Assembly (NCBI RefSeq): GCF_900452865.1
Contig: NZ_UGOZ01000001.1
Span: 1,178,001 to 1,242,000 of the forward strand
Origin: Legionella taurinensis
GTDB lineage: Bacteria; Pseudomonadota; Gammaproteobacteria; Legionellales; Legionellaceae
Direction of reading: 5' to 3'
DNA length: 64,000 nt
The first letter of the stretch is position 1, and the number at the start of each line of letters is the position of its first letter. The notes beneath the pieces are model-generated. The model was not told the origin of the DNA. It saw only the letters and a list, made by a program, of their open reading frames with translations, and did no database searches. Positions 1 to 64,000 of this stretch are shown one piece after another. Both the position numbers and the translations under genes were made by a program.

Positions 1-2
1 AT

Positions 3-1223
3 GATCTAGGCTCTGATGAGGAAGAGGACACGCCTTTCACCTTCAGAAAGGGCGGCTTTTACACTCAAACGGCTTCTGTCTCGTCCTATTTTACCTTGGC
101 TGTTCACTCGTACATGAAACAATGGCCAGGGCTCATGGATCATTTGGAGCCTTTACAGCATTTCGTTGAAAAATACCCCTGTAATCTGTTGGCTCAGATT
201 CTTCATCAGGACAAGAAAAAAATTGTCGAGCTGGCTTGTTCAGGCGAATTTTCGTTCAATACGGAGCTGGGCGATTTCCTGTTGGGCCGTATCCTTTATG
301 AAGCGCCGCAGTGGAATATCGGTGAAAAAGGCCGTGTGGCTAAAATGCAGGAGTTGCTGGGCGGCAAACGATTTAATCAAGATGAATTTGTATTTGAATT
401 AATCAAACTTCACTTGTTTGATGCTTTAGCTAGGGAATCCCAGCAACAGCCCGTTGCCTGGATTGGATCCTCCCGCAGCGTACTGGCTAAGGTCAGACAC
501 AATCCCGGTGAAGGGGCGTATTTAAATTGCGATGACGATAAATGGTCTCCGCAGATTAATCGTGCCTGGCTTATTGCCTTGTTGATGTTTGATTACGAGA
601 TTCAAATCGTTGAGCCTCAGTTTCCTGAGATGGAAAAAGCGGTTTTATCCGGTGATTTTGTCAAATACATCTACAGCCTCGCTGCAGAAATGCGTCAATA
701 CGATGGTTCCACTGTAGAAACCTCCAGAATTAACGACTCCATGTATCATGGCGGTATCGAACCCACAGCGACGATGCAGGAATTGCTGTTGCTGTTAAGC
801 CTGGATTGCCAAACAGTTAAAAACAGTGAGGGCTATCTTTGTGTTTACCGGCCCAAAACCCAGGAAGAGTTAGTGCGCACCACCACGCTGGCGGCCGAGG
901 CGCTGTTTGTCGAGCCGCAGGAGGAGTATGACAGCATTCGTACCAAATCCAGACTGCGTCTTAACCATTCCTTTGGCAGCTTTGGGCGGATTGCAGCAAA
1001 CCCGGTGCCGGCGTGTACCTTTTTTGTTCATCCGGGTGCATCATCGGACCAACGCTCGGCCCTTCTGATGGATCAGCTGAAGACGAACGATAACAGCAAA
1101 CCCACTCAAGATGACTCGTTTGATCAGGGAAGCCCCAGCGGTGACATGAGTTCTAACCTTGTGCAAACGACGATCGAAGACGACGATGCGCCTAATAGCT
1201 CGGTCACGAACTACGCCACCTAG
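3..1223 (+). CDS. Hypothetical protein with acidic C-terminal tail, 5' end outside window
   Basis: The frame is open from the first bases of the window and continues upstream of the TTG at 96, so the real start lies outside. About 407 codons are visible. I recognise no domain. The body is a mixed, probably helical soluble protein. The last 45 or so residues are low-complexity, rich in Asp, Ser, Thr and Asn, and end in NSSVTNYAT. A hairpin follows the stop. The neighbour on the same strand is a SNF2 helicase with its own 115-bp upstream gap, so the two need not be co-transcribed. A disordered acidic C-terminus is compatible with a Dot/Icm translocation tail, but that is only a suggestion; no function can be assigned. 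Confidence 0.75.
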   Translation, partial: DLGSDEEEDTPFTFRKGGFYTQTASVSSYFTLAVHSYMKQWPGLMDHLEPLQHFVEKYPCNLLAQILHQDKKKIVELACSGEFSFNTELGDFLLGRILYEAPQWNIGEKGRVAKMQELLGGKRFNQDEFVFELIKLHLFDALARESQQQPVAWIGSSRSVLAKVRHNPGEGAYLNCDDDKWSPQINRAWLIALLMFDYEIQIVEPQFPEMEKAVLSGDFVKYIYSLAAEMRQYDGSTVETSRINDSMYHGGIEPTATMQELLLLLSLDCQTVKNSEGYLCVYRPKTQEELVRTTTLAAEALFVEPQEEYDSIRTKSRLRLNHSFGSFGRIAANPVPACTFFVHPGASSDQRSALLMDQLKTNDNSKPTQDDSFDQGSPSGDMSSNLVQTTIEDDDAPNSSVTNYAT

Positions 1224-1233
1224 CCTGTCACTT

Positions 1234-1271
1234 CTGCTGAAACAAACGGTGCATGCCGTTTGTTTCAGCAG
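1234..1271 (+). terminator. Strong hairpin, possible terminator without T-tract
   Basis: A perfect 16-bp inverted repeat (1234-1249 with 1256-1271, arm CTGCTGAAACAAACGG) encloses a 6-nt loop eleven bases after the stop at 1223. No run of T follows, so it may be a weak or factor-assisted terminator or a 3'-end stabiliser rather than a classical intrinsic terminator. Confidence 0.5.
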
Positions 1272-1338
1272 AGCAACTGTATTGCATCGATAAATTTTGC
1301 TACAATGATCGGTTTAACTTTGCAAATATAGATACTTT

Positions 1339-4300
1339 ATGTTGAAGGATGCCTTATCACGGATGGCCGATGTTTTTATTCCTTCCGTGTTGATGCATGG
1401 TCAGGATTATCAGCAGCGCGGCTTCGTCCTTAATATTCGTTTAAGTGACGGCCTTTTAAAGGCCCGTGTCAAAGGCCGCTCCCATCAGATTTACGATGTG
1501 CACATCGATTTGAAGTCCTGGCCTGCCAAACCGGCTCATTGCACTTGCCCTTACAAAACCAATTGCAAACATGCGGCGGCCAGTTTATTGGCCTTGCAAA
1601 TTAAAGAACAAATCACTATCCCAGCACCTTCCGCTGAAAACCCGAGTCAGACGTTAAACGAATGGCTGCACACCCTGCGGGATAAACAATCGCCGGTGGC
1701 GCAGACGGGCACGCATGTGGTGGTTTATCTTCTGACTTTTGAACACGGCCCGCATGACGATCGCGTTATCGTCAGACTGGCTTTGGCGAAACGCCTGAAA
1801 CGCCGCAGCTTGGGGAAAATGAGTATTTTCACGACCGTTACCGAAAGCCGCCGGCAGTTTTTTAGCGACGATGACGAAGAAATCATCGCGCAATTGCAGC
1901 TCAAAGGCCGCATTCAGGGGAACTTTGAACGCTTGCCTGTCCGCAACAGTGAATTGCTGGAAAAGATTTTAAAAACACAACGAGCCTATCATTACGAAAA
2001 CGAGCGCCTGCTGCACTGGGGCAATGGCCTGGAGGCTGAACTTCGCTGGCAGTTAGAAAAAAACGGGTTTCAACGGCCGGTACTGAAACATGAGCAGGAA
2101 TTCCTGGATTGTTTGTTTCTTGATAAACCCTGGTATATCGATGCAGTCGGTGATGAATGCGGTTTGATTACTACCCCTGTTCCCTTAGCTCACTTAAGGC
2201 AGGTATTGGCCCAGCCGCCTGTGGCATTGGACGAGGTGGAGGACGTCATTGAACACATCCGAAGCATCAATGAAGTCCTTCCTCTCCCCAATCCCTTTAT
2301 TCAACGGGAAGTTCGCCGCGGCAAACCGCGCGGCATTGTTCGTTTTGATGCAGCGGAACAGGGGGAGTCGGCTGTCAATCAAAACCCGGCGGTTTTATTT
2401 TACGTGCGCCTGGCTTTTGATTACTCGGGCTTTGAATTCAGCGCCGAAGACCCGTTTCCCTTTGTGGTGTTTGAGGAAGGGCAGACCCTAATCCGTCTGG
2501 AACGTGATTTTTCGGTTGAGAAGCAGCAACAGCAGGAAATGACCCAAATCCTGAATTTAAGAAAACCTTCCGTGGATGAGCGGTTGACGTTTGATCTAAA
2601 GACCACCGACATGGAGGTATTAAGCCATTATCATCAGGAAGACGATCTGACTCGCCTGTACCAACAGGTCATCCCTCTACTCAAAAGCAAGCAGTGGCAG
2701 GTGGAATTTCTGCATCCTGTGTATGAAGAAGTCGTCGATGAAGCGCAGGTGGAATGGTACTCCGATTTTAAAGAGCAGGGCGCGGATTTCTTTTCCTATC
2801 AGCTGGGCATTCTGGTGGAAGGCCGTCCCGTCAATATCGTACCGGTTGTCGCTGCATTGATTAACCAATGGCAGTCAACCGATATCCAGCAGTTACCCGA
2901 TGATCAAACCGTTAAATTGTCCTTAGCCAATGGCAAAGCGCTCCGGGTTAATCTTGGGCGAATCAAACCACTGGTGAATTTTTTAATTCAATACGGCACC
3001 CGCTCGCTTCACGAAGGGGACAGCCTGACAATCAGCCGCCATCAGCTCATGCTCATTCGTGAAACCGAACAGGCCCTGGCCGCCGCGGCCCTGCGCTGGC
3101 ATGGCGGTGAAACGATAAGAATGCAACTGCAGAAACTGGTTGATTTGTCACGGCTTGAACAAATCCCGCCGCCGGCGGGTTTAAAGGCCATGCTTCGCGA
3201 TTACCAGCAACAGGGATTAAACTGGCTGCAGCTGTTGCGGGAATGCCGTTTGGGCGGTGTGCTGGCCGATGACATGGGTTTGGGTAAAACCGTTCAGACC
3301 CTGGCCCACATGCAACTTGAAAAAGAACAGGGCCGCCTGCAAAAAGCCAGCTTAATTGTGGCGCCCACCAGTCTGGTGGTGAACTGGTTTGAAGAAGCCA
3401 AACGCTTTACACCGGAACTGAAGGTCCTCATTTTTCATGGGCAGGAACGGCATCAGGATGAATTTGATGGCTACGATCTGATCATTTCCACCTACGGGTT
3501 GATTCAACGCGACAAGAGCCGCTTTGTTGATTATCCGTTTTATTACCTCATTTTAGACGAGGCGCAATCCATTAAAAATGCCCGTGCCAAAACCACGCAG
3601 ATTATTCAGCAGGTCAAGGCCACGCATCGGTTGTGTCTTTCCGGGACGCCGCTTGAAAATCATCTGGGTGAACTGTGGTCCCTGTTTCATTTCTTAATGC
3701 CCGGGTTGCTGGGTGATGCCAAGCAGTTTCGCCGTTTCTTTAAAACACCCATCGAAAAGGACGGGGATGAGGCGCGGCGGGAATTATTGGCTGCACGGGT
3801 TCGTCCTTTCATGCTGAGGCGCAATAAAAATCAGGTGGCCAGCGAGTTGCCGCCTAAAACGGAAATGGTTCGCCTGGTTGAACTTGCGGGCAATCAACGC
3901 GATTTGTATGAAACCATCCGCATCAGCATGGAGAAAAAAGTCAGGGAAGCCATCGCCCGTCAGGGGATGGGGAAAAGCCATATTGTTCTACTCGATGCCC
4001 TGCTTAAATTAAGGCAGGTCTGTTGTGATCCGCGACTGCTCTCCATTCCGGGGGCGGCGATTGCTCACGGCTTTTCGGCCAAGCTCGATGCGCTGCTTGA
4101 TTTATTGGACAATCTGGTGGACGAAGGCCGGCGGATTCTGGTGTTTTCCCAATTCACCTCGATGCTGAAACTCATTGAAGAACAATTGGAGCAACGGCGG
4201 TACACATACCTGAAACTCACCGGCCAGACTCAGAACCGCCAGGACCTGGTTAATCAATTCCAACAGGGCCATGCGTCGATTTTCTTAATCAGTCTTAAAG

Positions 4301-4593
4301 CCGGAGGAACAGGGTTAAATCTGACCCGGGCGGATACCGTCATTCATTATGATCCCTGGTGGAATCCCGCGGCCGAAGAGCAGGCCACCGATCGCAGCCA
4401 CCGCATTGGCCAGGAAAACCCGGTGTTTGTTTACAAACTCATTACCCGCGGGACGGTGGAGGAAGCCATTCTTGCCATGCAGTCCCGGAAACGGGCGTTA
4501 TTTGAGGGCATTTTGACCGATAGTACCCATCACCTGGACTTATTAACGGACCGCGATTTGGAAGTCCTGTTCACTCCGCTTGATGTTCAATAA
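1339..4593 (+). CDS. SWIM zinc-finger SNF2-family DEAD/H helicase
   Basis: A 1084-residue SWI2/SNF2 ATPase of the bacterial SWIM-SNF2 type. A SWIM zinc-binding motif lies near the N-terminus (CTCPYKTNCKHAA, about residues 75-87, pattern CxC...CxH). The C-terminal half holds the helicase core: motif I DDMGLGKT (644-651), motif II DEAQ (740-743), motif III SGTPLENHLGELWSLFHF, then the second RecA lobe with LVFSQFTSML, the SLKAGGTGLNLTRAD segment and the SHRIGQ arginine-finger motif. Family members translocate on double-stranded DNA and remodel protein-DNA complexes; the role of this bacterial subgroup is poorly defined. The ATG start is 115 bp after the previous gene, and the length is normal for the family. 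It appears monocistronic. Confidence 0.95.
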   Translation: MLKDALSRMADVFIPSVLMHGQDYQQRGFVLNIRLSDGLLKARVKGRSHQIYDVHIDLKSWPAKPAHCTCPYKTNCKHAAASLLALQIKEQITIPAPSAENPSQTLNEWLHTLRDKQSPVAQTGTHVVVYLLTFEHGPHDDRVIVRLALAKRLKRRSLGKMSIFTTVTESRRQFFSDDDEEIIAQLQLKGRIQGNFERLPVRNSELLEKILKTQRAYHYENERLLHWGNGLEAELRWQLEKNGFQRPVLKHEQEFLDCLFLDKPWYIDAVGDECGLITTPVPLAHLRQVLAQPPVALDEVEDVIEHIRSINEVLPLPNPFIQREVRRGKPRGIVRFDAAEQGESAVNQNPAVLFYVRLAFDYSGFEFSAEDPFPFVVFEEGQTLIRLERDFSVEKQQQQEMTQILNLRKPSVDERLTFDLKTTDMEVLSHYHQEDDLTRLYQQVIPLLKSKQWQVEFLHPVYEEVVDEAQVEWYSDFKEQGADFFSYQLGILVEGRPVNIVPVVAALINQWQSTDIQQLPDDQTVKLSLANGKALRVNLGRIKPLVNFLIQYGTRSLHEGDSLTISRHQLMLIRETEQALAAAALRWHGGETIRMQLQKLVDLSRLEQIPPPAGLKAMLRDYQQQGLNWLQLLRECRLGGVLADDMGLGKTVQTLAHMQLEKEQGRLQKASLIVAPTSLVVNWFEEAKRFTPELKVLIFHGQERHQDEFDGYDLIISTYGLIQRDKSRFVDYPFYYLILDEAQSIKNARAKTTQIIQQVKATHRLCLSGTPLENHLGELWSLFHFLMPGLLGDAKQFRRFFKTPIEKDGDEARRELLAARVRPFMLRRNKNQVASELPPKTEMVRLVELAGNQRDLYETIRISMEKKVREAIARQGMGKSHIVLLDALLKLRQVCCDPRLLSIPGAAIAHGFSAKLDALLDLLDNLVDEGRRILVFSQFTSMLKLIEEQLEQRRYTYLKLTGQTQNRQDLVNQFQQGHASIFLISLKAGGTGLNLTRADTVIHYDPWWNPAAEEQATDRSHRIGQENPVFVYKLITRGTVEEAILAMQSRKRALFEGILTDSTHHLDLLTDRDLEVLFTPLDVQ

Positions 4594-4615
4594 AAGAAAG
4601 AGTGCCGGCAAACAA

Positions 4616-4644
4616 TTGCAAAGCGGGGCAACCTGGCCTATTCT
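4616..4644 (+). promoter_or_regulatory. Sigma-70-like promoter for the DUF2147 gene
   Basis: TTGCAA at 4616-4621 and TATTCT at 4639-4644 are separated by exactly 17 nt, 29 nt before the ATG at 4674. An AAGGAG ribosome-binding site lies at 4661-4666. Identified by eye only. Confidence 0.5.
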
Positions 4645-4673
4645 TTCAATGATGAAAATCAAGGAGAAATTTC

Positions 4674-5102
4674 ATGGAACAGTTGAAATCGTTGTTTGCA
4701 GTGCTCGTCATGATGTTGTTTGTTCCTGCTGTCATGGCTGCTTCACCAGCCGGAACCTGGACCACCATTGATGATGTCACCGGTAAAAAACGCGCTGTTG
4801 TTCGTATCAATGTGTCAGGCAATACGTTAAGCGGTACTATCGTTAAAGTTTATCCTCAGGCTGGCGACACCGGTATTTGCTCCAAATGCCCGGGCGGCTT
4901 TAAAGGCAAACCCATTCAAGGGCTGCGATTTGTCTGGGGTTTGAAAGACAAAGGCAATGGCGAATGGGACGGTGGCCAAATTCTTGATCCAAAAACCGGT
5001 AAAGTTTACCGTGCCAAAATGAGCTTAAAAGGCAATAAACTCTACGTTCGCGGTTACGTGGGTGTGTCTGCCCTTGGCCGTACGCAGGTTTGGGTGAGGT
5101 AA
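4674..5102 (+). CDS. Secreted DUF2147 family protein
   Basis: A 142-residue protein with a clear Sec signal peptide (hydrophobic stretch to PAVMA, predicted cleavage near residue 22-23) followed by a DUF2147-type domain. It opens with SPAGTWTTIDD and contains the typical pairing of a GTI turn, a CSKCPG cysteine pair, a central WGLKDKGNGEWDGGQILDPKTGKVY segment (split here as WGLKDKGNGEW and GGQILDPKTGKVY) and a C-terminal LYVRGYVGVSALGRTQVW block. Family members are small beta-rich periplasmic proteins, often lipocalin-like; their biochemical role is not settled. It has its own promoter, an excellent ribosome-binding site and an intrinsic terminator, so it is probably a single-gene transcript. 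Confidence 0.9.
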   Translation: MEQLKSLFAVLVMMLFVPAVMAASPAGTWTTIDDVTGKKRAVVRINVSGNTLSGTIVKVYPQAGDTGICSKCPGGFKGKPIQGLRFVWGLKDKGNGEWDGGQILDPKTGKVYRAKMSLKGNKLYVRGYVGVSALGRTQVWVR

Positions 5103-5112
5103 TCACCAATTG

Positions 5113-5146
5113 AAATCCAATGGCCTTGGCCATTGGATTTTTATTT
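5113..5146 (+). terminator. Rho-independent terminator
   Basis: The arms AATCCAATGGCC (5114-5125) and GGCCATTGGATT (5128-5139) form a hairpin directly followed by TTTATTT, eleven bases after the stop of the DUF2147 gene. It also lies just beyond the stop of the convergent gene at 5170. Confidence 0.85.
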
Positions 5147-5169
5147 CCGCGTCAAATCCTAAACGACCC

Positions 5170-8010
5170 TCACGACACAAGACAACACGATTCTTCCGGT
5201 AATGGCAAAGGAGGCGTTGTTTTTTTAGCAAACAAACTGTGACGGTTGTCGTTCAACAAACGCCTGTTTTCAGGATGTTCTTCCGTTTTTAAGCGAGACT
5301 CAGGCTCTTTCTTGTCTACAATGGGCTGTACCGTTTCAAAAGGCAGGCATTCTGCAACAGGTCCTTTTTGTGTTGCAAGGATGTAATTGATAAGGCGTTT
5401 TTTCAACTGCAATCCCGCTTTGAGCAAGGGGATTAATTCAGTCGATATCCAGCCAGGACCATGCAAGCGTCCAATCATATTACCCAAACCCAGCGGCAGA
5501 AACTGTTCAGTGCTTAAGTCGGGAAAATGTTGAAAGTCAATAGTAAAAGCAGGTCGTAATTGTTTGGTTTCAAAATCGATGATCGCCACTTGAAAAGCCA
5601 TGAACCTTGTTCCATGAGCGAGATAATTGGTATAAGTGATGAATAATCCCCCGAGCTTTACACTGCTCTTTGCAGGGGCTTTAAGTATGAGGATAAAATC
5701 TTCATCACCGTAAAGCGAGTCTGGAGTGAGGTCTTCCGGTTTGATTGGCTGCAGTTGTTCAAGCTGAAAAAGTTCGCCATCAAATATTTCGCTGGCAAAC
5801 CGTTTGCTCTGCTCAGGCAATCCTTCAAGGGACTGATTGGGGTAATTCACCATGAACGGTTTAAGCACTTTATCCCGGGAAAAAACACCTATTCCTGAAT
5901 AGTAGAGCACGTGAAGCAGAAATAATCGGTGATTGGTTAATCGACTGATTTGATGAATATTAGCTGATTCTGGCGCTTTGTGCAGAATTTGCCTCAATTG
6001 GCGGATTACATCATCCAGTCGAATGTCTTTATCCTCCCCGCTGATACGCTTTTGGAACTCAGCGAACAGGGAAACCACAGCACGCTGCAATGGTAGGCTT
6101 ATGGCTAAAGAGGAAGGATTCATTTCAATCAATTGAAATTCCTCAAACAAGGCTTTAAAGGGATGGCTTGTTTTAAGGAAAAAATCCTTCTCAAAAAGAG
6201 AGGGAGGATAATACTCAAACACCAGGTTTATCCAGGCTCTTTTCTTCTTCGTCCTTAAAAAAGCGTCCATTAACAAGGACTTCAACTCTTTGAGCATCTG
6301 TTTACGCAGGTTTTGCCGGCTAAATTCGCTATGACTCAAAAGCATTTTTTCAAACGTGATAAAAAAATTCTCTAACCGCGCTGTGTTTTTAATAACGGAT
6401 TCCGGTATCAACCGTACCTTGTGTAAGTAGCTCCATTCCAGATTCATCTGACTTAAATCGACGTCACGCAGGTCGACATGGATAAAGCTGGCATAGCTTA
6501 AATTGGCACCTGTGAAATCAGCCCCGTCAATGACCGTACCCATCAAACAGGCACCGGTTAAATTGGCTGCACGTAAACTGGTTTTTTTAAGCTTCGCACC
6601 CGATAAGTCCGCGTGGTTTAAATCAGCCTCACTCAAGCGGGTGTTTTCGAGCACGGCGTTGACTAATGAGGCACGCTGCAAACTCGCATAACGCAGATTG
6701 GCATGGCTTAAATCGGTTTCCTCCAAACGACTGTGGTCCAGTTTGGCATAACGCAGGTCCGCTTGAACCAAACAGGCTTTCGACAGATCCCGCTCAAAGA
6801 GCGTGACATGGGCCAGCGGTGCAAAAGAAAGGTCAGCGCCCACCAACGCCATTCGACTAAAATAAACGGAAGGCAAAAGGTTAATGTAACGTTCAGGAAA
6901 CGTATTTATATGTAAATCGAATAATTCAGCGGGGGTGTTTTTTTTAAGCGCAAAGGCGCCGGATTTATCGATTTTTCCGATGATTTCCGGGTCATTTTCA
7001 ATGATTATGGAAAGCTGTATTCTTGCCTCGGGGTCAATGCGGGTATCGTTACATGCCTCGCACAAACGGGTAATATCAGGTAATCTGTCATTGTGCCGAG
7101 TCAGCATGTAACAGGCAATCTCACGATTAGACATCGGCATGCCATGAGTAACCAGGCTGTAGAGTGCTTTGTACTCGCTTGTGCGTCTGTACCCATTGAT
7201 AAACGCATAGGCCTCTGCCGGTTTTGCACGGCTCAAATACGCAATGACCTGAGCTGGACTTTTTCTGAAACGATCAGCAAAAGCGATGGCTGCAATGGCT
7301 GACCAATGGTGTGACGTGGCTTGAACGGCCAGTAAATCCTCCATGTCGAGGTGACTGAAAACCATAAGCTGTAATTCCTGTGGAAGTAAATCCATCACGG
7401 TTTGGCTGGGAAGAGAGGGCGGTAAACGCAATGAAGTGGCGTTGGGTTTTGTGTTGCAGGAAGGTATCTGTGCGGCTATTGCACTGAGCATGTCTTTGCA
7501 TTGCGCCAAACAACAATAATAAGCCGCGATGGATTTGCTTTCTTCTTTAAGCTCATGATTTGAAATGAGGCGTTCGCTGTTTAATCTCTTTTCAAATACT
7601 TCGATAAGACTTTGTTGCAATTGCCCGCAGACATGGAAAAAAGACCACAAATGAGAAGCGGACAAGGCATTATCAATGTTGTATTTTTGGGTAAATAACC
7701 TTAAAAATAAATCAATCTTGACGTCATCGACAAGAGAGTTATGGCATTCCAGCCAATCCTGTTCAACGAGCAACCAATTAAGATGTTCTAACTTCTTTTT
7801 TAAGGGCAGAGTATTAACAATGAATTCACTTGAACAATGCTCATCCTGGCGTGATTCATTGGTGAAAAAGTTATCGTGATCGAAAAAGTCCTTCAAATCA
7901 TGTACCCATTGAACAAATTTTTTCGATTTTTTGTCTACACAAAAAAAGAGCGGCAAATCAAAATCGGGGTTTTTTTCTCTGAATTCATGAGAATCAAATT
8001 TGTTTTTCAT
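5170..8010 (-). CDS. F-box, pentapeptide-repeat, CaaX-box protein; candidate Dot/Icm effector
   Basis: A 946-residue protein with three recognisable parts. Residues about 207-245 form an F-box (LPQELQLMVFSHLDMEDLLA, then a TSHHWSAIA helix), the eukaryotic motif that binds Skp1 in SCF ubiquitin ligases. Residues about 384-535 are an uninterrupted run of pentapeptide repeats of A(D/N)Lxx type (LVQADLRYAKL, TDLSHANLRYASL, ANLTGACLMGT), which fold as a right-handed beta-helix. The last four residues are CLVS, a canonical CaaX prenylation box preceded by a second Cys (SCCLVS) and very like the C-terminus of host Ras proteins. Prenylated F-box effectors are known in Legionella (AnkB pairs an F-box with ankyrin repeats and a CaaX box). 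By analogy this protein may be lipidated in a host cell and recruit a host ubiquitin ligase to a membrane; that is inference. The start is supported by GAGGA six bases upstream. It is monocistronic between two convergent or divergent neighbours. Confidence 0.9.
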   Translation of the reverse strand: MKNKFDSHEFREKNPDFDLPLFFCVDKKSKKFVQWVHDLKDFFDHDNFFTNESRQDEHCSSEFIVNTLPLKKKLEHLNWLLVEQDWLECHNSLVDDVKIDLFLRLFTQKYNIDNALSASHLWSFFHVCGQLQQSLIEVFEKRLNSERLISNHELKEESKSIAAYYCCLAQCKDMLSAIAAQIPSCNTKPNATSLRLPPSLPSQTVMDLLPQELQLMVFSHLDMEDLLAVQATSHHWSAIAAIAFADRFRKSPAQVIAYLSRAKPAEAYAFINGYRRTSEYKALYSLVTHGMPMSNREIACYMLTRHNDRLPDITRLCEACNDTRIDPEARIQLSIIIENDPEIIGKIDKSGAFALKKNTPAELFDLHINTFPERYINLLPSVYFSRMALVGADLSFAPLAHVTLFERDLSKACLVQADLRYAKLDHSRLEETDLSHANLRYASLQRASLVNAVLENTRLSEADLNHADLSGAKLKKTSLRAANLTGACLMGTVIDGADFTGANLSYASFIHVDLRDVDLSQMNLEWSYLHKVRLIPESVIKNTARLENFFITFEKMLLSHSEFSRQNLRKQMLKELKSLLMDAFLRTKKKRAWINLVFEYYPPSLFEKDFFLKTSHPFKALFEEFQLIEMNPSSLAISLPLQRAVVSLFAEFQKRISGEDKDIRLDDVIRQLRQILHKAPESANIHQISRLTNHRLFLLHVLYYSGIGVFSRDKVLKPFMVNYPNQSLEGLPEQSKRFASEIFDGELFQLEQLQPIKPEDLTPDSLYGDEDFILILKAPAKSSVKLGGLFITYTNYLAHGTRFMAFQVAIIDFETKQLRPAFTIDFQHFPDLSTEQFLPLGLGNMIGRLHGPGWISTELIPLLKAGLQLKKRLINYILATQKGPVAECLPFETVQPIVDKKEPESRLKTEEHPENRRLLNDNRHSLFAKKTTPPLPLPEESCCLVS

Positions 8011-8345
8011 TCATTTTCCTCAAACAGATTAGGGAAGCGGCTGAGGAAAGCGACGAGGGTTATTAGCTAGTCATTAATGAACAGAGACAGGGCATTCGTT
8101 TTAATTAAAGGACGGAGCTTTTTGATAACTTATAATCTCTTTACAACAGCCGGGCTGTGGTGTGATGAAGATTGCTAAGTGACCAGTCCTCCGCGTTACT
8201 CTGTTGAAGAATAACGAAATTGCTTTAATTGGAGGCATTCTACCAAAATTTTTGTCTTAATCTAAGCCTAACTGCGTTGAGCTGGCTTTGGCATTTCCTG
8301 CAAACTTCAATACAATAGCGGTCTGGTTCCTACGATGGCAAAACG
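8011..8345. other. Divergent intergenic region between effector candidate and dnaB
   Basis: These 335 bp separate two divergent genes and must hold both promoters. A dnaB promoter can be read at 8288-8316. For the minus-strand effector gene I found no convincing -35/-10 pair and no clear PmrA or CpxR box. A short palindrome, ACAGCC/GGCTGT near 8144-8156, stands alone with no T-tract. No ORF or RNA gene was seen. Confidence 0.6.
8288..8316 (+). promoter_or_regulatory. Sigma-70-like promoter for dnaB-alr
   Basis: TTGGCA (8288-8293) and TACAAT (8311-8316) are spaced by 17 nt, 29 bp upstream of the dnaB start. Both hexamers are good matches to the sigma-70 consensus. Read by eye. Confidence 0.55.
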
Positions 8346-9731
8346 ATGGTTGAGGTTCAAACGCGAAAAACAGCAGCAGTCGACCCCTTGAAGCGTCCCC
8401 CGCATTCGGTGGAGGCGGAGCAATCCATTATTGGCGGCGTCATGCTCGACAATCAGGTTTGGGACAAAATCAGCACCAAACTCTGCGAAGCGGATTTTTA
8501 TCGTACCGAGCATCGGGTGTTATTCCGTACCATCGTCGAATTGTCCAAGCGGGAACAACCCTTTGATGTCGTGACGCTGCTTGATATGCTTAAATCCAAT
8601 AACGATTTGGATGATGCCGGCGGCGAAACCTACCTGTTTGAGTTGGCGAATAACACGCCAAGCGTGGCCAATATTTCGGCCTACGCCGACATCGTTCGCG
8701 AGAAGTCTGTCCAGCGTCAGTTGATTGCCATTGCGGGTGAAATTGCCGACGCGGCTTACAACCCTTCAGGGCGGGAAGTACCGGAATTACTGGATTTGGC
8801 AGAGACCCGCGTTTTCGCAATTGCCGAGCAAACCGGCGGCGACGGCGGGCCTGAGAGCATTAAATCCATTCTGGTGAAGGCTGTGGAAAAAATTGATGCC
8901 CTTTACCACAATGGCGATGCCATCACCGGCTTGGCAACCGGTTTAAGCGATTTGGATGCCATGACTTCGGGATTACAACCTTCAGATCTCATCATCGTCG
9001 CCGGCCGTCCATCCATGGGTAAAACCACCCTGGTCATGAACATGGCTGAGCATGCCGCCATACGCGGCGGCAAACCGGTGCTGGTGTTTTCAATGGAGAT
9101 GCCTTCGGATTCGCTGGCCATGCGGATGATGTCCTCGCTGGGAAGGATTGATCAGCACCGCATCCGTACGGGTAAACTCGATGACGACGATTGGCCGCGG
9201 GTGACGTCCGCGGTGCATATGTTATCGGAAGCGCCGCTGTTCATCGACGATACCCCGGCGTTAAGCCCCTCGGAAATGCGGGCGCGGGCGAGGCGACTGG
9301 CCAAAGAGCATGGTCAACTGGGATTAATCGTAGTCGACTACCTGCAATTGATGAAAGTACCGGGTTTTAAGGCCGATAACCGCACGGCTGAGATTTCTGA
9401 AATTTCACGAAGCCTTAAGGCGCTTGCCAAGGAGTTGCAGGTGCCGGTGGTCGCACTCTCGCAGCTTAACCGAAGCCTTGAGCAGCGCAGTGATCGCCGT
9501 CCGGTGATGTCGGATTTGCGTGAATCAGGCGCGATTGAGCAGGATGCGGATTTGATTTGCTTCATTTATCGGGATGAAGTATATAACGAGGACAGTCCGG
9601 ATAAAGGGGTGGCTGAGATTATTATTGCCAAACAGCGTAATGGTCCGATCGGCAAAGTGCGTGTCGCTTTCCTCGGAAAATACACGCGCTTTGAAGATTT
9701 GGCGTTTAACGGTTATCAAGGGGTAGATTAA
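8346..9731 (+). CDS. dnaB: Replicative DNA helicase DnaB
   Basis: A 461-residue protein of the usual DnaB length. The N-terminal domain shows the PPHSVEAEQSIIGG signature at 18-31 (the helicase N-domain that contacts DnaG primase). The RecA-like motor has Walker A GRPSMGKT at 220-227, the VFSMEM block, Walker B VVDYLQLM, and the downstream ALSQLNRSLEQR and RESGAIEQDAD motifs that bind DNA and neighbouring subunits. DnaB forms the hexameric ring that unwinds DNA at the replication fork on the lagging strand. The stop is immediately followed by the alr start (GTG at 9732), so the two are co-transcribed, an arrangement seen in other gammaproteobacteria. No intein or insertion is visible. Confidence 0.97.
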   Translation: MVEVQTRKTAAVDPLKRPPHSVEAEQSIIGGVMLDNQVWDKISTKLCEADFYRTEHRVLFRTIVELSKREQPFDVVTLLDMLKSNNDLDDAGGETYLFELANNTPSVANISAYADIVREKSVQRQLIAIAGEIADAAYNPSGREVPELLDLAETRVFAIAEQTGGDGGPESIKSILVKAVEKIDALYHNGDAITGLATGLSDLDAMTSGLQPSDLIIVAGRPSMGKTTLVMNMAEHAAIRGGKPVLVFSMEMPSDSLAMRMMSSLGRIDQHRIRTGKLDDDDWPRVTSAVHMLSEAPLFIDDTPALSPSEMRARARRLAKEHGQLGLIVVDYLQLMKVPGFKADNRTAEISEISRSLKALAKELQVPVVALSQLNRSLEQRSDRRPVMSDLRESGAIEQDADLICFIYRDEVYNEDSPDKGVAEIIIAKQRNGPIGKVRVAFLGKYTRFEDLAFNGYQGVD

Positions 9732-10823
9732 GTGACTAGGCCCACTCGCGTCCAGATTGATTCGCTGGCGCTTCTTCATAATGTGCAATGCGTGAAACGG
9801 TTTGCGCCGGGCAGGAAAGTGATTGCCATGGTCAAAGCCAATGCCTATGGCTGCGGTTTGTCGGAAGTCGTCCCCGCGCTGGAAGGCCAGGTGGATGCGT
9901 TTGGTGTGGCTTGTCTTGAAGAAGCGCTCGCCATTCGAAGCCTCGGGGCGCGCAGTGACTGCGTGCTGTTTCAGGGCATTTTTACCCCGGATGAACTTGC
10001 GGTGGTGTGTGAGCAGTCGTTTCAATGCGTGATCCATCAACCCTATCAATTGCAGTGGTTGGTGGCCAACCCCTTGCCAAAACCCATCAAAGTCTGGGTT
10101 AAAATCAATACCGGCATGCATCGCCTGGGTTTTGCACCCGAAGAATGCTACGAGGTGCTTCAGGCCCTACTGGCCTGCCCCTGGGTTGATGACGACATTG
10201 GTTTAATGACGCATCTTGCCAGCGCCGATGAACCGGATAATCCCAGTAATCAAAGCCAGATGCAGATTTACCGGGATTTGGCATTACCCTCCAGGCGGTT
10301 AATCCAAAGCATCAGCAATTCCGCTGCGATCATGGCCTTGCCGGATACGCATGCCGACGTGGTGCGCCCTGGGATTATGCTGTATGGCGTCTCACCGTTT
10401 ATCAATCAAACAGGGCAGCAGCTTGGCCTGGCGCCGGTGATGCGTTTTGTTTCCGCCATCAGTGCAATCCATCAGTTTCCCGCCGGGGCACGCATTGGCT
10501 ATGGCGGAAGCTGGCAAACCAGCCGGCCCTCGCTCATCGGCATTGTGGCGGCAGGTTACGGCGACGGCTACCCGCGGCATATTGCCCAAAATACGCCCGT
10601 CTGGGTGAATGGCGTCCACGCCCCGATTGTCGGGCGTGTTTCCATGGACATGCTCACCATTGATTTAAGCCATTGCCCGACGGTTAAAATCGGGGATCCC
10701 GTCGAGCTCTGGGGACAGTATATCCCTGTAGAAACCATCGCAATGTCAGCAGGAACAATCGCTTACGAATTACTCTGCCAGTTTTCGCCGCGTGTTCGCC
10801 AGGATAAAATTGTCAGCGCATAA
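9732..10823 (+). CDS. alr: Alanine racemase
   Basis: A 363-residue PLP enzyme interconverting L- and D-alanine for peptidoglycan. The PLP lysine is K35 in [13 protein letters not shown]. The second catalytic residue, Y257, lies in [20 protein letters not shown] and [14 protein letters not shown] match conserved barrel and C-terminal segments, and [16 protein letters not shown] is the typical PLP-phosphate-binding region. The start is a GTG directly abutting the dnaB stop, with no room for another start, so translation is probably coupled. The length matches the family. Confidence 0.96.
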
Positions 10824-10894
10824 ATTATGGATAATATCTAACCGGGATGGTAGAATGACAACCGATTTAGTAACTGATTAAACAGGTAACTCAC

Positions 10895-11344
10895 ATGAAA
10901 AAATTAATTTTAGCCTCAGTTTCAGCGTCATTGCTGTTGAGCGGATGTGCGCAGGTTAATAATGAAGGAATTGGTACGGTAACCGGCGGCGTGGTCGGCG
11001 GCCTCATCGGCAGCCAGTTCGGCGGTGGTTCCGGTAAAGTGGCGGCAGCCGCGGGCGGTGCCCTGTTAGGCGCCTACCTGGGCGGCAATATCGGTCGTAC
11101 CATGGACCGCCTGGACCGTCTGGAAATGCAACGCGCACTGGAAACCGCACCAACCGGTAAAGCAGTGGTCTGGCAAAACCCCGATTCCGGTAACCGTTAC
11201 ACGGTAAGGCCTACCCGTACCTATTACAGCAATTCTCAACCTTGCCGCGAATACACCACCCGCGCCATCATTGGCGGCAAAACCCAGGAAATCTACGGCA
11301 AAGCCTGTCGACAAGCCGATGGCTCCTGGAAAGTGGTGAGCTAA
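10895..11344 (+). CDS. Glycine-zipper outer-membrane lipoprotein, 17-kDa antigen family
   Basis: A 149-residue lipoprotein. The signal peptide ends in the lipobox LLSGC with lipid-acceptor Cys18. A glycine-zipper follows (residues about 28-70, GGVVGGLIGSQFGGGSG and AAAAGGALLGAYLGG), the small-residue pattern of the rickettsial 17-kDa antigen and related envelope proteins. The C-terminal half has the family hallmarks AVVWQNPDSGNRYTVRPTRTY and PCREYTTRAIIGG with two cysteines (CREY and KACR). Such proteins anchor in the outer membrane and appear to help envelope stability; the exact role is unclear. The start is preceded by CAGGTAAC. The gene looks monocistronic, with a hairpin after it. Confidence 0.92.
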   Translation: MKKLILASVSASLLLSGCAQVNNEGIGTVTGGVVGGLIGSQFGGGSGKVAAAAGGALLGAYLGGNIGRTMDRLDRLEMQRALETAPTGKAVVWQNPDSGNRYTVRPTRTYYSNSQPCREYTTRAIIGGKTQEIYGKACRQADGSWKVVS

Positions 11345-11369
11345 TCAGCGTTTCCTGCTTAAATCACTG

Positions 11370-11404
11370 GCACAAATACCCCGTCTTGGGCGGTGTATTT
11401 GTGC
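11370..11404 (+). terminator. Hairpin after the lipoprotein gene
   Basis: The arms GCACAAATAC (11370-11379) and GTATTTGTGC (11395-11404) form a 10-bp stem with an inner CCC/GGG extension. The following bases are TATATTTATAC rather than a pure T-run, so termination is plausible but not certain. Confidence 0.5.
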
Positions 11405-11454
11405 TATATTTATACAATCTGGCGTATTGATATTCCACTAAGCAGGAGTGTGTC

Positions 11455-11886
11455 ATGGCTGATCTCATTTCTTCTATTTTGCCCCAACCACGCCGTCCCA
11501 TTGCTTTTGTTGAACCTCAGATCACGGTTTGTGATTGCGTTTCGCTGATGACAGAGAAAGACATCGGTGCACTGGTTGTTCGTGACAATGACAGGCTACT
11601 GGGTATTGTCAGCGAGCGCGACATTGTACGCTCCTGCCTGAATAAAAACCTATTGCCTGATCAGGTGACGGCAGCCGATATTGTCTATAAAGACGTGAGT
11701 GTTCTGGCAGTCAATGACACGGTCGAAAAAGCCATGGAAATCATTACTCAAACCAAACGGCGCCATGTCCTGGTCAAGGATAAAGACGAACTCATTGCCA
11801 TTTTGTCCATCGGCGATGTGCTGTTTCATCTTCTCGAAGGGAAAAGCCGAGTCATTGAGCATCTCGAAAATTACATTCACATGTAA
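11455..11886 (+). CDS. CBS-pair domain protein
   Basis: A 143-residue protein made almost entirely of a Bateman module, i.e. two CBS motifs. The first covers about residues 15-65 (ALVVRDNDRLLGIVSERDIVRSCL) and the second about 78-135 (RRHVLVKDKDELIAILSIGDVL). Stand-alone CBS pairs bind adenosine nucleotides such as AMP, ATP or SAM and act as sensors for partner proteins. No catalytic domain is attached. AGGAG at 11443-11447 is a clear ribosome-binding site. Neighbours give no hint of the partner. Confidence 0.92.
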   Translation: MADLISSILPQPRRPIAFVEPQITVCDCVSLMTEKDIGALVVRDNDRLLGIVSERDIVRSCLNKNLLPDQVTAADIVYKDVSVLAVNDTVEKAMEIITQTKRRHVLVKDKDELIAILSIGDVLFHLLEGKSRVIEHLENYIHM

Positions 11887-11986
11887 GCTGTCCCAATTAG
11901 GGTGGAGTGAAGGCAGTCATTCTTGCGGATGTACATTGAGACAGTAGACGGGTTATAGTGTGAAATAAAAAGAATAAAGGCTTATC

Positions 11987-13186
11987 ATGCGGGTTTTTAA
12001 ACTGCTCTTTGCGTTTGTCCTTGGCTGTTGGGTTCTATCAACCTGGAGTAATCCCGCGCCTATCCGTTGGTATAAACAGAACGATCAGCAGATTGTATTA
12101 AAAGTTGATCTCTTTTTATCCACTACCTGCCCCCATTGCCGCAAGGCCGATGAATTCTTCAATACTTTGGTTAAAGAAAAAACATGGCTTGAAATCCAGC
12201 GGCATTACATCAATGAAGATAAAGCCGCCCTCGATGCCTTCAGCCAGTTTTTAAAACAGGGGGCAAAGGGCGTTGATGATTATGCCGTACCGGCGATTTT
12301 TTTCTGCGACTCCCGCTGGACGGGCTTTGATGAAGCCAAAACCACTGGAAAAAAAATAATCGAAGCGCTTACTTATTGCCGTCAGCAAATCGAAAAAGAA
12401 GGTGAATTGACTCCGGCCACAGTCAAAAGCCTGCAACAGTGGGCAACGGCCAGCTGGTATGAAAATAACATTGTCAATCCGCCTTCTGCCGGTTCATTTA
12501 TACCCATGATGGCTTTCATTGATGCGATAAGCCCCTGTAGTATCTTTGGCCTGTTTGCCTTAATCTCCTTTTTATTCCTGCAGAAAACCCCCGAACGCCA
12601 ATGGGCGTTGGGCGTTTTTTACCTGGCATTGACGACGTTAACGCATTATTTCCAGCAGGCGAATACGGCGCTGTATTATAAGATTCTTCCTTTCTTAATG
12701 ATCCCGGCGGCAATTGTCGGTGTTCTTTTACTCCTGTATGTGGTTGAGAAGCGCCTGCACCCCTCGGCGAGGACTCTTTTCAAAGGCATGGGCGTTTTCT
12801 TTGGTTTAGCCTTGGTGGCCGGTGTTCTTATTCAGTCCTATCAACAAAATTGCGCACCCAATTTCGCGTTAATTTTTCAGCAGTGGCTGATTGTGCAACC
12901 CTTGTCTTCCGGGCAACGCATGGTTTACGTCCTGATCTACCACCTGGTTTATTTTTTCTCGTTGTCCCTGCTGGTTTTATTGATTATGGGCGTGCTCAAG
13001 CAGAAATGGGCCGATAAGCACCAGGCTTATCTGCGCGATGTCGCGTTCATTATTCTGGCTTTTGTCGGTGCCATTTTATTGGCTTACCCCTCTTTACTGG
13101 CTAAGCTGTTGCCTTCATTCATTGTGATCATCATCGCCTTTGTGGGGGCCTGGATAATCAAAAAGTTAAAAATGGATTACTATTAA
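11987..13186 (+). CDS. Membrane protein with periplasmic thioredoxin domain and DsbD-like transmembrane part
   Basis: A 399-residue protein. An N-terminal hydrophobic signal segment (residues 4-20) is followed by a thioredoxin-fold domain with a CPHC active site at 48-51 and a likely cis-proline in AVPAIFF. From about residue 165 the protein is strongly hydrophobic with six or more predicted helices. The first carries DAISPCSIFGLFAL, a Pro-Cys pair in a helix resembling the DsbD/CcdA cysteine. This suggests transfer of reducing or oxidising equivalents across the inner membrane to a fused thioredoxin domain. Only one such cysteine is obvious in the first helix, so the electron path is not certain. 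It may support periplasmic disulfide chemistry. Upstream neighbours do not define a pathway. Confidence 0.75.
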   Translation: MRVFKLLFAFVLGCWVLSTWSNPAPIRWYKQNDQQIVLKVDLFLSTTCPHCRKADEFFNTLVKEKTWLEIQRHYINEDKAALDAFSQFLKQGAKGVDDYAVPAIFFCDSRWTGFDEAKTTGKKIIEALTYCRQQIEKEGELTPATVKSLQQWATASWYENNIVNPPSAGSFIPMMAFIDAISPCSIFGLFALISFLFLQKTPERQWALGVFYLALTTLTHYFQQANTALYYKILPFLMIPAAIVGVLLLLYVVEKRLHPSARTLFKGMGVFFGLALVAGVLIQSYQQNCAPNFALIFQQWLIVQPLSSGQRMVYVLIYHLVYFFSLSLLVLLIMGVLKQKWADKHQAYLRDVAFIILAFVGAILLAYPSLLAKLLPSFIVIIIAFVGAWIIKKLKMDYY

Positions 13187-13222
13187 CATGTCAGGGCTAG
13201 TCAGTTAAGGAAAGGAGAAACG

Positions 13223-13489
13223 ATGTCGCGTCAGCCGGATGATCCGCCTTTTTTTCCCATTGCCTGTGAAGTGGAACAGGGTAAAACCTATGACTGGTGC
13301 AGTTGCGGCAAAAGCAAAACCCAGCCTTTTTGCGATGTTCACCCTTGCGAAAAGGCGGTGAAGTACCGGGCGCTGGTGACTGAGACGGTTTGTTTTTGTC
13401 AATGCAAGCAGACACAGGATCCGCCTTTTTGTGACGGTTCCCACGCGCCATTGTTGATTGAATACATGAAAAATCGCAACAAAAAATAG
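13223..13489 (+). CDS. Tandem CDGSH-type iron-sulfur protein, first motif degenerate
   Basis: An 88-residue protein with two CDGSH zinc-finger-like iron-sulfur motifs, as in the CISD3 (MiNT) branch. The second motif, CQCKQTQDPPFCDGSH, is canonical and should bind a 2Fe-2S cluster through three Cys and one His. The first, CSCGKSKTQPFCDVHP, has the three cysteines and a histidine but is one residue shorter between the last Cys and the His, so its cluster binding is doubtful. Family members transfer electrons or iron-sulfur clusters. A good GGAGA ribosome-binding site precedes the ATG. It sits 36 bp downstream of the membrane thioredoxin gene and just ahead of the GGDEF gene, and may be co-transcribed with them. 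Confidence 0.9.
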   Translation: MSRQPDDPPFFPIACEVEQGKTYDWCSCGKSKTQPFCDVHPCEKAVKYRALVTETVCFCQCKQTQDPPFCDGSHAPLLIEYMKNRNKK

Positions 13490-13510
13490 CTGTCTTTTTA
13501 AGGAAGGTTG

Positions 13511-14827
13511 ATGATTGATCCGCAGCTGAAGCAAAAAATTATTAACACCATCAGCAAATACGAGCAACGATGCAATACCCTGCAGGATGAAATTAATCAT
13601 CTGCGTCAAATCATCAGCCTGTTATTAACCCTGCCGCTGGGAATCGCTGCCGACAGCGTGGCAACGCTTAAAGAAGACGTCGCTACCCATAAAGATTCGG
13701 AAACCATTCTCACTCAGGTTGAGCGTTTAATTGCCACTCTGGCGTCCTCGAAACCCGATAACCTGCCGCCCAATCAATCCTCAGTCGGGGCAATCAGTGA
13801 GACGGTCAATCAAAGCCTCAAACAATTATTAAGCCATTTAGCGATTCCCCATGAACTTCATGACAAGGTTGAGCATGTCAAAACCCTGTTAAGGAGTGAA
13901 ATTACCCGCGAATTGTTGCCCAGTGTAATAGATAATTTTACCAAACTGGTGATTGACGCCTTCAGCATTGAGCAGAGCCAGTTAAAAAATTATCTACAGG
14001 ATTTAACCACTCAACTGCACGATTTTGACAGCTATTTAAAATTCGCCAATGAAAACAGCCAGCAGGCAAAGCACCATTCCCAGCAGTTGGAAAGCGGCAT
14101 TGCCACGAACATCAATCAGATCCAACGCCATGTGGACAAGGCTAAAACCATTGAAGAATTATCCGGAAAAATCAGCGAGAATTTAGCCACTATTGAACAG
14201 CGGATCAAAGAATTTAAAGACAGTGAACAGCAGCGTGTGAAAGCCTACGAAGCCGAGGTGCAGAAATTACAGCAGAAACTGACTGAGTCCGAGAGAACTG
14301 CTGAGGAAATCAAGCATAAATTAACCTCGCAACAGGTGATCATTAATCAGGACAGCTTAACCGGCCTGCCCAACAGGGCCTCATACGATGAACACATTCA
14401 CGAAGCCTATAACCGCTGGCAACGCGGCTATGGCGAATTGTCTTTGGCCATTGCGGACATCGATCATTTTAAAAAAATCAATGACAATTACGGGCATCTG
14501 GCGGGGGACAAAGTGTTGAAAAAAGTCGCCGCCCTGTTTAAAAATTCAATCCGTTCGGTGGATTTTATTGCCCGTTACGGTGGTGAAGAGTTCATCTTTA
14601 TTTTTGAACGGACCAGTGAGAAAGAAGCAAAACGTATTCTTGAGTCCCTGCGTTCAGCCGTGGAGACCTGCGAGTTTTGTTACCGGGACACGCGTGTCGA
14701 TGTCACGGTTTCCTTCGGTTTGACCACATTTAAACCGGATGAGGACATTGAAACCCTGTTTATGCGTGCGGATGCCGCCATGTATCAGGCCAAACGAGCC
14801 GGGCGCAACCGCGTAGAAGTACTCTAG
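13511..14827 (+). CDS. GGDEF-domain diguanylate cyclase with N-terminal coiled coil
   Basis: A predicted c-di-GMP synthase of 438 residues. The first 270 residues are helical and heptad-rich, with long Gln/Glu/Lys coiled-coil segments and no membrane span, so the enzyme is probably cytoplasmic and dimeric. The C-terminal GGDEF domain begins near DSLTGLPNRASYDEH, contains DIDHFKKINDNYGH, and has the active-site signature GGEEF at 357-361. An RxxD motif (RSVD) lies five residues before it, forming the inhibitory product-binding I-site, so feedback inhibition is expected. I chose ATG 13511 over TTG 13508 because AGGAAGG at 13501-13507 would touch the TTG. It may regulate surface polysaccharide, but nothing here links them directly. 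Confidence 0.93.
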   Translation: MIDPQLKQKIINTISKYEQRCNTLQDEINHLRQIISLLLTLPLGIAADSVATLKEDVATHKDSETILTQVERLIATLASSKPDNLPPNQSSVGAISETVNQSLKQLLSHLAIPHELHDKVEHVKTLLRSEITRELLPSVIDNFTKLVIDAFSIEQSQLKNYLQDLTTQLHDFDSYLKFANENSQQAKHHSQQLESGIATNINQIQRHVDKAKTIEELSGKISENLATIEQRIKEFKDSEQQRVKAYEAEVQKLQQKLTESERTAEEIKHKLTSQQVIINQDSLTGLPNRASYDEHIHEAYNRWQRGYGELSLAIADIDHFKKINDNYGHLAGDKVLKKVAALFKNSIRSVDFIARYGGEEFIFIFERTSEKEAKRILESLRSAVETCEFCYRDTRVDVTVSFGLTTFKPDEDIETLFMRADAAMYQAKRAGRNRVEVL

Positions 14828-14887
14828 GACTTGATCTCAACCGAGTGATTTGGGATCATCCTTCCATCCTGATTTTTTGGTGCGGGC

Positions 14888-15871
14888 ATGAGTAAATTTA
14901 AAGAGATACCTGTCGTGGTTGAAAGCGGCCAGAAATACAAGACGGCAGAAGGCATTGTTGCAATTAAGGATGGCATCAAGTCCGTGGACAGCCACGCCGA
15001 GCGTTTGCCTAAACCCAAGTGGCTGCGTATCGTCAATCACACCACGCCCGCCTACCAGCAGGTAAAAGAACAGGTAGTGAAACACCGCCTGGCGACAGTC
15101 TGTGAGGAAGCCAAATGCCCTAATATCGCGGAATGCTGGTCCCATGGGACCGCGACCATTATGCTGATGGGTGCGGTGTGCACGCGCGCCTGCCGCTTTT
15201 GTTCGGTGGACACCGGCAATCCCCATGGCTGGCTGGATAAAGACGAGCCTGCCAATACAGCCAACACGGTAGCGCTCATGAACCTCGATTACGTGGTGTT
15301 AACCTCCGTCAATCGTGATGATTTGCCCGATGGGGGCGCTCAACATTACGCCGATACCATTCGCGCCATTAAAGCCCGCTGCCCGACAACGAAAGTGGAA
15401 GCCTTAACACCTGATTTTCAGGGGATTGAAGCCGATGTCGCGGTTTTACTGGACAGCGGGGTGGATGTGTTTGCCCAGAATGTCGAAACGGTCGAGCGCT
15501 TGACCCACCCGGTACGGGATAACCGCGCCGGCTACTGGCAGACCCTGAATGTCCTGGCTTTTGCCAAGCGTTACCGCCCCGATGTGTTGACCAAGACCAG
15601 TTTAATGCTCGGCCTTGGCGAAACTGACGAAGAAATCATTGCGACCATGGATGATTTACGCCGGCAACAGGTCGATATTCTGACTTTGGGACAATACCTG
15701 CAGCCGACAAAAAACCATTTACCGGTGGCGCGTTATGTCACGCCTGAACAGTTCATTGCGTTTCGTGAAATAGGGCTGTCCAAAGGCTTTTTTGAAGTGG
15801 CTTCAGGCCCCATGGTACGATCAAGTTATCGTGCCGATCGGGTATTTAAGCGGGATAATCTGGGGCTTTAG
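14888..15871 (+). CDS. lipA: Lipoyl synthase
   Basis: A 327-residue radical-SAM enzyme that inserts two sulfur atoms into protein-bound octanoyl groups. It shows both iron-sulfur clusters: the auxiliary cluster cysteines C72, C77 and C83 in [13 protein letters not shown], and the radical-SAM cysteines C98, C102 and C105 in CTRACRFC. The C-terminal [11 protein letters not shown] supplies the conserved serine ligand of the auxiliary cluster. Length and motif order are standard. lipB is not next to it, which is common in some gammaproteobacteria. The ATG start is preceded by TTTGGTGCGGGC, a weak ribosome-binding site. Confidence 0.97.
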
Positions 15872-15894
15872 GAATTCATTTTAAGGATAAAAAC

Positions 15895-16659
15895 ATGTTC
15901 ACACGCGCCATCGTTCGCCAGCCGGCCAAAAGCCTCGTGCATGGACTCACTTCCGCTAACCTGGGTCACCCGGATTACGAGTTGGCGCTTGCACAACATC
16001 AACATTACGTGGAGATGTTGCGTGCCTGTGACCTTGAGGTGACGGTCTTGCCCCCGGCGGACGAATTTCCGGATTCCTGTTTCATTGAAGATCCCGCGCT
16101 GCTCACTAACCATGGCGCCATTTTAACCCGTCCGGGTGCGTTGTCGCGTATAGGCGAGGTGGTATTGAATCGCGAGGCGATTGCCGCGTTTTACGGAGAG
16201 AATATCAAGGAAATCACTGCGCCAGGGACTCTAGATGCGGGGGATGTGCTGCGTGTGGACAACCATTTTTATATCGGTTTGTCTAAAAGAACCAATCAGG
16301 AAGGGGCCAAGCAGCTTATCCACATCCTGACGCATTACGAATACACCGCTTCCGTGGTCCCTCTGAAGGAGGCGCTTCACTTGAAAACAGGCATCAGTTA
16401 CCTGGATAAGGGCAATTTACTGGTGAGCGGCGAGTTTATTAATCACCCGGAATTCAGACTGTTGCAGCAGCATGTCATTGATGAAGAGGAAAGCTATGCA
16501 GCCAATTGCCTTTTAATCAATGACATTGTCCTCATGCCCGCTGGCTTTCCAAAAACCAGACACCTCATCAGCAGCCTTGGCTACGACATCATTGAAGTCG
16601 ATGTCAGCGAATTCCGCAAACTGGATGGCGGCTTAAGCTGTTTGTCGCTGCGGTTTTGA
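15895..16659 (+). CDS. ddaH: Dimethylarginine dimethylaminohydrolase
   Basis: A 254-residue member of the guanidino-group-modifying superfamily. It matches bacterial DDAH: catalytic Cys249 (GGLSCLSLRF at the extreme C-terminus), His162 (ALHLKTGIS), and substrate-binding DSCFIEDPALL (60-70), the same length and numbering as the Pseudomonas aeruginosa enzyme (C249, H162). That enzyme has Glu at 114; here 114 is Asp within GTLDAGDVL. The reaction hydrolyses asymmetric methylarginines to citrulline and methylamine. A related activity such as arginine deiminase cannot be excluded, but the short length argues against it. AAGGATAAAAAC precedes the ATG. It follows lipA closely and may share its transcript. 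In a host-associated organism it could act on host methylarginines (inference). Confidence 0.88.
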   Translation: MFTRAIVRQPAKSLVHGLTSANLGHPDYELALAQHQHYVEMLRACDLEVTVLPPADEFPDSCFIEDPALLTNHGAILTRPGALSRIGEVVLNREAIAAFYGENIKEITAPGTLDAGDVLRVDNHFYIGLSKRTNQEGAKQLIHILTHYEYTASVVPLKEALHLKTGISYLDKGNLLVSGEFINHPEFRLLQQHVIDEEESYAANCLLINDIVLMPAGFPKTRHLISSLGYDIIEVDVSEFRKLDGGLSCLSLRF

Positions 16660-16707
16660 ATGGCCTACTACTATAAACAACGGACGGATATAAGTGGGCA
16701 TTACCAG

Positions 16708-16726
16708 TCATAATTTAAAATTATGA
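16708..16726. promoter_or_regulatory. Perfect palindrome upstream of the cas operon, possible operator
   Basis: TCATAATTT-A-AAATTATGA is a perfect 9-bp inverted repeat around a single base, in the AT-rich gap between ddaH and cas1. A TATACT box (16776-16781) follows about 50 bp downstream and could be the -10 of the cas promoter, though no good -35 is placed. The palindrome could bind a dimeric regulator. No regulator is known from the sequence. Confidence 0.4.
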
Positions 16727-16894
16727 TTAAAATGTGGTCTTAATTGTGGGTATCACCACATGTTAAATTCTAGATTATACTATTCTGGTATAGCTTAACC
16801 GGTATTAACGGGCGTGAGGCAGCAGGTAGTCGCCTCATTGTTTAACTATCGATTTCTGATCAGAGAAGTCGGGCTGTATAAAATTTGGATAGTA

Positions 16895-17860
16895 ATGGAA
16901 ATACTAACGGATTTAAAAGCCATTCTTCATTCGAAACGTGCCAATATTTATTATTTGGAAAAATGCCGCATTATGCAAAAAGATGGGCGCGTTTTGTATC
17001 TAACAGAGGCAAAGCAAGAAAATCAATACTGGAATATTCCCATTGCTAATACTACCTGTTTATTACTGGGGACTGGAACATCGATTACACAGGCCGCAAT
17101 GCGGATGCTTGCCCAGGCGGGTGTCTTGATTGGATTTTGTGGGGGTGGCGGTACTCCCTTATTGATGGCAAGCGAGGTGGAGTGGCTTACCCCCCAAAGT
17201 GAGTACCGCCCCACGGAATACATGCAGGGATGGATGAAATTCTGGTTTGATGACAGAAAGCGCCTTTATGGTGCAAAGCAATTCCAAATTGCGCGTATCG
17301 CCTTTCTGAAAAATTCCTGGAGAAAAAGTCGTGAACTTCAGATTGAAGGCTTTAATCCTGATGATTTACAGCAGGAACTGTTGATTTGTGAAACAAAAAT
17401 CAATAGCGCAGAAGATGTCAATCAATTACTTCAAGGCGAGGCAGAGTTAACAAAAAAACTTTACCAATATGCTGCAAACCGAACTCAATACGGTAAATTT
17501 GGCCGTGAGCGCGAAGGTACGGATAAAGCAAACCTATTTTTAAATCATGGAAATTATCTTGCTTATGGACTTGCAGCAACCACGCTTTGGGTTCTGGGAA
17601 TTCCTCACGGTTTCGCGGTTTTGCATGGAAAAACACGACGGGGAGCATTAGTGTTTGACGTGGCTGATTTGATTAAGGATGCTCTCATTCTCCCTTGGGC
17701 TTTTATCTGTGCAAAGGAAAACAGCAGTGAGCAGGATTTTCGTCAGGTGTGTTTACAGGTTTTCATTGATCATAATGCATTAGACTATCTGTTTAATCAA
17801 GTTAAAGCGCTGGCTTTAAACAACCGTTGGGAAACTGAACCTAACGGAGAATTATCATGA
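16895..17860 (+). CDS. cas1: CRISPR-associated endonuclease Cas1, type I-F
   Basis: A 321-residue integrase of the adaptation complex, which inserts new spacers at the leader end. It begins MEILTDLKAILHSKRANIYYLEKC, in two parts as in Pseudomonas type I-F Cas1 (LKAILHSKRAN then YYLE), and carries type I-F hallmarks WNIPIANTTCLLLGTGTS, GVLIGFCGGGGTPLL and FLNHGNYLAYGLAA. HGKTRRGALVFDVADLIKD holds the active-site His and Asp. The frame is open back to a GTG at 16814, but family alignment favours ATG 16895. The stop overlaps the next gene in an ATGATG junction at 17857-17860, so adaptation and interference genes are translationally coupled. Confidence 0.96.
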   Translation: MEILTDLKAILHSKRANIYYLEKCRIMQKDGRVLYLTEAKQENQYWNIPIANTTCLLLGTGTSITQAAMRMLAQAGVLIGFCGGGGTPLLMASEVEWLTPQSEYRPTEYMQGWMKFWFDDRKRLYGAKQFQIARIAFLKNSWRKSRELQIEGFNPDDLQQELLICETKINSAEDVNQLLQGEAELTKKLYQYAANRTQYGKFGREREGTDKANLFLNHGNYLAYGLAATTLWVLGIPHGFAVLHGKTRRGALVFDVADLIKDALILPWAFICAKENSSEQDFRQVCLQVFIDHNALDYLFNQVKALALNNRWETEPNGELS

Positions 17861-20800
17861 TGGTGGTGTTCGTTTCCCAATGCGAGAAGAAAGCCTTGGC
17901 TAGAACTCGTCGTGTCCTGGATGCTTTTGCCGATCGTATTGGTGATAACACGTGGCAAACAATAATTACCCAGGAGGGATTGCTTGCAGTTAAGAAACTG
18001 TTGCGTAAAACGGCCAGTAAAAATACGGCAGTGAGTTGTCATTGGATAAGGGCAAGGTCGAGAACGGAACTGGTATGGATTGTAGGAAATAAAAACAAAT
18101 TTGATCGTGAAGGCAGAGTACCTGTAAACCGAACCTCTAATAATCAGGTTTACCGGGATGACTTACTGGATTGGCATTTGCTGCCTGTTATTCGGTCGCT
18201 TACCTGCCTGGCGGCATTATTTCATGATTGGGGTAAGGCGAACGCCCGCTTTCAGCAAAAATTAAATAAAAATTATAAAGGCTTGCAAGCAGACAGGTTA
18301 CGCCATGAATGGGTATCATGCTTATTGTTTAAGGCATTGATTTTAAATGGAGATAATCCTACCTCAGACACCGATTGGTTAACAAAACTAAAAGAAGGCT
18401 TAATAGATGAACAAATCATTAAGGAAACACTTAAAGGGGGGTTGAAAAAGCCCTTGGCTGATTTGCCGAATATTGCCAAATTAGTTGCCTGGTTAATTGT
18501 TACTCATCATAAATTACCGGTTAATCCAAATAATCTCTTTAATGGAAGTAAATGTCATAGTCTGGATGGGTTACTTAGTCTCATTGATCAACGGTGGGGT
18601 TATGAAAATAATACCATGGATGAGTTAAGGGTTTGTTTAGAATTTCCTCACGGATTATTAACTCAGTCCAATAAATGGTTGTCGCAACTCAGACGTTGGT
18701 CAGCCAAACTGCTGGATTTTCAGGAAATTATTTCACAAAGTATAAACGATGGTAGTTATCGGCTACTGTTGCATCATGCCCGCCTGTGTTTAATGTTAGG
18801 CGATCATTATTTTTCATCGTTGACGATTGATCAAACCCGTCACTGGCAGCACACAACGGAATTGATTGCCAATACTCAAAAGGACAAATCGCCCAAGCAG
18901 GCTCTGGATCAGCACTTGGTTGGTGTCTACGAAAGTGCCAGAGATGTGATAGGAAAACTACCCATTATAGAAAATGGCCTGGAATCCAGTTTCAATACGG
19001 CTGAATTAAAAAAGAAAAGTACCGGGGCCTACGCCTGGCAAGATAATGCAGCCAGAAAAATCCGTGATTGGCGTAAGGAGCAGAACGATATCAAAAAGGG
19101 TTTTTTTGCAGTGAATATCGCTAGCACTGGTTCCGGTAAAACATTTGCAAATGCCAAAGTGATGATGGCACTTTCCGAGGATGGTGATAGTCTTCGGTAC
19201 GTCCTTGCTCTGGGCTTGCGCACACTCACATTACAAACAGGCGATGAATATCGCGAACGTATATTCAAAAAAAGTGATGGCTCGGATCTGGCCGTATTAA
19301 TTGGCTCTAAAGCCATTGCCGATCTGCACTACCAGAACAAACAGGAACAGATACAGGAAAATGAACAAGGTTCAGAATCCATCGAGCCTCTGCTGGCTAC
19401 TTCGGATGAAATTTTATATCAGGGCGAGATGCCTGAAGACGGTTTAACAACAATCTTGAGAAGAGATAAAGACCGACAGATGTTATACGCGCCTGTTCTG
19501 GTATGTACTATCGATCACATCATAGCGGCAACAGAGACAACGCGAGGAGGGCGGTATATTTTGCCTGCGTTACGATTACTATCCTCCGATTTGGTAATTG
19601 ATGAGGTGGATGATTTTACTGGCAGTGATTTAATCGCTATCGGTCGGTTGATTCATCTGGCCGGTATGCTGGGGCGCAAGGTGATGATTTCTTCAGCCAC
19701 TATTCCGCCCGCAATGGCTGAAGGTTATTTTAATGCGTACCGCGAGGGATGGATGCTTTACTGTAAAACCCGCAATGCAAGTCCTGTTATTGGCTGCGCT
19801 TGGATTGATGAATTTTCCACACAGGTTGAAGAGATTGATACCCTGGAGCATGCCGTAAGGGAGTTTCGTAAAATTCATGATCAATATATCGATAAACGAG
19901 TTGAAAATTTAAGCAAATTATTGCCGAAACGAAGAGCAATAGTAATTAATTGCGAACAGGCGATGCACGCCAATGATGAGCCCGTCATGAGAAATAAACG
20001 AGAAGTTTGGTTTAATCGAATCATTCAAGCCGCCCTTCACCTGCATGAACAACACCACACAATTGATAAAAAAACAGGTTTACATGTTTCTTTTGGGGTC
20101 CTGCGTATGGCCAATATTCAACCCTGCATTAACTTGTCTCTTTATCTATTAGATTATGTTTGGCCTTTAAACACTGAAGCAAGAATCATGGCTTATCACA
20201 GTAGGCAAGTATTATTGCTACGTCATGAACAGGAAAAGCACCTTGATCACGTTTTAAAACGTAAAGAGCAAAAAGATGAACAACCACGCGCTTTTTACGA
20301 TCTGACAATTCGAAATCACCTCGATACCATTGCTGCCAATAACTCCGCCGTAGCGAATGTTTTATTTATTCTTGTCGCTACACCAGTAGAAGAAGTTGGG
20401 CGGGATCATGATTTTGACTGGGCGGTTATAGAACCTTCGTCCTACCGTTCGATTATTCAATTGGCGGGACGCGTCAAACGCCATCGTGATGGCGAGGTCA
20501 ACCAGTCCAATATCAACATTCTTCAGTATAACTGGAGAACAATTAAATATGGGGATGAAGAAAGAAAACCGCGTTTCTACTTACCGGGCTATGAGCCTGT
20601 TCCTCAACAGCGTCAAGGCAACAAATTATGTAATGAAAAAGACGACTGCTTAAAAAGTCATGATCTTTTCAAAATAGTCGATACCCATTTAATAAATAAT
20701 CGGCTTGATTCTGTTCCAAGAATTCAAGAGCGGCCAAAGGACAGTAAAACGCCGATGGCATTATTTGAGCATGCCGTAATTGACAGCCAATTAACTTGCT

Positions 20801-21249
20801 ATGCAGGAGAGGGGCCGGAAACGTTGCAGGGGTACATAACCCGTTATTGGGGCCTTACCGCTTTACCGCAATTCCTTAACCCTTTTCGTAAAGCGATGAA
20901 CAATGTCAAGTTATATCGGGCAACCAATGCGCAAGGTGAAACCTGGTTTACTGAGCGTGATTCAAGGGGCGATTTCAGTTACACCACTCCCGGCGAATTG
21001 GTGCGTCGGGATGATGCCTATCGGATCACAACGGTGTCGTTGTCGTCTGCGCAAACACTACGACTCTGGCTGCCCCGTGATTATGTTCAATTGTTGCGGG
21101 AACAGATTGAAAGGCAAGAAACGACTTTGCATAAAGCGGTAAGTCTCTATGGTGAACTGAGTTTGGATTTTTATGAATATAACGTTAATAGTGAGTATGA
21201 GTATAACGATCAATTAGGTTTATATAAAAAGGAGAGCAATCATGCTTGA
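17857..21249 (+). CDS. cas3: Cas2-Cas3 fusion helicase-nuclease, type I-F
   Basis: An 1130-residue fusion typical of subtype I-F. Residues 1-95 are the Cas2 domain (VSQCEKKALARTRRVLDAFA, and CHWIRARSRTELVWIVG). The HD nuclease follows with LFHDWGKAN (H123, D124). The superfamily 2 helicase has Walker A TGSGKT (424-429), the DEVD box (582-585), SSAT motif III and the C-terminal GRVKRHRDGE motif VI. It both assists Cas1 in spacer acquisition and degrades DNA marked by the Csy complex. All motifs are intact. It overlaps cas1 upstream by 4 nt and csy1 downstream by 8 nt, showing a tight operon. Confidence 0.97.
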   Translation: MMVVFVSQCEKKALARTRRVLDAFADRIGDNTWQTIITQEGLLAVKKLLRKTASKNTAVSCHWIRARSRTELVWIVGNKNKFDREGRVPVNRTSNNQVYRDDLLDWHLLPVIRSLTCLAALFHDWGKANARFQQKLNKNYKGLQADRLRHEWVSCLLFKALILNGDNPTSDTDWLTKLKEGLIDEQIIKETLKGGLKKPLADLPNIAKLVAWLIVTHHKLPVNPNNLFNGSKCHSLDGLLSLIDQRWGYENNTMDELRVCLEFPHGLLTQSNKWLSQLRRWSAKLLDFQEIISQSINDGSYRLLLHHARLCLMLGDHYFSSLTIDQTRHWQHTTELIANTQKDKSPKQALDQHLVGVYESARDVIGKLPIIENGLESSFNTAELKKKSTGAYAWQDNAARKIRDWRKEQNDIKKGFFAVNIASTGSGKTFANAKVMMALSEDGDSLRYVLALGLRTLTLQTGDEYRERIFKKSDGSDLAVLIGSKAIADLHYQNKQEQIQENEQGSESIEPLLATSDEILYQGEMPEDGLTTILRRDKDRQMLYAPVLVCTIDHIIAATETTRGGRYILPALRLLSSDLVIDEVDDFTGSDLIAIGRLIHLAGMLGRKVMISSATIPPAMAEGYFNAYREGWMLYCKTRNASPVIGCAWIDEFSTQVEEIDTLEHAVREFRKIHDQYIDKRVENLSKLLPKRRAIVINCEQAMHANDEPVMRNKREVWFNRIIQAALHLHEQHHTIDKKTGLHVSFGVLRMANIQPCINLSLYLLDYVWPLNTEARIMAYHSRQVLLLRHEQEKHLDHVLKRKEQKDEQPRAFYDLTIRNHLDTIAANNSAVANVLFILVATPVEEVGRDHDFDWAVIEPSSYRSIIQLAGRVKRHRDGEVNQSNINILQYNWRTIKYGDEERKPRFYLPGYEPVPQQRQGNKLCNEKDDCLKSHDLFKIVDTHLINNRLDSVPRIQERPKDSKTPMALFEHAVIDSQLTCYAGEGPETLQGYITRYWGLTALPQFLNPFRKAMNNVKLYRATNAQGETWFTERDSRGDFSYTTPGELVRRDDAYRITTVSLSSAQTLRLWLPRDYVQLLREQIERQETTLHKAVSLYGELSLDFYEYNVNSEYEYNDQLGLYKKESNHA

Positions 21250-22501
21250 TCCGGCAATTGCCGCTTTTTTTTCTGAACGAAAAGAGGGATGGCTTAAAAA
21301 GAAAATGAAAGCTGGAATAGAAGCATCGGAAGAAGCAGCAATAAGACAAGAGTGTGAAGAGCTCTTTGGGCTTGAAAATTGGTTGCCAAGAGCAGCAAAG
21401 CGTATACAACAAATATCAATTTCAACTCATCCCTGTACATTTTCTCATCCCAGCTCGAGAAAAAATAAGAATGGTTACGTCACTGCTATTATTGCTAAGG
21501 CACCCTGGGAGGCAGATGGTTATCTTCGAACAGGAAATACTCCTGCTGAATTAGATGCGCTTGGAAATGCAGCAGTGCTGGATGTTTTCAAGTTTCTTTC
21601 AATAATGACTGACAATGGCATGACAGTTATTGATCACATTCGGCAAGATACTGAATGGGCAAAGGCCTTGCTTAATATAAAAGCAGAAAGCCATGAGAAT
21701 CTGAGAAACGATTTTATCTCAATATTGTCATCCAATGAGACGATGATTACTAGTTCTAAAATTAAACAGGTTTATTTTCCAATTGGGGATGATTATCATC
21801 TTTTATCTATTTTGCATAACTCGAGTTTGATATTTAAACTGCGTGATCGGATCGATGCATTGAGATTTTCAGATACTGTTAAAAAAGGGCGGGAACTTAG
21901 ACGAAGCAATAGTTATCATGAGTCTGGGTTTAAAGAAATCTATAATATAGTAACCATTGGTTATGGTGGCACAAAGCCACAGAATATTAGTGTATTAAAC
22001 AATCAGTACGGTGGTAAATCACATCTTTTATTATCAATTCCTCCTTTGCTTGAGCAGCATGAAGTAAAGTTCCCTACTCAGGACTTTTTCAGACAGACAT
22101 TGCGCTTTTCTGATTGCAAAGAAATTCTACAACGGCTCGACAATGTATTCAAAATTGAAAGGGATGGAGTAATTTCTTTAGAAAAAATCCGAAAGGGCCG
22201 AGACCGCTGTCTCGGTGAGCTTCTGGATGTAATCCTACAAAAAATGATGGCATTGCGGGAAGTCTCCGCCAACCAATTTCGGGAAGAGTCCAGTAAATTG
22301 CTTGCTTGGCAAAAAATATGGCTTTGCGAGCAATATACAAAAGAAAGAACGGATGATTGGCTTGATACGCTCTGCGATAAAATTGTGACCTGGATAGAAA
22401 ACGCCTACAGGAATGCTATTAAGCATTCCATTTTATTAGGAGAGGCAGAGAGACAGTACATCAAGACTTACATTGATGAAAACAGGGAGGTATTGAGATG
22501 A
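21242..22501 (+). CDS. csy1: Csy1 (Cas8f), large subunit of the type I-F surveillance complex
   Basis: A 419-residue protein in the position of csy1 between cas3 and csy2. The N-terminus has AAFFSERKEGWLKKK and WLPRAAKRIQQISISTHPCTF, and there are GGTKPQNISVLN and HLLLSIPP segments typical of Csy1. The C-terminal region is helical. In the Csy complex this subunit binds the 5' handle of the crRNA together with Csy2 and recognises the GG/CC protospacer-adjacent motif. The start is preceded by GGAGAGCAATC and overlaps cas3 by 8 nt. The gene is noticeably AT-rich and more divergent than its neighbours, as is usual for this subunit. Confidence 0.94.
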   Translation: MLDPAIAAFFSERKEGWLKKKMKAGIEASEEAAIRQECEELFGLENWLPRAAKRIQQISISTHPCTFSHPSSRKNKNGYVTAIIAKAPWEADGYLRTGNTPAELDALGNAAVLDVFKFLSIMTDNGMTVIDHIRQDTEWAKALLNIKAESHENLRNDFISILSSNETMITSSKIKQVYFPIGDDYHLLSILHNSSLIFKLRDRIDALRFSDTVKKGRELRRSNSYHESGFKEIYNIVTIGYGGTKPQNISVLNNQYGGKSHLLLSIPPLLEQHEVKFPTQDFFRQTLRFSDCKEILQRLDNVFKIERDGVISLEKIRKGRDRCLGELLDVILQKMMALREVSANQFREESSKLLAWQKIWLCEQYTKERTDDWLDTLCDKIVTWIENAYRNAIKHSILLGEAERQYIKTYIDENREVLR

Positions 22502-23421
22502 ACACTAACCTGATTTTATTACCTCATATACAGATTCAAAATGCCAATGCCTTATCCAGCCCGTTCACCATTGGCTTCCCAGCCATGACTGCCTGGCTAG
22601 GTGCTGTGCACGCGCTACAACGAAAATTGAATAAAAACATGTTCCCGGTGACGTTCTCAGCAGTTGGTGTCGTTGTACATCGCTTTAAACTACAGATTTA
22701 CAAAGGGCCGAAGGATTTTGTGTATTCCATCATAGGAACAGGAAATCCATTGGAACCAAAATCTGAAAAAGACAAACCTAAAGGTAATGCCGTGCGGCCC
22801 TCCTTTATCGAAGAGGCTCGATGTCATTTAGAGGCTAGTCTTTTAATTGAGTATGAAGGGATAGAAGCCCAGGATGAACAGCCCATGCTTGAGCTATTGC
22901 ATCAGTTGGTGCTTGGACAATTTAAACTGGCTGGGGGAGATATTCTGGAATGCAGAGCACCTGAAATTGTTAGAAACTTTAACAAAGCGAAAGGCCGTTT
23001 AATGCCAGGTTATGCCCTAATTGAGCGACGGGATTTAATGAAGATGGCTATGGAGCAAGGTCAGGATCCCATGGATGCATTACTTGATTACCTGGCAATC
23101 CATCATACCTGCACTAAAGACATTATAAATGGGAAGGAACATGTCAATTGGCAACGCAAACGTAAGTCAAGGGGGTGGATTGTACCAATTGCCACAGGAT
23201 TTCATGGAATCAGTGAATTGGCAAATGCACTCAATCAACGTGATGCAGGGACTCCTCACCGTTTTGCTGAAAGCGTTGTTACTTTGGGCGAATTTAAAAT
23301 GCCCTATCGTCTGGAGTCGCCGAATGATCTACTTTGGCGCTACCACGTAGAACCTGAAAAAAATCTTTATCTTTGTATTCAACAAAAAGCAGAATCAGAA
23401 CTCGACAATCATGACTATTAA
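22498..23421 (+). CDS. csy2: Csy2 (Cas5f)
   Basis: A 307-residue Cas5-family subunit that caps the 5' end of the crRNA alongside Csy1. Typical features include ILLPHIQIQNANALSSPFTIGFPAMTAWLG, in pieces LLPHIQIQNANALSSP and TIGFPAMTAWLGAVHAL, and later CRAPEIVRNFNKAKGRLMPG and GWIVPIATGFHGIS. The start overlaps the csy1 stop in an ATGA junction (22498-22501), and csy3 follows after a strong AAGGAGG site. Length is normal. Confidence 0.95.
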   Translation: MNTNLILLPHIQIQNANALSSPFTIGFPAMTAWLGAVHALQRKLNKNMFPVTFSAVGVVVHRFKLQIYKGPKDFVYSIIGTGNPLEPKSEKDKPKGNAVRPSFIEEARCHLEASLLIEYEGIEAQDEQPMLELLHQLVLGQFKLAGGDILECRAPEIVRNFNKAKGRLMPGYALIERRDLMKMAMEQGQDPMDALLDYLAIHHTCTKDIINGKEHVNWQRKRKSRGWIVPIATGFHGISELANALNQRDAGTPHRFAESVVTLGEFKMPYRLESPNDLLWRYHVEPEKNLYLCIQQKAESELDNHDY

Positions 23422-23436
23422 TCAAGGAGGATGGCT

Positions 23437-24462
23437 ATGGCTAAGAAAGAAAACACCGCATCTGTGTTAGCGTTTGAAAAAAAATTAATCCCCTCTGATG
23501 GGTATATGCATGGTTGCCAATGGGAAAACAGAAGCAAAGCCAGTCCGCTTCAACTCATTGAAAAATCGGTAAGGGGAACCATCTCAAACCGTCTTAAGCC
23601 GGCGTTGCAAAACGATCCGGTGGCACTTAATAACGAAGTTGAGAAGCCAAATCTCCAAACGGTTGATGTTTGCTCATTAGGTTCAGAACAAGATACGCTT
23701 CAGCTCCATTTCACACTTAAAGTTTTAGGAGGATTGAATCATCCCTCGGCCTGTAATAACGCTCTTTTTAAACAGAGTTATCAGCAAGCCGTGAGCCATT
23801 ATCTGGAAGAAAAGGGGATGAAGGAGCTGGCGAGGCGTTATGCACTTAATATCGCCAATGCCCGATTTTTATGGCGTAATCGCTTTGGGGCTGAAAAAAT
23901 CCTGGTGGAAGTTAAAGCGTTGAATAAAAATTCAAATCAAAAGTGGATTTTTAATGCGTTGGAGTTTAATCCCCGTGTGATGGAAACAACGAGCAGTGAC
24001 GTTGAGAGTCTCGCCAGTGAGATTGCTGCTGCATTAGCCAGTGAGGATGATTTTTTGATAATTGATATTAACTGCTACGCAAAGGTTGGTAAAGCCCAGG
24101 ATGTATATCCCAGTGAAGAATTGGTTTTGGATAAGGGGAAAGGCGAAAAAAGTAAAGTACTTTACCAGGTTGATGGAATTGCGGCCATGCATTCACAAAA
24201 AATTGGTAATGCCTTACGAACTATTGATACCTGGTACCCAGAATACAGTAACCCAGTGACATCTGCGGGACCAATCGCTATTGAGCCCTATGGTGCAGTC
24301 ACAAATTTGGGTAAAGCATTCAGAACGCCCACAGAAAAACAGGATTTCTATACTTTTTTTGATCGATGGGCCCGCGGTGAAAAATTACCAAGAGTAGAGG
24401 ATGAACATTATGTCATGGCTGTTTTGGTCAGGGGCGGTGTTTTTGGTGAGAGCGATAAATAG
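23437..24462 (+). CDS. csy3: Csy3 (Cas7f), backbone subunit
   Basis: A 341-residue RAMP protein that forms the six-copy helical backbone along the crRNA spacer. It contains AFEKKLIPSDGYMHGCQWE near the N-terminus, a RYALNIANARFLWRNRFGAE segment (shown in part), and a C-terminal EPYGAVTNLGKAFRTP stretch conserved in Csy3. Two in-frame ATGs exist at 23431 and 23437. AAGGAGG at 23424-23430 touches the first, so the second, six bases away, is the better start. The strong ribosome-binding site fits the need for more copies of this subunit than of Csy1 and Csy2. Confidence 0.95.
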   Translation: MAKKENTASVLAFEKKLIPSDGYMHGCQWENRSKASPLQLIEKSVRGTISNRLKPALQNDPVALNNEVEKPNLQTVDVCSLGSEQDTLQLHFTLKVLGGLNHPSACNNALFKQSYQQAVSHYLEEKGMKELARRYALNIANARFLWRNRFGAEKILVEVKALNKNSNQKWIFNALEFNPRVMETTSSDVESLASEIAAALASEDDFLIIDINCYAKVGKAQDVYPSEELVLDKGKGEKSKVLYQVDGIAAMHSQKIGNALRTIDTWYPEYSNPVTSAGPIAIEPYGAVTNLGKAFRTPTEKQDFYTFFDRWARGEKLPRVEDEHYVMAVLVRGGVFGESDK

Positions 24463-24471
24463 GGGAAGAGT

Positions 24472-25038
24472 ATGGATCACTACCAAGATATTATTATTTT
24501 TTGCGAACCAGAATTTCCAATGCCAGTGCTTATGAATGCGCTTTATAGCCAATTCCATAAAGCACTATGCGATCTTCATTCGACCTCTATTGGCGTCAGT
24601 TTTCCAAAGTACGACAAAACCTTGGGAAATATTTTGCGCCTTCATGGTAACCAAATAGCCTTGCAGGGATTACAAAATTTGAATTGGATCGGTGGGATGA
24701 AGGGTTACTGTGTAGAAAATCCAATTCTGTCTGTCCCTGTTTGTACAAAGTTCCGCACGGTTTATCGCAAGCAACCGACTAAGAGTCAATCCAAATTAAG
24801 AAGGTTAATAGAGCGCAGATCATTAACCGAGGCTCAAATTGATCAATACGAAGCAAGCAGGATTGCAAATTTTTTGGATAGTGCTTATTTCCAATTGGTA
24901 AGTGGCTCTAATGGAAAAAAACACCGACGATACATTGTGCTGGGTAAAATACTCGATCAGCCTGTGCCCGGGGAGTTTGATCGGTTTGGTCTTTCTAAAA
25001 CCGCCACTATTCCGTGGTTTAGCGAAGATTTACCATGA
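24472..25038 (+). CDS. csy4: Csy4 (Cas6f), crRNA-processing endoribonuclease
   Basis: A 188-residue RNase that cuts the repeat RNA after the hairpin and stays bound to the crRNA 3' end. The N-terminus MDHYQDIIIFCEPEFPMPVL aligns with Pseudomonas Csy4 and the catalytic His29 is present (QFHKAL). GVSFPKYDK follows at the expected place. An arginine-rich helix (SQSKLRRLIERRSL) should dock the repeat hairpin, and the C-terminus FGLSKTATIPWF matches the family end. It is the last cas gene, and the CRISPR leader begins right after its stop. Confidence 0.95.
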   Translation: MDHYQDIIIFCEPEFPMPVLMNALYSQFHKALCDLHSTSIGVSFPKYDKTLGNILRLHGNQIALQGLQNLNWIGGMKGYCVENPILSVPVCTKFRTVYRKQPTKSQSKLRRLIERRSLTEAQIDQYEASRIANFLDSAYFQLVSGSNGKKHRRYIVLGKILDQPVPGEFDRFGLSKTATIPWFSEDLP

Positions 25039-25236
25039 TAATACTTTGATCAGTTAAAAATGGGGGGATTACCGTATAAATCAGGCCATCATTTAGCCCT
25101 GTCATACCTTTAATTTTTGCTCTTTAAAAATTTCTAATAAATTCAATAGATTAAATCTGTGAGGAAAAGCATTGGGTAATTGAAGAATTTTTCATTAGGT
25201 TATTGTTGTTACTCGGTTTGTGTGTTTATTTGTTCG
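25039..25236 (+). promoter_or_regulatory. CRISPR leader
   Basis: These 198 bp between csy4 and the first repeat are AT-rich with runs of A and T (ATTTTTGCTCTTTAAAAATT near 25116-25135). The opposite end of the array has the degenerate repeat, so this is the leader side where new spacers enter and where array transcription starts. I could not place a definite IHF site or -35/-10 pair. No ORF is convincing here. Confidence 0.75.
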
Positions 25237-25384
25237 GTTCACTGCCGCACAGGCAGCTTAGAAAGCCAGTGGGAGGCCATTCATGGTAATCATTCCGTTC
25301 ACTGCCGCACAGGCAGCTTAGAAACGCACCTTTGGTTCGCTCCCCGGCTTTTGATAGTTCACTGCCGCACAGGCAGCTTAGAAA

Positions 25385-25416
25385 AGTAGTCCAATCGAGA
25401 TGATCGCCAGGGATCA
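25385..25416. other. Spacer 3, near-duplicate of spacer 42
   Basis: This 32-nt spacer differs from the one at 27727-27758 at only three positions. On the minus strand both read IPGDHLDWTT in the same frame, and the three differences all fall in third codon positions. Confidence 0.9.
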
Positions 25417-27726
25417 GTTCACTGCCGCACAGGCAGCTTAGAAATTCTACGGTTTTGTTGTCGATGCCCGTTAGTTGTTCACTGCCGCACAGGCAGCTTA
25501 GAAATAGGGCGTGTGGCCGCGGAGGCGCGACATGCAGTTCACTGCCGCACAGGCAGCTTAGAAAACGCTCATCCCCATCTAGCCACACTACAATTTGTTC
25601 ACTGCCGCACAGGCAGCTTAGAAACAAACATAATTTTAATTGTGAGACGATTTAGTTGTTCACTGCCGCACAGGCAGCTTAGAAATTGCTATTGAGCATG
25701 GGGTAATATACTATGAAGTTCACTGCCGCACAGGCAGCTTAGAAATAGTCGACTCTATTCTACCCCCGTATACAAAAGTTCACTGCCGCACAGGCAGCTT
25801 AGAAAACCAGTTGTAGGGAAGCATTAATGCTGCGCAAGTTCACTGCCGCACAGGCAGCTTAGAAATCGAAATGGCCAAAAAACTACAAAACGAATACATT
25901 CACTGCCGCACAGGCAGCTTAGAAACTCTATTTCAATGACGAGGCAATAAACAATGCGTTCACTGCCGCACAGGCAGCTTAGAAATTTTGTTTCGCTACG
26001 CTAGAAGATGGATTATCGTTCACTGCCGCACAGGCAGCTTAGAAATTAGAGCTATACGTGCCAAAACAGAAATGTTTGTTCACTGCCGCACAGGCAGCTT
26101 AGAAAAGCCAATGACACGTGTTCCTCGACCTTTCACAGTTCACTGCCGCACAGGCAGCTTAGAAATGCTTGGATCAACGTCATAACGTACAAATCAAGTT
26201 CACTGCCGCACAGGCAGCTTAGAAATTAGAGGTTAATATGAAGAAATTAATATTATGGTTCACTGCCGCACAGGCAGCTTAGAAACACGTATGCGCATGT
26301 TTAATGGCCTTATGTCTGTTCACTGCCGCACAGGCAGCTTAGAAAAAAACAAAAACCCAATTGTTACGCATCCCCAAGTTCACTGCCGCACAGGCAGCTT
26401 AGAAATCTGCAAACACCCGGCGGCAGAGTTTTTCCTCGTTCACTGCCGCACAGGCAGCTTAGAAACCAGAACGATAACCGGCTTGATGCGCGTAAGCTGT
26501 TCACTGCCGCACAGGCAGCTTAGAAAATGTTTTGCCACGTATGACGATGGGTATAAATGTTCACTGCCGCACAGGCAGCTTAGAAAAAACTAATTATACA
26601 GCTCACGATGACGTCAGCGTTCACTGCCGCACAGGCAGCTTAGAAATCTAAGAAATGACAACAATTGCTTATAAAGACGTTCACTGCCGCACAGGCAGCT
26701 TAGAAATACATCAACAGGATGGCTTTCCAAGAATTTTAGTTCACTGCCGCACAGGCAGCTTAGAAAGTGCAACCTGAATATCTTCCGTGCTCACATTCGT
26801 TCACTGCCGCACAGGCAGCTTAGAAAATTAGGAATTCGTTATTCAGTAGCCGAGCATTGTTCACTGCCGCACAGGCAGCTTAGAAAAATACATGAAAGGG
26901 CGTGTCCTAGATGATGAAGTTCACTGCCGCACAGGCAGCTTAGAAATAGATATTTCATTGCTGCAACAATACGGTCACGTTCACTGCCGCACAGGCAGCT
27001 TAGAAACGTATCCAATTTAATAGAGAGGACCTCTAAGAGTTCACTGCCGCACAGGCAGCTTAGAAAATCAATGTCTTCATACATGCCGGCATTGTTTAGT
27101 TCACTGCCGCACAGGCAGCTTAGAAAATTTTGTTGTATTCCAGCATGTAGTTGATTGCGTTCACTGCCGCACAGGCAGCTTAGAAACTAAACGCCAGGGG
27201 CACATTAAAGTTAAAGTAGTTCACTGCCGCACAGGCAGCTTAGAAAAATTGCCCCGCAGCCTGCCGCCGACATAACCTGTTCACTGCCGCACAGGCAGCT
27301 TAGAAATATATTTTTGATGGGTGTAAGCTATAGTTATTGTTCACTGCCGCACAGGCAGCTTAGAAAGCCGAATACGATCACTATGCGCGCGCCTTGCGGT
27401 TCACTGCCGCACAGGCAGCTTAGAAAGCGGGAACTTCGGGGACTACCACGTTATCAATGTTCACTGCCGCACAGGCAGCTTAGAAAAATGACTACCTTGA
27501 GGTGAGGTATTAATTATGGTTCACTGCCGCACAGGCAGCTTAGAAAATAGACCAAAACTGTCCCATGTTGGCATATCCGTTCACTGCCGCACAGGCAGCT
27601 TAGAAATCATACTGTAGATACTCACTTCCGGTCATCTTGTTCACTGCCGCACAGGCAGCTTAGAAAAATACCTTTTCCACGGTCCTCTAAAACTTAGAGT
27701 TCACTGCCGCACAGGCAGCTTAGAAA

Positions 27727-27758
27727 AGTAGTCCAATCCAGATGATCACCGGGGATCA
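27727..27758. other. Spacer 42, near-duplicate of spacer 3
   Basis: It pairs with the spacer at 25385-25416 with 29 of 32 identities and the same encoded peptide on the minus strand. Being farther from the leader, it is the older acquisition. Confidence 0.9.
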
Positions 27759-30526
27759 GTTCACTGCCGCACAGGCAGCTTAGAAATGAACTTTTGCTCC
27801 CCCACCTTGGTTTGGGTAGTTCACTGCCGCACAGGCAGCTTAGAAATACAACTGGTGGCTCCAAGCTTGCATGAACATGTTCACTGCCGCACAGGCAGCT
27901 TAGAAAAAGCCCGCTGGGCATTGTTGCATGATGCAAGCGTTCACTGCCGCACAGGCAGCTTAGAAATCCAATACAGCCTGAATTTAGAGATGATAGGGGT
28001 TCACTGCCGCACAGGCAGCTTAGAAAAAAAGCTTGATAGAAAAGCCTATTACGACACAGTTCACTGCCGCACAGGCAGCTTAGAAAATACAGCGGTGATC
28101 AAACAGCCGCTAGTTTATTGTTCACTGCCGCACAGGCAGCTTAGAAACCGTTTTAATCGGCGGTTATCAATACAGGGAATAGTTCACTGCCGCACAGGCA
28201 GCTTAGAAAATCAAGATAAATGCCGTTTTTCCAATTTGTCCGTTCACTGCCGCACAGGCAGCTTAGAAACAAAGTTTCGCGCGCGTGCGCGGGTGTTGTA
28301 TGTTCACTGCCGCACAGGCAGCTTAGAAACTTAAAATCGCAATGCCTTTGTCTTGGCAATAGTTCACTGCCGCACAGGCAGCTTAGAAATCTTTGAATGC
28401 TGGCTTGTTATCGATGATTTTGTTCACTGCCGCACAGGCAGCTTAGAAATTTCAACTGATGCCAACAAAGACGTAGTGAGGGTTCACTGCCGCACAGGCA
28501 GCTTAGAAAATTATGCCTTGGAGAGGGTAAAATTAAAACACGTTCACTGCCGCACAGGCAGCTTAGAAATAAGCCAAAAACCCCTGATTCAAACGGAAAA
28601 AGTTCACTGCCGCACAGGCAGCTTAGAAAAGCCGCATGCTGCAATTAAAAGCCAGAAACTTGTTCACTGCCGCACAGGCAGCTTAGAAAACCACCCAATC
28701 ATTGTTAACAGAGCCAATAAACGTTCACTGCCGCACAGGCAGCTTAGAAATAGGTCAAATTGAAATGCTCGACGCTATGGATGTTCACTGCCGCACAGGC
28801 AGCTTAGAAAAGTGTTCCCGCTTAAGCATCTGCCCCACCTTCGTTCACTGCCGCACAGGCAGCTTAGAAAACAACTCCGATAAGTCGATAGTAGATTTGG
28901 TTGTTCACTGCCGCACAGGCAGCTTAGAAAAATATCTTATAAATGGAATACTTAGGGTGAATGTTCACTGCCGCACAGGCAGCTTAGAAACACGATGTCC
29001 GGCGACCCGACACTAATAAAAGAGTTCACTGCCGCACAGGCAGCTTAGAAATTAAACGCGCTTATCTCGTCGTTTATATCTTTGTTCACTGCCGCACAGG
29101 CAGCTTAGAAATAACTCCACCGAACCTGACAAAGAGAGGTCTAGTTCACTGCCGCACAGGCAGCTTAGAAACTTGTCTTCGCAGGCGTGCGCTACGCGAT
29201 AGAGTTCACTGCCGCACAGGCAGCTTAGAAACGACGCTGTATTTGTCAGAAGACGACTCAATAGGTTCACTGCCGCACAGGCAGCTTAGAAATTGAAGAG
29301 AAAGTCGGCGATATTTCCCTTAAGTGTTCACTGCCGCACAGGCAGCTTAGAAAATAACGCTCGCCCCATTTCTTTTGCTGATCTTGTTCACTGCCGCACA
29401 GGCAGCTTAGAAAAACATACCGTCACCCCAAAGGCAAGGACGGCCGTTCACTGCCGCACAGGCAGCTTAGAAATTTATCGGAAATTGCGCCAGACTTATT
29501 CCAAGGTTCACTGCCGCACAGGCAGCTTAGAAATTCTTGCATTAAGAGGTTGTATACTGCCCAACGTTCACTGCCGCACAGGCAGCTTAGAAATATTTGT
29601 GTTTCGCTCTTTTATTTTCTAGCAGGTTCACTGCCGCACAGGCAGCTTAGAAAAGATACCTGGTTTTTATTCAGTTTACCGAATAGTTCACTGCCGCACA
29701 GGCAGCTTAGAAATGCCCAGGCATCGCATTAACTTGCTCGAGATAGTTCACTGCCGCACAGGCAGCTTAGAAAGATAGGATCACCAGCCGAACCTTCAGC
29801 GTCTGGTTCACTGCCGCACAGGCAGCTTAGAAATCCTGTCCATAATTATTAAAGCACAGCTAAAAGTTCACTGCCGCACAGGCAGCTTAGAAAAGCAATC
29901 CCTTTGCTGTATTCATATCTCGTCCGTTCACTGCCGCACAGGCAGCTTAGAAATCTCGCAAAAAGGGCATCTTTTGTTTTCATCCGTTCACTGCCGCACA
30001 GGCAGCTTAGAAAAATATACAAAGATGATCAAGTCGGCGGCATTCGTTCACTGCCGCACAGGCAGCTTAGAAATATTATCTTGTTCAGACGTTGAAAAGT
30101 TCCAGGTTCACTGCCGCACAGGCAGCTTAGAAATTATCAAAAGCCATCGCATCACGTTGCCTTAGGTTCACTGCCGCACAGGCAGCTTAGAAAATACATA
30201 TATGGCGATCACCAAATTTTTATTTGTTCACTGCCGCACAGGCAGCTTAGAAATTACAATTAGTTCGCATTCGCCGTCTAATTTAGTTCACTGCCGCACA
30301 GGCAGCTTAGAAAAAAATCGGGTAGAGGCCATAAGGAAGGGCTTGGTTCACTGCCGCACAGGCAGCTTAGAAAACTACCTTAAAAAATATAATCCTGAAT
30401 TGTTTGTTCACTGCCGCACAGGCAGCTTAGAAAATCATGCCGGGCCAGTTGATCTTTAAATCGTTCGTTCACTGCCGCACAGGCAGCTTAGAAAAAAACA
30501 TAGAGCCACTGCCAATCGAGTCTTTG

Positions 30527-30554
30527 ATTCACTGCCGTATAGGCAGCAACAAGA
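30527..30554 (+). repeat. Degenerate leader-distal CRISPR repeat
   Basis: The copy keeps TTCACTGCCG and AGGCAGC, but its loop is GTATA instead of GCACA and its last seven bases are decayed (AACAAGA in place of TTAGAAA). The GTATA loop is the one usual in type I-F repeats of other bacteria, so this terminal copy may retain the older sequence. Confidence 0.9.
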
Positions 30555-30626
30555 ATAAAAAAGTGTTTTCAAAAAACAAGAAGCTAAAGGAATAACTCGA
30601 TCGGTAGTATCTACCCCTACCCCCAT

Positions 30627-32129
30627 CTATGCCAACCGAATCCCTCGACGCGCCATGTGCCTTTGCATCAGAAAAGCAGTAAACCCCATCAGCGCGCCAA
30701 GAGCGACAGCGATGACGCCTACCCAGAGGTAATAATACTGGTAAATGGGGAGCGTTTGCTCCGCTGATTTAACAGCTTCGGGGATATCAACCCAGCCTGC
30801 CAATTGTCCGGAAATGGCATTGGACAGCGAGCTTGCAAGGTACCAGACGCCCATGGCAAAGGCGATGTTTCGTCCATCGCAATAAAGGCCGATCATGCTT
30901 AAGCCGATGGCGCTCACCCATAATTCGGCCAAGGTAATCAGCATGTAGGTAAGCGCAATGTAATTCCCTTCGACATAGCCCTCGACAGCCTGCTGTGAGG
31001 CAAAGGCCATGATCAGCAGCGCCAGACCGGACAGGAGCGTTCCTGCTGCGAATTGATAAGGGATGGTAAACCGCGGAAACAGGCGGTAAAACCGGGGTAA
31101 TTGCGAGCCAAGCACAATAATGAGCAGCGGATTTAAAATTTGATATTGCGCCGGAAGAATGGTTAAGCCGAACAGGTTGAGGTTGGAGTTGCTTTTGGCA
31201 AAAAGCACCAGGGTACTGTTCATCTGATTGTAAATAATAAAAAAGACAACCGCTTCAACGATGAGCAATAACGCAATCAGTTGTCGGTTGCGGCTCTCGC
31301 CGGATAAGGCGAACGTTTTAATGAGGAACCAGGCAATCCCGGCCGCGCAGCCTGAACCGATGACCAGGCTTGCAATCTGGACATGGGAATAGGCCAGCAG
31401 GGTAAAGGCATAAATGGCCGCGAGGTAAGCGCCCAGACGATAACGTGTTTTGGCGGTCATCGGTTGCTGGTCTTTGCCCCAGATGACATTGTCATAAAGG
31501 GAATAGCGCCTGGCAAAATTAAGCGCCGCAATGGATTTGCCAATGAAGGTGACAGCCAGGACCGACAGGGGGCCGTAGGCGCTGTCCAGTAAAGCCGGAG
31601 CCAGTATCGTGGCGAGCAGGGCGCCGACATTGATGGCCATGTAGTAAAAGGTCATGGCCGCTTTGGCTTCAATGGCATCGTCTTCATAAATACGGGAAAC
31701 GAGACCGGAGGCGGTCCCCAATAACAGGGAGTTGGTTGCCGGAATGAAAGCATAGGCAGCGATAAACAGTTTATCGCCAAACCCGTTTAAGCTTAAACCG
31801 CTTAACATGACCAGCAGATAGGCTAAAGCCAGCATGATGCTGCCATAAAGAATGGCACGCCTTACTCCAAGCACCTGATCCGCCATAAAACCGCCCAGAA
31901 CCGGCATGAGGTAACTGGTTGCCTGAGTGATGCCAATAAAGGCGTAGGCTTTGGCATGACTGTAACCCAAACCATGCGCCAGAAGGGGACGGGTTAAAAA
32001 TAAAACGAGGACCGTGTTTAAGGCATAAACCGAAAACTGACTCCAGAAGGTGATCATCACGATGTTATTGGTTTGCAGTTGGCGGGTATCCCAGACGGGC
32101 AGTTGTTTTTTTATGGCTTCTAAAAACAC
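30627..32129 (-). CDS. POT/PTR-family peptide transporter-like MFS protein
   Basis: A 500-residue membrane protein with about 12-14 hydrophobic segments, typical of proton-dependent oligopeptide transporters. Supporting segments are ITQATSYLMPVLGGFMADQVLGVRRAI (read as YLMPVLGGFMAD and GVRRAILYGS), the PTR signature region, and SAIGLSMIG. The first helix normally carries ExxER for proton coupling; here that place reads FWSQFSVY (residues 28-35), without the glutamates or arginine. Transport may therefore be uncoupled, differently coupled or of another substrate. It lies 31 bp downstream of the methyltransferase gene on the same strand, so the two are probably co-transcribed, with the transporter second. 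Confidence 0.85.
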   Translation of the reverse strand: MFLEAIKKQLPVWDTRQLQTNNIVMITFWSQFSVYALNTVLVLFLTRPLLAHGLGYSHAKAYAFIGITQATSYLMPVLGGFMADQVLGVRRAILYGSIMLALAYLLVMLSGLSLNGFGDKLFIAAYAFIPATNSLLLGTASGLVSRIYEDDAIEAKAAMTFYYMAINVGALLATILAPALLDSAYGPLSVLAVTFIGKSIAALNFARRYSLYDNVIWGKDQQPMTAKTRYRLGAYLAAIYAFTLLAYSHVQIASLVIGSGCAAGIAWFLIKTFALSGESRNRQLIALLLIVEAVVFFIIYNQMNSTLVLFAKSNSNLNLFGLTILPAQYQILNPLLIIVLGSQLPRFYRLFPRFTIPYQFAAGTLLSGLALLIMAFASQQAVEGYVEGNYIALTYMLITLAELWVSAIGLSMIGLYCDGRNIAFAMGVWYLASSLSNAISGQLAGWVDIPEAVKSAEQTLPIYQYYYLWVGVIAVALGALMGFTAFLMQRHMARRGIRLA

Positions 32130-32160
32130 GTCGACTCCTTGTCTTTATGCGTAACAGCGA

Positions 32161-32979
32161 TTATTTCTTGGCGAGGATCACATCAATAATATGGGTGTCA
32201 TGGTAGGGAAAAGTAAAGATCCTGTCGAATAATCGCTTCAGGCGCGCCACTAAAAAATTTTTAGGCAGCATGCGCAACGACAGGGTATTTAAAAACCAGG
32301 TTCCCTCAATGCCAAAAAGGGCCAGTTCATCAATGTTATTGAGCGTCACCGGAATATGAAGGCGCTGATGCTTAACCACTTTAAACTGATGCTGGGCGAA
32401 CACATGCATTAATTCATCCAGCCCGCTGGCTACCGTGGTGTTTTTTACCATGGTTTTGTAATAATGGCCGACCACGCTGCTTAACATGGTGCCCTGGGCG
32501 ATGAAATCGGCCAGTTGCTGCTGGGCAATGGGGAAGGATTCATACGTCGTTGTAATTAACGAAAAATAACCATTGGAGCGCGTCAGCAGGTCAGCCTCTG
32601 AGAACAGGGTATGGATAGGGATGTAGGCATTGATGAAATGCGCCAGAACCAAATCTTGGCTGTGATGGGGGAGATAATGGCTCGCTTCGGTGGCGCTGGC
32701 TTCGATGGTGGTCAGGGGTAGCCTTTTTCGGGCTTCAGTCAGCATTTCGGAGGAAATATCAATCCCGGTATAATGAGCATTGGGAAGGTATTCTCGAAGT
32801 TTTTCAAGAAAGGCGCCGTTGCCTACGCCAAAATCAAGAATCTTGTAATTCTCTTTAAAACCCAAATGTTCTTTCTTAATCTGTTCTATTGCCGTTTTAT
32901 GACTCTCGCTTAAAGAGCCAAAGCGATCAGCTGTAGCGTAGTGACTCGCGATTTCGTTATACATGGCCTTTAAGGACAT
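32161..32979 (-). CDS. Class I SAM-dependent methyltransferase
   Basis: A 272-residue protein with the Rossmann SAM site DFGVGNG (49-55), the acidic loop YTGIDISSEML ending strand 2, and a post-motif region AHFINAYIP. The C-terminal 100 residues hold no recognised domain and are basic near the end (ARLKRLFDRIF). The substrate cannot be told from sequence; it may be a small molecule. It is first in a two-gene minus-strand unit with the POT-like transporter, divergent from the polysaccharide locus. Confidence 0.85.
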   Translation of the reverse strand: MSLKAMYNEIASHYATADRFGSLSESHKTAIEQIKKEHLGFKENYKILDFGVGNGAFLEKLREYLPNAHYTGIDISSEMLTEARKRLPLTTIEASATEASHYLPHHSQDLVLAHFINAYIPIHTLFSEADLLTRSNGYFSLITTTYESFPIAQQQLADFIAQGTMLSSVVGHYYKTMVKNTTVASGLDELMHVFAQHQFKVVKHQRLHIPVTLNNIDELALFGIEGTWFLNTLSLRMLPKNFLVARLKRLFDRIFTFPYHDTHIIDVILAKK

Positions 32980-33257
32980 GTAACCACCCGGTTGTTAAAC
33001 GTTAAGCCAGTATATAGCCAATTACCCGGCTTTGGCGACTTTTTTCTTTTTTAAATCATTTCACTTCCGCGGGCTAAAATGAAAATCGGTAAATTTTTTT
33101 CACGATTGAACTGTTTTTGTTTAATTAAGAGATTTTTTTAATTTTGGGTGCTATGATTCCCGGCCATGTTTATCGATCATAAACATTCAAGAGTACGGAT
33201 GCTGTATTAAAAGAAAAATAAGTGTACTTGTAACTGTAAAAGTTCAATTTAGATGGG
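32980..33257. other. Divergent intergenic region upstream of the polysaccharide locus
   Basis: This 278-bp AT-rich region must contain promoters for the methyltransferase (minus) and wbpA-like gene (plus). It has long T-runs around 33094-33140. I found no JUMPstart/ops element and no convincing -35/-10 pair, and see no gene. Confidence 0.5.
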
Positions 33258-34571
33258 ATGAAGAAGATGTTAGCAACGTTATTGCCAAGAATAAAAAACA
33301 AAGAAGCAATGATTAGCATTGTAGGACTTGGGTATGTTGGATTGCCCTTGATGCTGCGTTTTGCCGAGGTGGGTTACCGCGTCATTGGGATTGATGTTGA
33401 TGAGCGTAAAAACCAGGCGATTAACCAAGGCCGTTCCTACATTCAACATATCCCGTCAGAGCAGATTGAGGGTGTAAAAAATTACATCACGGCCACGTCT
33501 GATTTTTCGCAGGCCGCCGAAGCGGATGCGATTATTCTCTGCGTACCGACGCCTTTGGATAAATACCGCGAGCCCGATTTAAGCTTCGTGCTGCAGACCA
33601 TGGATTCTCTCCTGCCTCATCTTCGCGCGGGACAGGTGATTTCACTGGAAAGCACCACGTACCCCGGCACCACCGAAGAGGAATTGAAAACCCGGATTGA
33701 AAGCCGCGGGTTTGTGGTGGGCCGCGACATTTTCCTGGTTTATTCCCCTGAGCGTGAAGATCCAGGCAATCAACATTTCACCACCGCGACCATTCCCAAA
33801 GTCTGCGGCGGAGATACCGAGGCCTGCCTTGAAGCAGGGCTGGCCTTGTATTCAGGCGTTATCGACAAGGTTGTGCCGGTTTCCTCAACGAAGGTAGCCG
33901 AAATGACCAAACTGCTTGAAAACATTCACCGCTCCGTGAACATCGGTTTAGTCAATGAAATGAAAATTCTGGCCGACAAAATGGGTATCGACATTCATGA
34001 AGTCATCGATGCCGCCGCCACCAAACCCTTTGGCTTCGTCGCCTATCATCCCGGACCCGGTATTGGCGGCCATTGCATCCCCATCGATCCTTTCTACCTG
34101 ACCTGGAAGGCGAGGGAGTATGGCCTGCATACCCGATTCATCGAATTGGCTGGGGAAATCAACAGTGCCATGCCTTTGTGGGTTGTGAATAAGGTGGCCG
34201 ATGCGTTAAATGAACGCTCCAAGGCAATCAAAAACAGTAAAATACTGGTTTTAGGAGCAGCCTATAAACGCAATGTCGATGACATGCGCGAATCACCCTC
34301 GCTGGAAATCATTGAATTGCTGCAGGAGAAAGGTGCGCTGGTCAGCTATTCTGATCCGCACGTACCGGCACTGCCGCCCATGCGTCATCACCATCTGGAA
34401 ATGAAGAGCGTGGATATCACCGCCGAATCCATCAGTCAATACGATTGCGTGGTTTTAGCCACAGCCCATAATGCCTTTGACTATGCCCTGATTGCCGAAC
34501 ACGCGCCGCTGATTGTCGATACGCGCGCGGCATTCAAGACGTTTAAAAGCAATAACATAGTGAGTGCCTGA
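33258..34571 (+). CDS. wbpA: UDP-N-acetylglucosamine 6-dehydrogenase, WbpA-like
   Basis: A 437-residue nucleotide-sugar dehydrogenase that oxidises C6 of UDP-GlcNAc (or a related sugar) to the uronic acid with two NAD+. The Rossmann motif is [10 protein letters not shown] (21-30), followed by CVPTPL (95-100) and the catalytic Cys273 in [13 protein letters not shown]. The C-terminal UDP-binding domain has [17 protein letters not shown]. The assignment to WbpA rather than UDP-glucose dehydrogenase comes from the next three genes, which follow the UDP-ManNAc3NAcA pathway in order. The start could be ATG 33258 or ATG 33267. It ends in a one-base overlap with the next gene. Composition here is richer in G+C than in genes after 39600. 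Confidence 0.88.
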
Positions 34572-35635
34572 TGATGAAAAAAGCACCCTGGAATATCACG
34601 GATCGCAAAATCAACATCGCTTTGGTTGGCTGCGGTCGCATTTCGCGCAACCACCTGCAATCCATTGCCGAACACCGCGATCGCCTGAACCTGACGGCGG
34701 TGTGCGATATCGATGCCGAGGCCCTGCAAAAAGCCACCAGCGAATACGGCGTAGACGGCTATCGAAGCCTTGAAGACTTGTTGCAACACACCAATGCCGA
34801 CATCATTTCACTGTGTACGCCGAGTGGTCTGCACCCGTCTCAGGCCATCCAGATTGCCCGCAGCGGCCGGCATGTGTTGACTGAGAAACCAATGGCCACC
34901 CGCTGGCAGGATGGCTTACGCATGGTGAATGCCTGCGATGAAGCCGGCGTCCGCCTGTTTGTTGTGAAACAAAACCGGCGCAATGCCACCCTGCAGCTCT
35001 TAAAGAAAGCCATTGACCAGGGGCGTTTTGGTAAGATTTATCTGGCCAATATTAATGTTTTCTGGACGCGGCCACAGGATTATTATGATCAGGCGTCCTG
35101 GCGCGGTACCTGGGAATTTGATGGCGGCGCATTCATGAATCAGGCCAGCCATTACATTGATTTAATCCATTGGCTGCTCGGTCCCGTGCAATCGGTTCAG
35201 TCCATGATGGGAACGTTAGCCCGCGACATTGAAACCGAGGACACGGGCGTGATGAACATCCGTTGGCGCAGCGGCGCCATGGGGTCTGTCAGCGTGACGA
35301 TGCTAACCTATCCCAGAAATCTTGAGGGTTCAATCACCGTTCTCGGTGAAAAGGGCACGGTCAGAATTGGCGGTGTGGCCGTCAATGAGATTCAGCAATG
35401 GGAATTCGCCGACAGGCAACCCGAGGATGATCAAATCAAGGCCGCCAGCTATCAGACAACGTCCGTGTATGGCTTTGGTCACCCGCTTTATTATGACAAT
35501 GTGATCAATACCCTGCAGGGCAAAGAAGAACCGGAAACGGATGGCCGTGAAGGGTTAACCTCGCTGGAATTATTAATTGCTGCTTACCGTTCCGCACGCG
35601 ATGGTTCAACGGTGCATTTACCCCTGGAGTTATAG
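34571..35635 (+). CDS. wbpB: UDP-N-acetyl-glucuronate 3-dehydrogenase, WbpB-like Gfo/Idh/MocA oxidoreductase
   Basis: A 354-residue NAD(P)-dependent oxidoreductase. The N-terminal Rossmann domain has [17 protein letters not shown], then [14 protein letters not shown] and the hallmark LTEKPMA, whose Lys is the usual catalytic residue of the family. [14 protein letters not shown] matches the conserved His region of the C-terminal domain. In the known pathway WbpB oxidises C3 of UDP-GlcNAcA for transamination by WbpE. It overlaps the wbpA-like stop by one base (TGATG) and is 1 bp from the acetyltransferase, so these are translated together. Confidence 0.87.
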
Positions 35636-35636
35636 T

Positions 35637-36227
35637 ATGTCGTATCAGGCTCATGACACTGCCATTATTGATCAGGGTGCCGAGCTGGGTGAAGGCACAC
35701 GCGTTTGGCATTGGGTTCATGTCTGCGGTGGGGCGCGCATTGGCGAACGTTGCAGCCTTGGCCAGAATGTGTTTGTCGGCAACCGGGTGGTGATTGGCAA
35801 TAATGTTAAAATACAAAACAACGTGTCCATTTATGACAATGTTACACTGGAAGACGATGTTTTCTGCGGCCCGAGCATGGTATTTACCAACGTGTACAAC
35901 CCCCGCTCGGCCGTCTCCCGCAAGGACGAATACCGTGACACACTTGTAAAACGGGGTGCGACCTTAGGGGCGAACTGCACAATTGTCTGCGGCGTGACCA
36001 TCGGCGAGTACGCGTTTGTGGGCGCCGGTGCGGTGGTTAACCAGGATGTACCGGCTTATGCCCTGATGGTCGGGGTTCCGGCCCGGCAAATCGGCTGGAT
36101 GAGCCGTTTTGGTGAACGGCTTTTGTTCAAAAAAGAAACGGACGGCCTTTCTTATGCCAAATGCCAACAGACGGGCGACATCTATATTCTGACTGAAAAC
36201 AATACCGTGGCATTGATGGAACAGTAG
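35637..36227 (+). CDS. wbpD: Left-handed beta-helix N-acetyltransferase, WbpD-like
   Basis: A 196-residue hexapeptide-repeat acetyltransferase. Repeats such as [20 protein letters not shown] (in part), [23 protein letters not shown] and [21 protein letters not shown] (in part) form the parallel beta-helix, and [18 protein letters not shown] is the substrate loop typical of WbpD, including the NPRS segment. It acetylates the 3-amino group of UDP-GlcNAc3NA using acetyl-CoA. The reading frame is open back to 35577, but ATG 35637 after GGAG at 35626-35629 and just behind the previous stop is the right start. Confidence 0.9.
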
Positions 36228-36241
36228 GACGGGGATTTATT

Positions 36242-37342
36242 ATGATTAAAGTGTGTACGATTGTGGGTGCGCGCCCACAATTCATCAAAGCCGCCGCGGT
36301 GTCCAGAATCATCGCGAAACGGGCTGATGTGGATGAAATCATCATCCACACCGGGCAACATTACGATGCCAATATGTCGTCGCAGTTTTTTGACGAGTTA
36401 TCCATCCCGCAACCGGGCTACCATTTAAACATTGGCTCAGGCAGCCATGGTCATCAAACAGGGCAGATGCTGGCCGCCATTGAAGACGTGTTAATCCGGG
36501 AAAAGCCTGACTGGGTTCTGGTTTACGGGGATACCAATTCCACGCTGGCCGGAGCCTTGGCGGCGGCTAAACTTCATATTCCCGTGGCGCATGTCGAAGC
36601 GGGACTGCGCTCGTTTAACCGTAAAATGCCCGAAGAGATTAACCGCATCACGGCCGATCACCTCAGTCAATTATTGTTTGCTCCCACAGAAAACGGCAAA
36701 CAGCAATTACTGAAGGAAGGGATTGACCCCAGACAGATCGTTAATGTCGGCGATGTGATGCTCGATGCGACGCTGTTTTACAATGAACTGAATGCCTCAA
36801 GGCAAACCAAAGTCGATGAGTGGCAACTTCTGGCTAAACCGTATGTGTTGGCAACCATTCACCGTGCTGAAAATACCGACAATGAATCACGCTTGCAGAA
36901 TATCTGCAATGCCCTGATTGAATTGAGCAAAACTTATCGGATTATTCTGCCGCTGCACCCGCGCACCCGTGCTGCCTTGAGCCAGAAAAGCTATTTTACA
37001 ACGCTGGAAAAACAAGTTTTTCTGACCGAGCCGGTTGGCTATCTCGACATGCTGGCCCTTGAAAAGCATGCGGCCTTTATTGTGACCGATTCCGGTGGCG
37101 TGCAGAAAGAAGCCTATTTCAATCAGGTTCCCTGCATCACGCTGCGCGATGAAACGGAGTGGGTCGAGCTGGTGGAGGCGGGCTGGAACCAATTGTGTTC
37201 GCCGGATGAGGCGTTTTCGTTACATGATTATGTGGTCCGTGCCAAAACGCTGGTCTTAAAACAATCGGCTGAAAACCTCTACGGTCAGGGGCGCGCCGCT
37301 GAACGAATCGTTGAGATTTTAATTGAACACGCCAGCCGGTAA
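36242..37342 (+). CDS. wbpI: UDP-GlcNAc3NAcA 2-epimerase, WbpI-like
   Basis: A 366-residue GT-B-fold epimerase of the UDP-GlcNAc 2-epimerase family. Diagnostic stretches are TIVGARPQFIKAAAVSR, HTGQHYDANMSSQFFDEL, VYGDTNSTLAGALAA, HVEAGLRSFNRKMPEEINR and TDSGGVQKEAYF. Family members include WecB, NeuC and WbpI; location directly after WbpA, WbpB and WbpD homologs points to C2 epimerisation giving UDP-2,3-diacetamido-mannuronic acid. No legionaminic or sialic acid synthase is nearby, which argues against a NeuC role. The start is preceded by GGGGATTT. The 3' end overlaps the next gene by 20 bp. Confidence 0.88.
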   Translation: MIKVCTIVGARPQFIKAAAVSRIIAKRADVDEIIIHTGQHYDANMSSQFFDELSIPQPGYHLNIGSGSHGHQTGQMLAAIEDVLIREKPDWVLVYGDTNSTLAGALAAAKLHIPVAHVEAGLRSFNRKMPEEINRITADHLSQLLFAPTENGKQQLLKEGIDPRQIVNVGDVMLDATLFYNELNASRQTKVDEWQLLAKPYVLATIHRAENTDNESRLQNICNALIELSKTYRIILPLHPRTRAALSQKSYFTTLEKQVFLTEPVGYLDMLALEKHAAFIVTDSGGVQKEAYFNQVPCITLRDETEWVELVEAGWNQLCSPDEAFSLHDYVVRAKTLVLKQSAENLYGQGRAAERIVEILIEHASR

Positions 37343-38579
37343 CGCAGCGGGCGCTGCCGATTACCTCATTATCGGTGCCGGCATCATGGGCTTGAGTATT
37401 GCGCGCGAATTGCTTCATTCAGAGCCCAGAGCAAAAATAGTGGTCCTTGAAAAAGAAGTCGCCGTTGGCTTGCATGCCAGTGGTCGGAACAGCGGTGTGT
37501 TGCATTCGGGTATTTATTATCCTCAGGGCAGCCTGAAAGCTCAGGTTTGCCTGCAGGGCGCCCGATTAATGGCCGCGTATTGTGAAGAACATCGATTACC
37601 TCTCAATCGTCTGGGTAAAGTGATTCTGCCGGTCAAACCGGACGATCAGGCGGCGCTAACCTTGCTCCATGAGCGTGCCAGGGCCAACGGCGCGCGGGTG
37701 CAGATGTTTGATGCTAACGAGCTGCGTGACATCGAACCGGAAGCGTATACCGCGACAGGGCAGGCCCTTTTTTCGCCTGAAACCGCCGTCGTTGATCCGT
37801 TAGCCATTGTGCAGCATCTGTATTTCAGTTTAGAAAGGCAGGGGGTTGTTTTTCATTTTAATTGCAAAGGGTTGAGCATTGATACGCAGCGCCAGCAAAT
37901 CCATACGCAGGCGGGTTGCTTGAGTTATGGTTATTTGTTTAATACCGCCGGATTATTTGCGGATAAGATTGCAGAGCGGTGCGGTCTGGACAAACGGTAT
38001 GTGCTGTTGCCCTTTAAAGGGTTCTATTACGAGGTGGCTAAACACTCGGATTTAACCCTCAATCATTTGATTTATCCGGTACCGGATATGAATGTGCCGT
38101 TTCTCGGCGTTCATTTCACCAAAAGCATTTCGGGCAAAATATACATCGGACCGACAGCCATTCCCGCGTTTGGACGGGAAAATTACCGTGGATGGCAGGG
38201 GGCTAATCTGTCGGAATTGCTGAAGACAATGACGCTGTTGGGCCAGCATTATTATGCCAACCGGCAGGGCTTTCGCACTTACACGCATCAGGAAGTCCCC
38301 CGCCTTTTTAAATCCCGTTTTTTAAGCGCCGCCCGCAGTCTGGTGCCCAGGCTTAGGTCAAACGATGTCTTGCGCAGCAAGAAGGTGGGTATACGGGCGC
38401 AATTGTACGATCAGCAGAAAAAAGAATTGGTGATGGATTTTCTAATCTCCACCACCAAAAATGAAACCCATGTGTTAAATGCGGTGTCGCCCGCATTTAC
38501 CAGCGCATTCAGTTTTGCCAAAATGGTGGTCAACGAAAAAGAACGCCACCAGGCTGAGTTAATCAAGGAGTCAAGGTGA
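37323..38579 (+). CDS. FAD-dependent oxidoreductase, L-2-hydroxyglutarate oxidase (LhgO)-like
   Basis: A 418-residue DAO-family flavoprotein. The FAD-binding motif YLIIGAGIMGLSIAREL is at about 14-30, followed by the LhgO-type block LHASGRNSGVLHSGIYYPQGS and, later, LNTAG-like LFNTAGLFADKIA and PFKGFYYEV. Family members oxidise L-2-hydroxyglutarate to 2-oxoglutarate using the membrane quinone pool or oxygen. Because WbpB-type dehydrogenases can depend on 2-oxoglutarate/2-hydroxyglutarate for cofactor recycling, this enzyme could regenerate 2-oxoglutarate for WbpB and WbpE (inference). The only start upstream of the FAD motif is TTG 37323, inside the wbpI-like gene. Confidence 0.85.
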   Translation: MNTPAGNAAGAADYLIIGAGIMGLSIARELLHSEPRAKIVVLEKEVAVGLHASGRNSGVLHSGIYYPQGSLKAQVCLQGARLMAAYCEEHRLPLNRLGKVILPVKPDDQAALTLLHERARANGARVQMFDANELRDIEPEAYTATGQALFSPETAVVDPLAIVQHLYFSLERQGVVFHFNCKGLSIDTQRQQIHTQAGCLSYGYLFNTAGLFADKIAERCGLDKRYVLLPFKGFYYEVAKHSDLTLNHLIYPVPDMNVPFLGVHFTKSISGKIYIGPTAIPAFGRENYRGWQGANLSELLKTMTLLGQHYYANRQGFRTYTHQEVPRLFKSRFLSAARSLVPRLRSNDVLRSKKVGIRAQLYDQQKKELVMDFLISTTKNETHVLNAVSPAFTSAFSFAKMVVNEKERHQAELIKESR

Positions 38580-39586
38580 ATATTCGTGGTGCAAAAGTCT
38601 TAGTCATCGGCGGGGCCGGTTTTATTGGTGGATTTGTTGTCAGGGAATTGCTTAAAACCGATGTGGCCGAAGTCATCATTTATGATAATTTCACCCGCGG
38701 CAAACAGGCCAACATTCAAGACTGCCTGAAGGATCCCCGCTGCCAGGTGTTCCCTTACGGCGGCGATATACGGGAAACGGATGTACTGGATAAGGCATTT
38801 GAGGGGGTGGACTACGTTTTTCATCTGGCAGCCATGTGGCTTTTGCATTGCAAGGATTTCCCGCGCACGGCATTTGAGGTGAATGTTGCCGGAACCTTTA
38901 ATGTGCTGGAAGCCTGTGTCAAGCACAAGGTTAAAAAGCTGATCTATTCCTCCAGCGCATCCGTTTATGGCGATGCGGTGGAGGTGCCGATGACAGAAGA
39001 ACACCCGTTTAATAACAAGAATTTTTATGGTTCGACCAAAATTTCCGGCGAAGCCATGTGCACTGCCTTTTATGATCGATACGGCTTGCAGGTCATTGGC
39101 CTGCGCTACATGAATGTCTATGGTCCAGGCCAGGATCAACATGCCGTTTATTCCGGCGTTATTCCCATCATGCTCAATAAAATCGATGCCAATGAAGCCC
39201 CCACCATTAATGGCGATGGCAGTCAGGCTTATGATTTTATCTATGTCGAGGACGTGGCCCGGGCCAACCTCTGTGCGCTTCAATCAGAAACCGCTTATGG
39301 TTTTTATAATGTCGGAACAGAAGTGCAAACCACCATTAAGCAATTGTGTGAATTAATTCTTTCGCTGAAACAGTCCAGGCTCATGGTCAATTACAAGCCA
39401 TACAGCGCGGACGATGCCAGGCAGTTAGTGAAAAATCGAATCGGTTCGGTACAAAAAGCCCGTGAGGAAATTGATTTCCAATACCGCTACGATTTAAAAA
39501 CAGGGTTGGAAAAATTGATTCACTGGCGAAAGACCGGGCAATTTGAGTTTTCCACTATTCATCAATTACCTGAAGTAGTTTATTAA
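38576..39586 (+). CDS. NAD-dependent sugar-nucleotide epimerase/dehydratase
   Basis: A 336-residue extended short-chain dehydrogenase. The NAD site is GGAGFIGG (12-19), HLAA is at about 83-86, and the catalytic pair is Y151xxxK155 (FYGSTKISGE) with the serine in YSSSASVYG. The C-terminal LRYMNVYGPGQ and DFIYVEDVA motifs bind the sugar nucleotide. It resembles UDP-glucose 4-epimerase and related 4-epimerases or 4,6-dehydratases, but the substrate cannot be fixed. It starts at a GTG in a 4-base overlap with the previous stop. It is the last gene with the higher-G+C composition of the locus's first part. Confidence 0.88.
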   Translation: MNIRGAKVLVIGGAGFIGGFVVRELLKTDVAEVIIYDNFTRGKQANIQDCLKDPRCQVFPYGGDIRETDVLDKAFEGVDYVFHLAAMWLLHCKDFPRTAFEVNVAGTFNVLEACVKHKVKKLIYSSSASVYGDAVEVPMTEEHPFNNKNFYGSTKISGEAMCTAFYDRYGLQVIGLRYMNVYGPGQDQHAVYSGVIPIMLNKIDANEAPTINGDGSQAYDFIYVEDVARANLCALQSETAYGFYNVGTEVQTTIKQLCELILSLKQSRLMVNYKPYSADDARQLVKNRIGSVQKAREEIDFQYRYDLKTGLEKLIHWRKTGQFEFSTIHQLPEVVY

Positions 39587-39600
39587 GATCAAGGAACGTT

Positions 39601-40794
39601 ATGAAATACATACCAATAACCAAAGCGGTATTTGACGATACAGAAAAGTCAGAAATGATTAAGCCACTTGAATCAGGTTGGGTAGTTCAGGGTCCTTATG
39701 TTAAACAGTTTGAGCAAATGTTTGCAGAATTTACTCAGAGCAAATACGCCAAAGCTGTAAGTAATTGCACAACAGCATTGCATCTTGCCTTAGTGGCTTT
39801 AGGCATAGGGTCTGGCGATAAGGTGGTTGTACCGTCCTTTACTTATGTTGCCTCAGCCAATGCAGTAGAGTATACCGGCGCAGAAGTTGTCTTTTGTGAT
39901 ATTGACTTGAGCACATTCAATATCGATGTCAGGCAATTGGAAGAAATTCTTGCAACCGAAGCCAACATTAAAGCGATTATGCCAATCAATCTCTTTGGCC
40001 TGTGTGCTGATCTGCGTGAGATTAATCGCTTGGCTAAACAATATAACGTGGCGGTAGTCGAAGACTCTGCCTGTGGCTTTGATGCCTGGCTAGATGGTCG
40101 ACATTCAGGTACATTTGCAGAAGTGGGTTGTTTTTCCTTTCATCCACGTAAATCGATAACCACCGGTGAAGGCGGCATGTTAATCACCGATGATGAATCT
40201 ATTTATCAGAAAGTATCCCAATTGTGCGATCATGGTGCTTCAAAATCGGATTTGCAGCGCCATAGTGAAAAAGGGGGATCCTTGCTGCCTGATTTCACTA
40301 TGCGCGGTTACAACTACCGTATGACCGATTTCCAGGGCGCCTTGGGCGTTTGTCAGATGAGAAAAGCAAAACAAATCATGGAAGGGCGACGAAATATTGC
40401 TCAACAGTACAATGAAGCATTAAAAAACGCAGGTCTGGATTTGCCCTCTGTTGAACAAGGGTATATCCATGGGTATCAATCTTACGTCTGCCTTTTTTCA
40501 TTGGGGACTGAGCATGCGGATTTAACCATGGATAGAATTAATGCCTTGAATATCAAGCGTAACCATATGATGCAGATTTTGGAAGAAAACGGGATAGCAA
40601 CACGTCAGGGTACCCATGCTGTCCATACTCTTGATTATTATGCCAAAAGGTATCAATTGCGAGATGAGCAATACATTAATGCTTATGCAGCGGATAGACT
40701 AAGTATTGCATTGCCTCTGTATGCTCAAATGACTCCCGAAGAATTTGATTACGTGGTTCATCACCTGAGTGAGGCGATTCAGTGTGTGGCATAA
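39601..40794 (+). CDS. DegT/DnrJ/EryC1 PLP aminotransferase, possible WbpE
   Basis: A 397-residue sugar aminotransferase. The PLP lysine is K184 in FHPRKSITTGEGG; conserved NCTTALHLAL, VVPSFTYVASANAV and VVEDSACGF also fit. The HPRKxITTGEGG form is common in enzymes acting on 4-keto sugars such as perosamine synthase, yet the pathway begun by the WbpA/B/D/I-like genes needs a 3-aminotransferase (WbpE), and no other candidate is in the window. Either role is possible. AAGGAACGTT precedes the ATG. Base composition becomes clearly more AT-rich from this gene on. Confidence 0.88.
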   Translation: MKYIPITKAVFDDTEKSEMIKPLESGWVVQGPYVKQFEQMFAEFTQSKYAKAVSNCTTALHLALVALGIGSGDKVVVPSFTYVASANAVEYTGAEVVFCDIDLSTFNIDVRQLEEILATEANIKAIMPINLFGLCADLREINRLAKQYNVAVVEDSACGFDAWLDGRHSGTFAEVGCFSFHPRKSITTGEGGMLITDDESIYQKVSQLCDHGASKSDLQRHSEKGGSLLPDFTMRGYNYRMTDFQGALGVCQMRKAKQIMEGRRNIAQQYNEALKNAGLDLPSVEQGYIHGYQSYVCLFSLGTEHADLTMDRINALNIKRNHMMQILEENGIATRQGTHAVHTLDYYAKRYQLRDEQYINAYAADRLSIALPLYAQMTPEEFDYVVHHLSEAIQCVA

Positions 40795-42803
40795 CCGGCG
40801 TACTTTCGCTTTCTGCTGAACCTATCAACGTCAGTAAAATAAAGGCCATGTGTGATGCCATAGCCCATCGAGGTCCTGATGGTGCGGGGTATTTGTTGGC
40901 CCATACGGGAATAAATCACCCGCGTGGTCAACAGTACTACCAGGCCTTTACAGAGAAAAAATTCATCAATGAATCCGGATTAATTCCCTGCATCGATGAA
41001 CCACAGGCCGAGCATTATGTGCATCAACACCCTTGGAACGTGTTTTTGGGTCATCGGCGCCTCGCTATTCTGGATTTGTCATCGTCGGGTTTTCAGCCCA
41101 TCTGTGATTTATCAAAGAAAATATGGTTAACCTATAATGGTGAGATTTATAATTTCAAAGAAATCAGAAATGATTTGATTAAACTGGGTTATCAATTTTA
41201 TTCCAACACCGATTCGGAAGTGGTAGTTAATGCTTATCTGGAATGGGGGATTGAGTGCATCCATAAATTTAATGGAATGTTTGCTTTTGCATTATGGGAT
41301 AGAAGGCAAAACAAAGTGTTTTTAGCCCGTGATCGATACGGGATAAAGCCGCTGTATTACACGCGAATTGCAGGCAATCAATTTGTTTTTGGCAGTGAAA
41401 TAAAAGCGATTTTAGCGTATTTAAATGATAAACCTTCGCTTGATTTTGAAGGTTTGTATGAATATTTTACCTTTCAGAATTTTTTTACGTCCAAGACTTT
41501 ATTCAACAATATTACTTTACTGCCCCCGGGTCATTATTTGGAAATTAGTCTTGATAAAGACAGTAACATTTCGCAAACAGAATATTGGGATTTTAATTTT
41601 CGTGAGTCCACCGAAATTAAAAATGAAAATGAGTATGTCGAAGAATTACTTTATTTATTTGAACAAGCGGTTCACCGCCAACTCGTCAGTGATGTAGAAA
41701 TAGGTAGTTTTTTAAGCGGCGGTATGGACAGTGGTTCCATTACCGCCATTGCATCCCGTCAATTACCCTATATGAAAACTTTTACGGTTGGGTTTGATTT
41801 AACGCATGCATCGGGCATGGAATTGGGTTTCGATGAAAGAGCCAAATCGGAGCTCTTATCGTACATCTATAAAACAGAACATTATGAGATGGTGTTAAAA
41901 TCGGGTGATATGGAGCGTTGCCTGCCAAAATTTGCCTGGCATTTGGAAGAGCCTCGAGTTGGGCAAAGTTATCCTAATTATTATGCGGCAAAGCTAGCAG
42001 GAAAATTTGTTAAGGTGGTGTTATCCGGCGCAGGCGGCGACGAGTTGTTTGGTGGTTACCCCTGGCGATATTATCGTGCCGTAAAAAACGATAATTTCAC
42101 TGATTATGTTGATAAATATTATCAATTCTGGCAAAGACTCGTGCCGAACAGTGAATTAAAACAGCTCTTTTCCCCCATTTGGAATGACGTTTCTCACGTT
42201 TGGACGCGTGATATTTTTGAATCCGTATTTAAGCACCACTCTGAAAAGCTGTATAACGCGGAGGATTACATTAATCATTCGTTGTATTTTGAAGCTAAAA
42301 CCTTTTTACATGGCTTGTTGGTGATTGAAGACAAATTATCAATGGCTCATTCATTAGAAACCAGAGTTCCTTTTCTAGACAATGACCTGGTCGATTTCGC
42401 TCAAAAAATTCCAGTGAGTTTCAAATTAAACAATCTCCACGAGGTGTTAAGAGTGGATGAAAACTCTTTGGGAGACAAAGCCAAGAAATATTATCATAAA
42501 ACAAATGATGGTAAATTAATTCTAAGGAAAGCCTTACAGAAATACATGCCGCAGGACTATCTTACAGCAACGAAACAAGGGTTTTCGGCCCCTGACAATA
42601 TTTGGTTTAAGGGAGACAGTTTAAAGCTTATTCAACGCAATTTACTCAGTGAGGAAACGATGATTTATCGTTACCTGGATTCTAAAAGTGTAAACCATTT
42701 AGTGAATCAGCATTTGGAGGGGCAGGTGAATCGGCGCTTGTTAATCTGGTCACTGCTGAATTTTAACGAATTTATTAAAACGTTTCTTGCTGAATCGCAT
42801 TAG
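40782..42803 (+). CDS. Asparagine synthase-type glutamine amidotransferase, possibly sugar-uronate amidation
   Basis: A 673-residue AsnB-family protein. The N-terminal glutaminase uses Cys2 (start MCGITGVLSL), with LGHRRLAILDLS and WLTYNGEIYNF conserved. The C-terminal synthetase has the PP-loop SGGMDS (312-317) and GAGGDELFGGYP. In O-antigen and capsule loci such proteins (WbpS-like) are thought to turn sugar uronic acids into uronamides, which would fit the uronic-acid pathway here; asparagine synthesis is the alternative. The GTG start at 40782 overlaps the aminotransferase by 13 bp and is fixed by the need for Cys at position 2. Confidence 0.9.
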   Translation: MCGITGVLSLSAEPINVSKIKAMCDAIAHRGPDGAGYLLAHTGINHPRGQQYYQAFTEKKFINESGLIPCIDEPQAEHYVHQHPWNVFLGHRRLAILDLSSSGFQPICDLSKKIWLTYNGEIYNFKEIRNDLIKLGYQFYSNTDSEVVVNAYLEWGIECIHKFNGMFAFALWDRRQNKVFLARDRYGIKPLYYTRIAGNQFVFGSEIKAILAYLNDKPSLDFEGLYEYFTFQNFFTSKTLFNNITLLPPGHYLEISLDKDSNISQTEYWDFNFRESTEIKNENEYVEELLYLFEQAVHRQLVSDVEIGSFLSGGMDSGSITAIASRQLPYMKTFTVGFDLTHASGMELGFDERAKSELLSYIYKTEHYEMVLKSGDMERCLPKFAWHLEEPRVGQSYPNYYAAKLAGKFVKVVLSGAGGDELFGGYPWRYYRAVKNDNFTDYVDKYYQFWQRLVPNSELKQLFSPIWNDVSHVWTRDIFESVFKHHSEKLYNAEDYINHSLYFEAKTFLHGLLVIEDKLSMAHSLETRVPFLDNDLVDFAQKIPVSFKLNNLHEVLRVDENSLGDKAKKYYHKTNDGKLILRKALQKYMPQDYLTATKQGFSAPDNIWFKGDSLKLIQRNLLSEETMIYRYLDSKSVNHLVNQHLEGQVNRRLLIWSLLNFNEFIKTFLAESH

Positions 42804-42820
42804 TTATCAAGAGGTCTTTT

Positions 42821-43735
42821 ATGTTACCAAATTTTATCATTGGGGGAACTTCTGCAGGGGGAACGTCGTTTTTAACCTCCATCCTTCTTCAACATGGTGA
42901 TATTTATCTGCCAAAGAAAATGCGACCCGAACCCCATTTTTTTTATTATACCCATAAATATACCAATGGTATCGAATGGTACAAGCAGGAATGGTTTTCC
43001 GAATATGCTGGACAAAAAGCAGTAGGTGAACGCTCATCGTCTTATCTTTACCATGAAAACAGCGCGCTTAGAATTAAGCAACATCTCCCTGATGTAAAAT
43101 TAATTTTCGTACTTCGTCATCCAACGGAAAGAGCATGGGCCAATTACCGCTACACAGTACTGAGTGGTTTGGAAGAACTTGATTTTGAAGAAGCATTACG
43201 GTTAGAGTCCAAGCGTATTGAAGAAGAGGTAGGTATTTGGCAAGAGGTTCAACCGCACGATTATACAGGGCGTAGTTATTATGGTAAGCAAATCGAATTT
43301 TATTTAAAACTGTTCCCTTTTAGTCAAATTCTCTTGATTAGCTCTGAAAAATTGAATAATGATACCCAAAATCAGATTAATCGAATTACTGATTTTCTCG
43401 AAATCGAGCGTCTGGAGAATTTTGACATACCGGTTACATTCACTTCTCTGAGTGTTAATGAGCCTCGTGTTCAGGCACAATGCAGAATGGATTTGGGTGG
43501 TGACAAATTTAATCTGATCATTGAATCCATACGTCGAAAGGAAGATGATCTCAGCATTTATGCGGCTAATGAAGAGGAGCTGAGGGTAATTGAAAAATTA
43601 AAAAACAATCTGTCCGATAAAAAGCAGCCTTTGCTGGCCAGCACGAGGGATAAATTGAATAATTTATTTGCAGACGATCAAAAGAAACTGTTTTCTTTAG
43701 TCAAAAATCATGTGGATTTTGAGCCATGGCTTTAA
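42821..43735 (+). CDS. Sulfotransferase-fold protein, candidate phosphoramidate or sulfate transferase
   Basis: A 304-residue protein with both nucleotide-binding motifs of PAPS-dependent sulfotransferases. The 5' loop is GGTSAGGTSFL (8-18) and the 3'-phosphate motif is RHPTERAWANYRY (99-111). Two substitutions stand out: the usual Lys of the 5' loop is Ala12, and the usual Ser of RxPxxRxxSxY is Ala107. ERSSSYLYH matches the middle helix. It overlaps the CysC-like kinase gene by 10 bp. A simple reading is sulfation of a polysaccharide; given the neighbours, the donor could instead be a 3'-phospho-CDP-amidate, which has the same 3'-phosphate handle. No sulfate adenylyltransferase is in the window. 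Confidence 0.82.
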   Translation: MLPNFIIGGTSAGGTSFLTSILLQHGDIYLPKKMRPEPHFFYYTHKYTNGIEWYKQEWFSEYAGQKAVGERSSSYLYHENSALRIKQHLPDVKLIFVLRHPTERAWANYRYTVLSGLEELDFEEALRLESKRIEEEVGIWQEVQPHDYTGRSYYGKQIEFYLKLFPFSQILLISSEKLNNDTQNQINRITDFLEIERLENFDIPVTFTSLSVNEPRVQAQCRMDLGGDKFNLIIESIRRKEDDLSIYAANEEELRVIEKLKNNLSDKKQPLLASTRDKLNNLFADDQKKLFSLVKNHVDFEPWL

Positions 43736-44220
43736 TTTGGATTACTGGTTTTTCTGGTGCGGGTAAAACGACAGTTGCTAAAATTTTACAGGAAAAAATG
43801 ACCGCTGCAGGAAGTCATGCTGTCCTGCTGGACGGCGATGAACTTCGGAAAGCACTGGGTTATACCCAGCAGTATTCTCGCGATGAAAGGAAGCAAATTG
43901 CTTTCAAATACGCTCATCTTGCCAGTTTAATTGCCAAACAGGGCATCGATGTCATCGTCGCTACTATCTCGATGTTTGAGGAGGTTCGGACCTGGAACCG
44001 TCAGAATAACGCCAGTTATTTTGAAGTGTATATTAAAGTATCCGAGCAGGAGCGCCGAGCACGGGACCCAAAAAAACTATATGCATCCGGGCAGGATTTA
44101 GTGAGTGAGCAATCCCTCTATGAAGAGCCCCAAAACCCGGATGTTACTTTTGATGAAGAGCGGAAATTATCGCCTGAAGACATGGCAACAATAATACAAC
44201 AATCCATTTTCGAATTATAA
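43726..44220 (+). CDS. CysC-like nucleotide kinase, candidate cytidine diphosphoramidate kinase
   Basis: A 164-residue P-loop kinase annotated by family as adenylylsulfate kinase. Walker A is GFSGAGKTT (8-16), the DGDELR motif is at 36-41, and LYASGQ corresponds to the usual KGLYxKA region. The segment after SRDERKQIA lacks the ENIRR pattern of true APS kinases and has VIVATISMFEEVR. This matches the Campylobacter jejuni Cj1415 type, which phosphorylates the 3'-OH of cytidine diphosphoramidate. The neighbours supply the other Cj1416-Cj1418-like steps, so I prefer that role over PAPS synthesis. It overlaps the sulfotransferase-like gene. Confidence 0.85.
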   Translation: MALIWITGFSGAGKTTVAKILQEKMTAAGSHAVLLDGDELRKALGYTQQYSRDERKQIAFKYAHLASLIAKQGIDVIVATISMFEEVRTWNRQNNASYFEVYIKVSEQERRARDPKKLYASGQDLVSEQSLYEEPQNPDVTFDEERKLSPEDMATIIQQSIFEL

Positions 44221-44230
44221 GGAAAACGTT

Positions 44231-44998
44231 ATGCAACATGGTAGCTTTACCGGTCTGGCTAAAAATTATTCTTCTTATCGGCCTGGCTATTCACAATCAG
44301 TTCTTCGAGCCCTTTTATCACTGTTAAACAAACCCGTTGAAATGTGCCGATTTGCAGACGTAGGAGCAGGAACTGGCATTTGGACGCGAATGCTGGCGGA
44401 TACCAATCCTGAGATGATCATCGCTGTCGAGCCAAATGACGATATGAGAAAAACAGGGATTGATGATTCATGCGAAACCAAAATCGAGTGGAAGAAAGGA
44501 ACAGGAGAGGCGACAACCCTTGCTGATCAATCGGTGGATATGCTCTCAATGGCGAGCTCCTTTCATTGGGTTGATTTTAATGCTGGATGTGAGGAATTTC
44601 ATCGGGTTCTTAAAGAGAATGGCCGTTTTGTTGCTTTATGGAACCCGCGTTTAATCGAAGCCAATCCATTATTAAAAGAAACAGAGGATTATTTGCACGT
44701 CCTTAAACCTGACATCAAAAGAGTTTCTTCTGGAAGAACTGGTTTGGTTGACACATTAACGGAGCGTTTACAACAAAGTGGATTGTTCACGGATGTTGTT
44801 TATATTGAAGGAAAACATACGGTTTCGATCTCGCCGGAACAATACATCGGTGCTTGGCGCTCGGTCAATGATGTGCAATTTCAGTTAGGCAGTGAGAAAT
44901 TTGAAAAATTTATCCAGCATGTTGAACAGGCACTTGCAAAACACCACACAGTCGATGTGACCTATTTAACGCGAGCGTGGTCCGCACTTAAAGTGTAG
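44231..44998 (+). CDS. SAM-dependent methyltransferase in the phosphoramidate cluster
   Basis: A 255-residue class I methyltransferase with SAM motif DVGAGTG (43-49), acidic residue in AVEPNDDM, and MASSFHWVDF as motif IV-like region, the small-molecule methyltransferase pattern (FTGLAKNYSSYRPGY at the N-terminus). In C. jejuni two such genes (Cj1419, Cj1420) lie beside the phosphoramidate enzymes and are thought to supply the O-methyl group. Only one is present here. It sits between the CysC-like and PEP-synthase-like genes with 10- and 14-bp gaps, so it is in the same operon. Confidence 0.85.
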   Translation: MQHGSFTGLAKNYSSYRPGYSQSVLRALLSLLNKPVEMCRFADVGAGTGIWTRMLADTNPEMIIAVEPNDDMRKTGIDDSCETKIEWKKGTGEATTLADQSVDMLSMASSFHWVDFNAGCEEFHRVLKENGRFVALWNPRLIEANPLLKETEDYLHVLKPDIKRVSSGRTGLVDTLTERLQQSGLFTDVVYIEGKHTVSISPEQYIGAWRSVNDVQFQLGSEKFEKFIQHVEQALAKHHTVDVTYLTRAWSALKV

Positions 44999-45012
44999 CC
45001 GGGAGATTCAGA

Positions 45013-47319
45013 GTGACTTCAAAATCGCAAGTTTTGAATTCTTTAAAAAGCAAAATAAAAAAGGCAAGGATACTGGACCTGGTTTTTTTTACCGTTGAAG
45101 ATTGGTATAAAAATAAACAAGACTGCCTTGACAGAATCCACAATCAACTGAATACGACGAATTACATTGTGCGGAGCAGTAGCCGTAGTGAAGATCAGGA
45201 GCAAAGTTCCAATTCGGGTAAATATGAGTCTCTATTAAACGTCAGCCGGGATAATCTACCTGACGCCATTAATCAGGTAGTTGCTTCGTATGGTGAATAT
45301 GCTGATCCGCAAGACGAGATTCTTATTCAACCCATGCTTGAAGATGTGGTGATGAGCGGTGTTCTTTTCACTCGTGATCCTAATACGGGCGCCCCCTATT
45401 TTATTATTAACTATGAATTAGAGGGGGATACGACTGCAGTGACTTCTGGTGCATCGGCTGGCCATACTTACGTTATTGCAAGAAGCTGCAATGCTCTTCA
45501 GGATAAACGAATGCTTCGTTTACTGGATTTGGCAATCGAGTTGGAAGCCTTGCTGGGGCAACCTAACCTGGATATTGAATTTGCTTATGACAATAAAAAA
45601 CAATTATTTTTGTTGCAAGCCAGACCGCTCATTATAAAAAGTCTTCATAAGGAATTAGAACAGCATGCGCTGTTAAGTAAAATTAAAAAGAAATTTTTAA
45701 GTTTGAATGCGAAGCATCCCTATTTATATGGATCGCGAACAATTTTGGGGATTATGCCCGATTGGAATCCGGCAGAGATTATTGGCATTCGACCAAAACC
45801 GTTGGCATTAAGCCTTTATAAAGAGTTGATTACCGATAGCATATGGGCTTATCAACGAGATAATTACGGTTATAAGAATTTGCGAAGCTTCCCCCTGCTG
45901 ATTGATTTGATGGGGTTGCCCTATATCGATGTCCGTGTCAGTTTTAATTCATTTATTCCGAAAGATCTGGAGGCGGGACTTGCGGATAAATTAGTCAATT
46001 ATTACTTAGATCGGCTGGAGGAAGAACCCTTTCTACATGATAAGGTTGAGTTTGATATTGTCTTTTCCTGCCACACCTTTGATTTGCACAAGCGGGCTGA
46101 AAAGTTAAAAGCTTACCATTTTAACGACGATGAGATTGGTGCGATCGTTACCTCTCTTAAGAATTTAACCAATAATATTATTCATCGTGATCAGGGTTTG
46201 TGGATTAAGGACATTGAGAAAATCGAGGAGTTAAAGATTCGTCACGAGCGTATTTGCAACAATGATACCTTTGATGAATTAACCAAAATTTATTGGCTGA
46301 TTGAAGAGTGTAAGCGCTATGGTACGCTACCTTTTGCTGGATTGGCCCGCGCGGGTTTTATTGCCGTGCAATTGCTAAACTCCATGGTCGCTGAGGGAAT
46401 TTTAAGTGCTGATGAGCGATTCTGTTTTCTGAACAGCCTTGACTCGGTCAGCACCCAGATGACTCGTGACATGCAACAATTGGATAAACAGCATTTTCTG
46501 CAAAAATACGGTCATTTGAGACCTGGGACTTACGATATATTATCCCCCCGGTATGACGAAGAACCCAATCTCTATTTTGATTGGAATAAAATAAAACGCA
46601 TGACGTCTCATCAAAAGGACGATTTTAAATTGAGTCTCTCGCAGATGAGGCAGATTGAAACGTTGCTTGATGAGCAAGGTATTGAACACGATGTAGTTGG
46701 CTTGTTTAATTTTATGAAATTAGCCATTGAAGGGCGGGAATACGCAAAGTTTGTTTTTACAAAGACATTGAGCGATATACTTTCTATATTGAAGCAGTTT
46801 GGTTTAAAAAATAATATTCATGTGGATGAAATTGCCTACATGGATATTAAAGATCTATTAAAGCATTTTTCAACATCCTGGGATTGCATTGAGGAATTAA
46901 AAAGGAATATCCAGGTCAACATTGAAAAATATAAGATCACCAATCAGATTATCTTGCCTCCATTAATCGTAAAACCAGAGGATACAGAGCAGTTTACTTT
47001 ACCGGAAAGCAGACCCAATTTTGTGACTCGAAAGTCGCTGACTGCGCATGTGGTATCCGATCTCTCTGACCCTGAAAAAATGAACGGGGCGATTATTTTT
47101 ATCCCCAGTGCTGATCCAGGATTTGACTGGGTGTTTACTCATCAAATTGCTGGATTCATAACGGCTTACGGGGGCGTGAATTCTCACATGGCTATTCGTG
47201 CCGGCGAATTAGGCTTGCCAGCCGTCATTGGTACCGGTGACAAACTGTATAATCAATTGAAATCGGCTTCACGTATTCATATCGATTGTGGAAATCAACT
47301 CGTGGAGGTCCTGCATTGA
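45013..47319 (+). CDS. PEP-synthase-like kinase, candidate L-glutamine amide kinase (Cj1418-like)
   Basis: A 768-residue protein combining an ATP-grasp nucleotide domain (VRSSSRSEDQEQSSNSGKY near 54-72; VLFTRDPNTGAPY) with a C-terminal phosphohistidine swivel domain, GGVNSHMAIRAGELGLPAVIG (shown as GGVNSHMAIRAGE), catalytic His725. It has no PEP/pyruvate TIM barrel. This two-domain plan is that of Cj1418, which phosphorylates the amide nitrogen of glutamine with ATP through a phosphohistidine, the first step of O-methyl phosphoramidate synthesis. Size and position beside Cj1415-, Cj1416- and Cj1417-like genes support this. The start is GTG after GGGAG at 45001-45005. A central 400-residue helical region is unassigned. 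Confidence 0.87.
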   Translation: MTSKSQVLNSLKSKIKKARILDLVFFTVEDWYKNKQDCLDRIHNQLNTTNYIVRSSSRSEDQEQSSNSGKYESLLNVSRDNLPDAINQVVASYGEYADPQDEILIQPMLEDVVMSGVLFTRDPNTGAPYFIINYELEGDTTAVTSGASAGHTYVIARSCNALQDKRMLRLLDLAIELEALLGQPNLDIEFAYDNKKQLFLLQARPLIIKSLHKELEQHALLSKIKKKFLSLNAKHPYLYGSRTILGIMPDWNPAEIIGIRPKPLALSLYKELITDSIWAYQRDNYGYKNLRSFPLLIDLMGLPYIDVRVSFNSFIPKDLEAGLADKLVNYYLDRLEEEPFLHDKVEFDIVFSCHTFDLHKRAEKLKAYHFNDDEIGAIVTSLKNLTNNIIHRDQGLWIKDIEKIEELKIRHERICNNDTFDELTKIYWLIEECKRYGTLPFAGLARAGFIAVQLLNSMVAEGILSADERFCFLNSLDSVSTQMTRDMQQLDKQHFLQKYGHLRPGTYDILSPRYDEEPNLYFDWNKIKRMTSHQKDDFKLSLSQMRQIETLLDEQGIEHDVVGLFNFMKLAIEGREYAKFVFTKTLSDILSILKQFGLKNNIHVDEIAYMDIKDLLKHFSTSWDCIEELKRNIQVNIEKYKITNQIILPPLIVKPEDTEQFTLPESRPNFVTRKSLTAHVVSDLSDPEKMNGAIIFIPSADPGFDWVFTHQIAGFITAYGGVNSHMAIRAGELGLPAVIGTGDKLYNQLKSASRIHIDCGNQLVEVLH

Positions 47320-47909
47320 AACAGATCGGCATAACCATGCGGGTGGATTACCATGAAAAAGTGGATGAAAAGCGGGATGCTATCGACCAGCGCTGGTATA
47401 AATTTTTAAATGCCTGCCAACTATATCCCATTCCTATTCCTAACTTTATGACTGGCCTGGATTGCCTATTAACTCAAAATTGGGCTGGCTTTATCCTCAC
47501 AGGAGGAAATTCACCTGAGAGTCTCGGCGGAGATGCTCCAGAGAGAGATCAAATAGAGCAGGCTCTGATGGAGCTCGCTGTTAAAAAATCAATTCCCGTT
47601 CTCGGCGTTTGTCGCGGAATGCAGGTTATTCAGCACTATTTTGGCGTTAACCTCATTCCTGTGACGGAGCATGTCGCTGTTCGCCATACATTTCATTATC
47701 GTGGGAGTGTTGTCGATGTGAATAGCTACCATCATTTCGGTGCTTTGGATTCGGTTCCCAGCTTAATCGTGGATGGGCGTAGTGAGGACGGTGTTATTGA
47801 GGCTATTTCACATCAGTCATTACCGATCAAGGGCATCATGTGGCACCCAGAAAGAGAGGATACATTTTCTGCGGTTGATATAGAACTTTTTAAGAGCCAT
47901 TTTTGCTGA
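47316..47909 (+). CDS. Class I glutamine amidotransferase-like hydrolase, candidate gamma-glutamyl-CDP-amidate hydrolase (Cj1417-like)
   Basis: A 197-residue protein of the PuuD-like amidotransferase family. The nucleophile is C99 in GVCRGMQV and the dyad completing the triad is H177 and E179 in MWHPERED. LTGGNSPE (61-68) is the oxyanion strand. In C. jejuni, Cj1417 frees cytidine diphosphoramidate from its glutamyl adduct. The frame is open from 47286, but GGAGG at 47304-47308 sits seven bases before the TTG at 47316, which overlaps the previous stop (ATTGA) and gives the family-like N-terminus MKQIGITMR. I chose this unusual TTG start. Confidence 0.88.
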   Translation: MKQIGITMRVDYHEKVDEKRDAIDQRWYKFLNACQLYPIPIPNFMTGLDCLLTQNWAGFILTGGNSPESLGGDAPERDQIEQALMELAVKKSIPVLGVCRGMQVIQHYFGVNLIPVTEHVAVRHTFHYRGSVVDVNSYHHFGALDSVPSLIVDGRSEDGVIEAISHQSLPIKGIMWHPEREDTFSAVDIELFKSHFC

Positions 47910-48667
47910 TGAAGAAAGAATTATTGCGTTTGATTGAAGAGACAGGGGATAAAATTCTGTGTTTTTACGGAGATAAAACCTTTGATCTAAAAAAAGATGA
48001 CTCCCCGTTAACCCTTGCTGATCAAGCTTCCCACGATTATCTGGTTACACATTTACCACAAATTAAAAATGTTCCTATTTTATCTGAAGAATGTCATGTC
48101 GATTTTGATCAAAGAAAAAATTGGGAAGAGTTTTGGTTAATTGATCCGCTGGACGGGACGAAAGAATTCATCCATGGGTTTGATGATTTTTGTATCAATA
48201 TCGCTTTAATTCAACAAAATAAACCGGTCCTGGGATTAATTTATGCTCCGCTGCTGAAGGAGTTCTATTTCGCAGAGGAGGGGCGGGGATTTGAATATTT
48301 TGGCCCTGGCCATGAGCTTGAAAGGGATAGTGAATTGGTTGTTGCAACCAGTCGCTTTCATCATTCCGAACTGACAAGTCATTTTATGACTTTAAACAAT
48401 CTTTCCAAGGTTTATACCATAGGGGCTGCGCTTAAATTTGGCAGAATGGCGCTGGGTCAAATTGACCTCTATCCCCGCTTCGAGGGATCGAAAGAATGGG
48501 ATACGGGTGCCGGGCAACTTATTTTGATCGAGGCTAATGGCACTGTGCTCGACCTGCAGACGAGAAAATTACCCACATACAATAAATCAAACATAAGGAA
48601 TAATTTTTTTATGGCGTACAGGAATCATGTCGATATTAACCAGTTTTATTATCCGGATTTAGCATGA
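47909..48667 (+). CDS. cysQ: CysQ-like 3'(2'),5'-bisphosphate nucleotidase
   Basis: A 252-residue inositol-monophosphatase-superfamily enzyme. Metal ligands are visible in SEE (59-61) and DPLDGTKEF (79-87), with the CysQ-type WLIDPLDGTKEFIHG continuation and a C-terminal WDTGAGQLIL providing the last Asp. CysQ removes the 3'-phosphate of PAP after sulfotransfer. In this cluster it could clear the 3'-phospho nucleotide left after transfer from a 3'-phospho-CDP-amidate or from PAPS. The start ATG 47909 overlaps the previous stop by one base, and the 3' end overlaps the next start by four. Confidence 0.9.
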   Translation: MKKELLRLIEETGDKILCFYGDKTFDLKKDDSPLTLADQASHDYLVTHLPQIKNVPILSEECHVDFDQRKNWEEFWLIDPLDGTKEFIHGFDDFCINIALIQQNKPVLGLIYAPLLKEFYFAEEGRGFEYFGPGHELERDSELVVATSRFHHSELTSHFMTLNNLSKVYTIGAALKFGRMALGQIDLYPRFEGSKEWDTGAGQLILIEANGTVLDLQTRKLPTYNKSNIRNNFFMAYRNHVDINQFYYPDLA

Positions 48668-49377
48668 AAGCAATTATTTTGGCCGCAGGCCGCGGCAGCC
48701 GTATGGGTTCTTTAACTGAAGAAAAACCGAAGTGTTTGACAGCAGTGCATGGAAAACGGCTTATCGAGCATCAACTCGATGCATTGTCCGCTGCGGGAAT
48801 TAAAGAAATCGCTTTGGTCACTGGTTATAAGTCGGAGTGTTTGACTGGTTACGGAACGGTTCATTTCCACAATCCTCAATGGTCACAGACCAATATGGTC
48901 GCCTCATTATTGTGTGCAAGAACATGGCTTGAAGACGATGATTGTATAGTCAGCTATTCCGATATTTTTTATTCTGCAGACATAGTCAAAAAGTTACTCC
49001 AGTGTGACGATGAAGTATGCGTAAGTTATGATCCGCATTGGCTGGAATTATGGTCCAGACGATTTACACAACCCTTAGACGATGCCGAGACATTTCGCCT
49101 GGATGAGCACCATTATTTGCTGGAAATCGGTAAAAAAACGCTTATTATTGATGAGATTCAAGGGCAATACATGGGGCTTTTGAAATTTAGTAAAGAATTT
49201 TGGCGTCATTTCTTTAGTTCCAATGATGAAACAATTAATTTGAATAAAACGGATATGACCTCCTTTCTTCAACATTTAATTCTTAAAGGTTACAAAATCA
49301 AAGCCATTGCTAACTATGATTCTTGGGGAGAGATCGATCAGCCAGAAGATATTGATGCAGTAATGAGCGGGTTTTGA
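48664..49377 (+). CDS. Sugar-nucleotidyltransferase-fold enzyme, candidate phosphoglutamine cytidylyltransferase (Cj1416-like)
   Basis: A 237-residue NTP transferase. The nucleotide loop is ILAAGRGSRMGSLTEEKPKCL, here split as LAAGRGSRMG and EEKPKCL, and metal-binding Asp lies in SYSDIFYS. The segments LWSRRFTQPLDDAETF and DEIQGQYMGLLKFS resemble, from memory, Cj1416 of C. jejuni, which couples CTP with phosphoglutamine. Ordinary hexose-1-phosphate transferases lack these. It starts in an ATGA overlap with cysQ. It completes the set of four donor-forming activities in the cluster. Confidence 0.87.
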   Translation: MKAIILAAGRGSRMGSLTEEKPKCLTAVHGKRLIEHQLDALSAAGIKEIALVTGYKSECLTGYGTVHFHNPQWSQTNMVASLLCARTWLEDDDCIVSYSDIFYSADIVKKLLQCDDEVCVSYDPHWLELWSRRFTQPLDDAETFRLDEHHYLLEIGKKTLIIDEIQGQYMGLLKFSKEFWRHFFSSNDETINLNKTDMTSFLQHLILKGYKIKAIANYDSWGEIDQPEDIDAVMSGF

Positions 49378-49391
49378 TAAGGATTATGGGT

Positions 49392-50480
49392 ATGCTTTAT
49401 TTATTTATTTTACTCATCAGCAGTTTTGGATTTATTCTGGTACTGGACCCTTACGGTCTATATAGAAAAAATACAGAAAAAAAGCGATTACCTTACTACA
49501 CTTGGTACCATTATAATTTTATTAAAAAAGTTAAAGAAATTGATTTGGGATTGTTAGGCTCCTCAGCCATCAATTATTACAGTAAGGAGCCTTTTTTGAA
49601 GGAGGCTAATACTGTTTTTTTCATGGGAGTAGAAAGCTCCAATATCCACGAACACCTGGCATACGGCCGTTTGTTGTTTAAGAAAAATCCAAAAAAAATC
49701 ATCTTTTTTTATACTTTTTATGCCATGAACCCTTCGCGAGCTTTTCAACCGGAGTTCAAGGCCAATATGGTAAAAAATAATAATTTGTTAACCGATATTT
49801 ATTATCAGTATCTAACCCCGCGTCTTCTCAAGGATCTTTATCATGGTTTTCTAATCAAGTTAAAAAGGAAACCAGCCAAGCCGCAACTTTTTTTAAGCGA
49901 TGGAAGACGGACGCAATTGCATTATTTGAATCGCAAAGATTACGAGTTTGATGAAGTACTGGCTGATTATCTGGCGGCCATGTCCATTGATCCGCATTAT
50001 TACAACAGCGAGCGATTTAAACAACCCGATTCCATTGTTCCAGCATTCGAACTCGTCAGAGAGTTTAAGGAAGAAGCGGAGAGGATGGGGATTGAGATGG
50101 TGTTTGTGGCTACTCCTGTTTACAGAAGCACTCTCGCTCTGAAATATAGATTGGGTTTATGGGATACCTACACACGTTATCGTCAGGAGATGCTGAGGAT
50201 TGGCGAGTTCTATGATCTTAATCTCGATTTTGATTTAGTCACCAACAAGGATAATTGGTGGGATACGCACCATACTCGTCATGGGGATTATGTCAGTGAA
50301 CTGATTATTAACAAAGCGTATCTGGTCAATCAGACTAATCTGGAGAGTACGACCGAGCAACTTAAGCCTGTTCAGAAAGAACTGGACCAGGTTGATGCGT
50401 TGCTGACTCAGTATAAACGATGGGATTCCATGAAAGAGAGGGTTAATAAGCGGGTACAACAAACGCCCCCCCTGGGTTGA
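49392..50480 (+). CDS. Membrane-anchored SGNH/AlgX-like protein, unknown function
   Basis: A 362-residue protein with an N-terminal membrane anchor (YLFILLISSFGFILVL) and a large extracytoplasmic or periplasmic part. GLLGSSAINYY resembles the Ser block of SGNH hydrolases and WWDTHHTRHGDY could be the Asp-His block, as in AlgX, AlgJ and DltD proteins, which modify polysaccharides. I cannot assign a substrate. The stop of the previous gene is at 49375-49377. Of three possible starts (TTG 49374, ATG 49386, ATG 49392), the last is best spaced from AAGGA at 49379-49383. The neighbours suggest a role in polysaccharide modification. Confidence 0.75.
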   Translation: MLYLFILLISSFGFILVLDPYGLYRKNTEKKRLPYYTWYHYNFIKKVKEIDLGLLGSSAINYYSKEPFLKEANTVFFMGVESSNIHEHLAYGRLLFKKNPKKIIFFYTFYAMNPSRAFQPEFKANMVKNNNLLTDIYYQYLTPRLLKDLYHGFLIKLKRKPAKPQLFLSDGRRTQLHYLNRKDYEFDEVLADYLAAMSIDPHYYNSERFKQPDSIVPAFELVREFKEEAERMGIEMVFVATPVYRSTLALKYRLGLWDTYTRYRQEMLRIGEFYDLNLDFDLVTNKDNWWDTHHTRHGDYVSELIINKAYLVNQTNLESTTEQLKPVQKELDQVDALLTQYKRWDSMKERVNKRVQQTPPLG

Positions 50481-50498
50481 AGTATCATTCAAAGAACT

Positions 50499-50526
50499 CT
50501 TGCACCTCGTGGTGCTAGCTATATAA
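50499..50526 (+). promoter_or_regulatory. Sigma-70-like promoter inside the polysaccharide locus
   Basis: TTGCAC (50499-50504) and a perfect TATAAT (50521-50526) are 16 nt apart, in the 93-bp gap before the gene at 50574. A short hairpin (GCACC/GGTGC) overlaps the spacer. The sequence suggests a second transcription unit starts here. Confidence 0.6.
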
Positions 50527-50573
50527 TTAGCTGAGTGTATTTATGCTTATAGCGGAGTGGGTGGATAGATAAT

Positions 50574-51314
50574 ATGATGAACGAATATATTGCAAGTGAA
50601 TTCACCCTGACCGCCTATAAGGCCTTGTTAACTCTTGCTCAAACACGCTTTTGTTTTAAAAATTACTCCAATTTTCTCGACCATGATAATTTTTTGCTGC
50701 TAAGGCATGATGTGGATTTTTCTCTGGAACATGCCTTAAAAACTGCACGAATTGAACACGAGATGCAGATTGGAAGTACTTATTTTATTCATCTTCATAA
50801 CGAGTTTTACAATGCCCTTGATGTTGGCTCTCTTAAATTAATGAGAGAACTCTTGTCGTTGGGACATCATATAGGGCTTCATTTTGATGTTCACTATTAC
50901 AATATAAAAGGAAAAGAGGAATTAGAGTATTGGTTAGCATTTGAAAAATCCTTGATAGAGCGGGTATTGGATTGTCGCATTGATGTATTCTCTTTTCATA
51001 ACACCAATGATTTTACTATGGGTTGTGAAGAACATGATTACGCGGGCATGCTGAATACCTATTCTACTTATTTTAAAACGCAGGCGTCTTATTGCTCCGA
51101 TTCCAATGGGTATTGGCGATACAGAAAATTAGAGGAGGTATTATTAGATCCTGAAATCAAAAAATTACAAGTACTTCTACATCCCGAATGGTGGACTGAT
51201 GAGGAACTGATGCCAAGAGAAAAGGTATATCGCTGTGCTCAATATCGATTTGAGAGTACGGTTGCGAATTATGATCAAGCCCTTATTGATTTTGGCCGAT
51301 TAAATTTAAGCTAA
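50574..51314 (+). CDS. Polysaccharide deacetylase-like (NodB-type) protein
   Basis: A 246-residue protein resembling carbohydrate esterase family 4 proteins found in capsule and O-antigen loci. RHDVDFS (44-50) supplies the Asp-Asp metal motif, HHIGLHFDVHYY the metal histidines, and FSFHNTNDF and LLHPEWWTDEE the later catalytic blocks. These enzymes remove N- or O-acetyl groups from sugars. The protein may act on the cytoplasmic sugar or lipid-linked chain, as it has no signal peptide. Two ATGs overlap at 50574 and 50577. It follows a promoter at 50499 and is 5 bp from the next gene. Confidence 0.82.
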   Translation: MMNEYIASEFTLTAYKALLTLAQTRFCFKNYSNFLDHDNFLLLRHDVDFSLEHALKTARIEHEMQIGSTYFIHLHNEFYNALDVGSLKLMRELLSLGHHIGLHFDVHYYNIKGKEELEYWLAFEKSLIERVLDCRIDVFSFHNTNDFTMGCEEHDYAGMLNTYSTYFKTQASYCSDSNGYWRYRKLEEVLLDPEIKKLQVLLHPEWWTDEELMPREKVYRCAQYRFESTVANYDQALIDFGRLNLS

Positions 51315-51319
51315 TAAAA

Positions 51320-52534
51320 ATGCAATTTATAAAAAAATTTTTCAAGTCATCCATGCCCTGTACGGCCCCTAAGAAACGCAGTGTCGTATTTTACCGACAT
51401 AGTTACTACCATTTTTATTACTTGGCCAAAGCCTTGCGTAAACGTGGATGGGATGCGATTGTGGTCAATTTAGAACCGACAGATGGGATAAATGCCAATT
51501 TTTATCATGGCGAAGATATGAATTTATACGATGAGGATCCTGTCCAATTTAATAAAAACATAAAAAATTTTTTTCAAGAAGCCAAATCCAAATACCGTTT
51601 AATGCATTTTGCAGGAGATGGGTATCTTTCTTTTTTTCCAGGCAATACCACCAGCAACGAGCCTTCTGACATTATTGAATGGAAACAGGCTGGCAATAAA
51701 GTCGCCTACACCATCAGCGGTTGTAACAGCGGTATTTCCCAATCTTCAATTTCATCCTGGTCAATGGCAGACAACGGGTTAAAAGTCTGTGATCGTTGCA
51801 TATGGCAAAATAATGAAGAGGTATGCAGTGATGCCAAGAATCTCAGATGGGGAAAAAAAGTCAGTAATTACTGTGATTTAATCTTTACTGAAACGTTGCC
51901 TGCACTGGATTTTATGGGCGCAAAAAAAAATACCATACGCGAGCCAGTAACAACATGCCTGGATAGGACCATCTGGAGATCCAATTTATCGATACCACAC
52001 CATCATTGGGTTGATAAAAAAACAGAGGAAATTCTTATTTACCATGCAGTGGGCAACTATGACACACGACACTCGGAAACCCGAAATATCAAGGGGACGC
52101 CTTTTGTATTTGAAGCGATTGAACGCTTAAAAGCGGAGGGCTATCCTGTCAAATTAATGTTCATTACTAATCAATCGAATGAGGTGATTAAGTATTATCA
52201 GGCCCAGGCGGATATCATCGTCGATCAATTAAATTTCGGCCGCTATGGTGCCAATGCAAGAGAAGGGATGATGCTGGGCAAGCCTGTCATTTGCTACCTT
52301 AATCAATTCGAGTATAAAGAAGAGGATAAATTGCTTTCTTTACAGGAATGCCCTTTAGTTTCTGCAACCGAAGACTCTGTTTATAAGGAATTAAAAAATC
52401 TCATAGTCAATAAAGAATTGCGGTTGACGATCGGGAACGCAAGTAGAGAATACGCGTTAAAATGGCATGATGCAGAAGCCTGTGCTGAGCGATATGAAAG
52501 AATTTATGATGAACTCTTTAAGGAAACGCGTTAA
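51320..52534 (+). CDS. Glycosyltransferase, GT-B fold (group 1-like)
   Basis: A 404-residue cytoplasmic protein with an N-terminal Rossmann half (VVFYRHSYYHFYYLAKALRKRGWDAIVVN in pieces) and a C-terminal half carrying KGTPFVFEAIERLKAEGYPVKL and the acceptor/donor-binding stretch FGRYGANAREGMMLGKPVICY, in which an EGMMLGKP helix matches the E-x7-E-like motif of GT4/group 1 enzymes. A small cysteine group (VCDRCIWQNNEEVC) in the middle could bind metal. It is probably the enzyme that adds one residue of the repeat unit. It follows the deacetylase-like gene and ends a short unit. Confidence 0.82.
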   Translation: MQFIKKFFKSSMPCTAPKKRSVVFYRHSYYHFYYLAKALRKRGWDAIVVNLEPTDGINANFYHGEDMNLYDEDPVQFNKNIKNFFQEAKSKYRLMHFAGDGYLSFFPGNTTSNEPSDIIEWKQAGNKVAYTISGCNSGISQSSISSWSMADNGLKVCDRCIWQNNEEVCSDAKNLRWGKKVSNYCDLIFTETLPALDFMGAKKNTIREPVTTCLDRTIWRSNLSIPHHHWVDKKTEEILIYHAVGNYDTRHSETRNIKGTPFVFEAIERLKAEGYPVKLMFITNQSNEVIKYYQAQADIIVDQLNFGRYGANAREGMMLGKPVICYLNQFEYKEEDKLLSLQECPLVSATEDSVYKELKNLIVNKELRLTIGNASREYALKWHDAEACAERYERIYDELFKETR

Positions 52535-52675
52535 CGAATGGCTATGCCCTTAATTTGTAGCATTTTATGTCCTTGGTTCTTGTTTTAGAAAACAAAACCC
52601 CCATTTTCTTTACTGATATTATCAATAATAGACTGCCATATACAAAATTATTTTTAATTTGTATAATTATACGAT

Positions 52676-53821
52676 ATGAATATAATTTTGTATAATGAAA
52701 TGAATTTAATTGAAATTTGGCATTATCACAGACCTGAATTAGCGAAGATATATTTAGACACTTTAAATGCCGGTTTAGTTACGTCTACAACTATTTTTGC
52801 TCCGCGTCGTGCTGGTAAAACTTCATTCCTTTTGAAAGATTTGACACCGGCAGCAGAAAAATCAGGTTATACAGTAGCATATGTTGACCTTTGGCAAACA
52901 AAGTTATCACCAGGGGTTTCTATTGTACGTGCTCTAGAGCGAGCCTTGGAGCCTAAAAATGCGGTTCAAAGTTTAGTTGCAAAGCTTCATACACCAATAA
53001 AAAAAATTAAAGCAAAGGCTGAATTGGCAGGAGCAACAGTTGAGGGCGAGATTGAGCTCGGGGATTCTACTAAGAAATACCAAACAGAAATAGCCTTGCA
53101 AATCGATGTATTGATTGATGAGTTATGTAAGAAAAAACCTGTTTTACTACTTATTGATGAAGCACAGGAACTGGCAAAAACTAAAGAGCATGAGGCAGTT
53201 GCAACAGCATTACGCACTGCAATAACAAGAAATCAAAATCGTTTAAGAGTAGTATTTACGGGCTCTTCACGAACTCAGTTAGCACATGTGTTTTCTAATT
53301 CAAACGCACCTCTCTACTCAACCGGAGCGGCTATAGCTGACTTTCCGAAGTTGGATCGTGATTTTGTTGAGTATATAGTGGAGCGTTTTAAACAATCTAC
53401 TGGTAGAACATTACCAATCCTTCCTGCCTGGCAAGCATTTGTTAATTTTCAACAACAACCCGAGCCCTTTTTGGTTGGTATTGTCGATATGATACTTAAT
53501 CCATCGATAACATTGGAAGACGCGATGAAGCTGGTAGCAGATAAACTTGCTCATACTGAAAATCATGAAGGGGCTTGGGCGGCACTGGATGCAACGCAAA
53601 AAGCGTTGGTTCGCATGATTGCCCAAGATCCATCGTTGAAGCCTTTTAGCAAAGCAGTAGTTTTAAAACTTCGTGTAATTATAGGTATTGAATCTTTGGA
53701 GGTTACACATGTTCAACGTGCAATGTCTAAACTGAGTAATGTAGTTTTTAAGTCTCCAAGAGATACGTATGAATTTGAAAATGAAGCGTTCGCGCAATGG
53801 GTTAGAACCCTGGCTGAATAA
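52676..53821 (+). CDS. AAA-type P-loop ATPase in an AT-rich insertion
   Basis: A 381-residue protein with Walker A APRRAGKTS (42-50), Walker B LLLIDEAQ (157-164) and a sensor-like FTGSSRTQL. The rest resembles stand-alone archaeal-type or STAND-like ATPases with an unassigned C-terminal helical domain. These often belong to mobile elements or defence islands but the role here is unknown. It is flanked by non-polysaccharide DNA, and 52535-52675 is AT-rich with the motif TTTGTATAAT at 52658-52667 and TTTTGTATAATG-like again at 52685-52695. The start may be ATG 52676 or ATG 52700; neither has a good ribosome-binding site. Confidence 0.75.
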   Translation: MNIILYNEMNLIEIWHYHRPELAKIYLDTLNAGLVTSTTIFAPRRAGKTSFLLKDLTPAAEKSGYTVAYVDLWQTKLSPGVSIVRALERALEPKNAVQSLVAKLHTPIKKIKAKAELAGATVEGEIELGDSTKKYQTEIALQIDVLIDELCKKKPVLLLIDEAQELAKTKEHEAVATALRTAITRNQNRLRVVFTGSSRTQLAHVFSNSNAPLYSTGAAIADFPKLDRDFVEYIVERFKQSTGRTLPILPAWQAFVNFQQQPEPFLVGIVDMILNPSITLEDAMKLVADKLAHTENHEGAWAALDATQKALVRMIAQDPSLKPFSKAVVLKLRVIIGIESLEVTHVQRAMSKLSNVVFKSPRDTYEFENEAFAQWVRTLAE

Positions 53822-53844
53822 ACAATAAGATAAACCAATTCACC

Positions 53845-54351
53845 TTATTTAATGATGGCCATTACAACAAGATCAATGAAATTGCCATCAATGCATGCAG
53901 CCTTTCTCAATATTCCTTCGATTTGAAAATCACATTTTTGATAAGCCTTTATTGCTCTTTGATTAGTGCTCAATACATTTAAGTAGATCCTTTTCAGATT
54001 GAGACTGCTAAAACCCCAATCAACCAGTTTTCTTACGGCATCGGATCCGTAACCTCGATTTTGATACTCTCTCTCTCCAATTCTGATTTGCAGTTCGGCA
54101 TTGTGGTGGATCTGACTAATATTTCTTAGCGAACAAGAGCCTATTAATTTATTGTCCTGATTCTCGAGGATTGAAAATGTAATAGCATCTGATGGTTTAA
54201 AAAGATTGTCGAACCATTGCTGATGCTCCTGCTGAGAAACCTCTTTAAAATTGCCATTGAATAGAACCAGTTCCTTGTCATTTATCCACTTGAAGTAGTT
54301 TGCGCTATCAGACTGCAAAGGGAACCTTAAAGTAACTAAATGACTATTCAT
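53845..54351 (-). CDS. GNAT-family N-acetyltransferase (RimJ/RimL-like)
   Basis: A 168-residue acetyl-CoA-dependent acetyltransferase. The GNAT core includes LRIGEREYQNRGYGSDAVRKL, with the acetyl-CoA loop at QNRGYGSDA, and the C-terminal segment NQRAIKAYQKCDFQIEG typical of the RimJ/RimL group. In polysaccharide loci such enzymes acetylate amino-sugar nucleotides, but a protein N-terminal or small-molecule substrate is also possible. It is on the opposite strand to the polysaccharide genes and convergent with the AAA ATPase, 24 bp apart, and may be part of the same insertion. Confidence 0.85.
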   Translation of the reverse strand: MNSHLVTLRFPLQSDSANYFKWINDKELVLFNGNFKEVSQQEHQQWFDNLFKPSDAITFSILENQDNKLIGSCSLRNISQIHHNAELQIRIGEREYQNRGYGSDAVRKLVDWGFSSLNLKRIYLNVLSTNQRAIKAYQKCDFQIEGILRKAACIDGNFIDLVVMAIIK

Positions 54352-54456
54352 GTTTTTCCTGAATAATACGAAATGAGATAAAATAAGACGTATCTCTTTT
54401 TTATAAAATAAATGTTGTTATCATAGTCCCAATAATAGTGAATTGAAAGGATGTTT

Positions 54457-55140
54457 ATGTTGGTCTGTGCAATCCACCAGCCTAACTTTTTCCCCTGGAA
54501 CGGTTATTTCGACAAAATAAAACGCGCTGATGTTTTTATTTTTTTAGATGAGGTGGCTTACCCCAAAAGCGGCAGCGGCTCGGGGTCGTGGTGTAATCGG
54601 GTTAAGCTGCTTAATAATAATCAGCCCTCTTGGTATGGGTTGCCGATTAAAAAGGAATCGGGTATCCAATACATTAAGAATGTTACTTTTTCGGATAAAG
54701 CATTTCACATCAAAAAACTTAAAAAATCCCTTTTTTTCAATTATAAAAATGCCCCGTATTATGAAGAGGTCATGGCAAAAATTGAGCCTCTGCTGGATTT
54801 CGATACCTCCTCGCTGGCTGAATATAACATTAATGCGGTGATGGGTCTTTCCGCGTTATTGGGATTAAAAACCCGTTTTGTGAGGCAATCGCAATTGACT
54901 CATCAAGAGCACTCCACCGCATTATTGATTGAATTGTTAAAGCAGGTTAAGGCAGAGGCTTATCTTTGTGGCAATGGCGCCGGAGGCTATCAGGAGGATG
55001 AGCTGTTTTCACAGGCAGGGATTGAATTGATCTATCAAAATTACAACGCGGACAAGGATCAATGGCTGCCAATCCGGCATGAAAGCGAAGCAGGTTTATC
55101 CCTATTGCATAGCCTTTTTTACCGTGGATTGGCAGTTTAA
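54457..55140 (+). CDS. WbqC-like family protein
   Basis: A 227-residue protein of the WbqC family found in O-antigen and capsule loci. The family start is clear: VCAIHQPNFFPWNGYFDKI, followed by DVFIFLDEVAYPK and RVKLLN, and later LCGNGAGGY. Its biochemical role is unknown; members are thought to act in glycan modification. Two in-frame ATGs occur at 54451 and 54457. AAAGG at 54446-54450 abuts the first, so the second is chosen. Following genes are glycosyltransferases on the same strand with a 26-bp gap. Confidence 0.88.
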   Translation: MLVCAIHQPNFFPWNGYFDKIKRADVFIFLDEVAYPKSGSGSGSWCNRVKLLNNNQPSWYGLPIKKESGIQYIKNVTFSDKAFHIKKLKKSLFFNYKNAPYYEEVMAKIEPLLDFDTSSLAEYNINAVMGLSALLGLKTRFVRQSQLTHQEHSTALLIELLKQVKAEAYLCGNGAGGYQEDELFSQAGIELIYQNYNADKDQWLPIRHESEAGLSLLHSLFYRGLAV

Positions 55141-55166
55141 GGTGTTATTATAGGTTTTACTCAACG

Positions 55167-56471
55167 ATGAAATTAAATATTTTACTATTATGCAACAAGC
55201 CTCCTGTGGGCAATGATGCCAATACCATTATTGATCACATCGACGCATTCACGGACTATTCAGAACATACCATCTGGCTTTTATCGAATCTGGGGGATTT
55301 GAGTAGAAAACTGGATTTGCAGAAGTTTGATGCCATTATTATTCATTATTCACTGTGCATTTTAAATAATAATTACCTTTCGCAAAGCGCCAAGACGAGA
55401 TTACGAAATTATCAAGGGTTAAAAATTATTTTTGTTCAGGATGAATACCGGCAAATTAACAACATGATCAGCCAATTGCAGTATCTGGATGTGGATGTCC
55501 TGTTTACCTGCTTCCCTGATGGAGAAATTGAGCGGATCTACAAGAAATCCGATTTACCCAAGGTGAGTAAATACAACAATCTAACGGGCTACATACCGGA
55601 GAGGCTGTTGCAATTGGGGCCGCAGCCGCCCATCAAATCCCGTCCTGTTCATGCGGGGTACAGGGCCCGGCGATTGTCGGCCTGGTTTGGTGAGTTAGGA
55701 TACGAAAAATGGAATATTGCTGAAAAATGGCAGGAACATACCCGTGGGAAATCCATTGTTTCCGACGTGTCTTACCATGAACGAGATCGTATTTATGGTA
55801 AAAAATGGATTGAATTTCTAAGCCGCTGTAAAGCCACTCTGGGTGTGGAGAGCGGATCAAGCGTCATGGATTTCACCGGCGAACTGGAAAAGGAGGTTGA
55901 AGCGTATGAATTGACTCATCCTCATGCTTCGTTCCAGGAGATACAACAATTGTATTTCCGTGAATACGAAGGGTTATATAGGTTAAATCAGATTTCTCCT
56001 CGTTGCTTTGAAGCCATCGCTCTAAAGACCGCCTTGATTTTGTATGAAGGGGACTATTCGGGGGTTCTGGTTCCCAATCGCCATTACATCGTGCTCAAAA
56101 AAGATTTCAGTAACATGGATGACGTCTTAGCCAAATTAAACGATAATGATTACCTTCAGGCCATGGTCGATAGAGCATACGAGGAGGTTGCACGCAGTGG
56201 ACAGTACAGCTACCAATCGTTCATACACTACGTTGACGGTGTGATTTCTAACGAGTTTCAGCAACGAAACAAAAGACTCGCAGGTAACTATTACGCCATT
56301 GATGAGTATAGAAAAGACATACGGCATGTCTCCATAAAAAGCAGATTATTTAAACTCGGCATGGGGACTTTTCAACGGCTACCTCCAGGCATGCGCTCGG
56401 TGATTAAGGGTATTTTAAAACCTAAAACCACACTTAAAATGCTTAAGAAAAAATATTATCAATTGAAATGA
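55167..56471 (+). CDS. Glycosyltransferase-like protein, paralog A
   Basis: A 434-residue protein and first of three paralogs (also at 56485 and 57852). They share an N-terminal region that begins with a CNKP or ADTT motif, the stretches FVQDEY, LTGYIPERLL, YRARRLSAWFGELGYEKW, DRIYGKKWIEFL, VESGSSVMDFTG and a conserved C-terminal QISPRCFEAIALKT-LILYEGDYSGVL-HYIVLKKDFSN. The last region is like the nucleotide-sugar-binding half of GT-B glycosyltransferases. No family name is certain. A basic C-terminus (KTTLKMLKKKYYQ) could bind membrane. It follows the WbqC gene closely. Confidence 0.78.
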   Translation: MKLNILLLCNKPPVGNDANTIIDHIDAFTDYSEHTIWLLSNLGDLSRKLDLQKFDAIIIHYSLCILNNNYLSQSAKTRLRNYQGLKIIFVQDEYRQINNMISQLQYLDVDVLFTCFPDGEIERIYKKSDLPKVSKYNNLTGYIPERLLQLGPQPPIKSRPVHAGYRARRLSAWFGELGYEKWNIAEKWQEHTRGKSIVSDVSYHERDRIYGKKWIEFLSRCKATLGVESGSSVMDFTGELEKEVEAYELTHPHASFQEIQQLYFREYEGLYRLNQISPRCFEAIALKTALILYEGDYSGVLVPNRHYIVLKKDFSNMDDVLAKLNDNDYLQAMVDRAYEEVARSGQYSYQSFIHYVDGVISNEFQQRNKRLAGNYYAIDEYRKDIRHVSIKSRLFKLGMGTFQRLPPGMRSVIKGILKPKTTLKMLKKKYYQLK

Positions 56472-56484
56472 TGGATTGGGGTAA

Positions 56485-57804
56485 ATGACTCAGGCTCATG
56501 TTTTATTTCTTGCCGACACAACGCACCATACTGGCGCTGTGCAGGATCACATTAGGGCAGTCACTTCCAGTGATAAACTGCATTGGCATATCCTCAATCC
56601 GCTCGTTTGTAAAACCATTGATAAACTTGATCTCTCCCTCTTTGATGCGGTGGGTATCCATTACTCCATTAAACCGTACACACACTATTATTTATCAGCA
56701 GGCCTAAAGAAAAAAATTGCCGCTTATTCGGGCACCAAGTTCTTGTTTCTGCAGGATGAATATCAGAACGTGAATGGAGTGCAGGAGTATCTTCACAGTT
56801 TACAATTTGATTTGCTCTTTACTCTGGTTAATCAAAGCATCATAGCCAAAGCTTACCCGGATCCCAGGCTTAAACACTTAAAAAAAATAACCGTTCTTAC
56901 TGGCTATGTGCAGGATGAGATGAAATATTATCAATCGCCTGCGATTGGTGAACGTCAGATTGATGTGTCTTATCGCGGCAGACGCTGTGAGTATTGGTTG
57001 GGAAGTCTCGCTTACGAAAAACAATGGATTGCTGAACAATTTACAAAACGTGTGAGCAAGGGTGAGTGGCGGCTGGATATTAGCCTTGAAGAATCCGATC
57101 GTGTTTATGGAGACGCGTGGATAAACCTGTTAAAAAATTCCAAGGCTGTTTTAGGAACAGAAAGCGGTGCCAGTGTATGGGATTTTGATGGCAGTGTGAT
57201 TAAAAAAACCAACCATTTCATGCGTAAAAACAAGCAGGCGGGCTTTCCTGAAGTGTATGAGCACGTGTTAAAGCCTGATGATGGTAAGATCCTGTACAAT
57301 GCAATTTCTCCGCGGGTGTTTGAGGCGGCAGCAACTAAAACGGCCATGATTATGTTCCCGGGGTACTACAGTGGTGTCTGCGAGCCTGACACGCACTACA
57401 TCGTTCTCGAAAAGGACTTTTCCAACCTTGATAACGTCCTGGAACGCCTGCGGGACACTGAGTTTTTGCAGGCCATGGTTGACAGAACGTTTGACGATTT
57501 AATCTTGTCAGAAAAGTACAGCCAGCATGTCTTCTCCAATTTAATCGCGGATCAACTATTGCTGCAGATAGGGCAGCAAAGGAAAGGGCAGGAAAAGGCT
57601 ATTCAACAGGAATTTCAGACGCTAGAAAAATACCAATGGCTGAACGTTGTTCGACGTGGCGCCACTGAATTAAAGTTTATACTGGCCCAGTTCTTTAAAA
57701 TGCTTTTAGATGACAAATACACCGTAGCCACTCGCTTTACAATGTTGCTAAAGGGTGCCCACCGTTACATCACGTATTTAAAATCCCGATTGGCCAAGGT
57801 CTAG
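56485..57804 (+). CDS. Glycosyltransferase-like protein, paralog B
   Basis: A 439-residue paralog of the genes at 55167 and 57852, 13 bp after paralog A. It keeps FLQDEY, LTGYVQDEM, YRGRRCEYWLGSLAYEKQW, DRVYGDAWINLL, TESGASVWDFDG and ISPRVFEAAATKTAMIMFPGYYSG followed by HYIVLEKDFSNLD (listed in part). It is the most divergent of the three. The role as a glycosyltransferase is inferred from the C-terminal half; the acceptor is unknown. Confidence 0.78.
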   Translation: MTQAHVLFLADTTHHTGAVQDHIRAVTSSDKLHWHILNPLVCKTIDKLDLSLFDAVGIHYSIKPYTHYYLSAGLKKKIAAYSGTKFLFLQDEYQNVNGVQEYLHSLQFDLLFTLVNQSIIAKAYPDPRLKHLKKITVLTGYVQDEMKYYQSPAIGERQIDVSYRGRRCEYWLGSLAYEKQWIAEQFTKRVSKGEWRLDISLEESDRVYGDAWINLLKNSKAVLGTESGASVWDFDGSVIKKTNHFMRKNKQAGFPEVYEHVLKPDDGKILYNAISPRVFEAAATKTAMIMFPGYYSGVCEPDTHYIVLEKDFSNLDNVLERLRDTEFLQAMVDRTFDDLILSEKYSQHVFSNLIADQLLLQIGQQRKGQEKAIQQEFQTLEKYQWLNVVRRGATELKFILAQFFKMLLDDKYTVATRFTMLLKGAHRYITYLKSRLAKV

Positions 57805-57839
57805 AGTGGCTGGAGTTCGTTATCCAATCCATGAGTGGA

Positions 57840-57865
57840 TGCAGCTAATGCTTAGATTAGCTGCA
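57840..57865. terminator. Hairpin between convergent glycosyltransferase genes
   Basis: TGCAGCTAAT (57840-57849) and ATTAGCTGCA (57856-57865) form a perfect 10-bp stem with a 6-nt loop that includes the stop codon of the minus-strand gene. Neither side has a long T-run, so its action as a bidirectional terminator is a suggestion. Confidence 0.45.
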
Positions 57866-59216
57866 GAATGTATCGTTTAATAACTCGCAGGAGTGGATTA
57901 AAAATAACAACCCGTTGAGTAAGAAAAAATTTAAGCTTTCTCAATAGGCTTATTTGTGCAAATTGGTTAACCGTGATGTGCATAACGCGGCTAAGCTTAT
58001 GTTGAATGAAGCCTTTTATCTTAAAATGAGGTTGTATCCTTTTTTTAGGGATTTTCAGGAGCTGGGTAAACTCACCGAGCTGGTAAGGATTGTTGACTTG
58101 TATTTTATTGCGTAATTTGAACTGTAGGCTAATCAATTCATCAAAACGATGAACAAAGCTTGAATAGTGATACTGGCGATTAAGCGCGATGTCTTCATAA
58201 GCTCTGTCCGCCATGTCCTGCAGGTAGCGAATGTTTTTAATCTTGTTAATGACCTCAGTAATATTACTGAAATCCTTTTTAAGAGGGATGTAATGCTTAT
58301 CTGGGATTAAAATGCCGGAATAATCACCTTCATACAAAACCAACACAGTTTTTAAAGCAATGGCTTCAAAACAGCGCGGTGAAATCTGATTCAATTTGTA
58401 CAGACCCTCAAATTCGCTGAGGTATATTTTTTGGATTTTTTCAAAGGAGTCTTCCGGATAAGTTGCCTGATGAAAATCAACCAGTGTTTGCAACTGCCCT
58501 GTAAAATCCATGACGCTGGCCCCGCTTTCGACGCCTAAGGTGGTCTTACAGGTGAGAAGGAATTGAATCCAACGTTCACCATAAATCCGATCCTGTTCAT
58601 TGTAGGAAATGTCAACGCTTAATCTGGTATCGTTCCCGACGTATTGATTCCATTGTTCTACAATATGCCATTTCTCATAACCGAGTTGGCCTAACCAGAA
58701 GGGCACCTTGCGGCTGCGGTAGCCGACATCAATTTGACGTTGCGAAATCGGGGGGATGGAAGAAGATAAATCCAGCAATCGTTGAGGAATATACCCTGTT
58801 AAATTGGAGTATTTCGCCAAAGAGGGCAATTTAGATGGACAATAAATTCTATCCATCTCTTCTTCAGGAAAACAGGTGAATAAAACATCAATGTTTAAGT
58901 AGTCAATTTCTGAAATAATTTTATTAATTAGCCGGTATTCATCCTGGATAAACATGATTTTTAAACCAGGATAATTTCGCAAAAGGAGTTTGGATTGTGG
59001 AGAAATATAATAATCATTAACCAGTGAGCTGGAATAGTGAATCACAATGGCATCAAACTTTTCCAAATTCAGCTGGGGAGTGATATCTCCAACATTAGAA
59101 TAGGTATAAATCGTATGCTGAGAATACCTTTCGAACGCTGTAATATGATCAACAATCGTATTGGCATCTGCCGCGGATTCTGGTTTATTACATAAGAATA
59201 AAATGTTTAGCTTCAT
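57852..59216 (-). CDS. Glycosyltransferase-like protein, paralog C (opposite strand)
   Basis: A 454-residue protein (from the start chosen here) closest to paralog A: it starts MKLNILFLCNKP, as paralog A does, and shares ADANTIVDHI, FIQDEYRLIN, LTGYIPQRLL, YEKWHIVEQW, DRIYGERWIQFL, VESGASVMDFTG and QISPRCFEAIALKT. It is transcribed opposite to A and B. The frame is open to ATG 59228, but the ATG at 59216 gives the N-terminus shared with paralog A. It begins a unit that runs toward B, convergent, and is preceded upstream by the methyltransferase and ABC transporter genes on the same strand. Confidence 0.78.
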   Translation of the reverse strand: MKLNILFLCNKPESAADANTIVDHITAFERYSQHTIYTYSNVGDITPQLNLEKFDAIVIHYSSSLVNDYYISPQSKLLLRNYPGLKIMFIQDEYRLINKIISEIDYLNIDVLFTCFPEEEMDRIYCPSKLPSLAKYSNLTGYIPQRLLDLSSSIPPISQRQIDVGYRSRKVPFWLGQLGYEKWHIVEQWNQYVGNDTRLSVDISYNEQDRIYGERWIQFLLTCKTTLGVESGASVMDFTGQLQTLVDFHQATYPEDSFEKIQKIYLSEFEGLYKLNQISPRCFEAIALKTVLVLYEGDYSGILIPDKHYIPLKKDFSNITEVINKIKNIRYLQDMADRAYEDIALNRQYHYSSFVHRFDELISLQFKLRNKIQVNNPYQLGEFTQLLKIPKKRIQPHFKIKGFIQHKLSRVMHITVNQFAQISLLRKLKFFLTQRVVIFNPLLRVIKRYILQLI

Positions 59217-59251
59217 ATTTACATCCATTAACTATCAAGCCACGTTTCAAA

Positions 59252-60115
59252 TTATTTTATCGCTTCAACATAAAGATCGAGCCCTAAATACCGGCACCAT
59301 TTTGTATTTAAATAATCTGCGCGAGGCCCCATTTTCAGGAGCGGGATTTTTTTCCATTGTAGCACGACACAATCATCGAAATTTTCGCGAGTGACTTGAA
59401 TACGGCTGTAGTCAGCAAAAATGGATTTCAAATCGCTAATGGAAAAAAATTCCGTTTCAGGGGCGGCCTGTTTGCCATCCACTGATGCATCATAGGCATG
59501 GCGCTGAGCCACGGTCGGTCTTTTGATCAAATATTTAAAGCCCATCAGTTGCTGTAAAAGATTGCCGGCAGTGTTGAGTGGCCAGCGAGTCCATTGACGA
59601 AAAGAAAACTTGTTATACACCATGACAACCGCTTTCCCACCGGGCTTTAATATCCGGTACGCTTGATCCACGCATTTTTGAACGCTGCCGGTATGATGGA
59701 AGCAACCAATGGACACCACCATATCAAAATAATTGTCCGGGAAGGGGCATTCCAGCATGCTGCCTACGCGAACATCACCGGTCAGTCCCTGTTGCTGTAA
59801 GCGGTGTCTGGCCATGGCGGCTGCATTGTCAGCAATGTCAAGCCCATGGTATTCAGCACCGTGCATGGCCAGGTATTGAGCCATGGTGCCGTAGCCTAAA
59901 CCAATCTCCAGTACTTTTTTGCCAACTATTTCTGAGGCAGGAAGGTATTTTTTAAGGTAAGGGTAAACATTGAGGTAATAGTCATCAAAAATGGCCAGAC
60001 TCGACGGACTTGAATCAATAACACCCAAATATTTTGCCAGTGCACTACCGCATAACTCATTCCAGTACGCTTGATTTTGTTTATCAATTTCTTCCTGCGC
60101 AATGTTAGCTGACAT
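59252..60115 (-). CDS. Class I SAM-dependent methyltransferase
   Basis: A 287-residue methyltransferase with SAM motif EIGLGYG (70-76), LDIADNAAAMARHRL as motif II and SIGCFHHTGSVQKCV as the motif IV-V region, the pattern of the UbiE/methyltransf_11 group. The C-terminal 100 residues carry basic and aromatic stretches of unknown role. Placement between the ABC exporter and the glycosyltransferase genes suggests methylation of a sugar in the polysaccharide, possibly the chain end. It is 32 bp downstream of the permease gene on the same strand. Confidence 0.86.
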   Translation of the reverse strand: MSANIAQEEIDKQNQAYWNELCGSALAKYLGVIDSSPSSLAIFDDYYLNVYPYLKKYLPASEIVGKKVLEIGLGYGTMAQYLAMHGAEYHGLDIADNAAAMARHRLQQQGLTGDVRVGSMLECPFPDNYFDMVVSIGCFHHTGSVQKCVDQAYRILKPGGKAVVMVYNKFSFRQWTRWPLNTAGNLLQQLMGFKYLIKRPTVAQRHAYDASVDGKQAAPETEFFSISDLKSIFADYSRIQVTRENFDDCVVLQWKKIPLLKMGPRADYLNTKWCRYLGLDLYVEAIK

Positions 60116-60147
60116 GGTTATTCCCTTAATAATTGATTGTTACTGTG

Positions 60148-60939
60148 TTAGATGACAGAAGTAAAATACCCTTTGATTTTTCTAAATCGCGATAAACCGA
60201 AAAAATAAAGCAAGGCTGCAAGCCCAGAAACATAGATTAGGCCGTAAATTAACTGGTTTGGTATTGTATGATAGACCAGTGGCTGACGGAAGCCTTCGGT
60301 AAGAATATAAAAGGGATTGACCTGAGACGCTATTTGAATAGGTCTAGGCATGGATTCCAAGGTATAAAAAATAGGGGAAACAAATAAAATCATCATCAGA
60401 ATATTAGGGAGAACAATGGCTAAATCCCGTAAAAAAACAGTCACTGCCGAAAGAAAAAAGCCTAGTCCAATCATAAAAAAATACATGATGGCAATGACTG
60501 GAATAATCATTAACGCTTCCCAGGATGGGCTGTTGTGATCCGCTATCATAATGATGATTAGAAAAAACAAACTGACGAGCAGCGGTATAATTGAAATTAA
60601 GATGGAAGAAACCGGTAAAATCTCGGTTTTAAACGCCATGTTTTTTACAATCCCGGTATTGGAGACAATCGAATTCGCGGAATTGAGTAAACCTTCGCTG
60701 ATGGCAAGCCAGGGGCCATAGCCGCTGATTAACCAGACAACGTAAGAAAGGGTTGTGGTGGCTCCTGGCAATTTGGCGCGATAAACAAAGCCAAAAATAA
60801 ACGTGAAGATACTGAGCATGATGATGGGGTTAAGGACCGCCCAGACTCCTCCCAAAGTGGAAGCAAGGTATCTGTCTTTAAGATTGATCCTGAAAAAATT
60901 ATAAATCATGGAGTAGTCAGTTCTATCAAATCCGAACAT
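60148..60939 (-). CDS. wzm: ABC-2 type polysaccharide export permease (Wzm)
   Basis: A 263-residue permease with six hydrophobic helices of the ABC-2 fold, YNFFRINLKDRYLASTLGG as the coupling-region start and NPIIMLSIFTFIFGFVYRA, NPFYILTEGFRQPLVY as family-typical parts. It forms the inner-membrane channel that exports undecaprenyl-linked O-antigen or capsule. Two starts are possible: ATG 60939, with a 34-bp overlap, or ATG 60909, which would make the usual 4-bp ATGA overlap with the ATPase gene. Only one permease gene is present for two ATPases. Confidence 0.9.
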   Translation of the reverse strand: MFGFDRTDYSMIYNFFRINLKDRYLASTLGGVWAVLNPIIMLSIFTFIFGFVYRAKLPGATTTLSYVVWLISGYGPWLAISEGLLNSANSIVSNTGIVKNMAFKTEILPVSSILISIIPLLVSLFFLIIIMIADHNSPSWEALMIIPVIAIMYFFMIGLGFFLSAVTVFLRDLAIVLPNILMMILFVSPIFYTLESMPRPIQIASQVNPFYILTEGFRQPLVYHTIPNQLIYGLIYVSGLAALLYFFGLSRFRKIKGYFTSVI

Positions 60940-62150
60940 ACCGGAGCTTCCTTATTAACTAATTTAATTTCTGCAGGGTAGTGGAGCAAGGGTGCACCGC
61001 CACTAGGCATGCAATTATTTTTAATTTCAAATAGCCTGGTAAAATAATTACTGCAGATCGTGCTTTCATTCAGCTGCAATTTCAATTGGTAATAACCCTT
61101 ATTTAATACCAGGGGGGTTAGTGACAGTTCCAGGATAAACGAGAGGTTTTGTTTCTCTTTTTCAATGCCGCCTAAATCATGAGTTGCCTGGTAAACAACG
61201 ATGCCATCGATGCGTTCAATGGTTATATCGAGTGTTGCTTTACCGGGATGACGTCTGTTCATTTCAATGCCGGTCATGAAATTATCCTGGGTATAAAAAA
61301 CCGTTTGCGGATAATCACTGTCGGCCAGTTTTAAAAGAACATGGGTTATCTGATAGTTGGAATCCGGATGAGTTGTTGACTCCTCATGGCGGGAATGCTG
61401 AGTCTCCGTGGCCTCATCCTCTTCTCTGATTTTTTTCAAGTAGCTTTGGGTCACGATGTCCGGGGTGTCATCCATCACGATTTCGCCTTTTTCCATCCAT
61501 AAACAACGATTGCACATGGATTGAATGGTGGCCATGGAATGGGAAACCAAAAGGACGATTTTGCCTTTTTTGCAAATGTCTCTGATTTTTTGAGAGGCCT
61601 TTTGTGCAAAAAACATGTCGCCTGCGGAGAGGGCTTCATCAATAATCAATATTTCCGGCTCAATCTCGACCAGCATGGAAAAAGCAAGCCGCGATTTCAT
61701 TCCGGTGGAGTAGGTTTTAACCGGTTTGTCTATGAAATGTTCTAATTCAGAAAATTCGATGATTCGGTCGATAATCGAATTCATCAATTCGCGCGATTTT
61801 CCCTGAATCTCGCCATCAAGATAAATGTTTTCTCGACCGCTTAAATCTTCCCTGAGCCCTACGCCAAGCGTCATAACGGCCGTGACCTTGCCTGTGATGG
61901 CTATTTCGCCGCTGCTGGGACTGGCAATCCCTGCAATCAGGGAAAGCAGTGTGGATTTCCCGGCGCCATTGCGGCCAATAATACCGACGGTCTCACCGGA
62001 ATGCAGGCTGAGGTTAATGTCTTTCAACGCAATTTTGTCATCCTTTCCTCCTTCTTCGGAGGGTACGGGATCTGACTTTTTCAGATTATCGCTTAGTCGA
62101 GAGTAAAAAATCTTGGAGAGATTTTTAATGTCAATGCTGGGCGTTTGCAT
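60906..62150 (-). CDS. wzt: ABC polysaccharide transporter ATPase with C-terminal glycan-binding domain (Wzt), copy 1
   Basis: A 414-residue ATPase. Walker A is GRNGAGKST (59-67), the signature region is KTYSTGMKSRLAF and Walker B is ILIIDEALSAGD, the usual pattern of Wzt. Residues beyond about 255 form a beta-rich domain that in Wzt binds the terminal sugar modification of the chain to be exported. It overlaps the permease gene and the second ATPase gene upstream, showing a single operon. The ATG start is close to a GGAG region. Confidence 0.92.
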   Translation of the reverse strand: MQTPSIDIKNLSKIFYSRLSDNLKKSDPVPSEEGGKDDKIALKDINLSLHSGETVGIIGRNGAGKSTLLSLIAGIASPSSGEIAITGKVTAVMTLGVGLREDLSGRENIYLDGEIQGKSRELMNSIIDRIIEFSELEHFIDKPVKTYSTGMKSRLAFSMLVEIEPEILIIDEALSAGDMFFAQKASQKIRDICKKGKIVLLVSHSMATIQSMCNRCLWMEKGEIVMDDTPDIVTQSYLKKIREEDEATETQHSRHEESTTHPDSNYQITHVLLKLADSDYPQTVFYTQDNFMTGIEMNRRHPGKATLDITIERIDGIVVYQATHDLGGIEKEKQNLSFILELSLTPLVLNKGYYQLKLQLNESTICSNYFTRLFEIKNNCMPSGGAPLLHYPAEIKLVNKEAPVCSDLIELTTP

Positions 62151-63306
62151 GGTGTTTAATCCTTATCTGCTTACCCCAGGGTAAATGAACCGACGCTTGA
62201 GAAGTCTCCCCGGTCACGTTTAAAGGGATCCCATTGCCGTATGTCCAACTGCGGCTATCCAGTTGCAAACTATCAACGGTTGGATCCAATGATTTTAAAA
62301 AGAGATTAAAGTAATAATCGCCAGCCACAAGCGGGAGAGTCTTGATGCGAATCACAAGTGAATTAATGCCCTCACGGCAGGGAATCTTTACATACTCGTC
62401 ATTCAGTAAAATAATGTCCCAACCGTAACCGCCGCGAAAGCGCTCTATCGAATAATTCACCGAAAATGGGACGGATTTTTTCAGTAAAACCTGAAAAGAA
62501 AGTTGGCAGTCTTTGCCGCTTTGAGCGGTGTAAATGGGGTGAGCAGGAATAATTTCTGCAAACTCTTTAGTCGGTAAGGGTAAATTCAGGTACTTTTGTA
62601 CAATGGTGTCTGAACGTCCCCCTGCGGTAATCTTCCCCTTGTCCAGAATATAAGCGTATTCGCACAGTTTAATGACCGCAGACCAGTCATGGGTGACCAA
62701 AATACCGGATGCGCCATTGGAAAATCGTTCCCGCAACCGTTTCCAGCACTTGGCTTGAAAATGCTCGTCACCTACGGATAAGAGTTCGTCAACCAGATAA
62801 ATTTGATGCTGCACCTCCGTGGCAGTTGCGAAGTACAGCCGTGCGGCCATGCCCGAAGAATAGGTATAGATGGGTCTGTAAAAATCCTCGCCAAGTTCGG
62901 AGAAGTCCTGGATGTTACTGATTAATTTTCGGCGCTCAGACTTGTTAGTGCCATAAATATCAAGGAACCGATCGGCATAGGCATAACCTGTCAGGCGGTT
63001 ATTACCCAGTCCGCCCATTTCAAAAAGACAACTGGCTTCCCCTTTAATGTGAATGATGCCGCTGCTTGGCGCGTAAACACCGCCAAGAATGCGTAGCAGG
63101 GTACTCTTCCCTGCGCCATTGCGACCGAGAATACCAACAAATTTGCCTTTAGGAACTTGAAGGTCGACATTTGACAGGGCTTGAAATGAATTAAACGGTG
63201 TATTTTTATCGCGAAAGACGATACGCCAGTTCAAATGCTCGTCAATGATGTAAAATTTTTTGGATAAGTTTTCACAAGAGATAGCATATCCTTGTCCAGT
63301 GTTCAT
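62131..63306 (-). CDS. ABC polysaccharide transporter ATPase with C-terminal domain (Wzt-like), copy 2
   Basis: A 391-residue ATPase, overlapping copy 1 by 20 bp. Walker A is GRNGAGKST (61-69), the signature is YSSGMAARLYFATATE and Walker B is IYLVDELLSVGD. In place of the typical loop between Walker A and the signature there is LTGYAYADRFLDIYG. The C-terminal 150 residues differ from copy 1 and form a second beta domain of the Wzt glycan-binding kind. The two ATPases could form a heterodimer with the single permease, or read different glycan caps. It is the first gene of the minus-strand export operon. Confidence 0.88.
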   Translation of the reverse strand: MNTGQGYAISCENLSKKFYIIDEHLNWRIVFRDKNTPFNSFQALSNVDLQVPKGKFVGILGRNGAGKSTLLRILGGVYAPSSGIIHIKGEASCLFEMGGLGNNRLTGYAYADRFLDIYGTNKSERRKLISNIQDFSELGEDFYRPIYTYSSGMAARLYFATATEVQHQIYLVDELLSVGDEHFQAKCWKRLRERFSNGASGILVTHDWSAVIKLCEYAYILDKGKITAGGRSDTIVQKYLNLPLPTKEFAEIIPAHPIYTAQSGKDCQLSFQVLLKKSVPFSVNYSIERFRGGYGWDIILLNDEYVKIPCREGINSLVIRIKTLPLVAGDYYFNLFLKSLDPTVDSLQLDSRSWTYGNGIPLNVTGETSQASVHLPWGKQIRIKHHANAQH

Positions 63307-63499
63307 CAGCGATACTCTTTTCGAAAGGATTAAACCTTAGGGTAATGTCGCAACAGGTCCCGTGGTTGACACGAAATGATAATGTCTCGTTCTGGTGTTG
63401 TCCAGTTGAAATTCATGAATTAGCCGTCAGAGCAATTGCCAACCGGGCTTAAGGCATTTATCATCGATGCCCGTCACTCACTAGGAAATTGAGAAGGTT
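63307..63499. other. Divergent intergenic region at the end of the export operon
   Basis: These 193 bp lie between the divergent export operon and a secreted protein gene. A TTGACA-like box sits at 63365-63370 but no -10 at the right spacing was found. A ribosome-binding site, AGAAGG, precedes the ATG at 63500. No other feature seen. Confidence 0.45.
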
Positions 63500-64000
63500 A
63501 TGGATTTCACTCGCTCCGGGATAATGAAAGTGTTAGGCGGTTTTTTAGGCTTTTGTATCAGTGTATTCAATCCCGTGTTTGCCAATGAATTGTCTGAAAC
63601 CAGGCTTTTTTGCCAATACAAGGATGCCTTTAAACAGCATGCCTGCCTGATTGAGCATGCGGTGCAAGGGATTAATTATTCCTTAAACAATACGCTATCC
63701 AGGAACGAGATGGATATTTATCGTGCGTTGGAGGCCATGAATCTGATTCAGAATATCGCCGGTTCCGGCCGTTATAACTACCTGACCTTAACGAGTGAAA
63801 AATCAGTAGCTTTGTCAATGAATGAACAGTCGCTGATGCTCAAAAGAGGGTATGGTATTTGCGGTAATCATCAAGTGATGTTTTTACAGATAATGGAATT
63901 ATTGAAGGTTAAAGCACGCCCGGTGGATTTTTATTATACGGACATCAATGGGCAATCCTGCAATCATGCCGCGGCGGAAGTAAAAATCGGTAAGAAGTGG
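63500..64000 (+). CDS. Secreted transglutaminase-like protein, 3' end outside window
   Basis: An open frame of 167 codons runs from ATG 63500 to the window edge. An N-terminal signal peptide (VLGGFLGFCISVFNPVFA, cleavage near residue 28) is followed by a helical part and then a transglutaminase-like core: RGYGICGNH with Cys121, MFLQIMELLKVKARPVDF, and SCNHAAAEVKIGKKW with His156, the Cys-His pair and spacing of papain-like transglutaminase proteins. The Asp of the triad would lie beyond the window. Such proteins are often found next to polysaccharide genes. The role is unknown. The start has AGAAGG upstream. Confidence 0.75.
   Translation, partial: MDFTRSGIMKVLGGFLGFCISVFNPVFANELSETRLFCQYKDAFKQHACLIEHAVQGINYSLNNTLSRNEMDIYRALEAMNLIQNIAGSGRYNYLTLTSEKSVALSMNEQSLMLKRGYGICGNHQVMFLQIMELLKVKARPVDFYYTDINGQSCNHAAAEVKIGKKW

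What the first reader, a model, noticed from the sequence alone, without database searches (positions are those of the whole stretch)
42821..49377. Candidate O-methyl phosphoramidate (MeOPN) donor pathway outside Campylobacter
Seven adjacent genes fit, in function, the C. jejuni capsular phosphoramidate pathway: PEP-synthase-like kinase (Cj1418-like, phosphorylates glutamine amide), nucleotidyltransferase (Cj1416-like, adds CMP), amidotransferase (Cj1417-like, frees cytidine diphosphoramidate), CysC-like kinase (Cj1415-like, adds 3'-phosphate), a methyltransferase, plus a CysQ-like 3'-phosphatase and a sulfotransferase-like enzyme. The genes overlap or lie within about 14 bp of each other, so this is one operon. 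The combination is hard to explain by any other pathway. I am not aware of this being described for this organism group; novelty must be checked.
Basis: partly seen in the sequence, partly recalled or inferred. Interest (0 to 1): 0.92.

Follow-up and report, generated by a model that had tools for sequence, protein, structure and literature searches.

The report
Phosphoramidate donor operon beyond Campylobacter
A run of seven genes in a Legionella-like bacterium very probably builds and attaches a rare phosphorus-nitrogen tag to its surface sugars, as Campylobacter does, and the same gene set turns up in many other bacterial phyla, often with a sulfotransferase-like or a teichoic-acid-type enzyme as the likely attaching step.

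Summary
The seven ORFs exist as described, in one tight same-strand run. A Cj1418/1417/1416/1415-like core is supported by family models, conserved catalytic residues and gene order. The CysC-like kinase is a distinct subfamily: the APS-kinase loop Pro (30 of 30 controls) is absent in 61 of 62. Points I did not find in print: a sulfotransferase-fold gene sits by the cassette in 28 of 83 loci, a glycerophosphotransferase-like gene in 22, both in none; the window-type sulfotransferase has Ala where 29 of 29 controls have Lys/Arg (3 of 3). I read a PAPS-like scheme: 3'-phospho-CDP-phosphoramidate donor, sulfotransferase-fold phosphoramidyl transferase, CysQ clearing cytidine bisphosphate. No C. 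jejuni sequence could be fetched, so the link to Cj1415-1418 rests on models and the published pathway; transfer and methylation are inferred. Phosphoramidates outside Campylobacter are already in print (Xanthomonas and Shewanella LPS; a predicted Borg cluster). Sources.

The parts
42821..43735 (+). Sulfotransferase-fold protein (304 aa); proposed phosphoramidyl transferase. Ala12 stands where controls have the phosphosulfate-loop Lys/Arg, Ala107 where most have the Ser of the 3'-phosphate motif; Arg99 is kept
   Evidence: PF00685 6.5e-14, PF13469 9.6e-10; PDB 3rnl and heparan sulfate 3-O-sulfotransferases; residue controls; ST-fold genes beside other cassettes. The motif names are recalled.
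43726..44220 (+). CysC-like kinase, proposed cytidine diphosphoramidate 3'-kinase (Cj1415-like)
   Evidence: PF01583 3e-31; NF004041 151.8 bits, cut-off 127; P-loop G13/K14 and D36-G37-D38 in 62 of 62, loop S-x-F..W-N-R instead of S-P-F..R
44231..44998 (+). SAM-dependent methyltransferase, proposed O-methylation of the phosphoramidate (before or after transfer)
   Evidence: PF08241 8.3e-14; a relative within 6 kb of the kinase in 67 of 83 loci, directly upstream of it in 45 of 67, in two sequence types
45013..47319 (+). L-glutamine kinase candidate (Cj1418-like): PPDK_N ATP-binding domain, central region, phosphohistidine-type mobile domain with His725
   Evidence: NF004508 981.7 bits, cut-off 501; PF01326 and PF00391; His725 and R54-S55-S56 in 83 of 83
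47286..47909 (+). Class-I glutamine-amidotransferase-fold hydrolase, proposed gamma-glutamyl-CDP-amidate hydrolase (Cj1417-like); real start probably about 47316
   Evidence: NF045546 best model, 115.1 bits, below cut-off 250; Cys109, His187, Glu189 in 82 of 82
47903..48667 (+). CysQ-like 3'-phosphatase, proposed to clear cytidine 3',5'-bisphosphate after transfer
   Evidence: TIGR01331 203 bits, just below cut-off 228.8; PDB CysQ 3b8b 9e-40; E62, D81, D84, T86 in 16 of 16, D200 in 15 of 16; 15 of 16 CysQ loci also carry the CysC-like kinase
48664..49377 (+). CTP:phosphoglutamine cytidylyltransferase candidate (Cj1416-like)
   Evidence: PF12804 1.5e-21; PDB best 1jyk CTP:phosphocholine cytidylyltransferase; Arg13, Lys23 in 80 of 80, Asp100 in 79 of 80; by position these appear to match R16, K26, D112 named in PMC12275187 (not aligned here)
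49374..50480 (+). Uncharacterised protein with an N-terminal hydrophobic stretch, overlaps the previous gene by 4 bp; possibly part of the same operon, role unknown
   Evidence: no Pfam or NCBIfam match at E 0.001; 63% identical orthologue in L034; phmmer at E 1e-4 found only that orthologue among the other loci

Best explanation
The operon makes and spends a PAPS-like donor that carries phosphoramidate instead of sulfate. Steps inferred from homology to characterised C. jejuni enzymes: the kinase (45013-47319) phosphorylates the amide nitrogen of glutamine; the cytidylyltransferase (48664-49377) joins it to CMP from CTP; the hydrolase (47286-47909) removes glutamate, leaving cytidine diphosphoramidate; the CysC-like kinase (43726-44220) adds a 3'-phosphate. 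Steps inferred here from context: the sulfotransferase-fold protein (42821-43735) transfers the phosphoramidate to a sugar hydroxyl of the polysaccharide encoded around it and releases cytidine 3',5'-bisphosphate; CysQ (47903-48667) removes its 3'-phosphate; the methyltransferase (44231-44998) O-methylates the group. Nothing was assayed; the gene content, residue conservation and co-occurrence are shown, the chemistry is inferred. The confidence given is for the donor pathway; for the transfer and recycling steps see the section on the most novel reading.
For: Family scores. Catalytic residues kept across loci: kinase His725 83 of 83; hydrolase Cys109/His187/Glu189 82 of 82 and cytidylyltransferase R13/K23 80 of 80, D100 79 of 80. 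Within 6 kb of the kinase in 83 loci: hydrolase 82, cytidylyltransferase 80, methyltransferase 67, CysC 62, CysQ 16. Among the 53 loci with more than 4 kb of sequence on both sides: hydrolase 52, cytidylyltransferase 53, CysC 47, methyltransferase 45, CysQ 9. L033, only 36% identical in the kinase, has the order kinase-hydrolase-cytidylyltransferase-CysC, i.e. 1418-1417-1416-1415. CysC subfamily: loop Pro in 1 of 62 cassette proteins against 30 of 30 top-scoring APS kinases of the class sample; Asn91 in 60 of 62 against 0 of 30. The genome has a separate canonical CysD + CysNC, so the cassette CysC is not needed for PAPS. Sulfotransferase-fold genes (iterated profile, E below 1e-5): 32 in 28 loci, all within 1.5 kb of a cassette gene, 26 within 300 bp, against 133 of all 636 non-core genes of 250 aa or more (STs included). 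ST-fold and glycerophosphotransferase-like genes never share a locus (28 and 22 of 83, overlap 0, hypergeometric 1.9e-5); on the kinase tree of 82 rows the two labels need 17 and 10 changes, at least 10 and 6 on supported branches. Window-type ST: Ala at the phosphosulfate-loop position in 3 of 3; Lys 25 and Arg 4 in 29 homologues from the class sample.
Against: No direct comparison with Cj1415-1418. The hydrolase is far below the NF045546 cut-off and CysQ slightly below TIGR01331. NCBIfam names the CysC model 'adenylyl-sulfate kinase'. The genome can probably make PAPS on its own, so the ST-fold protein could be an ordinary sulfotransferase. Other cassette-linked ST-fold proteins show Arg or Ser, among others, at the loop position rather than Ala (segments printed, not counted), so the Ala is specific to the window type (3 sequences, one from a congener). 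33 of 83 loci have neither candidate transferase, partly because contigs end. Six full-flank loci lack a nearby CysC, and two of them (L073, L081) carry an ST-fold gene. The exclusion p-value ignores relatedness. The C. jejuni transferases are described as carrying DUF2972 (PMC5808241, passages), which none of ten ST-fold proteins scanned matched.
Confidence: 0.8

Rival explanations
1. The donor pathway is as described, but the sulfotransferase-fold gene is an ordinary PAPS-dependent sulfotransferase that sulfates the same polysaccharide, fed by the CysD/CysNC pair elsewhere in the genome, and CysQ clears PAP.
For: CysD and CysNC are present, and PF01507 found no second protein such as PAPS reductase; nearest solved structures are sulfotransferases including heparan sulfate 3-O-sulfotransferases; Arg99 of the 3'-phosphate motif is kept; CysQ resembles 3b8b.
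Against: Phosphosulfate-loop position Ala in 3 of 3 window-type proteins, Lys/Arg in 29 of 29 controls; motif Ser replaced by Ala (25 of 29 controls have Ser, 4 have Ala); ST-fold genes lie within 300 bp of the cassette in 26 of 32 cases and are not found with the other candidate transferase.
Confidence: 0.2
2. The pathway ends in an unmethylated phosphoramidate, as in Xanthomonas and Shewanella LPS, and the methyltransferase acts on a sugar or another acceptor.
For: Unmethylated phosphoramidate in Xanthomonas campestris and Shewanella LPS is stated in PMC3907429 (passages); two different methyltransferase types accompany the cassette; the methyltransferase's closest solved relative is HvrF at only 49 bits.
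Against: A methyltransferase lies near the kinase in 67 of 83 loci and directly upstream of it in 45 of those 67, which fits a step of the donor pathway better than a sugar-specific one.
Confidence: 0.3
3. The gene set makes a different N-phosphoryl or cytidylyl product (for example a CDP-activated amino acid or another phosphoglutamine-derived metabolite), not a phosphoramidate donor.
For: Hydrolase and cytidylyltransferase are only distantly tied to characterised models; Cj1416 itself is promiscuous in vitro with manganese (PMC12275187, passage).
Against: The kinase is well above its family cut-off; the core families stay together across 13 phylum-level groups; the catalytic triad of the hydrolase, which would free the amide from glutamate, is invariant in 82 of 82.
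Confidence: 0.1

Closest known systems
C. jejuni capsular MeOPN donor pathway Cj1415-Cj1418 (with transferases Cj1421/Cj1422)
   Same: Same four enzyme types, and in L033 the order 1418-1417-1416-1415; described as making CDP-phosphoramidate 3'-phosphate from glutamine, ATP and CTP (PMC11800397, passages).
   Different: The window adds CysQ, an in-operon methyltransferase and an ST-fold gene; its gene order differs; no direct sequence comparison was possible; the window ST was not matched by DUF2972 in Pfam at E 0.001.
PAPS system: CysNC/CysC, sulfotransferase, CysQ
   Same: Same logic of a 3'-phosphorylated nucleotide donor, a sulfotransferase-fold enzyme and a 3'-phosphatase.
   Different: CysC loop changed (61 of 62 lack the Pro, 60 of 62 have Asn91); ST loop Lys/Arg is Ala in the window type; the canonical CysD and CysNC sit about 0.6 Mb away.
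CDP-glycerol glycerophosphotransferase (TagF-like, PF04464)
   Same: Members of the alternative transferase family beside other cassettes match PF04464 (10 of 21 scanned); both chemistries would release a cytidine nucleotide (inference).
   Different: Not seen in the window's run of genes; 11 of 21 members have no PF04464 match at E 0.01.
Predicted MeOPN cluster of Borg extrachromosomal elements (PMC12660748)
   Same: Includes a CTP:phosphoglutamine cytidylyltransferase in a surface-decoration region (passages).
   Different: Archaeal elements; prediction by structure; the two passages seen name neither a sulfotransferase nor CysQ for it.

Membership tests
MeOPN donor pathway (Cj1415-1418 type) | Glutamine kinase of the PRK05849/Cj1418 type with phosphohistidine domain | tested here: met
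   NF004508 981.7 bits, cut-off 501; His725 in 83 of 83. That Cj1418 itself belongs to NF004508 is recalled, not tested.
MeOPN donor pathway (Cj1415-1418 type) | gamma-glutamyl-CDP-amidate hydrolase | tested here: inconclusive
   NF045546 is the best NCBIfam model for the window protein (115.1 bits) and matches 45 of 45 cassette hydrolases scanned (of 82), but the window protein is below the cut-off of 250.
MeOPN donor pathway (Cj1415-1418 type) | CTP:phosphoglutamine cytidylyltransferase | tested here: inconclusive
   Right superfamily and conserved active-site residues; no specific model among the 25 NCBIfam matches shown of 40.
MeOPN donor pathway (Cj1415-1418 type) | Cytidine diphosphoramidate kinase distinct from APS kinase | tested here: met
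   Distinct loop in 60-61 of 62 cassette proteins against 30 of 30 canonical controls; the substrate itself was not testable.
MeOPN donor pathway (Cj1415-1418 type) | Sequence alignment with Cj1415-1418 and O-methyl phosphoramidate in the polysaccharide | not testable with these tools
   No Campylobacter locus among the 80 returned; no Cj1415-1418 entry named in the PDB searches; no chemistry available.
PAPS-dependent sulfotransferase | Lys/Arg in the 5'-phosphosulfate-binding loop | tested here: not met
   Ala in the window, L034 and L067; Lys 25 and Arg 4 in 29 controls.
PAPS-dependent sulfotransferase | 3'-phosphate-binding motif R..P..R..S | tested here: inconclusive
   Arg99 kept in 3 of 3, Ser position Ala in 3 of 3; controls Ser 25, Ala 4.
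APS kinase (CysC proper) | S-P-[F/Y] substrate loop | tested here: not met
   Window S-M-F; Pro in 1 of 62 cassette proteins, 30 of 30 controls.

The most novel reading that the evidence does not exclude
Surface phosphoramidation is a widespread, probably horizontally mobile bacterial modification system that copies the PAPS economy with cytidine: a 3'-phospho-CDP-phosphoramidate donor, a sulfotransferase-fold enzyme that has become a phosphoramidyl transferase (losing the phosphosulfate-loop Lys in the window type), and CysQ recycling of cytidine 3',5'-bisphosphate; a second, glycerophosphotransferase-like transferase takes its place in other lineages and was never found beside it.
Probability: 0.55. 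Interest if true: 0.78.

Novelty: new variant of a known kind. Interest (0 to 1): 0.62.

Why it matters
P-N bonds are rare in biology, and one 2022 article seen here still calls the glutamine kinase C. jejuni-specific (PMC9561416, passage). The cassette suggests that phosphoramidation of surface sugars is spread over many phyla, including environmental and host-associated bacteria. It also proposes testable assignments for steps that the C. jejuni papers seen here leave open: which fold transfers the group, which enzyme methylates it (Cj1419/1420 are without assignment, PMC11800397), and why a 3'-phosphate is put on the donor.

Tried and rejected
Direct comparison with C. jejuni proteins: not achieved. 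The one genome-contig scan returned 80 loci, none from Campylobacter; the PDB searches listed no Cj1415-1418 entry.

Sulfate assimilation as an explanation of CysC: rejected, because the genome has a canonical CysD/CysNC and the cassette CysC is a different subfamily. I had expected the genome to lack PAPS synthesis altogether; that was wrong.

Loss of the ST loop Lys as a general rule of all cassette STs: rejected; many have Arg or Ser.

DUF2972 in the cassette ST-fold proteins (to tie them to Cj1421/1422): none of 10 scanned. The gene that PMC8949473 calls CGPTase is not the one its figure legend names as the MeOPN transferase (passages), so it does not tie glycerophosphotransferases to MeOPN.

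Legionella longbeachae capsule paper (PMC11419355, passages and section 6): mentions MeOPN only by analogy in what I saw.

Raushel-group primary papers: three looked up and not held, so whether they already mention homologues outside Campylobacter is unknown to me. Novelty statements rest on the paper searches (open-licence PMC only; listings, and passages of the papers cited).

The 30 APS-kinase controls are the 30 best-scoring loci of the sample. Rows left out: L033's ST-fold gene scored E 1.2e-4 with the iterated profile and is not among the 28, although it matches PF00685; L067 was left out of alignment A5 because of one ambiguous base; L033 was left out of the second tree because of its long branch; the Pfam tally of neighbours covered 104 genes, 102 of which matched one of the 177 group representatives letter for letter on recheck, plus 10 scanned singly; the NCBIfam hydrolase scan used 45 of 82. 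Simple gene calling missed some hydrolases (64 against 82, which used all ORFs).

Full report
1. What is there. The seven ORFs are present at the stated places, on one strand, with overlaps or gaps of at most 14 bp. They sit in a longer same-strand run (37323-52534, largest gap 93 bp) that includes an FAD-dependent oxidoreductase, an epimerase-like protein and a DegT-type aminotransferase (labels from reading the sequence and from homologues), an asparagine-synthase-like amidotransferase and a glycosyltransferase match below its cut-off. An ABC-2 transporter with two ATPases lies at 60148-63306 on the - strand. This is a surface-polysaccharide locus. The genome (G000, 3.15 Mb) and its ten congeners all carry DotI/IcmL (11 of 11), and its second contig carries a transposase gene 72-74% identical to ones of Legionella adelaidensis. 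I take it to be a Legionella relative; the name is inferred.

2. Core enzymes. The kinase matches NF004508 at 981.7 bits (cut-off 501) and Pfam's PPDK_N and PEP-utilizers domains. Its His725 is invariant in 83 of 83. The hydrolase's best NCBIfam model is gamma-glutamyl-CDP-amidate hydrolase, at 115.1 bits and below the cut-off of 250; the same model matches 45 of 45 cassette hydrolases scanned, and Cys109, His187 and Glu189 are invariant in 82 of 82. The nucleotidyltransferase is closest in the PDB to CTP:phosphocholine cytidylyltransferase and keeps Arg13 and Lys23 (80 of 80) and Asp100 (79 of 80); by position these appear to be the three active-site residues named for this family in PMC12275187 (passages; not aligned here). 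In C. jejuni these enzyme types make CDP-phosphoramidate 3'-phosphate from glutamine, ATP and CTP (PMC11800397, passages).

3. The CysC-like kinase is its own subfamily. The 30 best-scoring APS kinases of the class sample, the window genome's own CysNC among them, all have S-P-F/Y/L at this loop and Val or Ala where the window has Asn91. Of 62 cassette proteins only 1 has the Pro and 60 have Asn91. The genome has a canonical CysD and CysNC about 0.6 Mb away, so the cassette enzyme is not needed for PAPS. This fits a changed nucleotide substrate; the substrate itself is inferred.

4. It is widespread. In the 80 best plus L033, L034 and the window, the hydrolase lies within 6 kb of the kinase in 82 of 83, the cytidylyltransferase in 80, a methyltransferase in 67, CysC in 62 and CysQ in 16. 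The loci span 13 phylum-level groups; Pseudomonadota, Acidobacteriota and Verrucomicrobiota are each split on the tree, which suggests but does not prove transfer. In the window's genus 2 of 11 genomes have the full-length kinase, in the class sample 2 of 274 above the cut-off. The nearest outside relatives are Holosporales MAGs at 57-58%. L067 (Dechloromonas) keeps most of the neighbourhood in the same order. None of the 80 is Campylobacter, so the bridge to C. jejuni rests on family models and on the described pathway.

5. The ending of the pathway. When genes within two places of the cassette were grouped without prior labels, the largest group (16 loci) was a sulfotransferase family; in the wider neighbourhood aminotransferase and epimerase-like genes were commoner. 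An iterated profile, which took in the window protein, finds 32 ST-fold genes in 28 of 83 loci; 26 of 32 lie within 300 bp of a cassette gene, against 133 of 636 non-core genes in all. A second family, 23 genes in 22 loci, is related to CDP-glycerol glycerophosphotransferases (10 of 21 members scanned match PF04464). No locus has both (hypergeometric 1.9e-5, which ignores relatedness), and the labels change repeatedly along the kinase tree (17 and 10 changes). I read them as two interchangeable transferases. The window-type ST lacks the phosphosulfate-loop Lys/Arg (Ala in 3 of 3 against Lys/Arg in 29 of 29 controls) and has Ala for Ser in the 3'-phosphate motif. Other cassette STs often show Arg or Ser at the first site, so the Ala is a feature of this type only.

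6. CysQ. It is present near the kinase in 16 of 83 loci; 15 of these 16 also have CysC, against 47 of 67 loci without CysQ. This is the partner expected if a 3'-phosphorylated nucleotide is left after transfer. It scores just below the CysQ equivalog cut-off (203 against 228.8), matches the solved CysQ 3b8b at 9e-40, and the only other match to it in the genome is at 52 bits.

7. Methylation. A methyltransferase lies near the kinase in 67 of 83 loci, directly upstream in 45 of these, in two sequence types (outside the window's genus, 182-329 and 58-106 bits against the window protein). PMC11800397 states that Cj1419 and Cj1420 have no assignment. Whether this enzyme methylates the phosphoramidate is not shown.

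8. Verdict. The donor pathway is very likely real; the sulfotransferase-fold transferase and CysQ recycling are good, testable inferences; O-methylation is plausible. Phosphoramidates and a predicted cluster outside Campylobacter are already in print, so the kind is known; the PAPS-like variant and the interchange of transferases were not found in the searches made (open-licence papers only, and the primary biochemical papers could not be read).

Noticed in passing
L036, L041-L044, L107, L112 (and L033, L085): A formyltransferase-like group (weak PF00551 match, below cut-off) flanks the cassette in 9 loci, and 7 of the 8 cassette CysC proteins without the W90-N91 pair come from these loci: perhaps a third kind of ending. 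Unexplained.
   Followed up: partly
L040-L044, L046 (Pseudomonas-type loci): The cassette lies near a FlgK gene in these 6 loci and near a flagellin-type gene in 5 of them, which hints that phosphoramidate may decorate flagellin glycans there.
   Followed up: partly
L117:8257-11072 (G000 C1 about 1.839-1.842 Mb): CysD and a CysNC fusion with no second PF01507 protein, near genes that read like an integrase and an IS3-type transposase: PAPS may be made for sulfation rather than for cysteine synthesis.
   Followed up: partly
MT837632.1:676-3006 (phages collection): A record called Bacteriophage sp. from human faeces (9.5 kb, unannotated) encodes a full-length kinase homologue at 32.5% identity; it may be a misfiled bacterial contig.
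   Followed up: no
plasmid records H11-H24: Plasmids of Azospirillum, Vibrio, Cupriavidus, Agrobacterium and others carry the kinase (14 records with at least 80% coverage).
   Followed up: no
window 49374-50480: Conserved 368-aa protein of unknown family overlapping the last cassette gene by 4 bp; only the congener's orthologue was found among the loci studied.
   Followed up: partly
L117:12582-14786 (-): A large protein whose C-terminal part reads like a protein kinase, beside the CysD/CysNC genes; not analysed.
   Followed up: no
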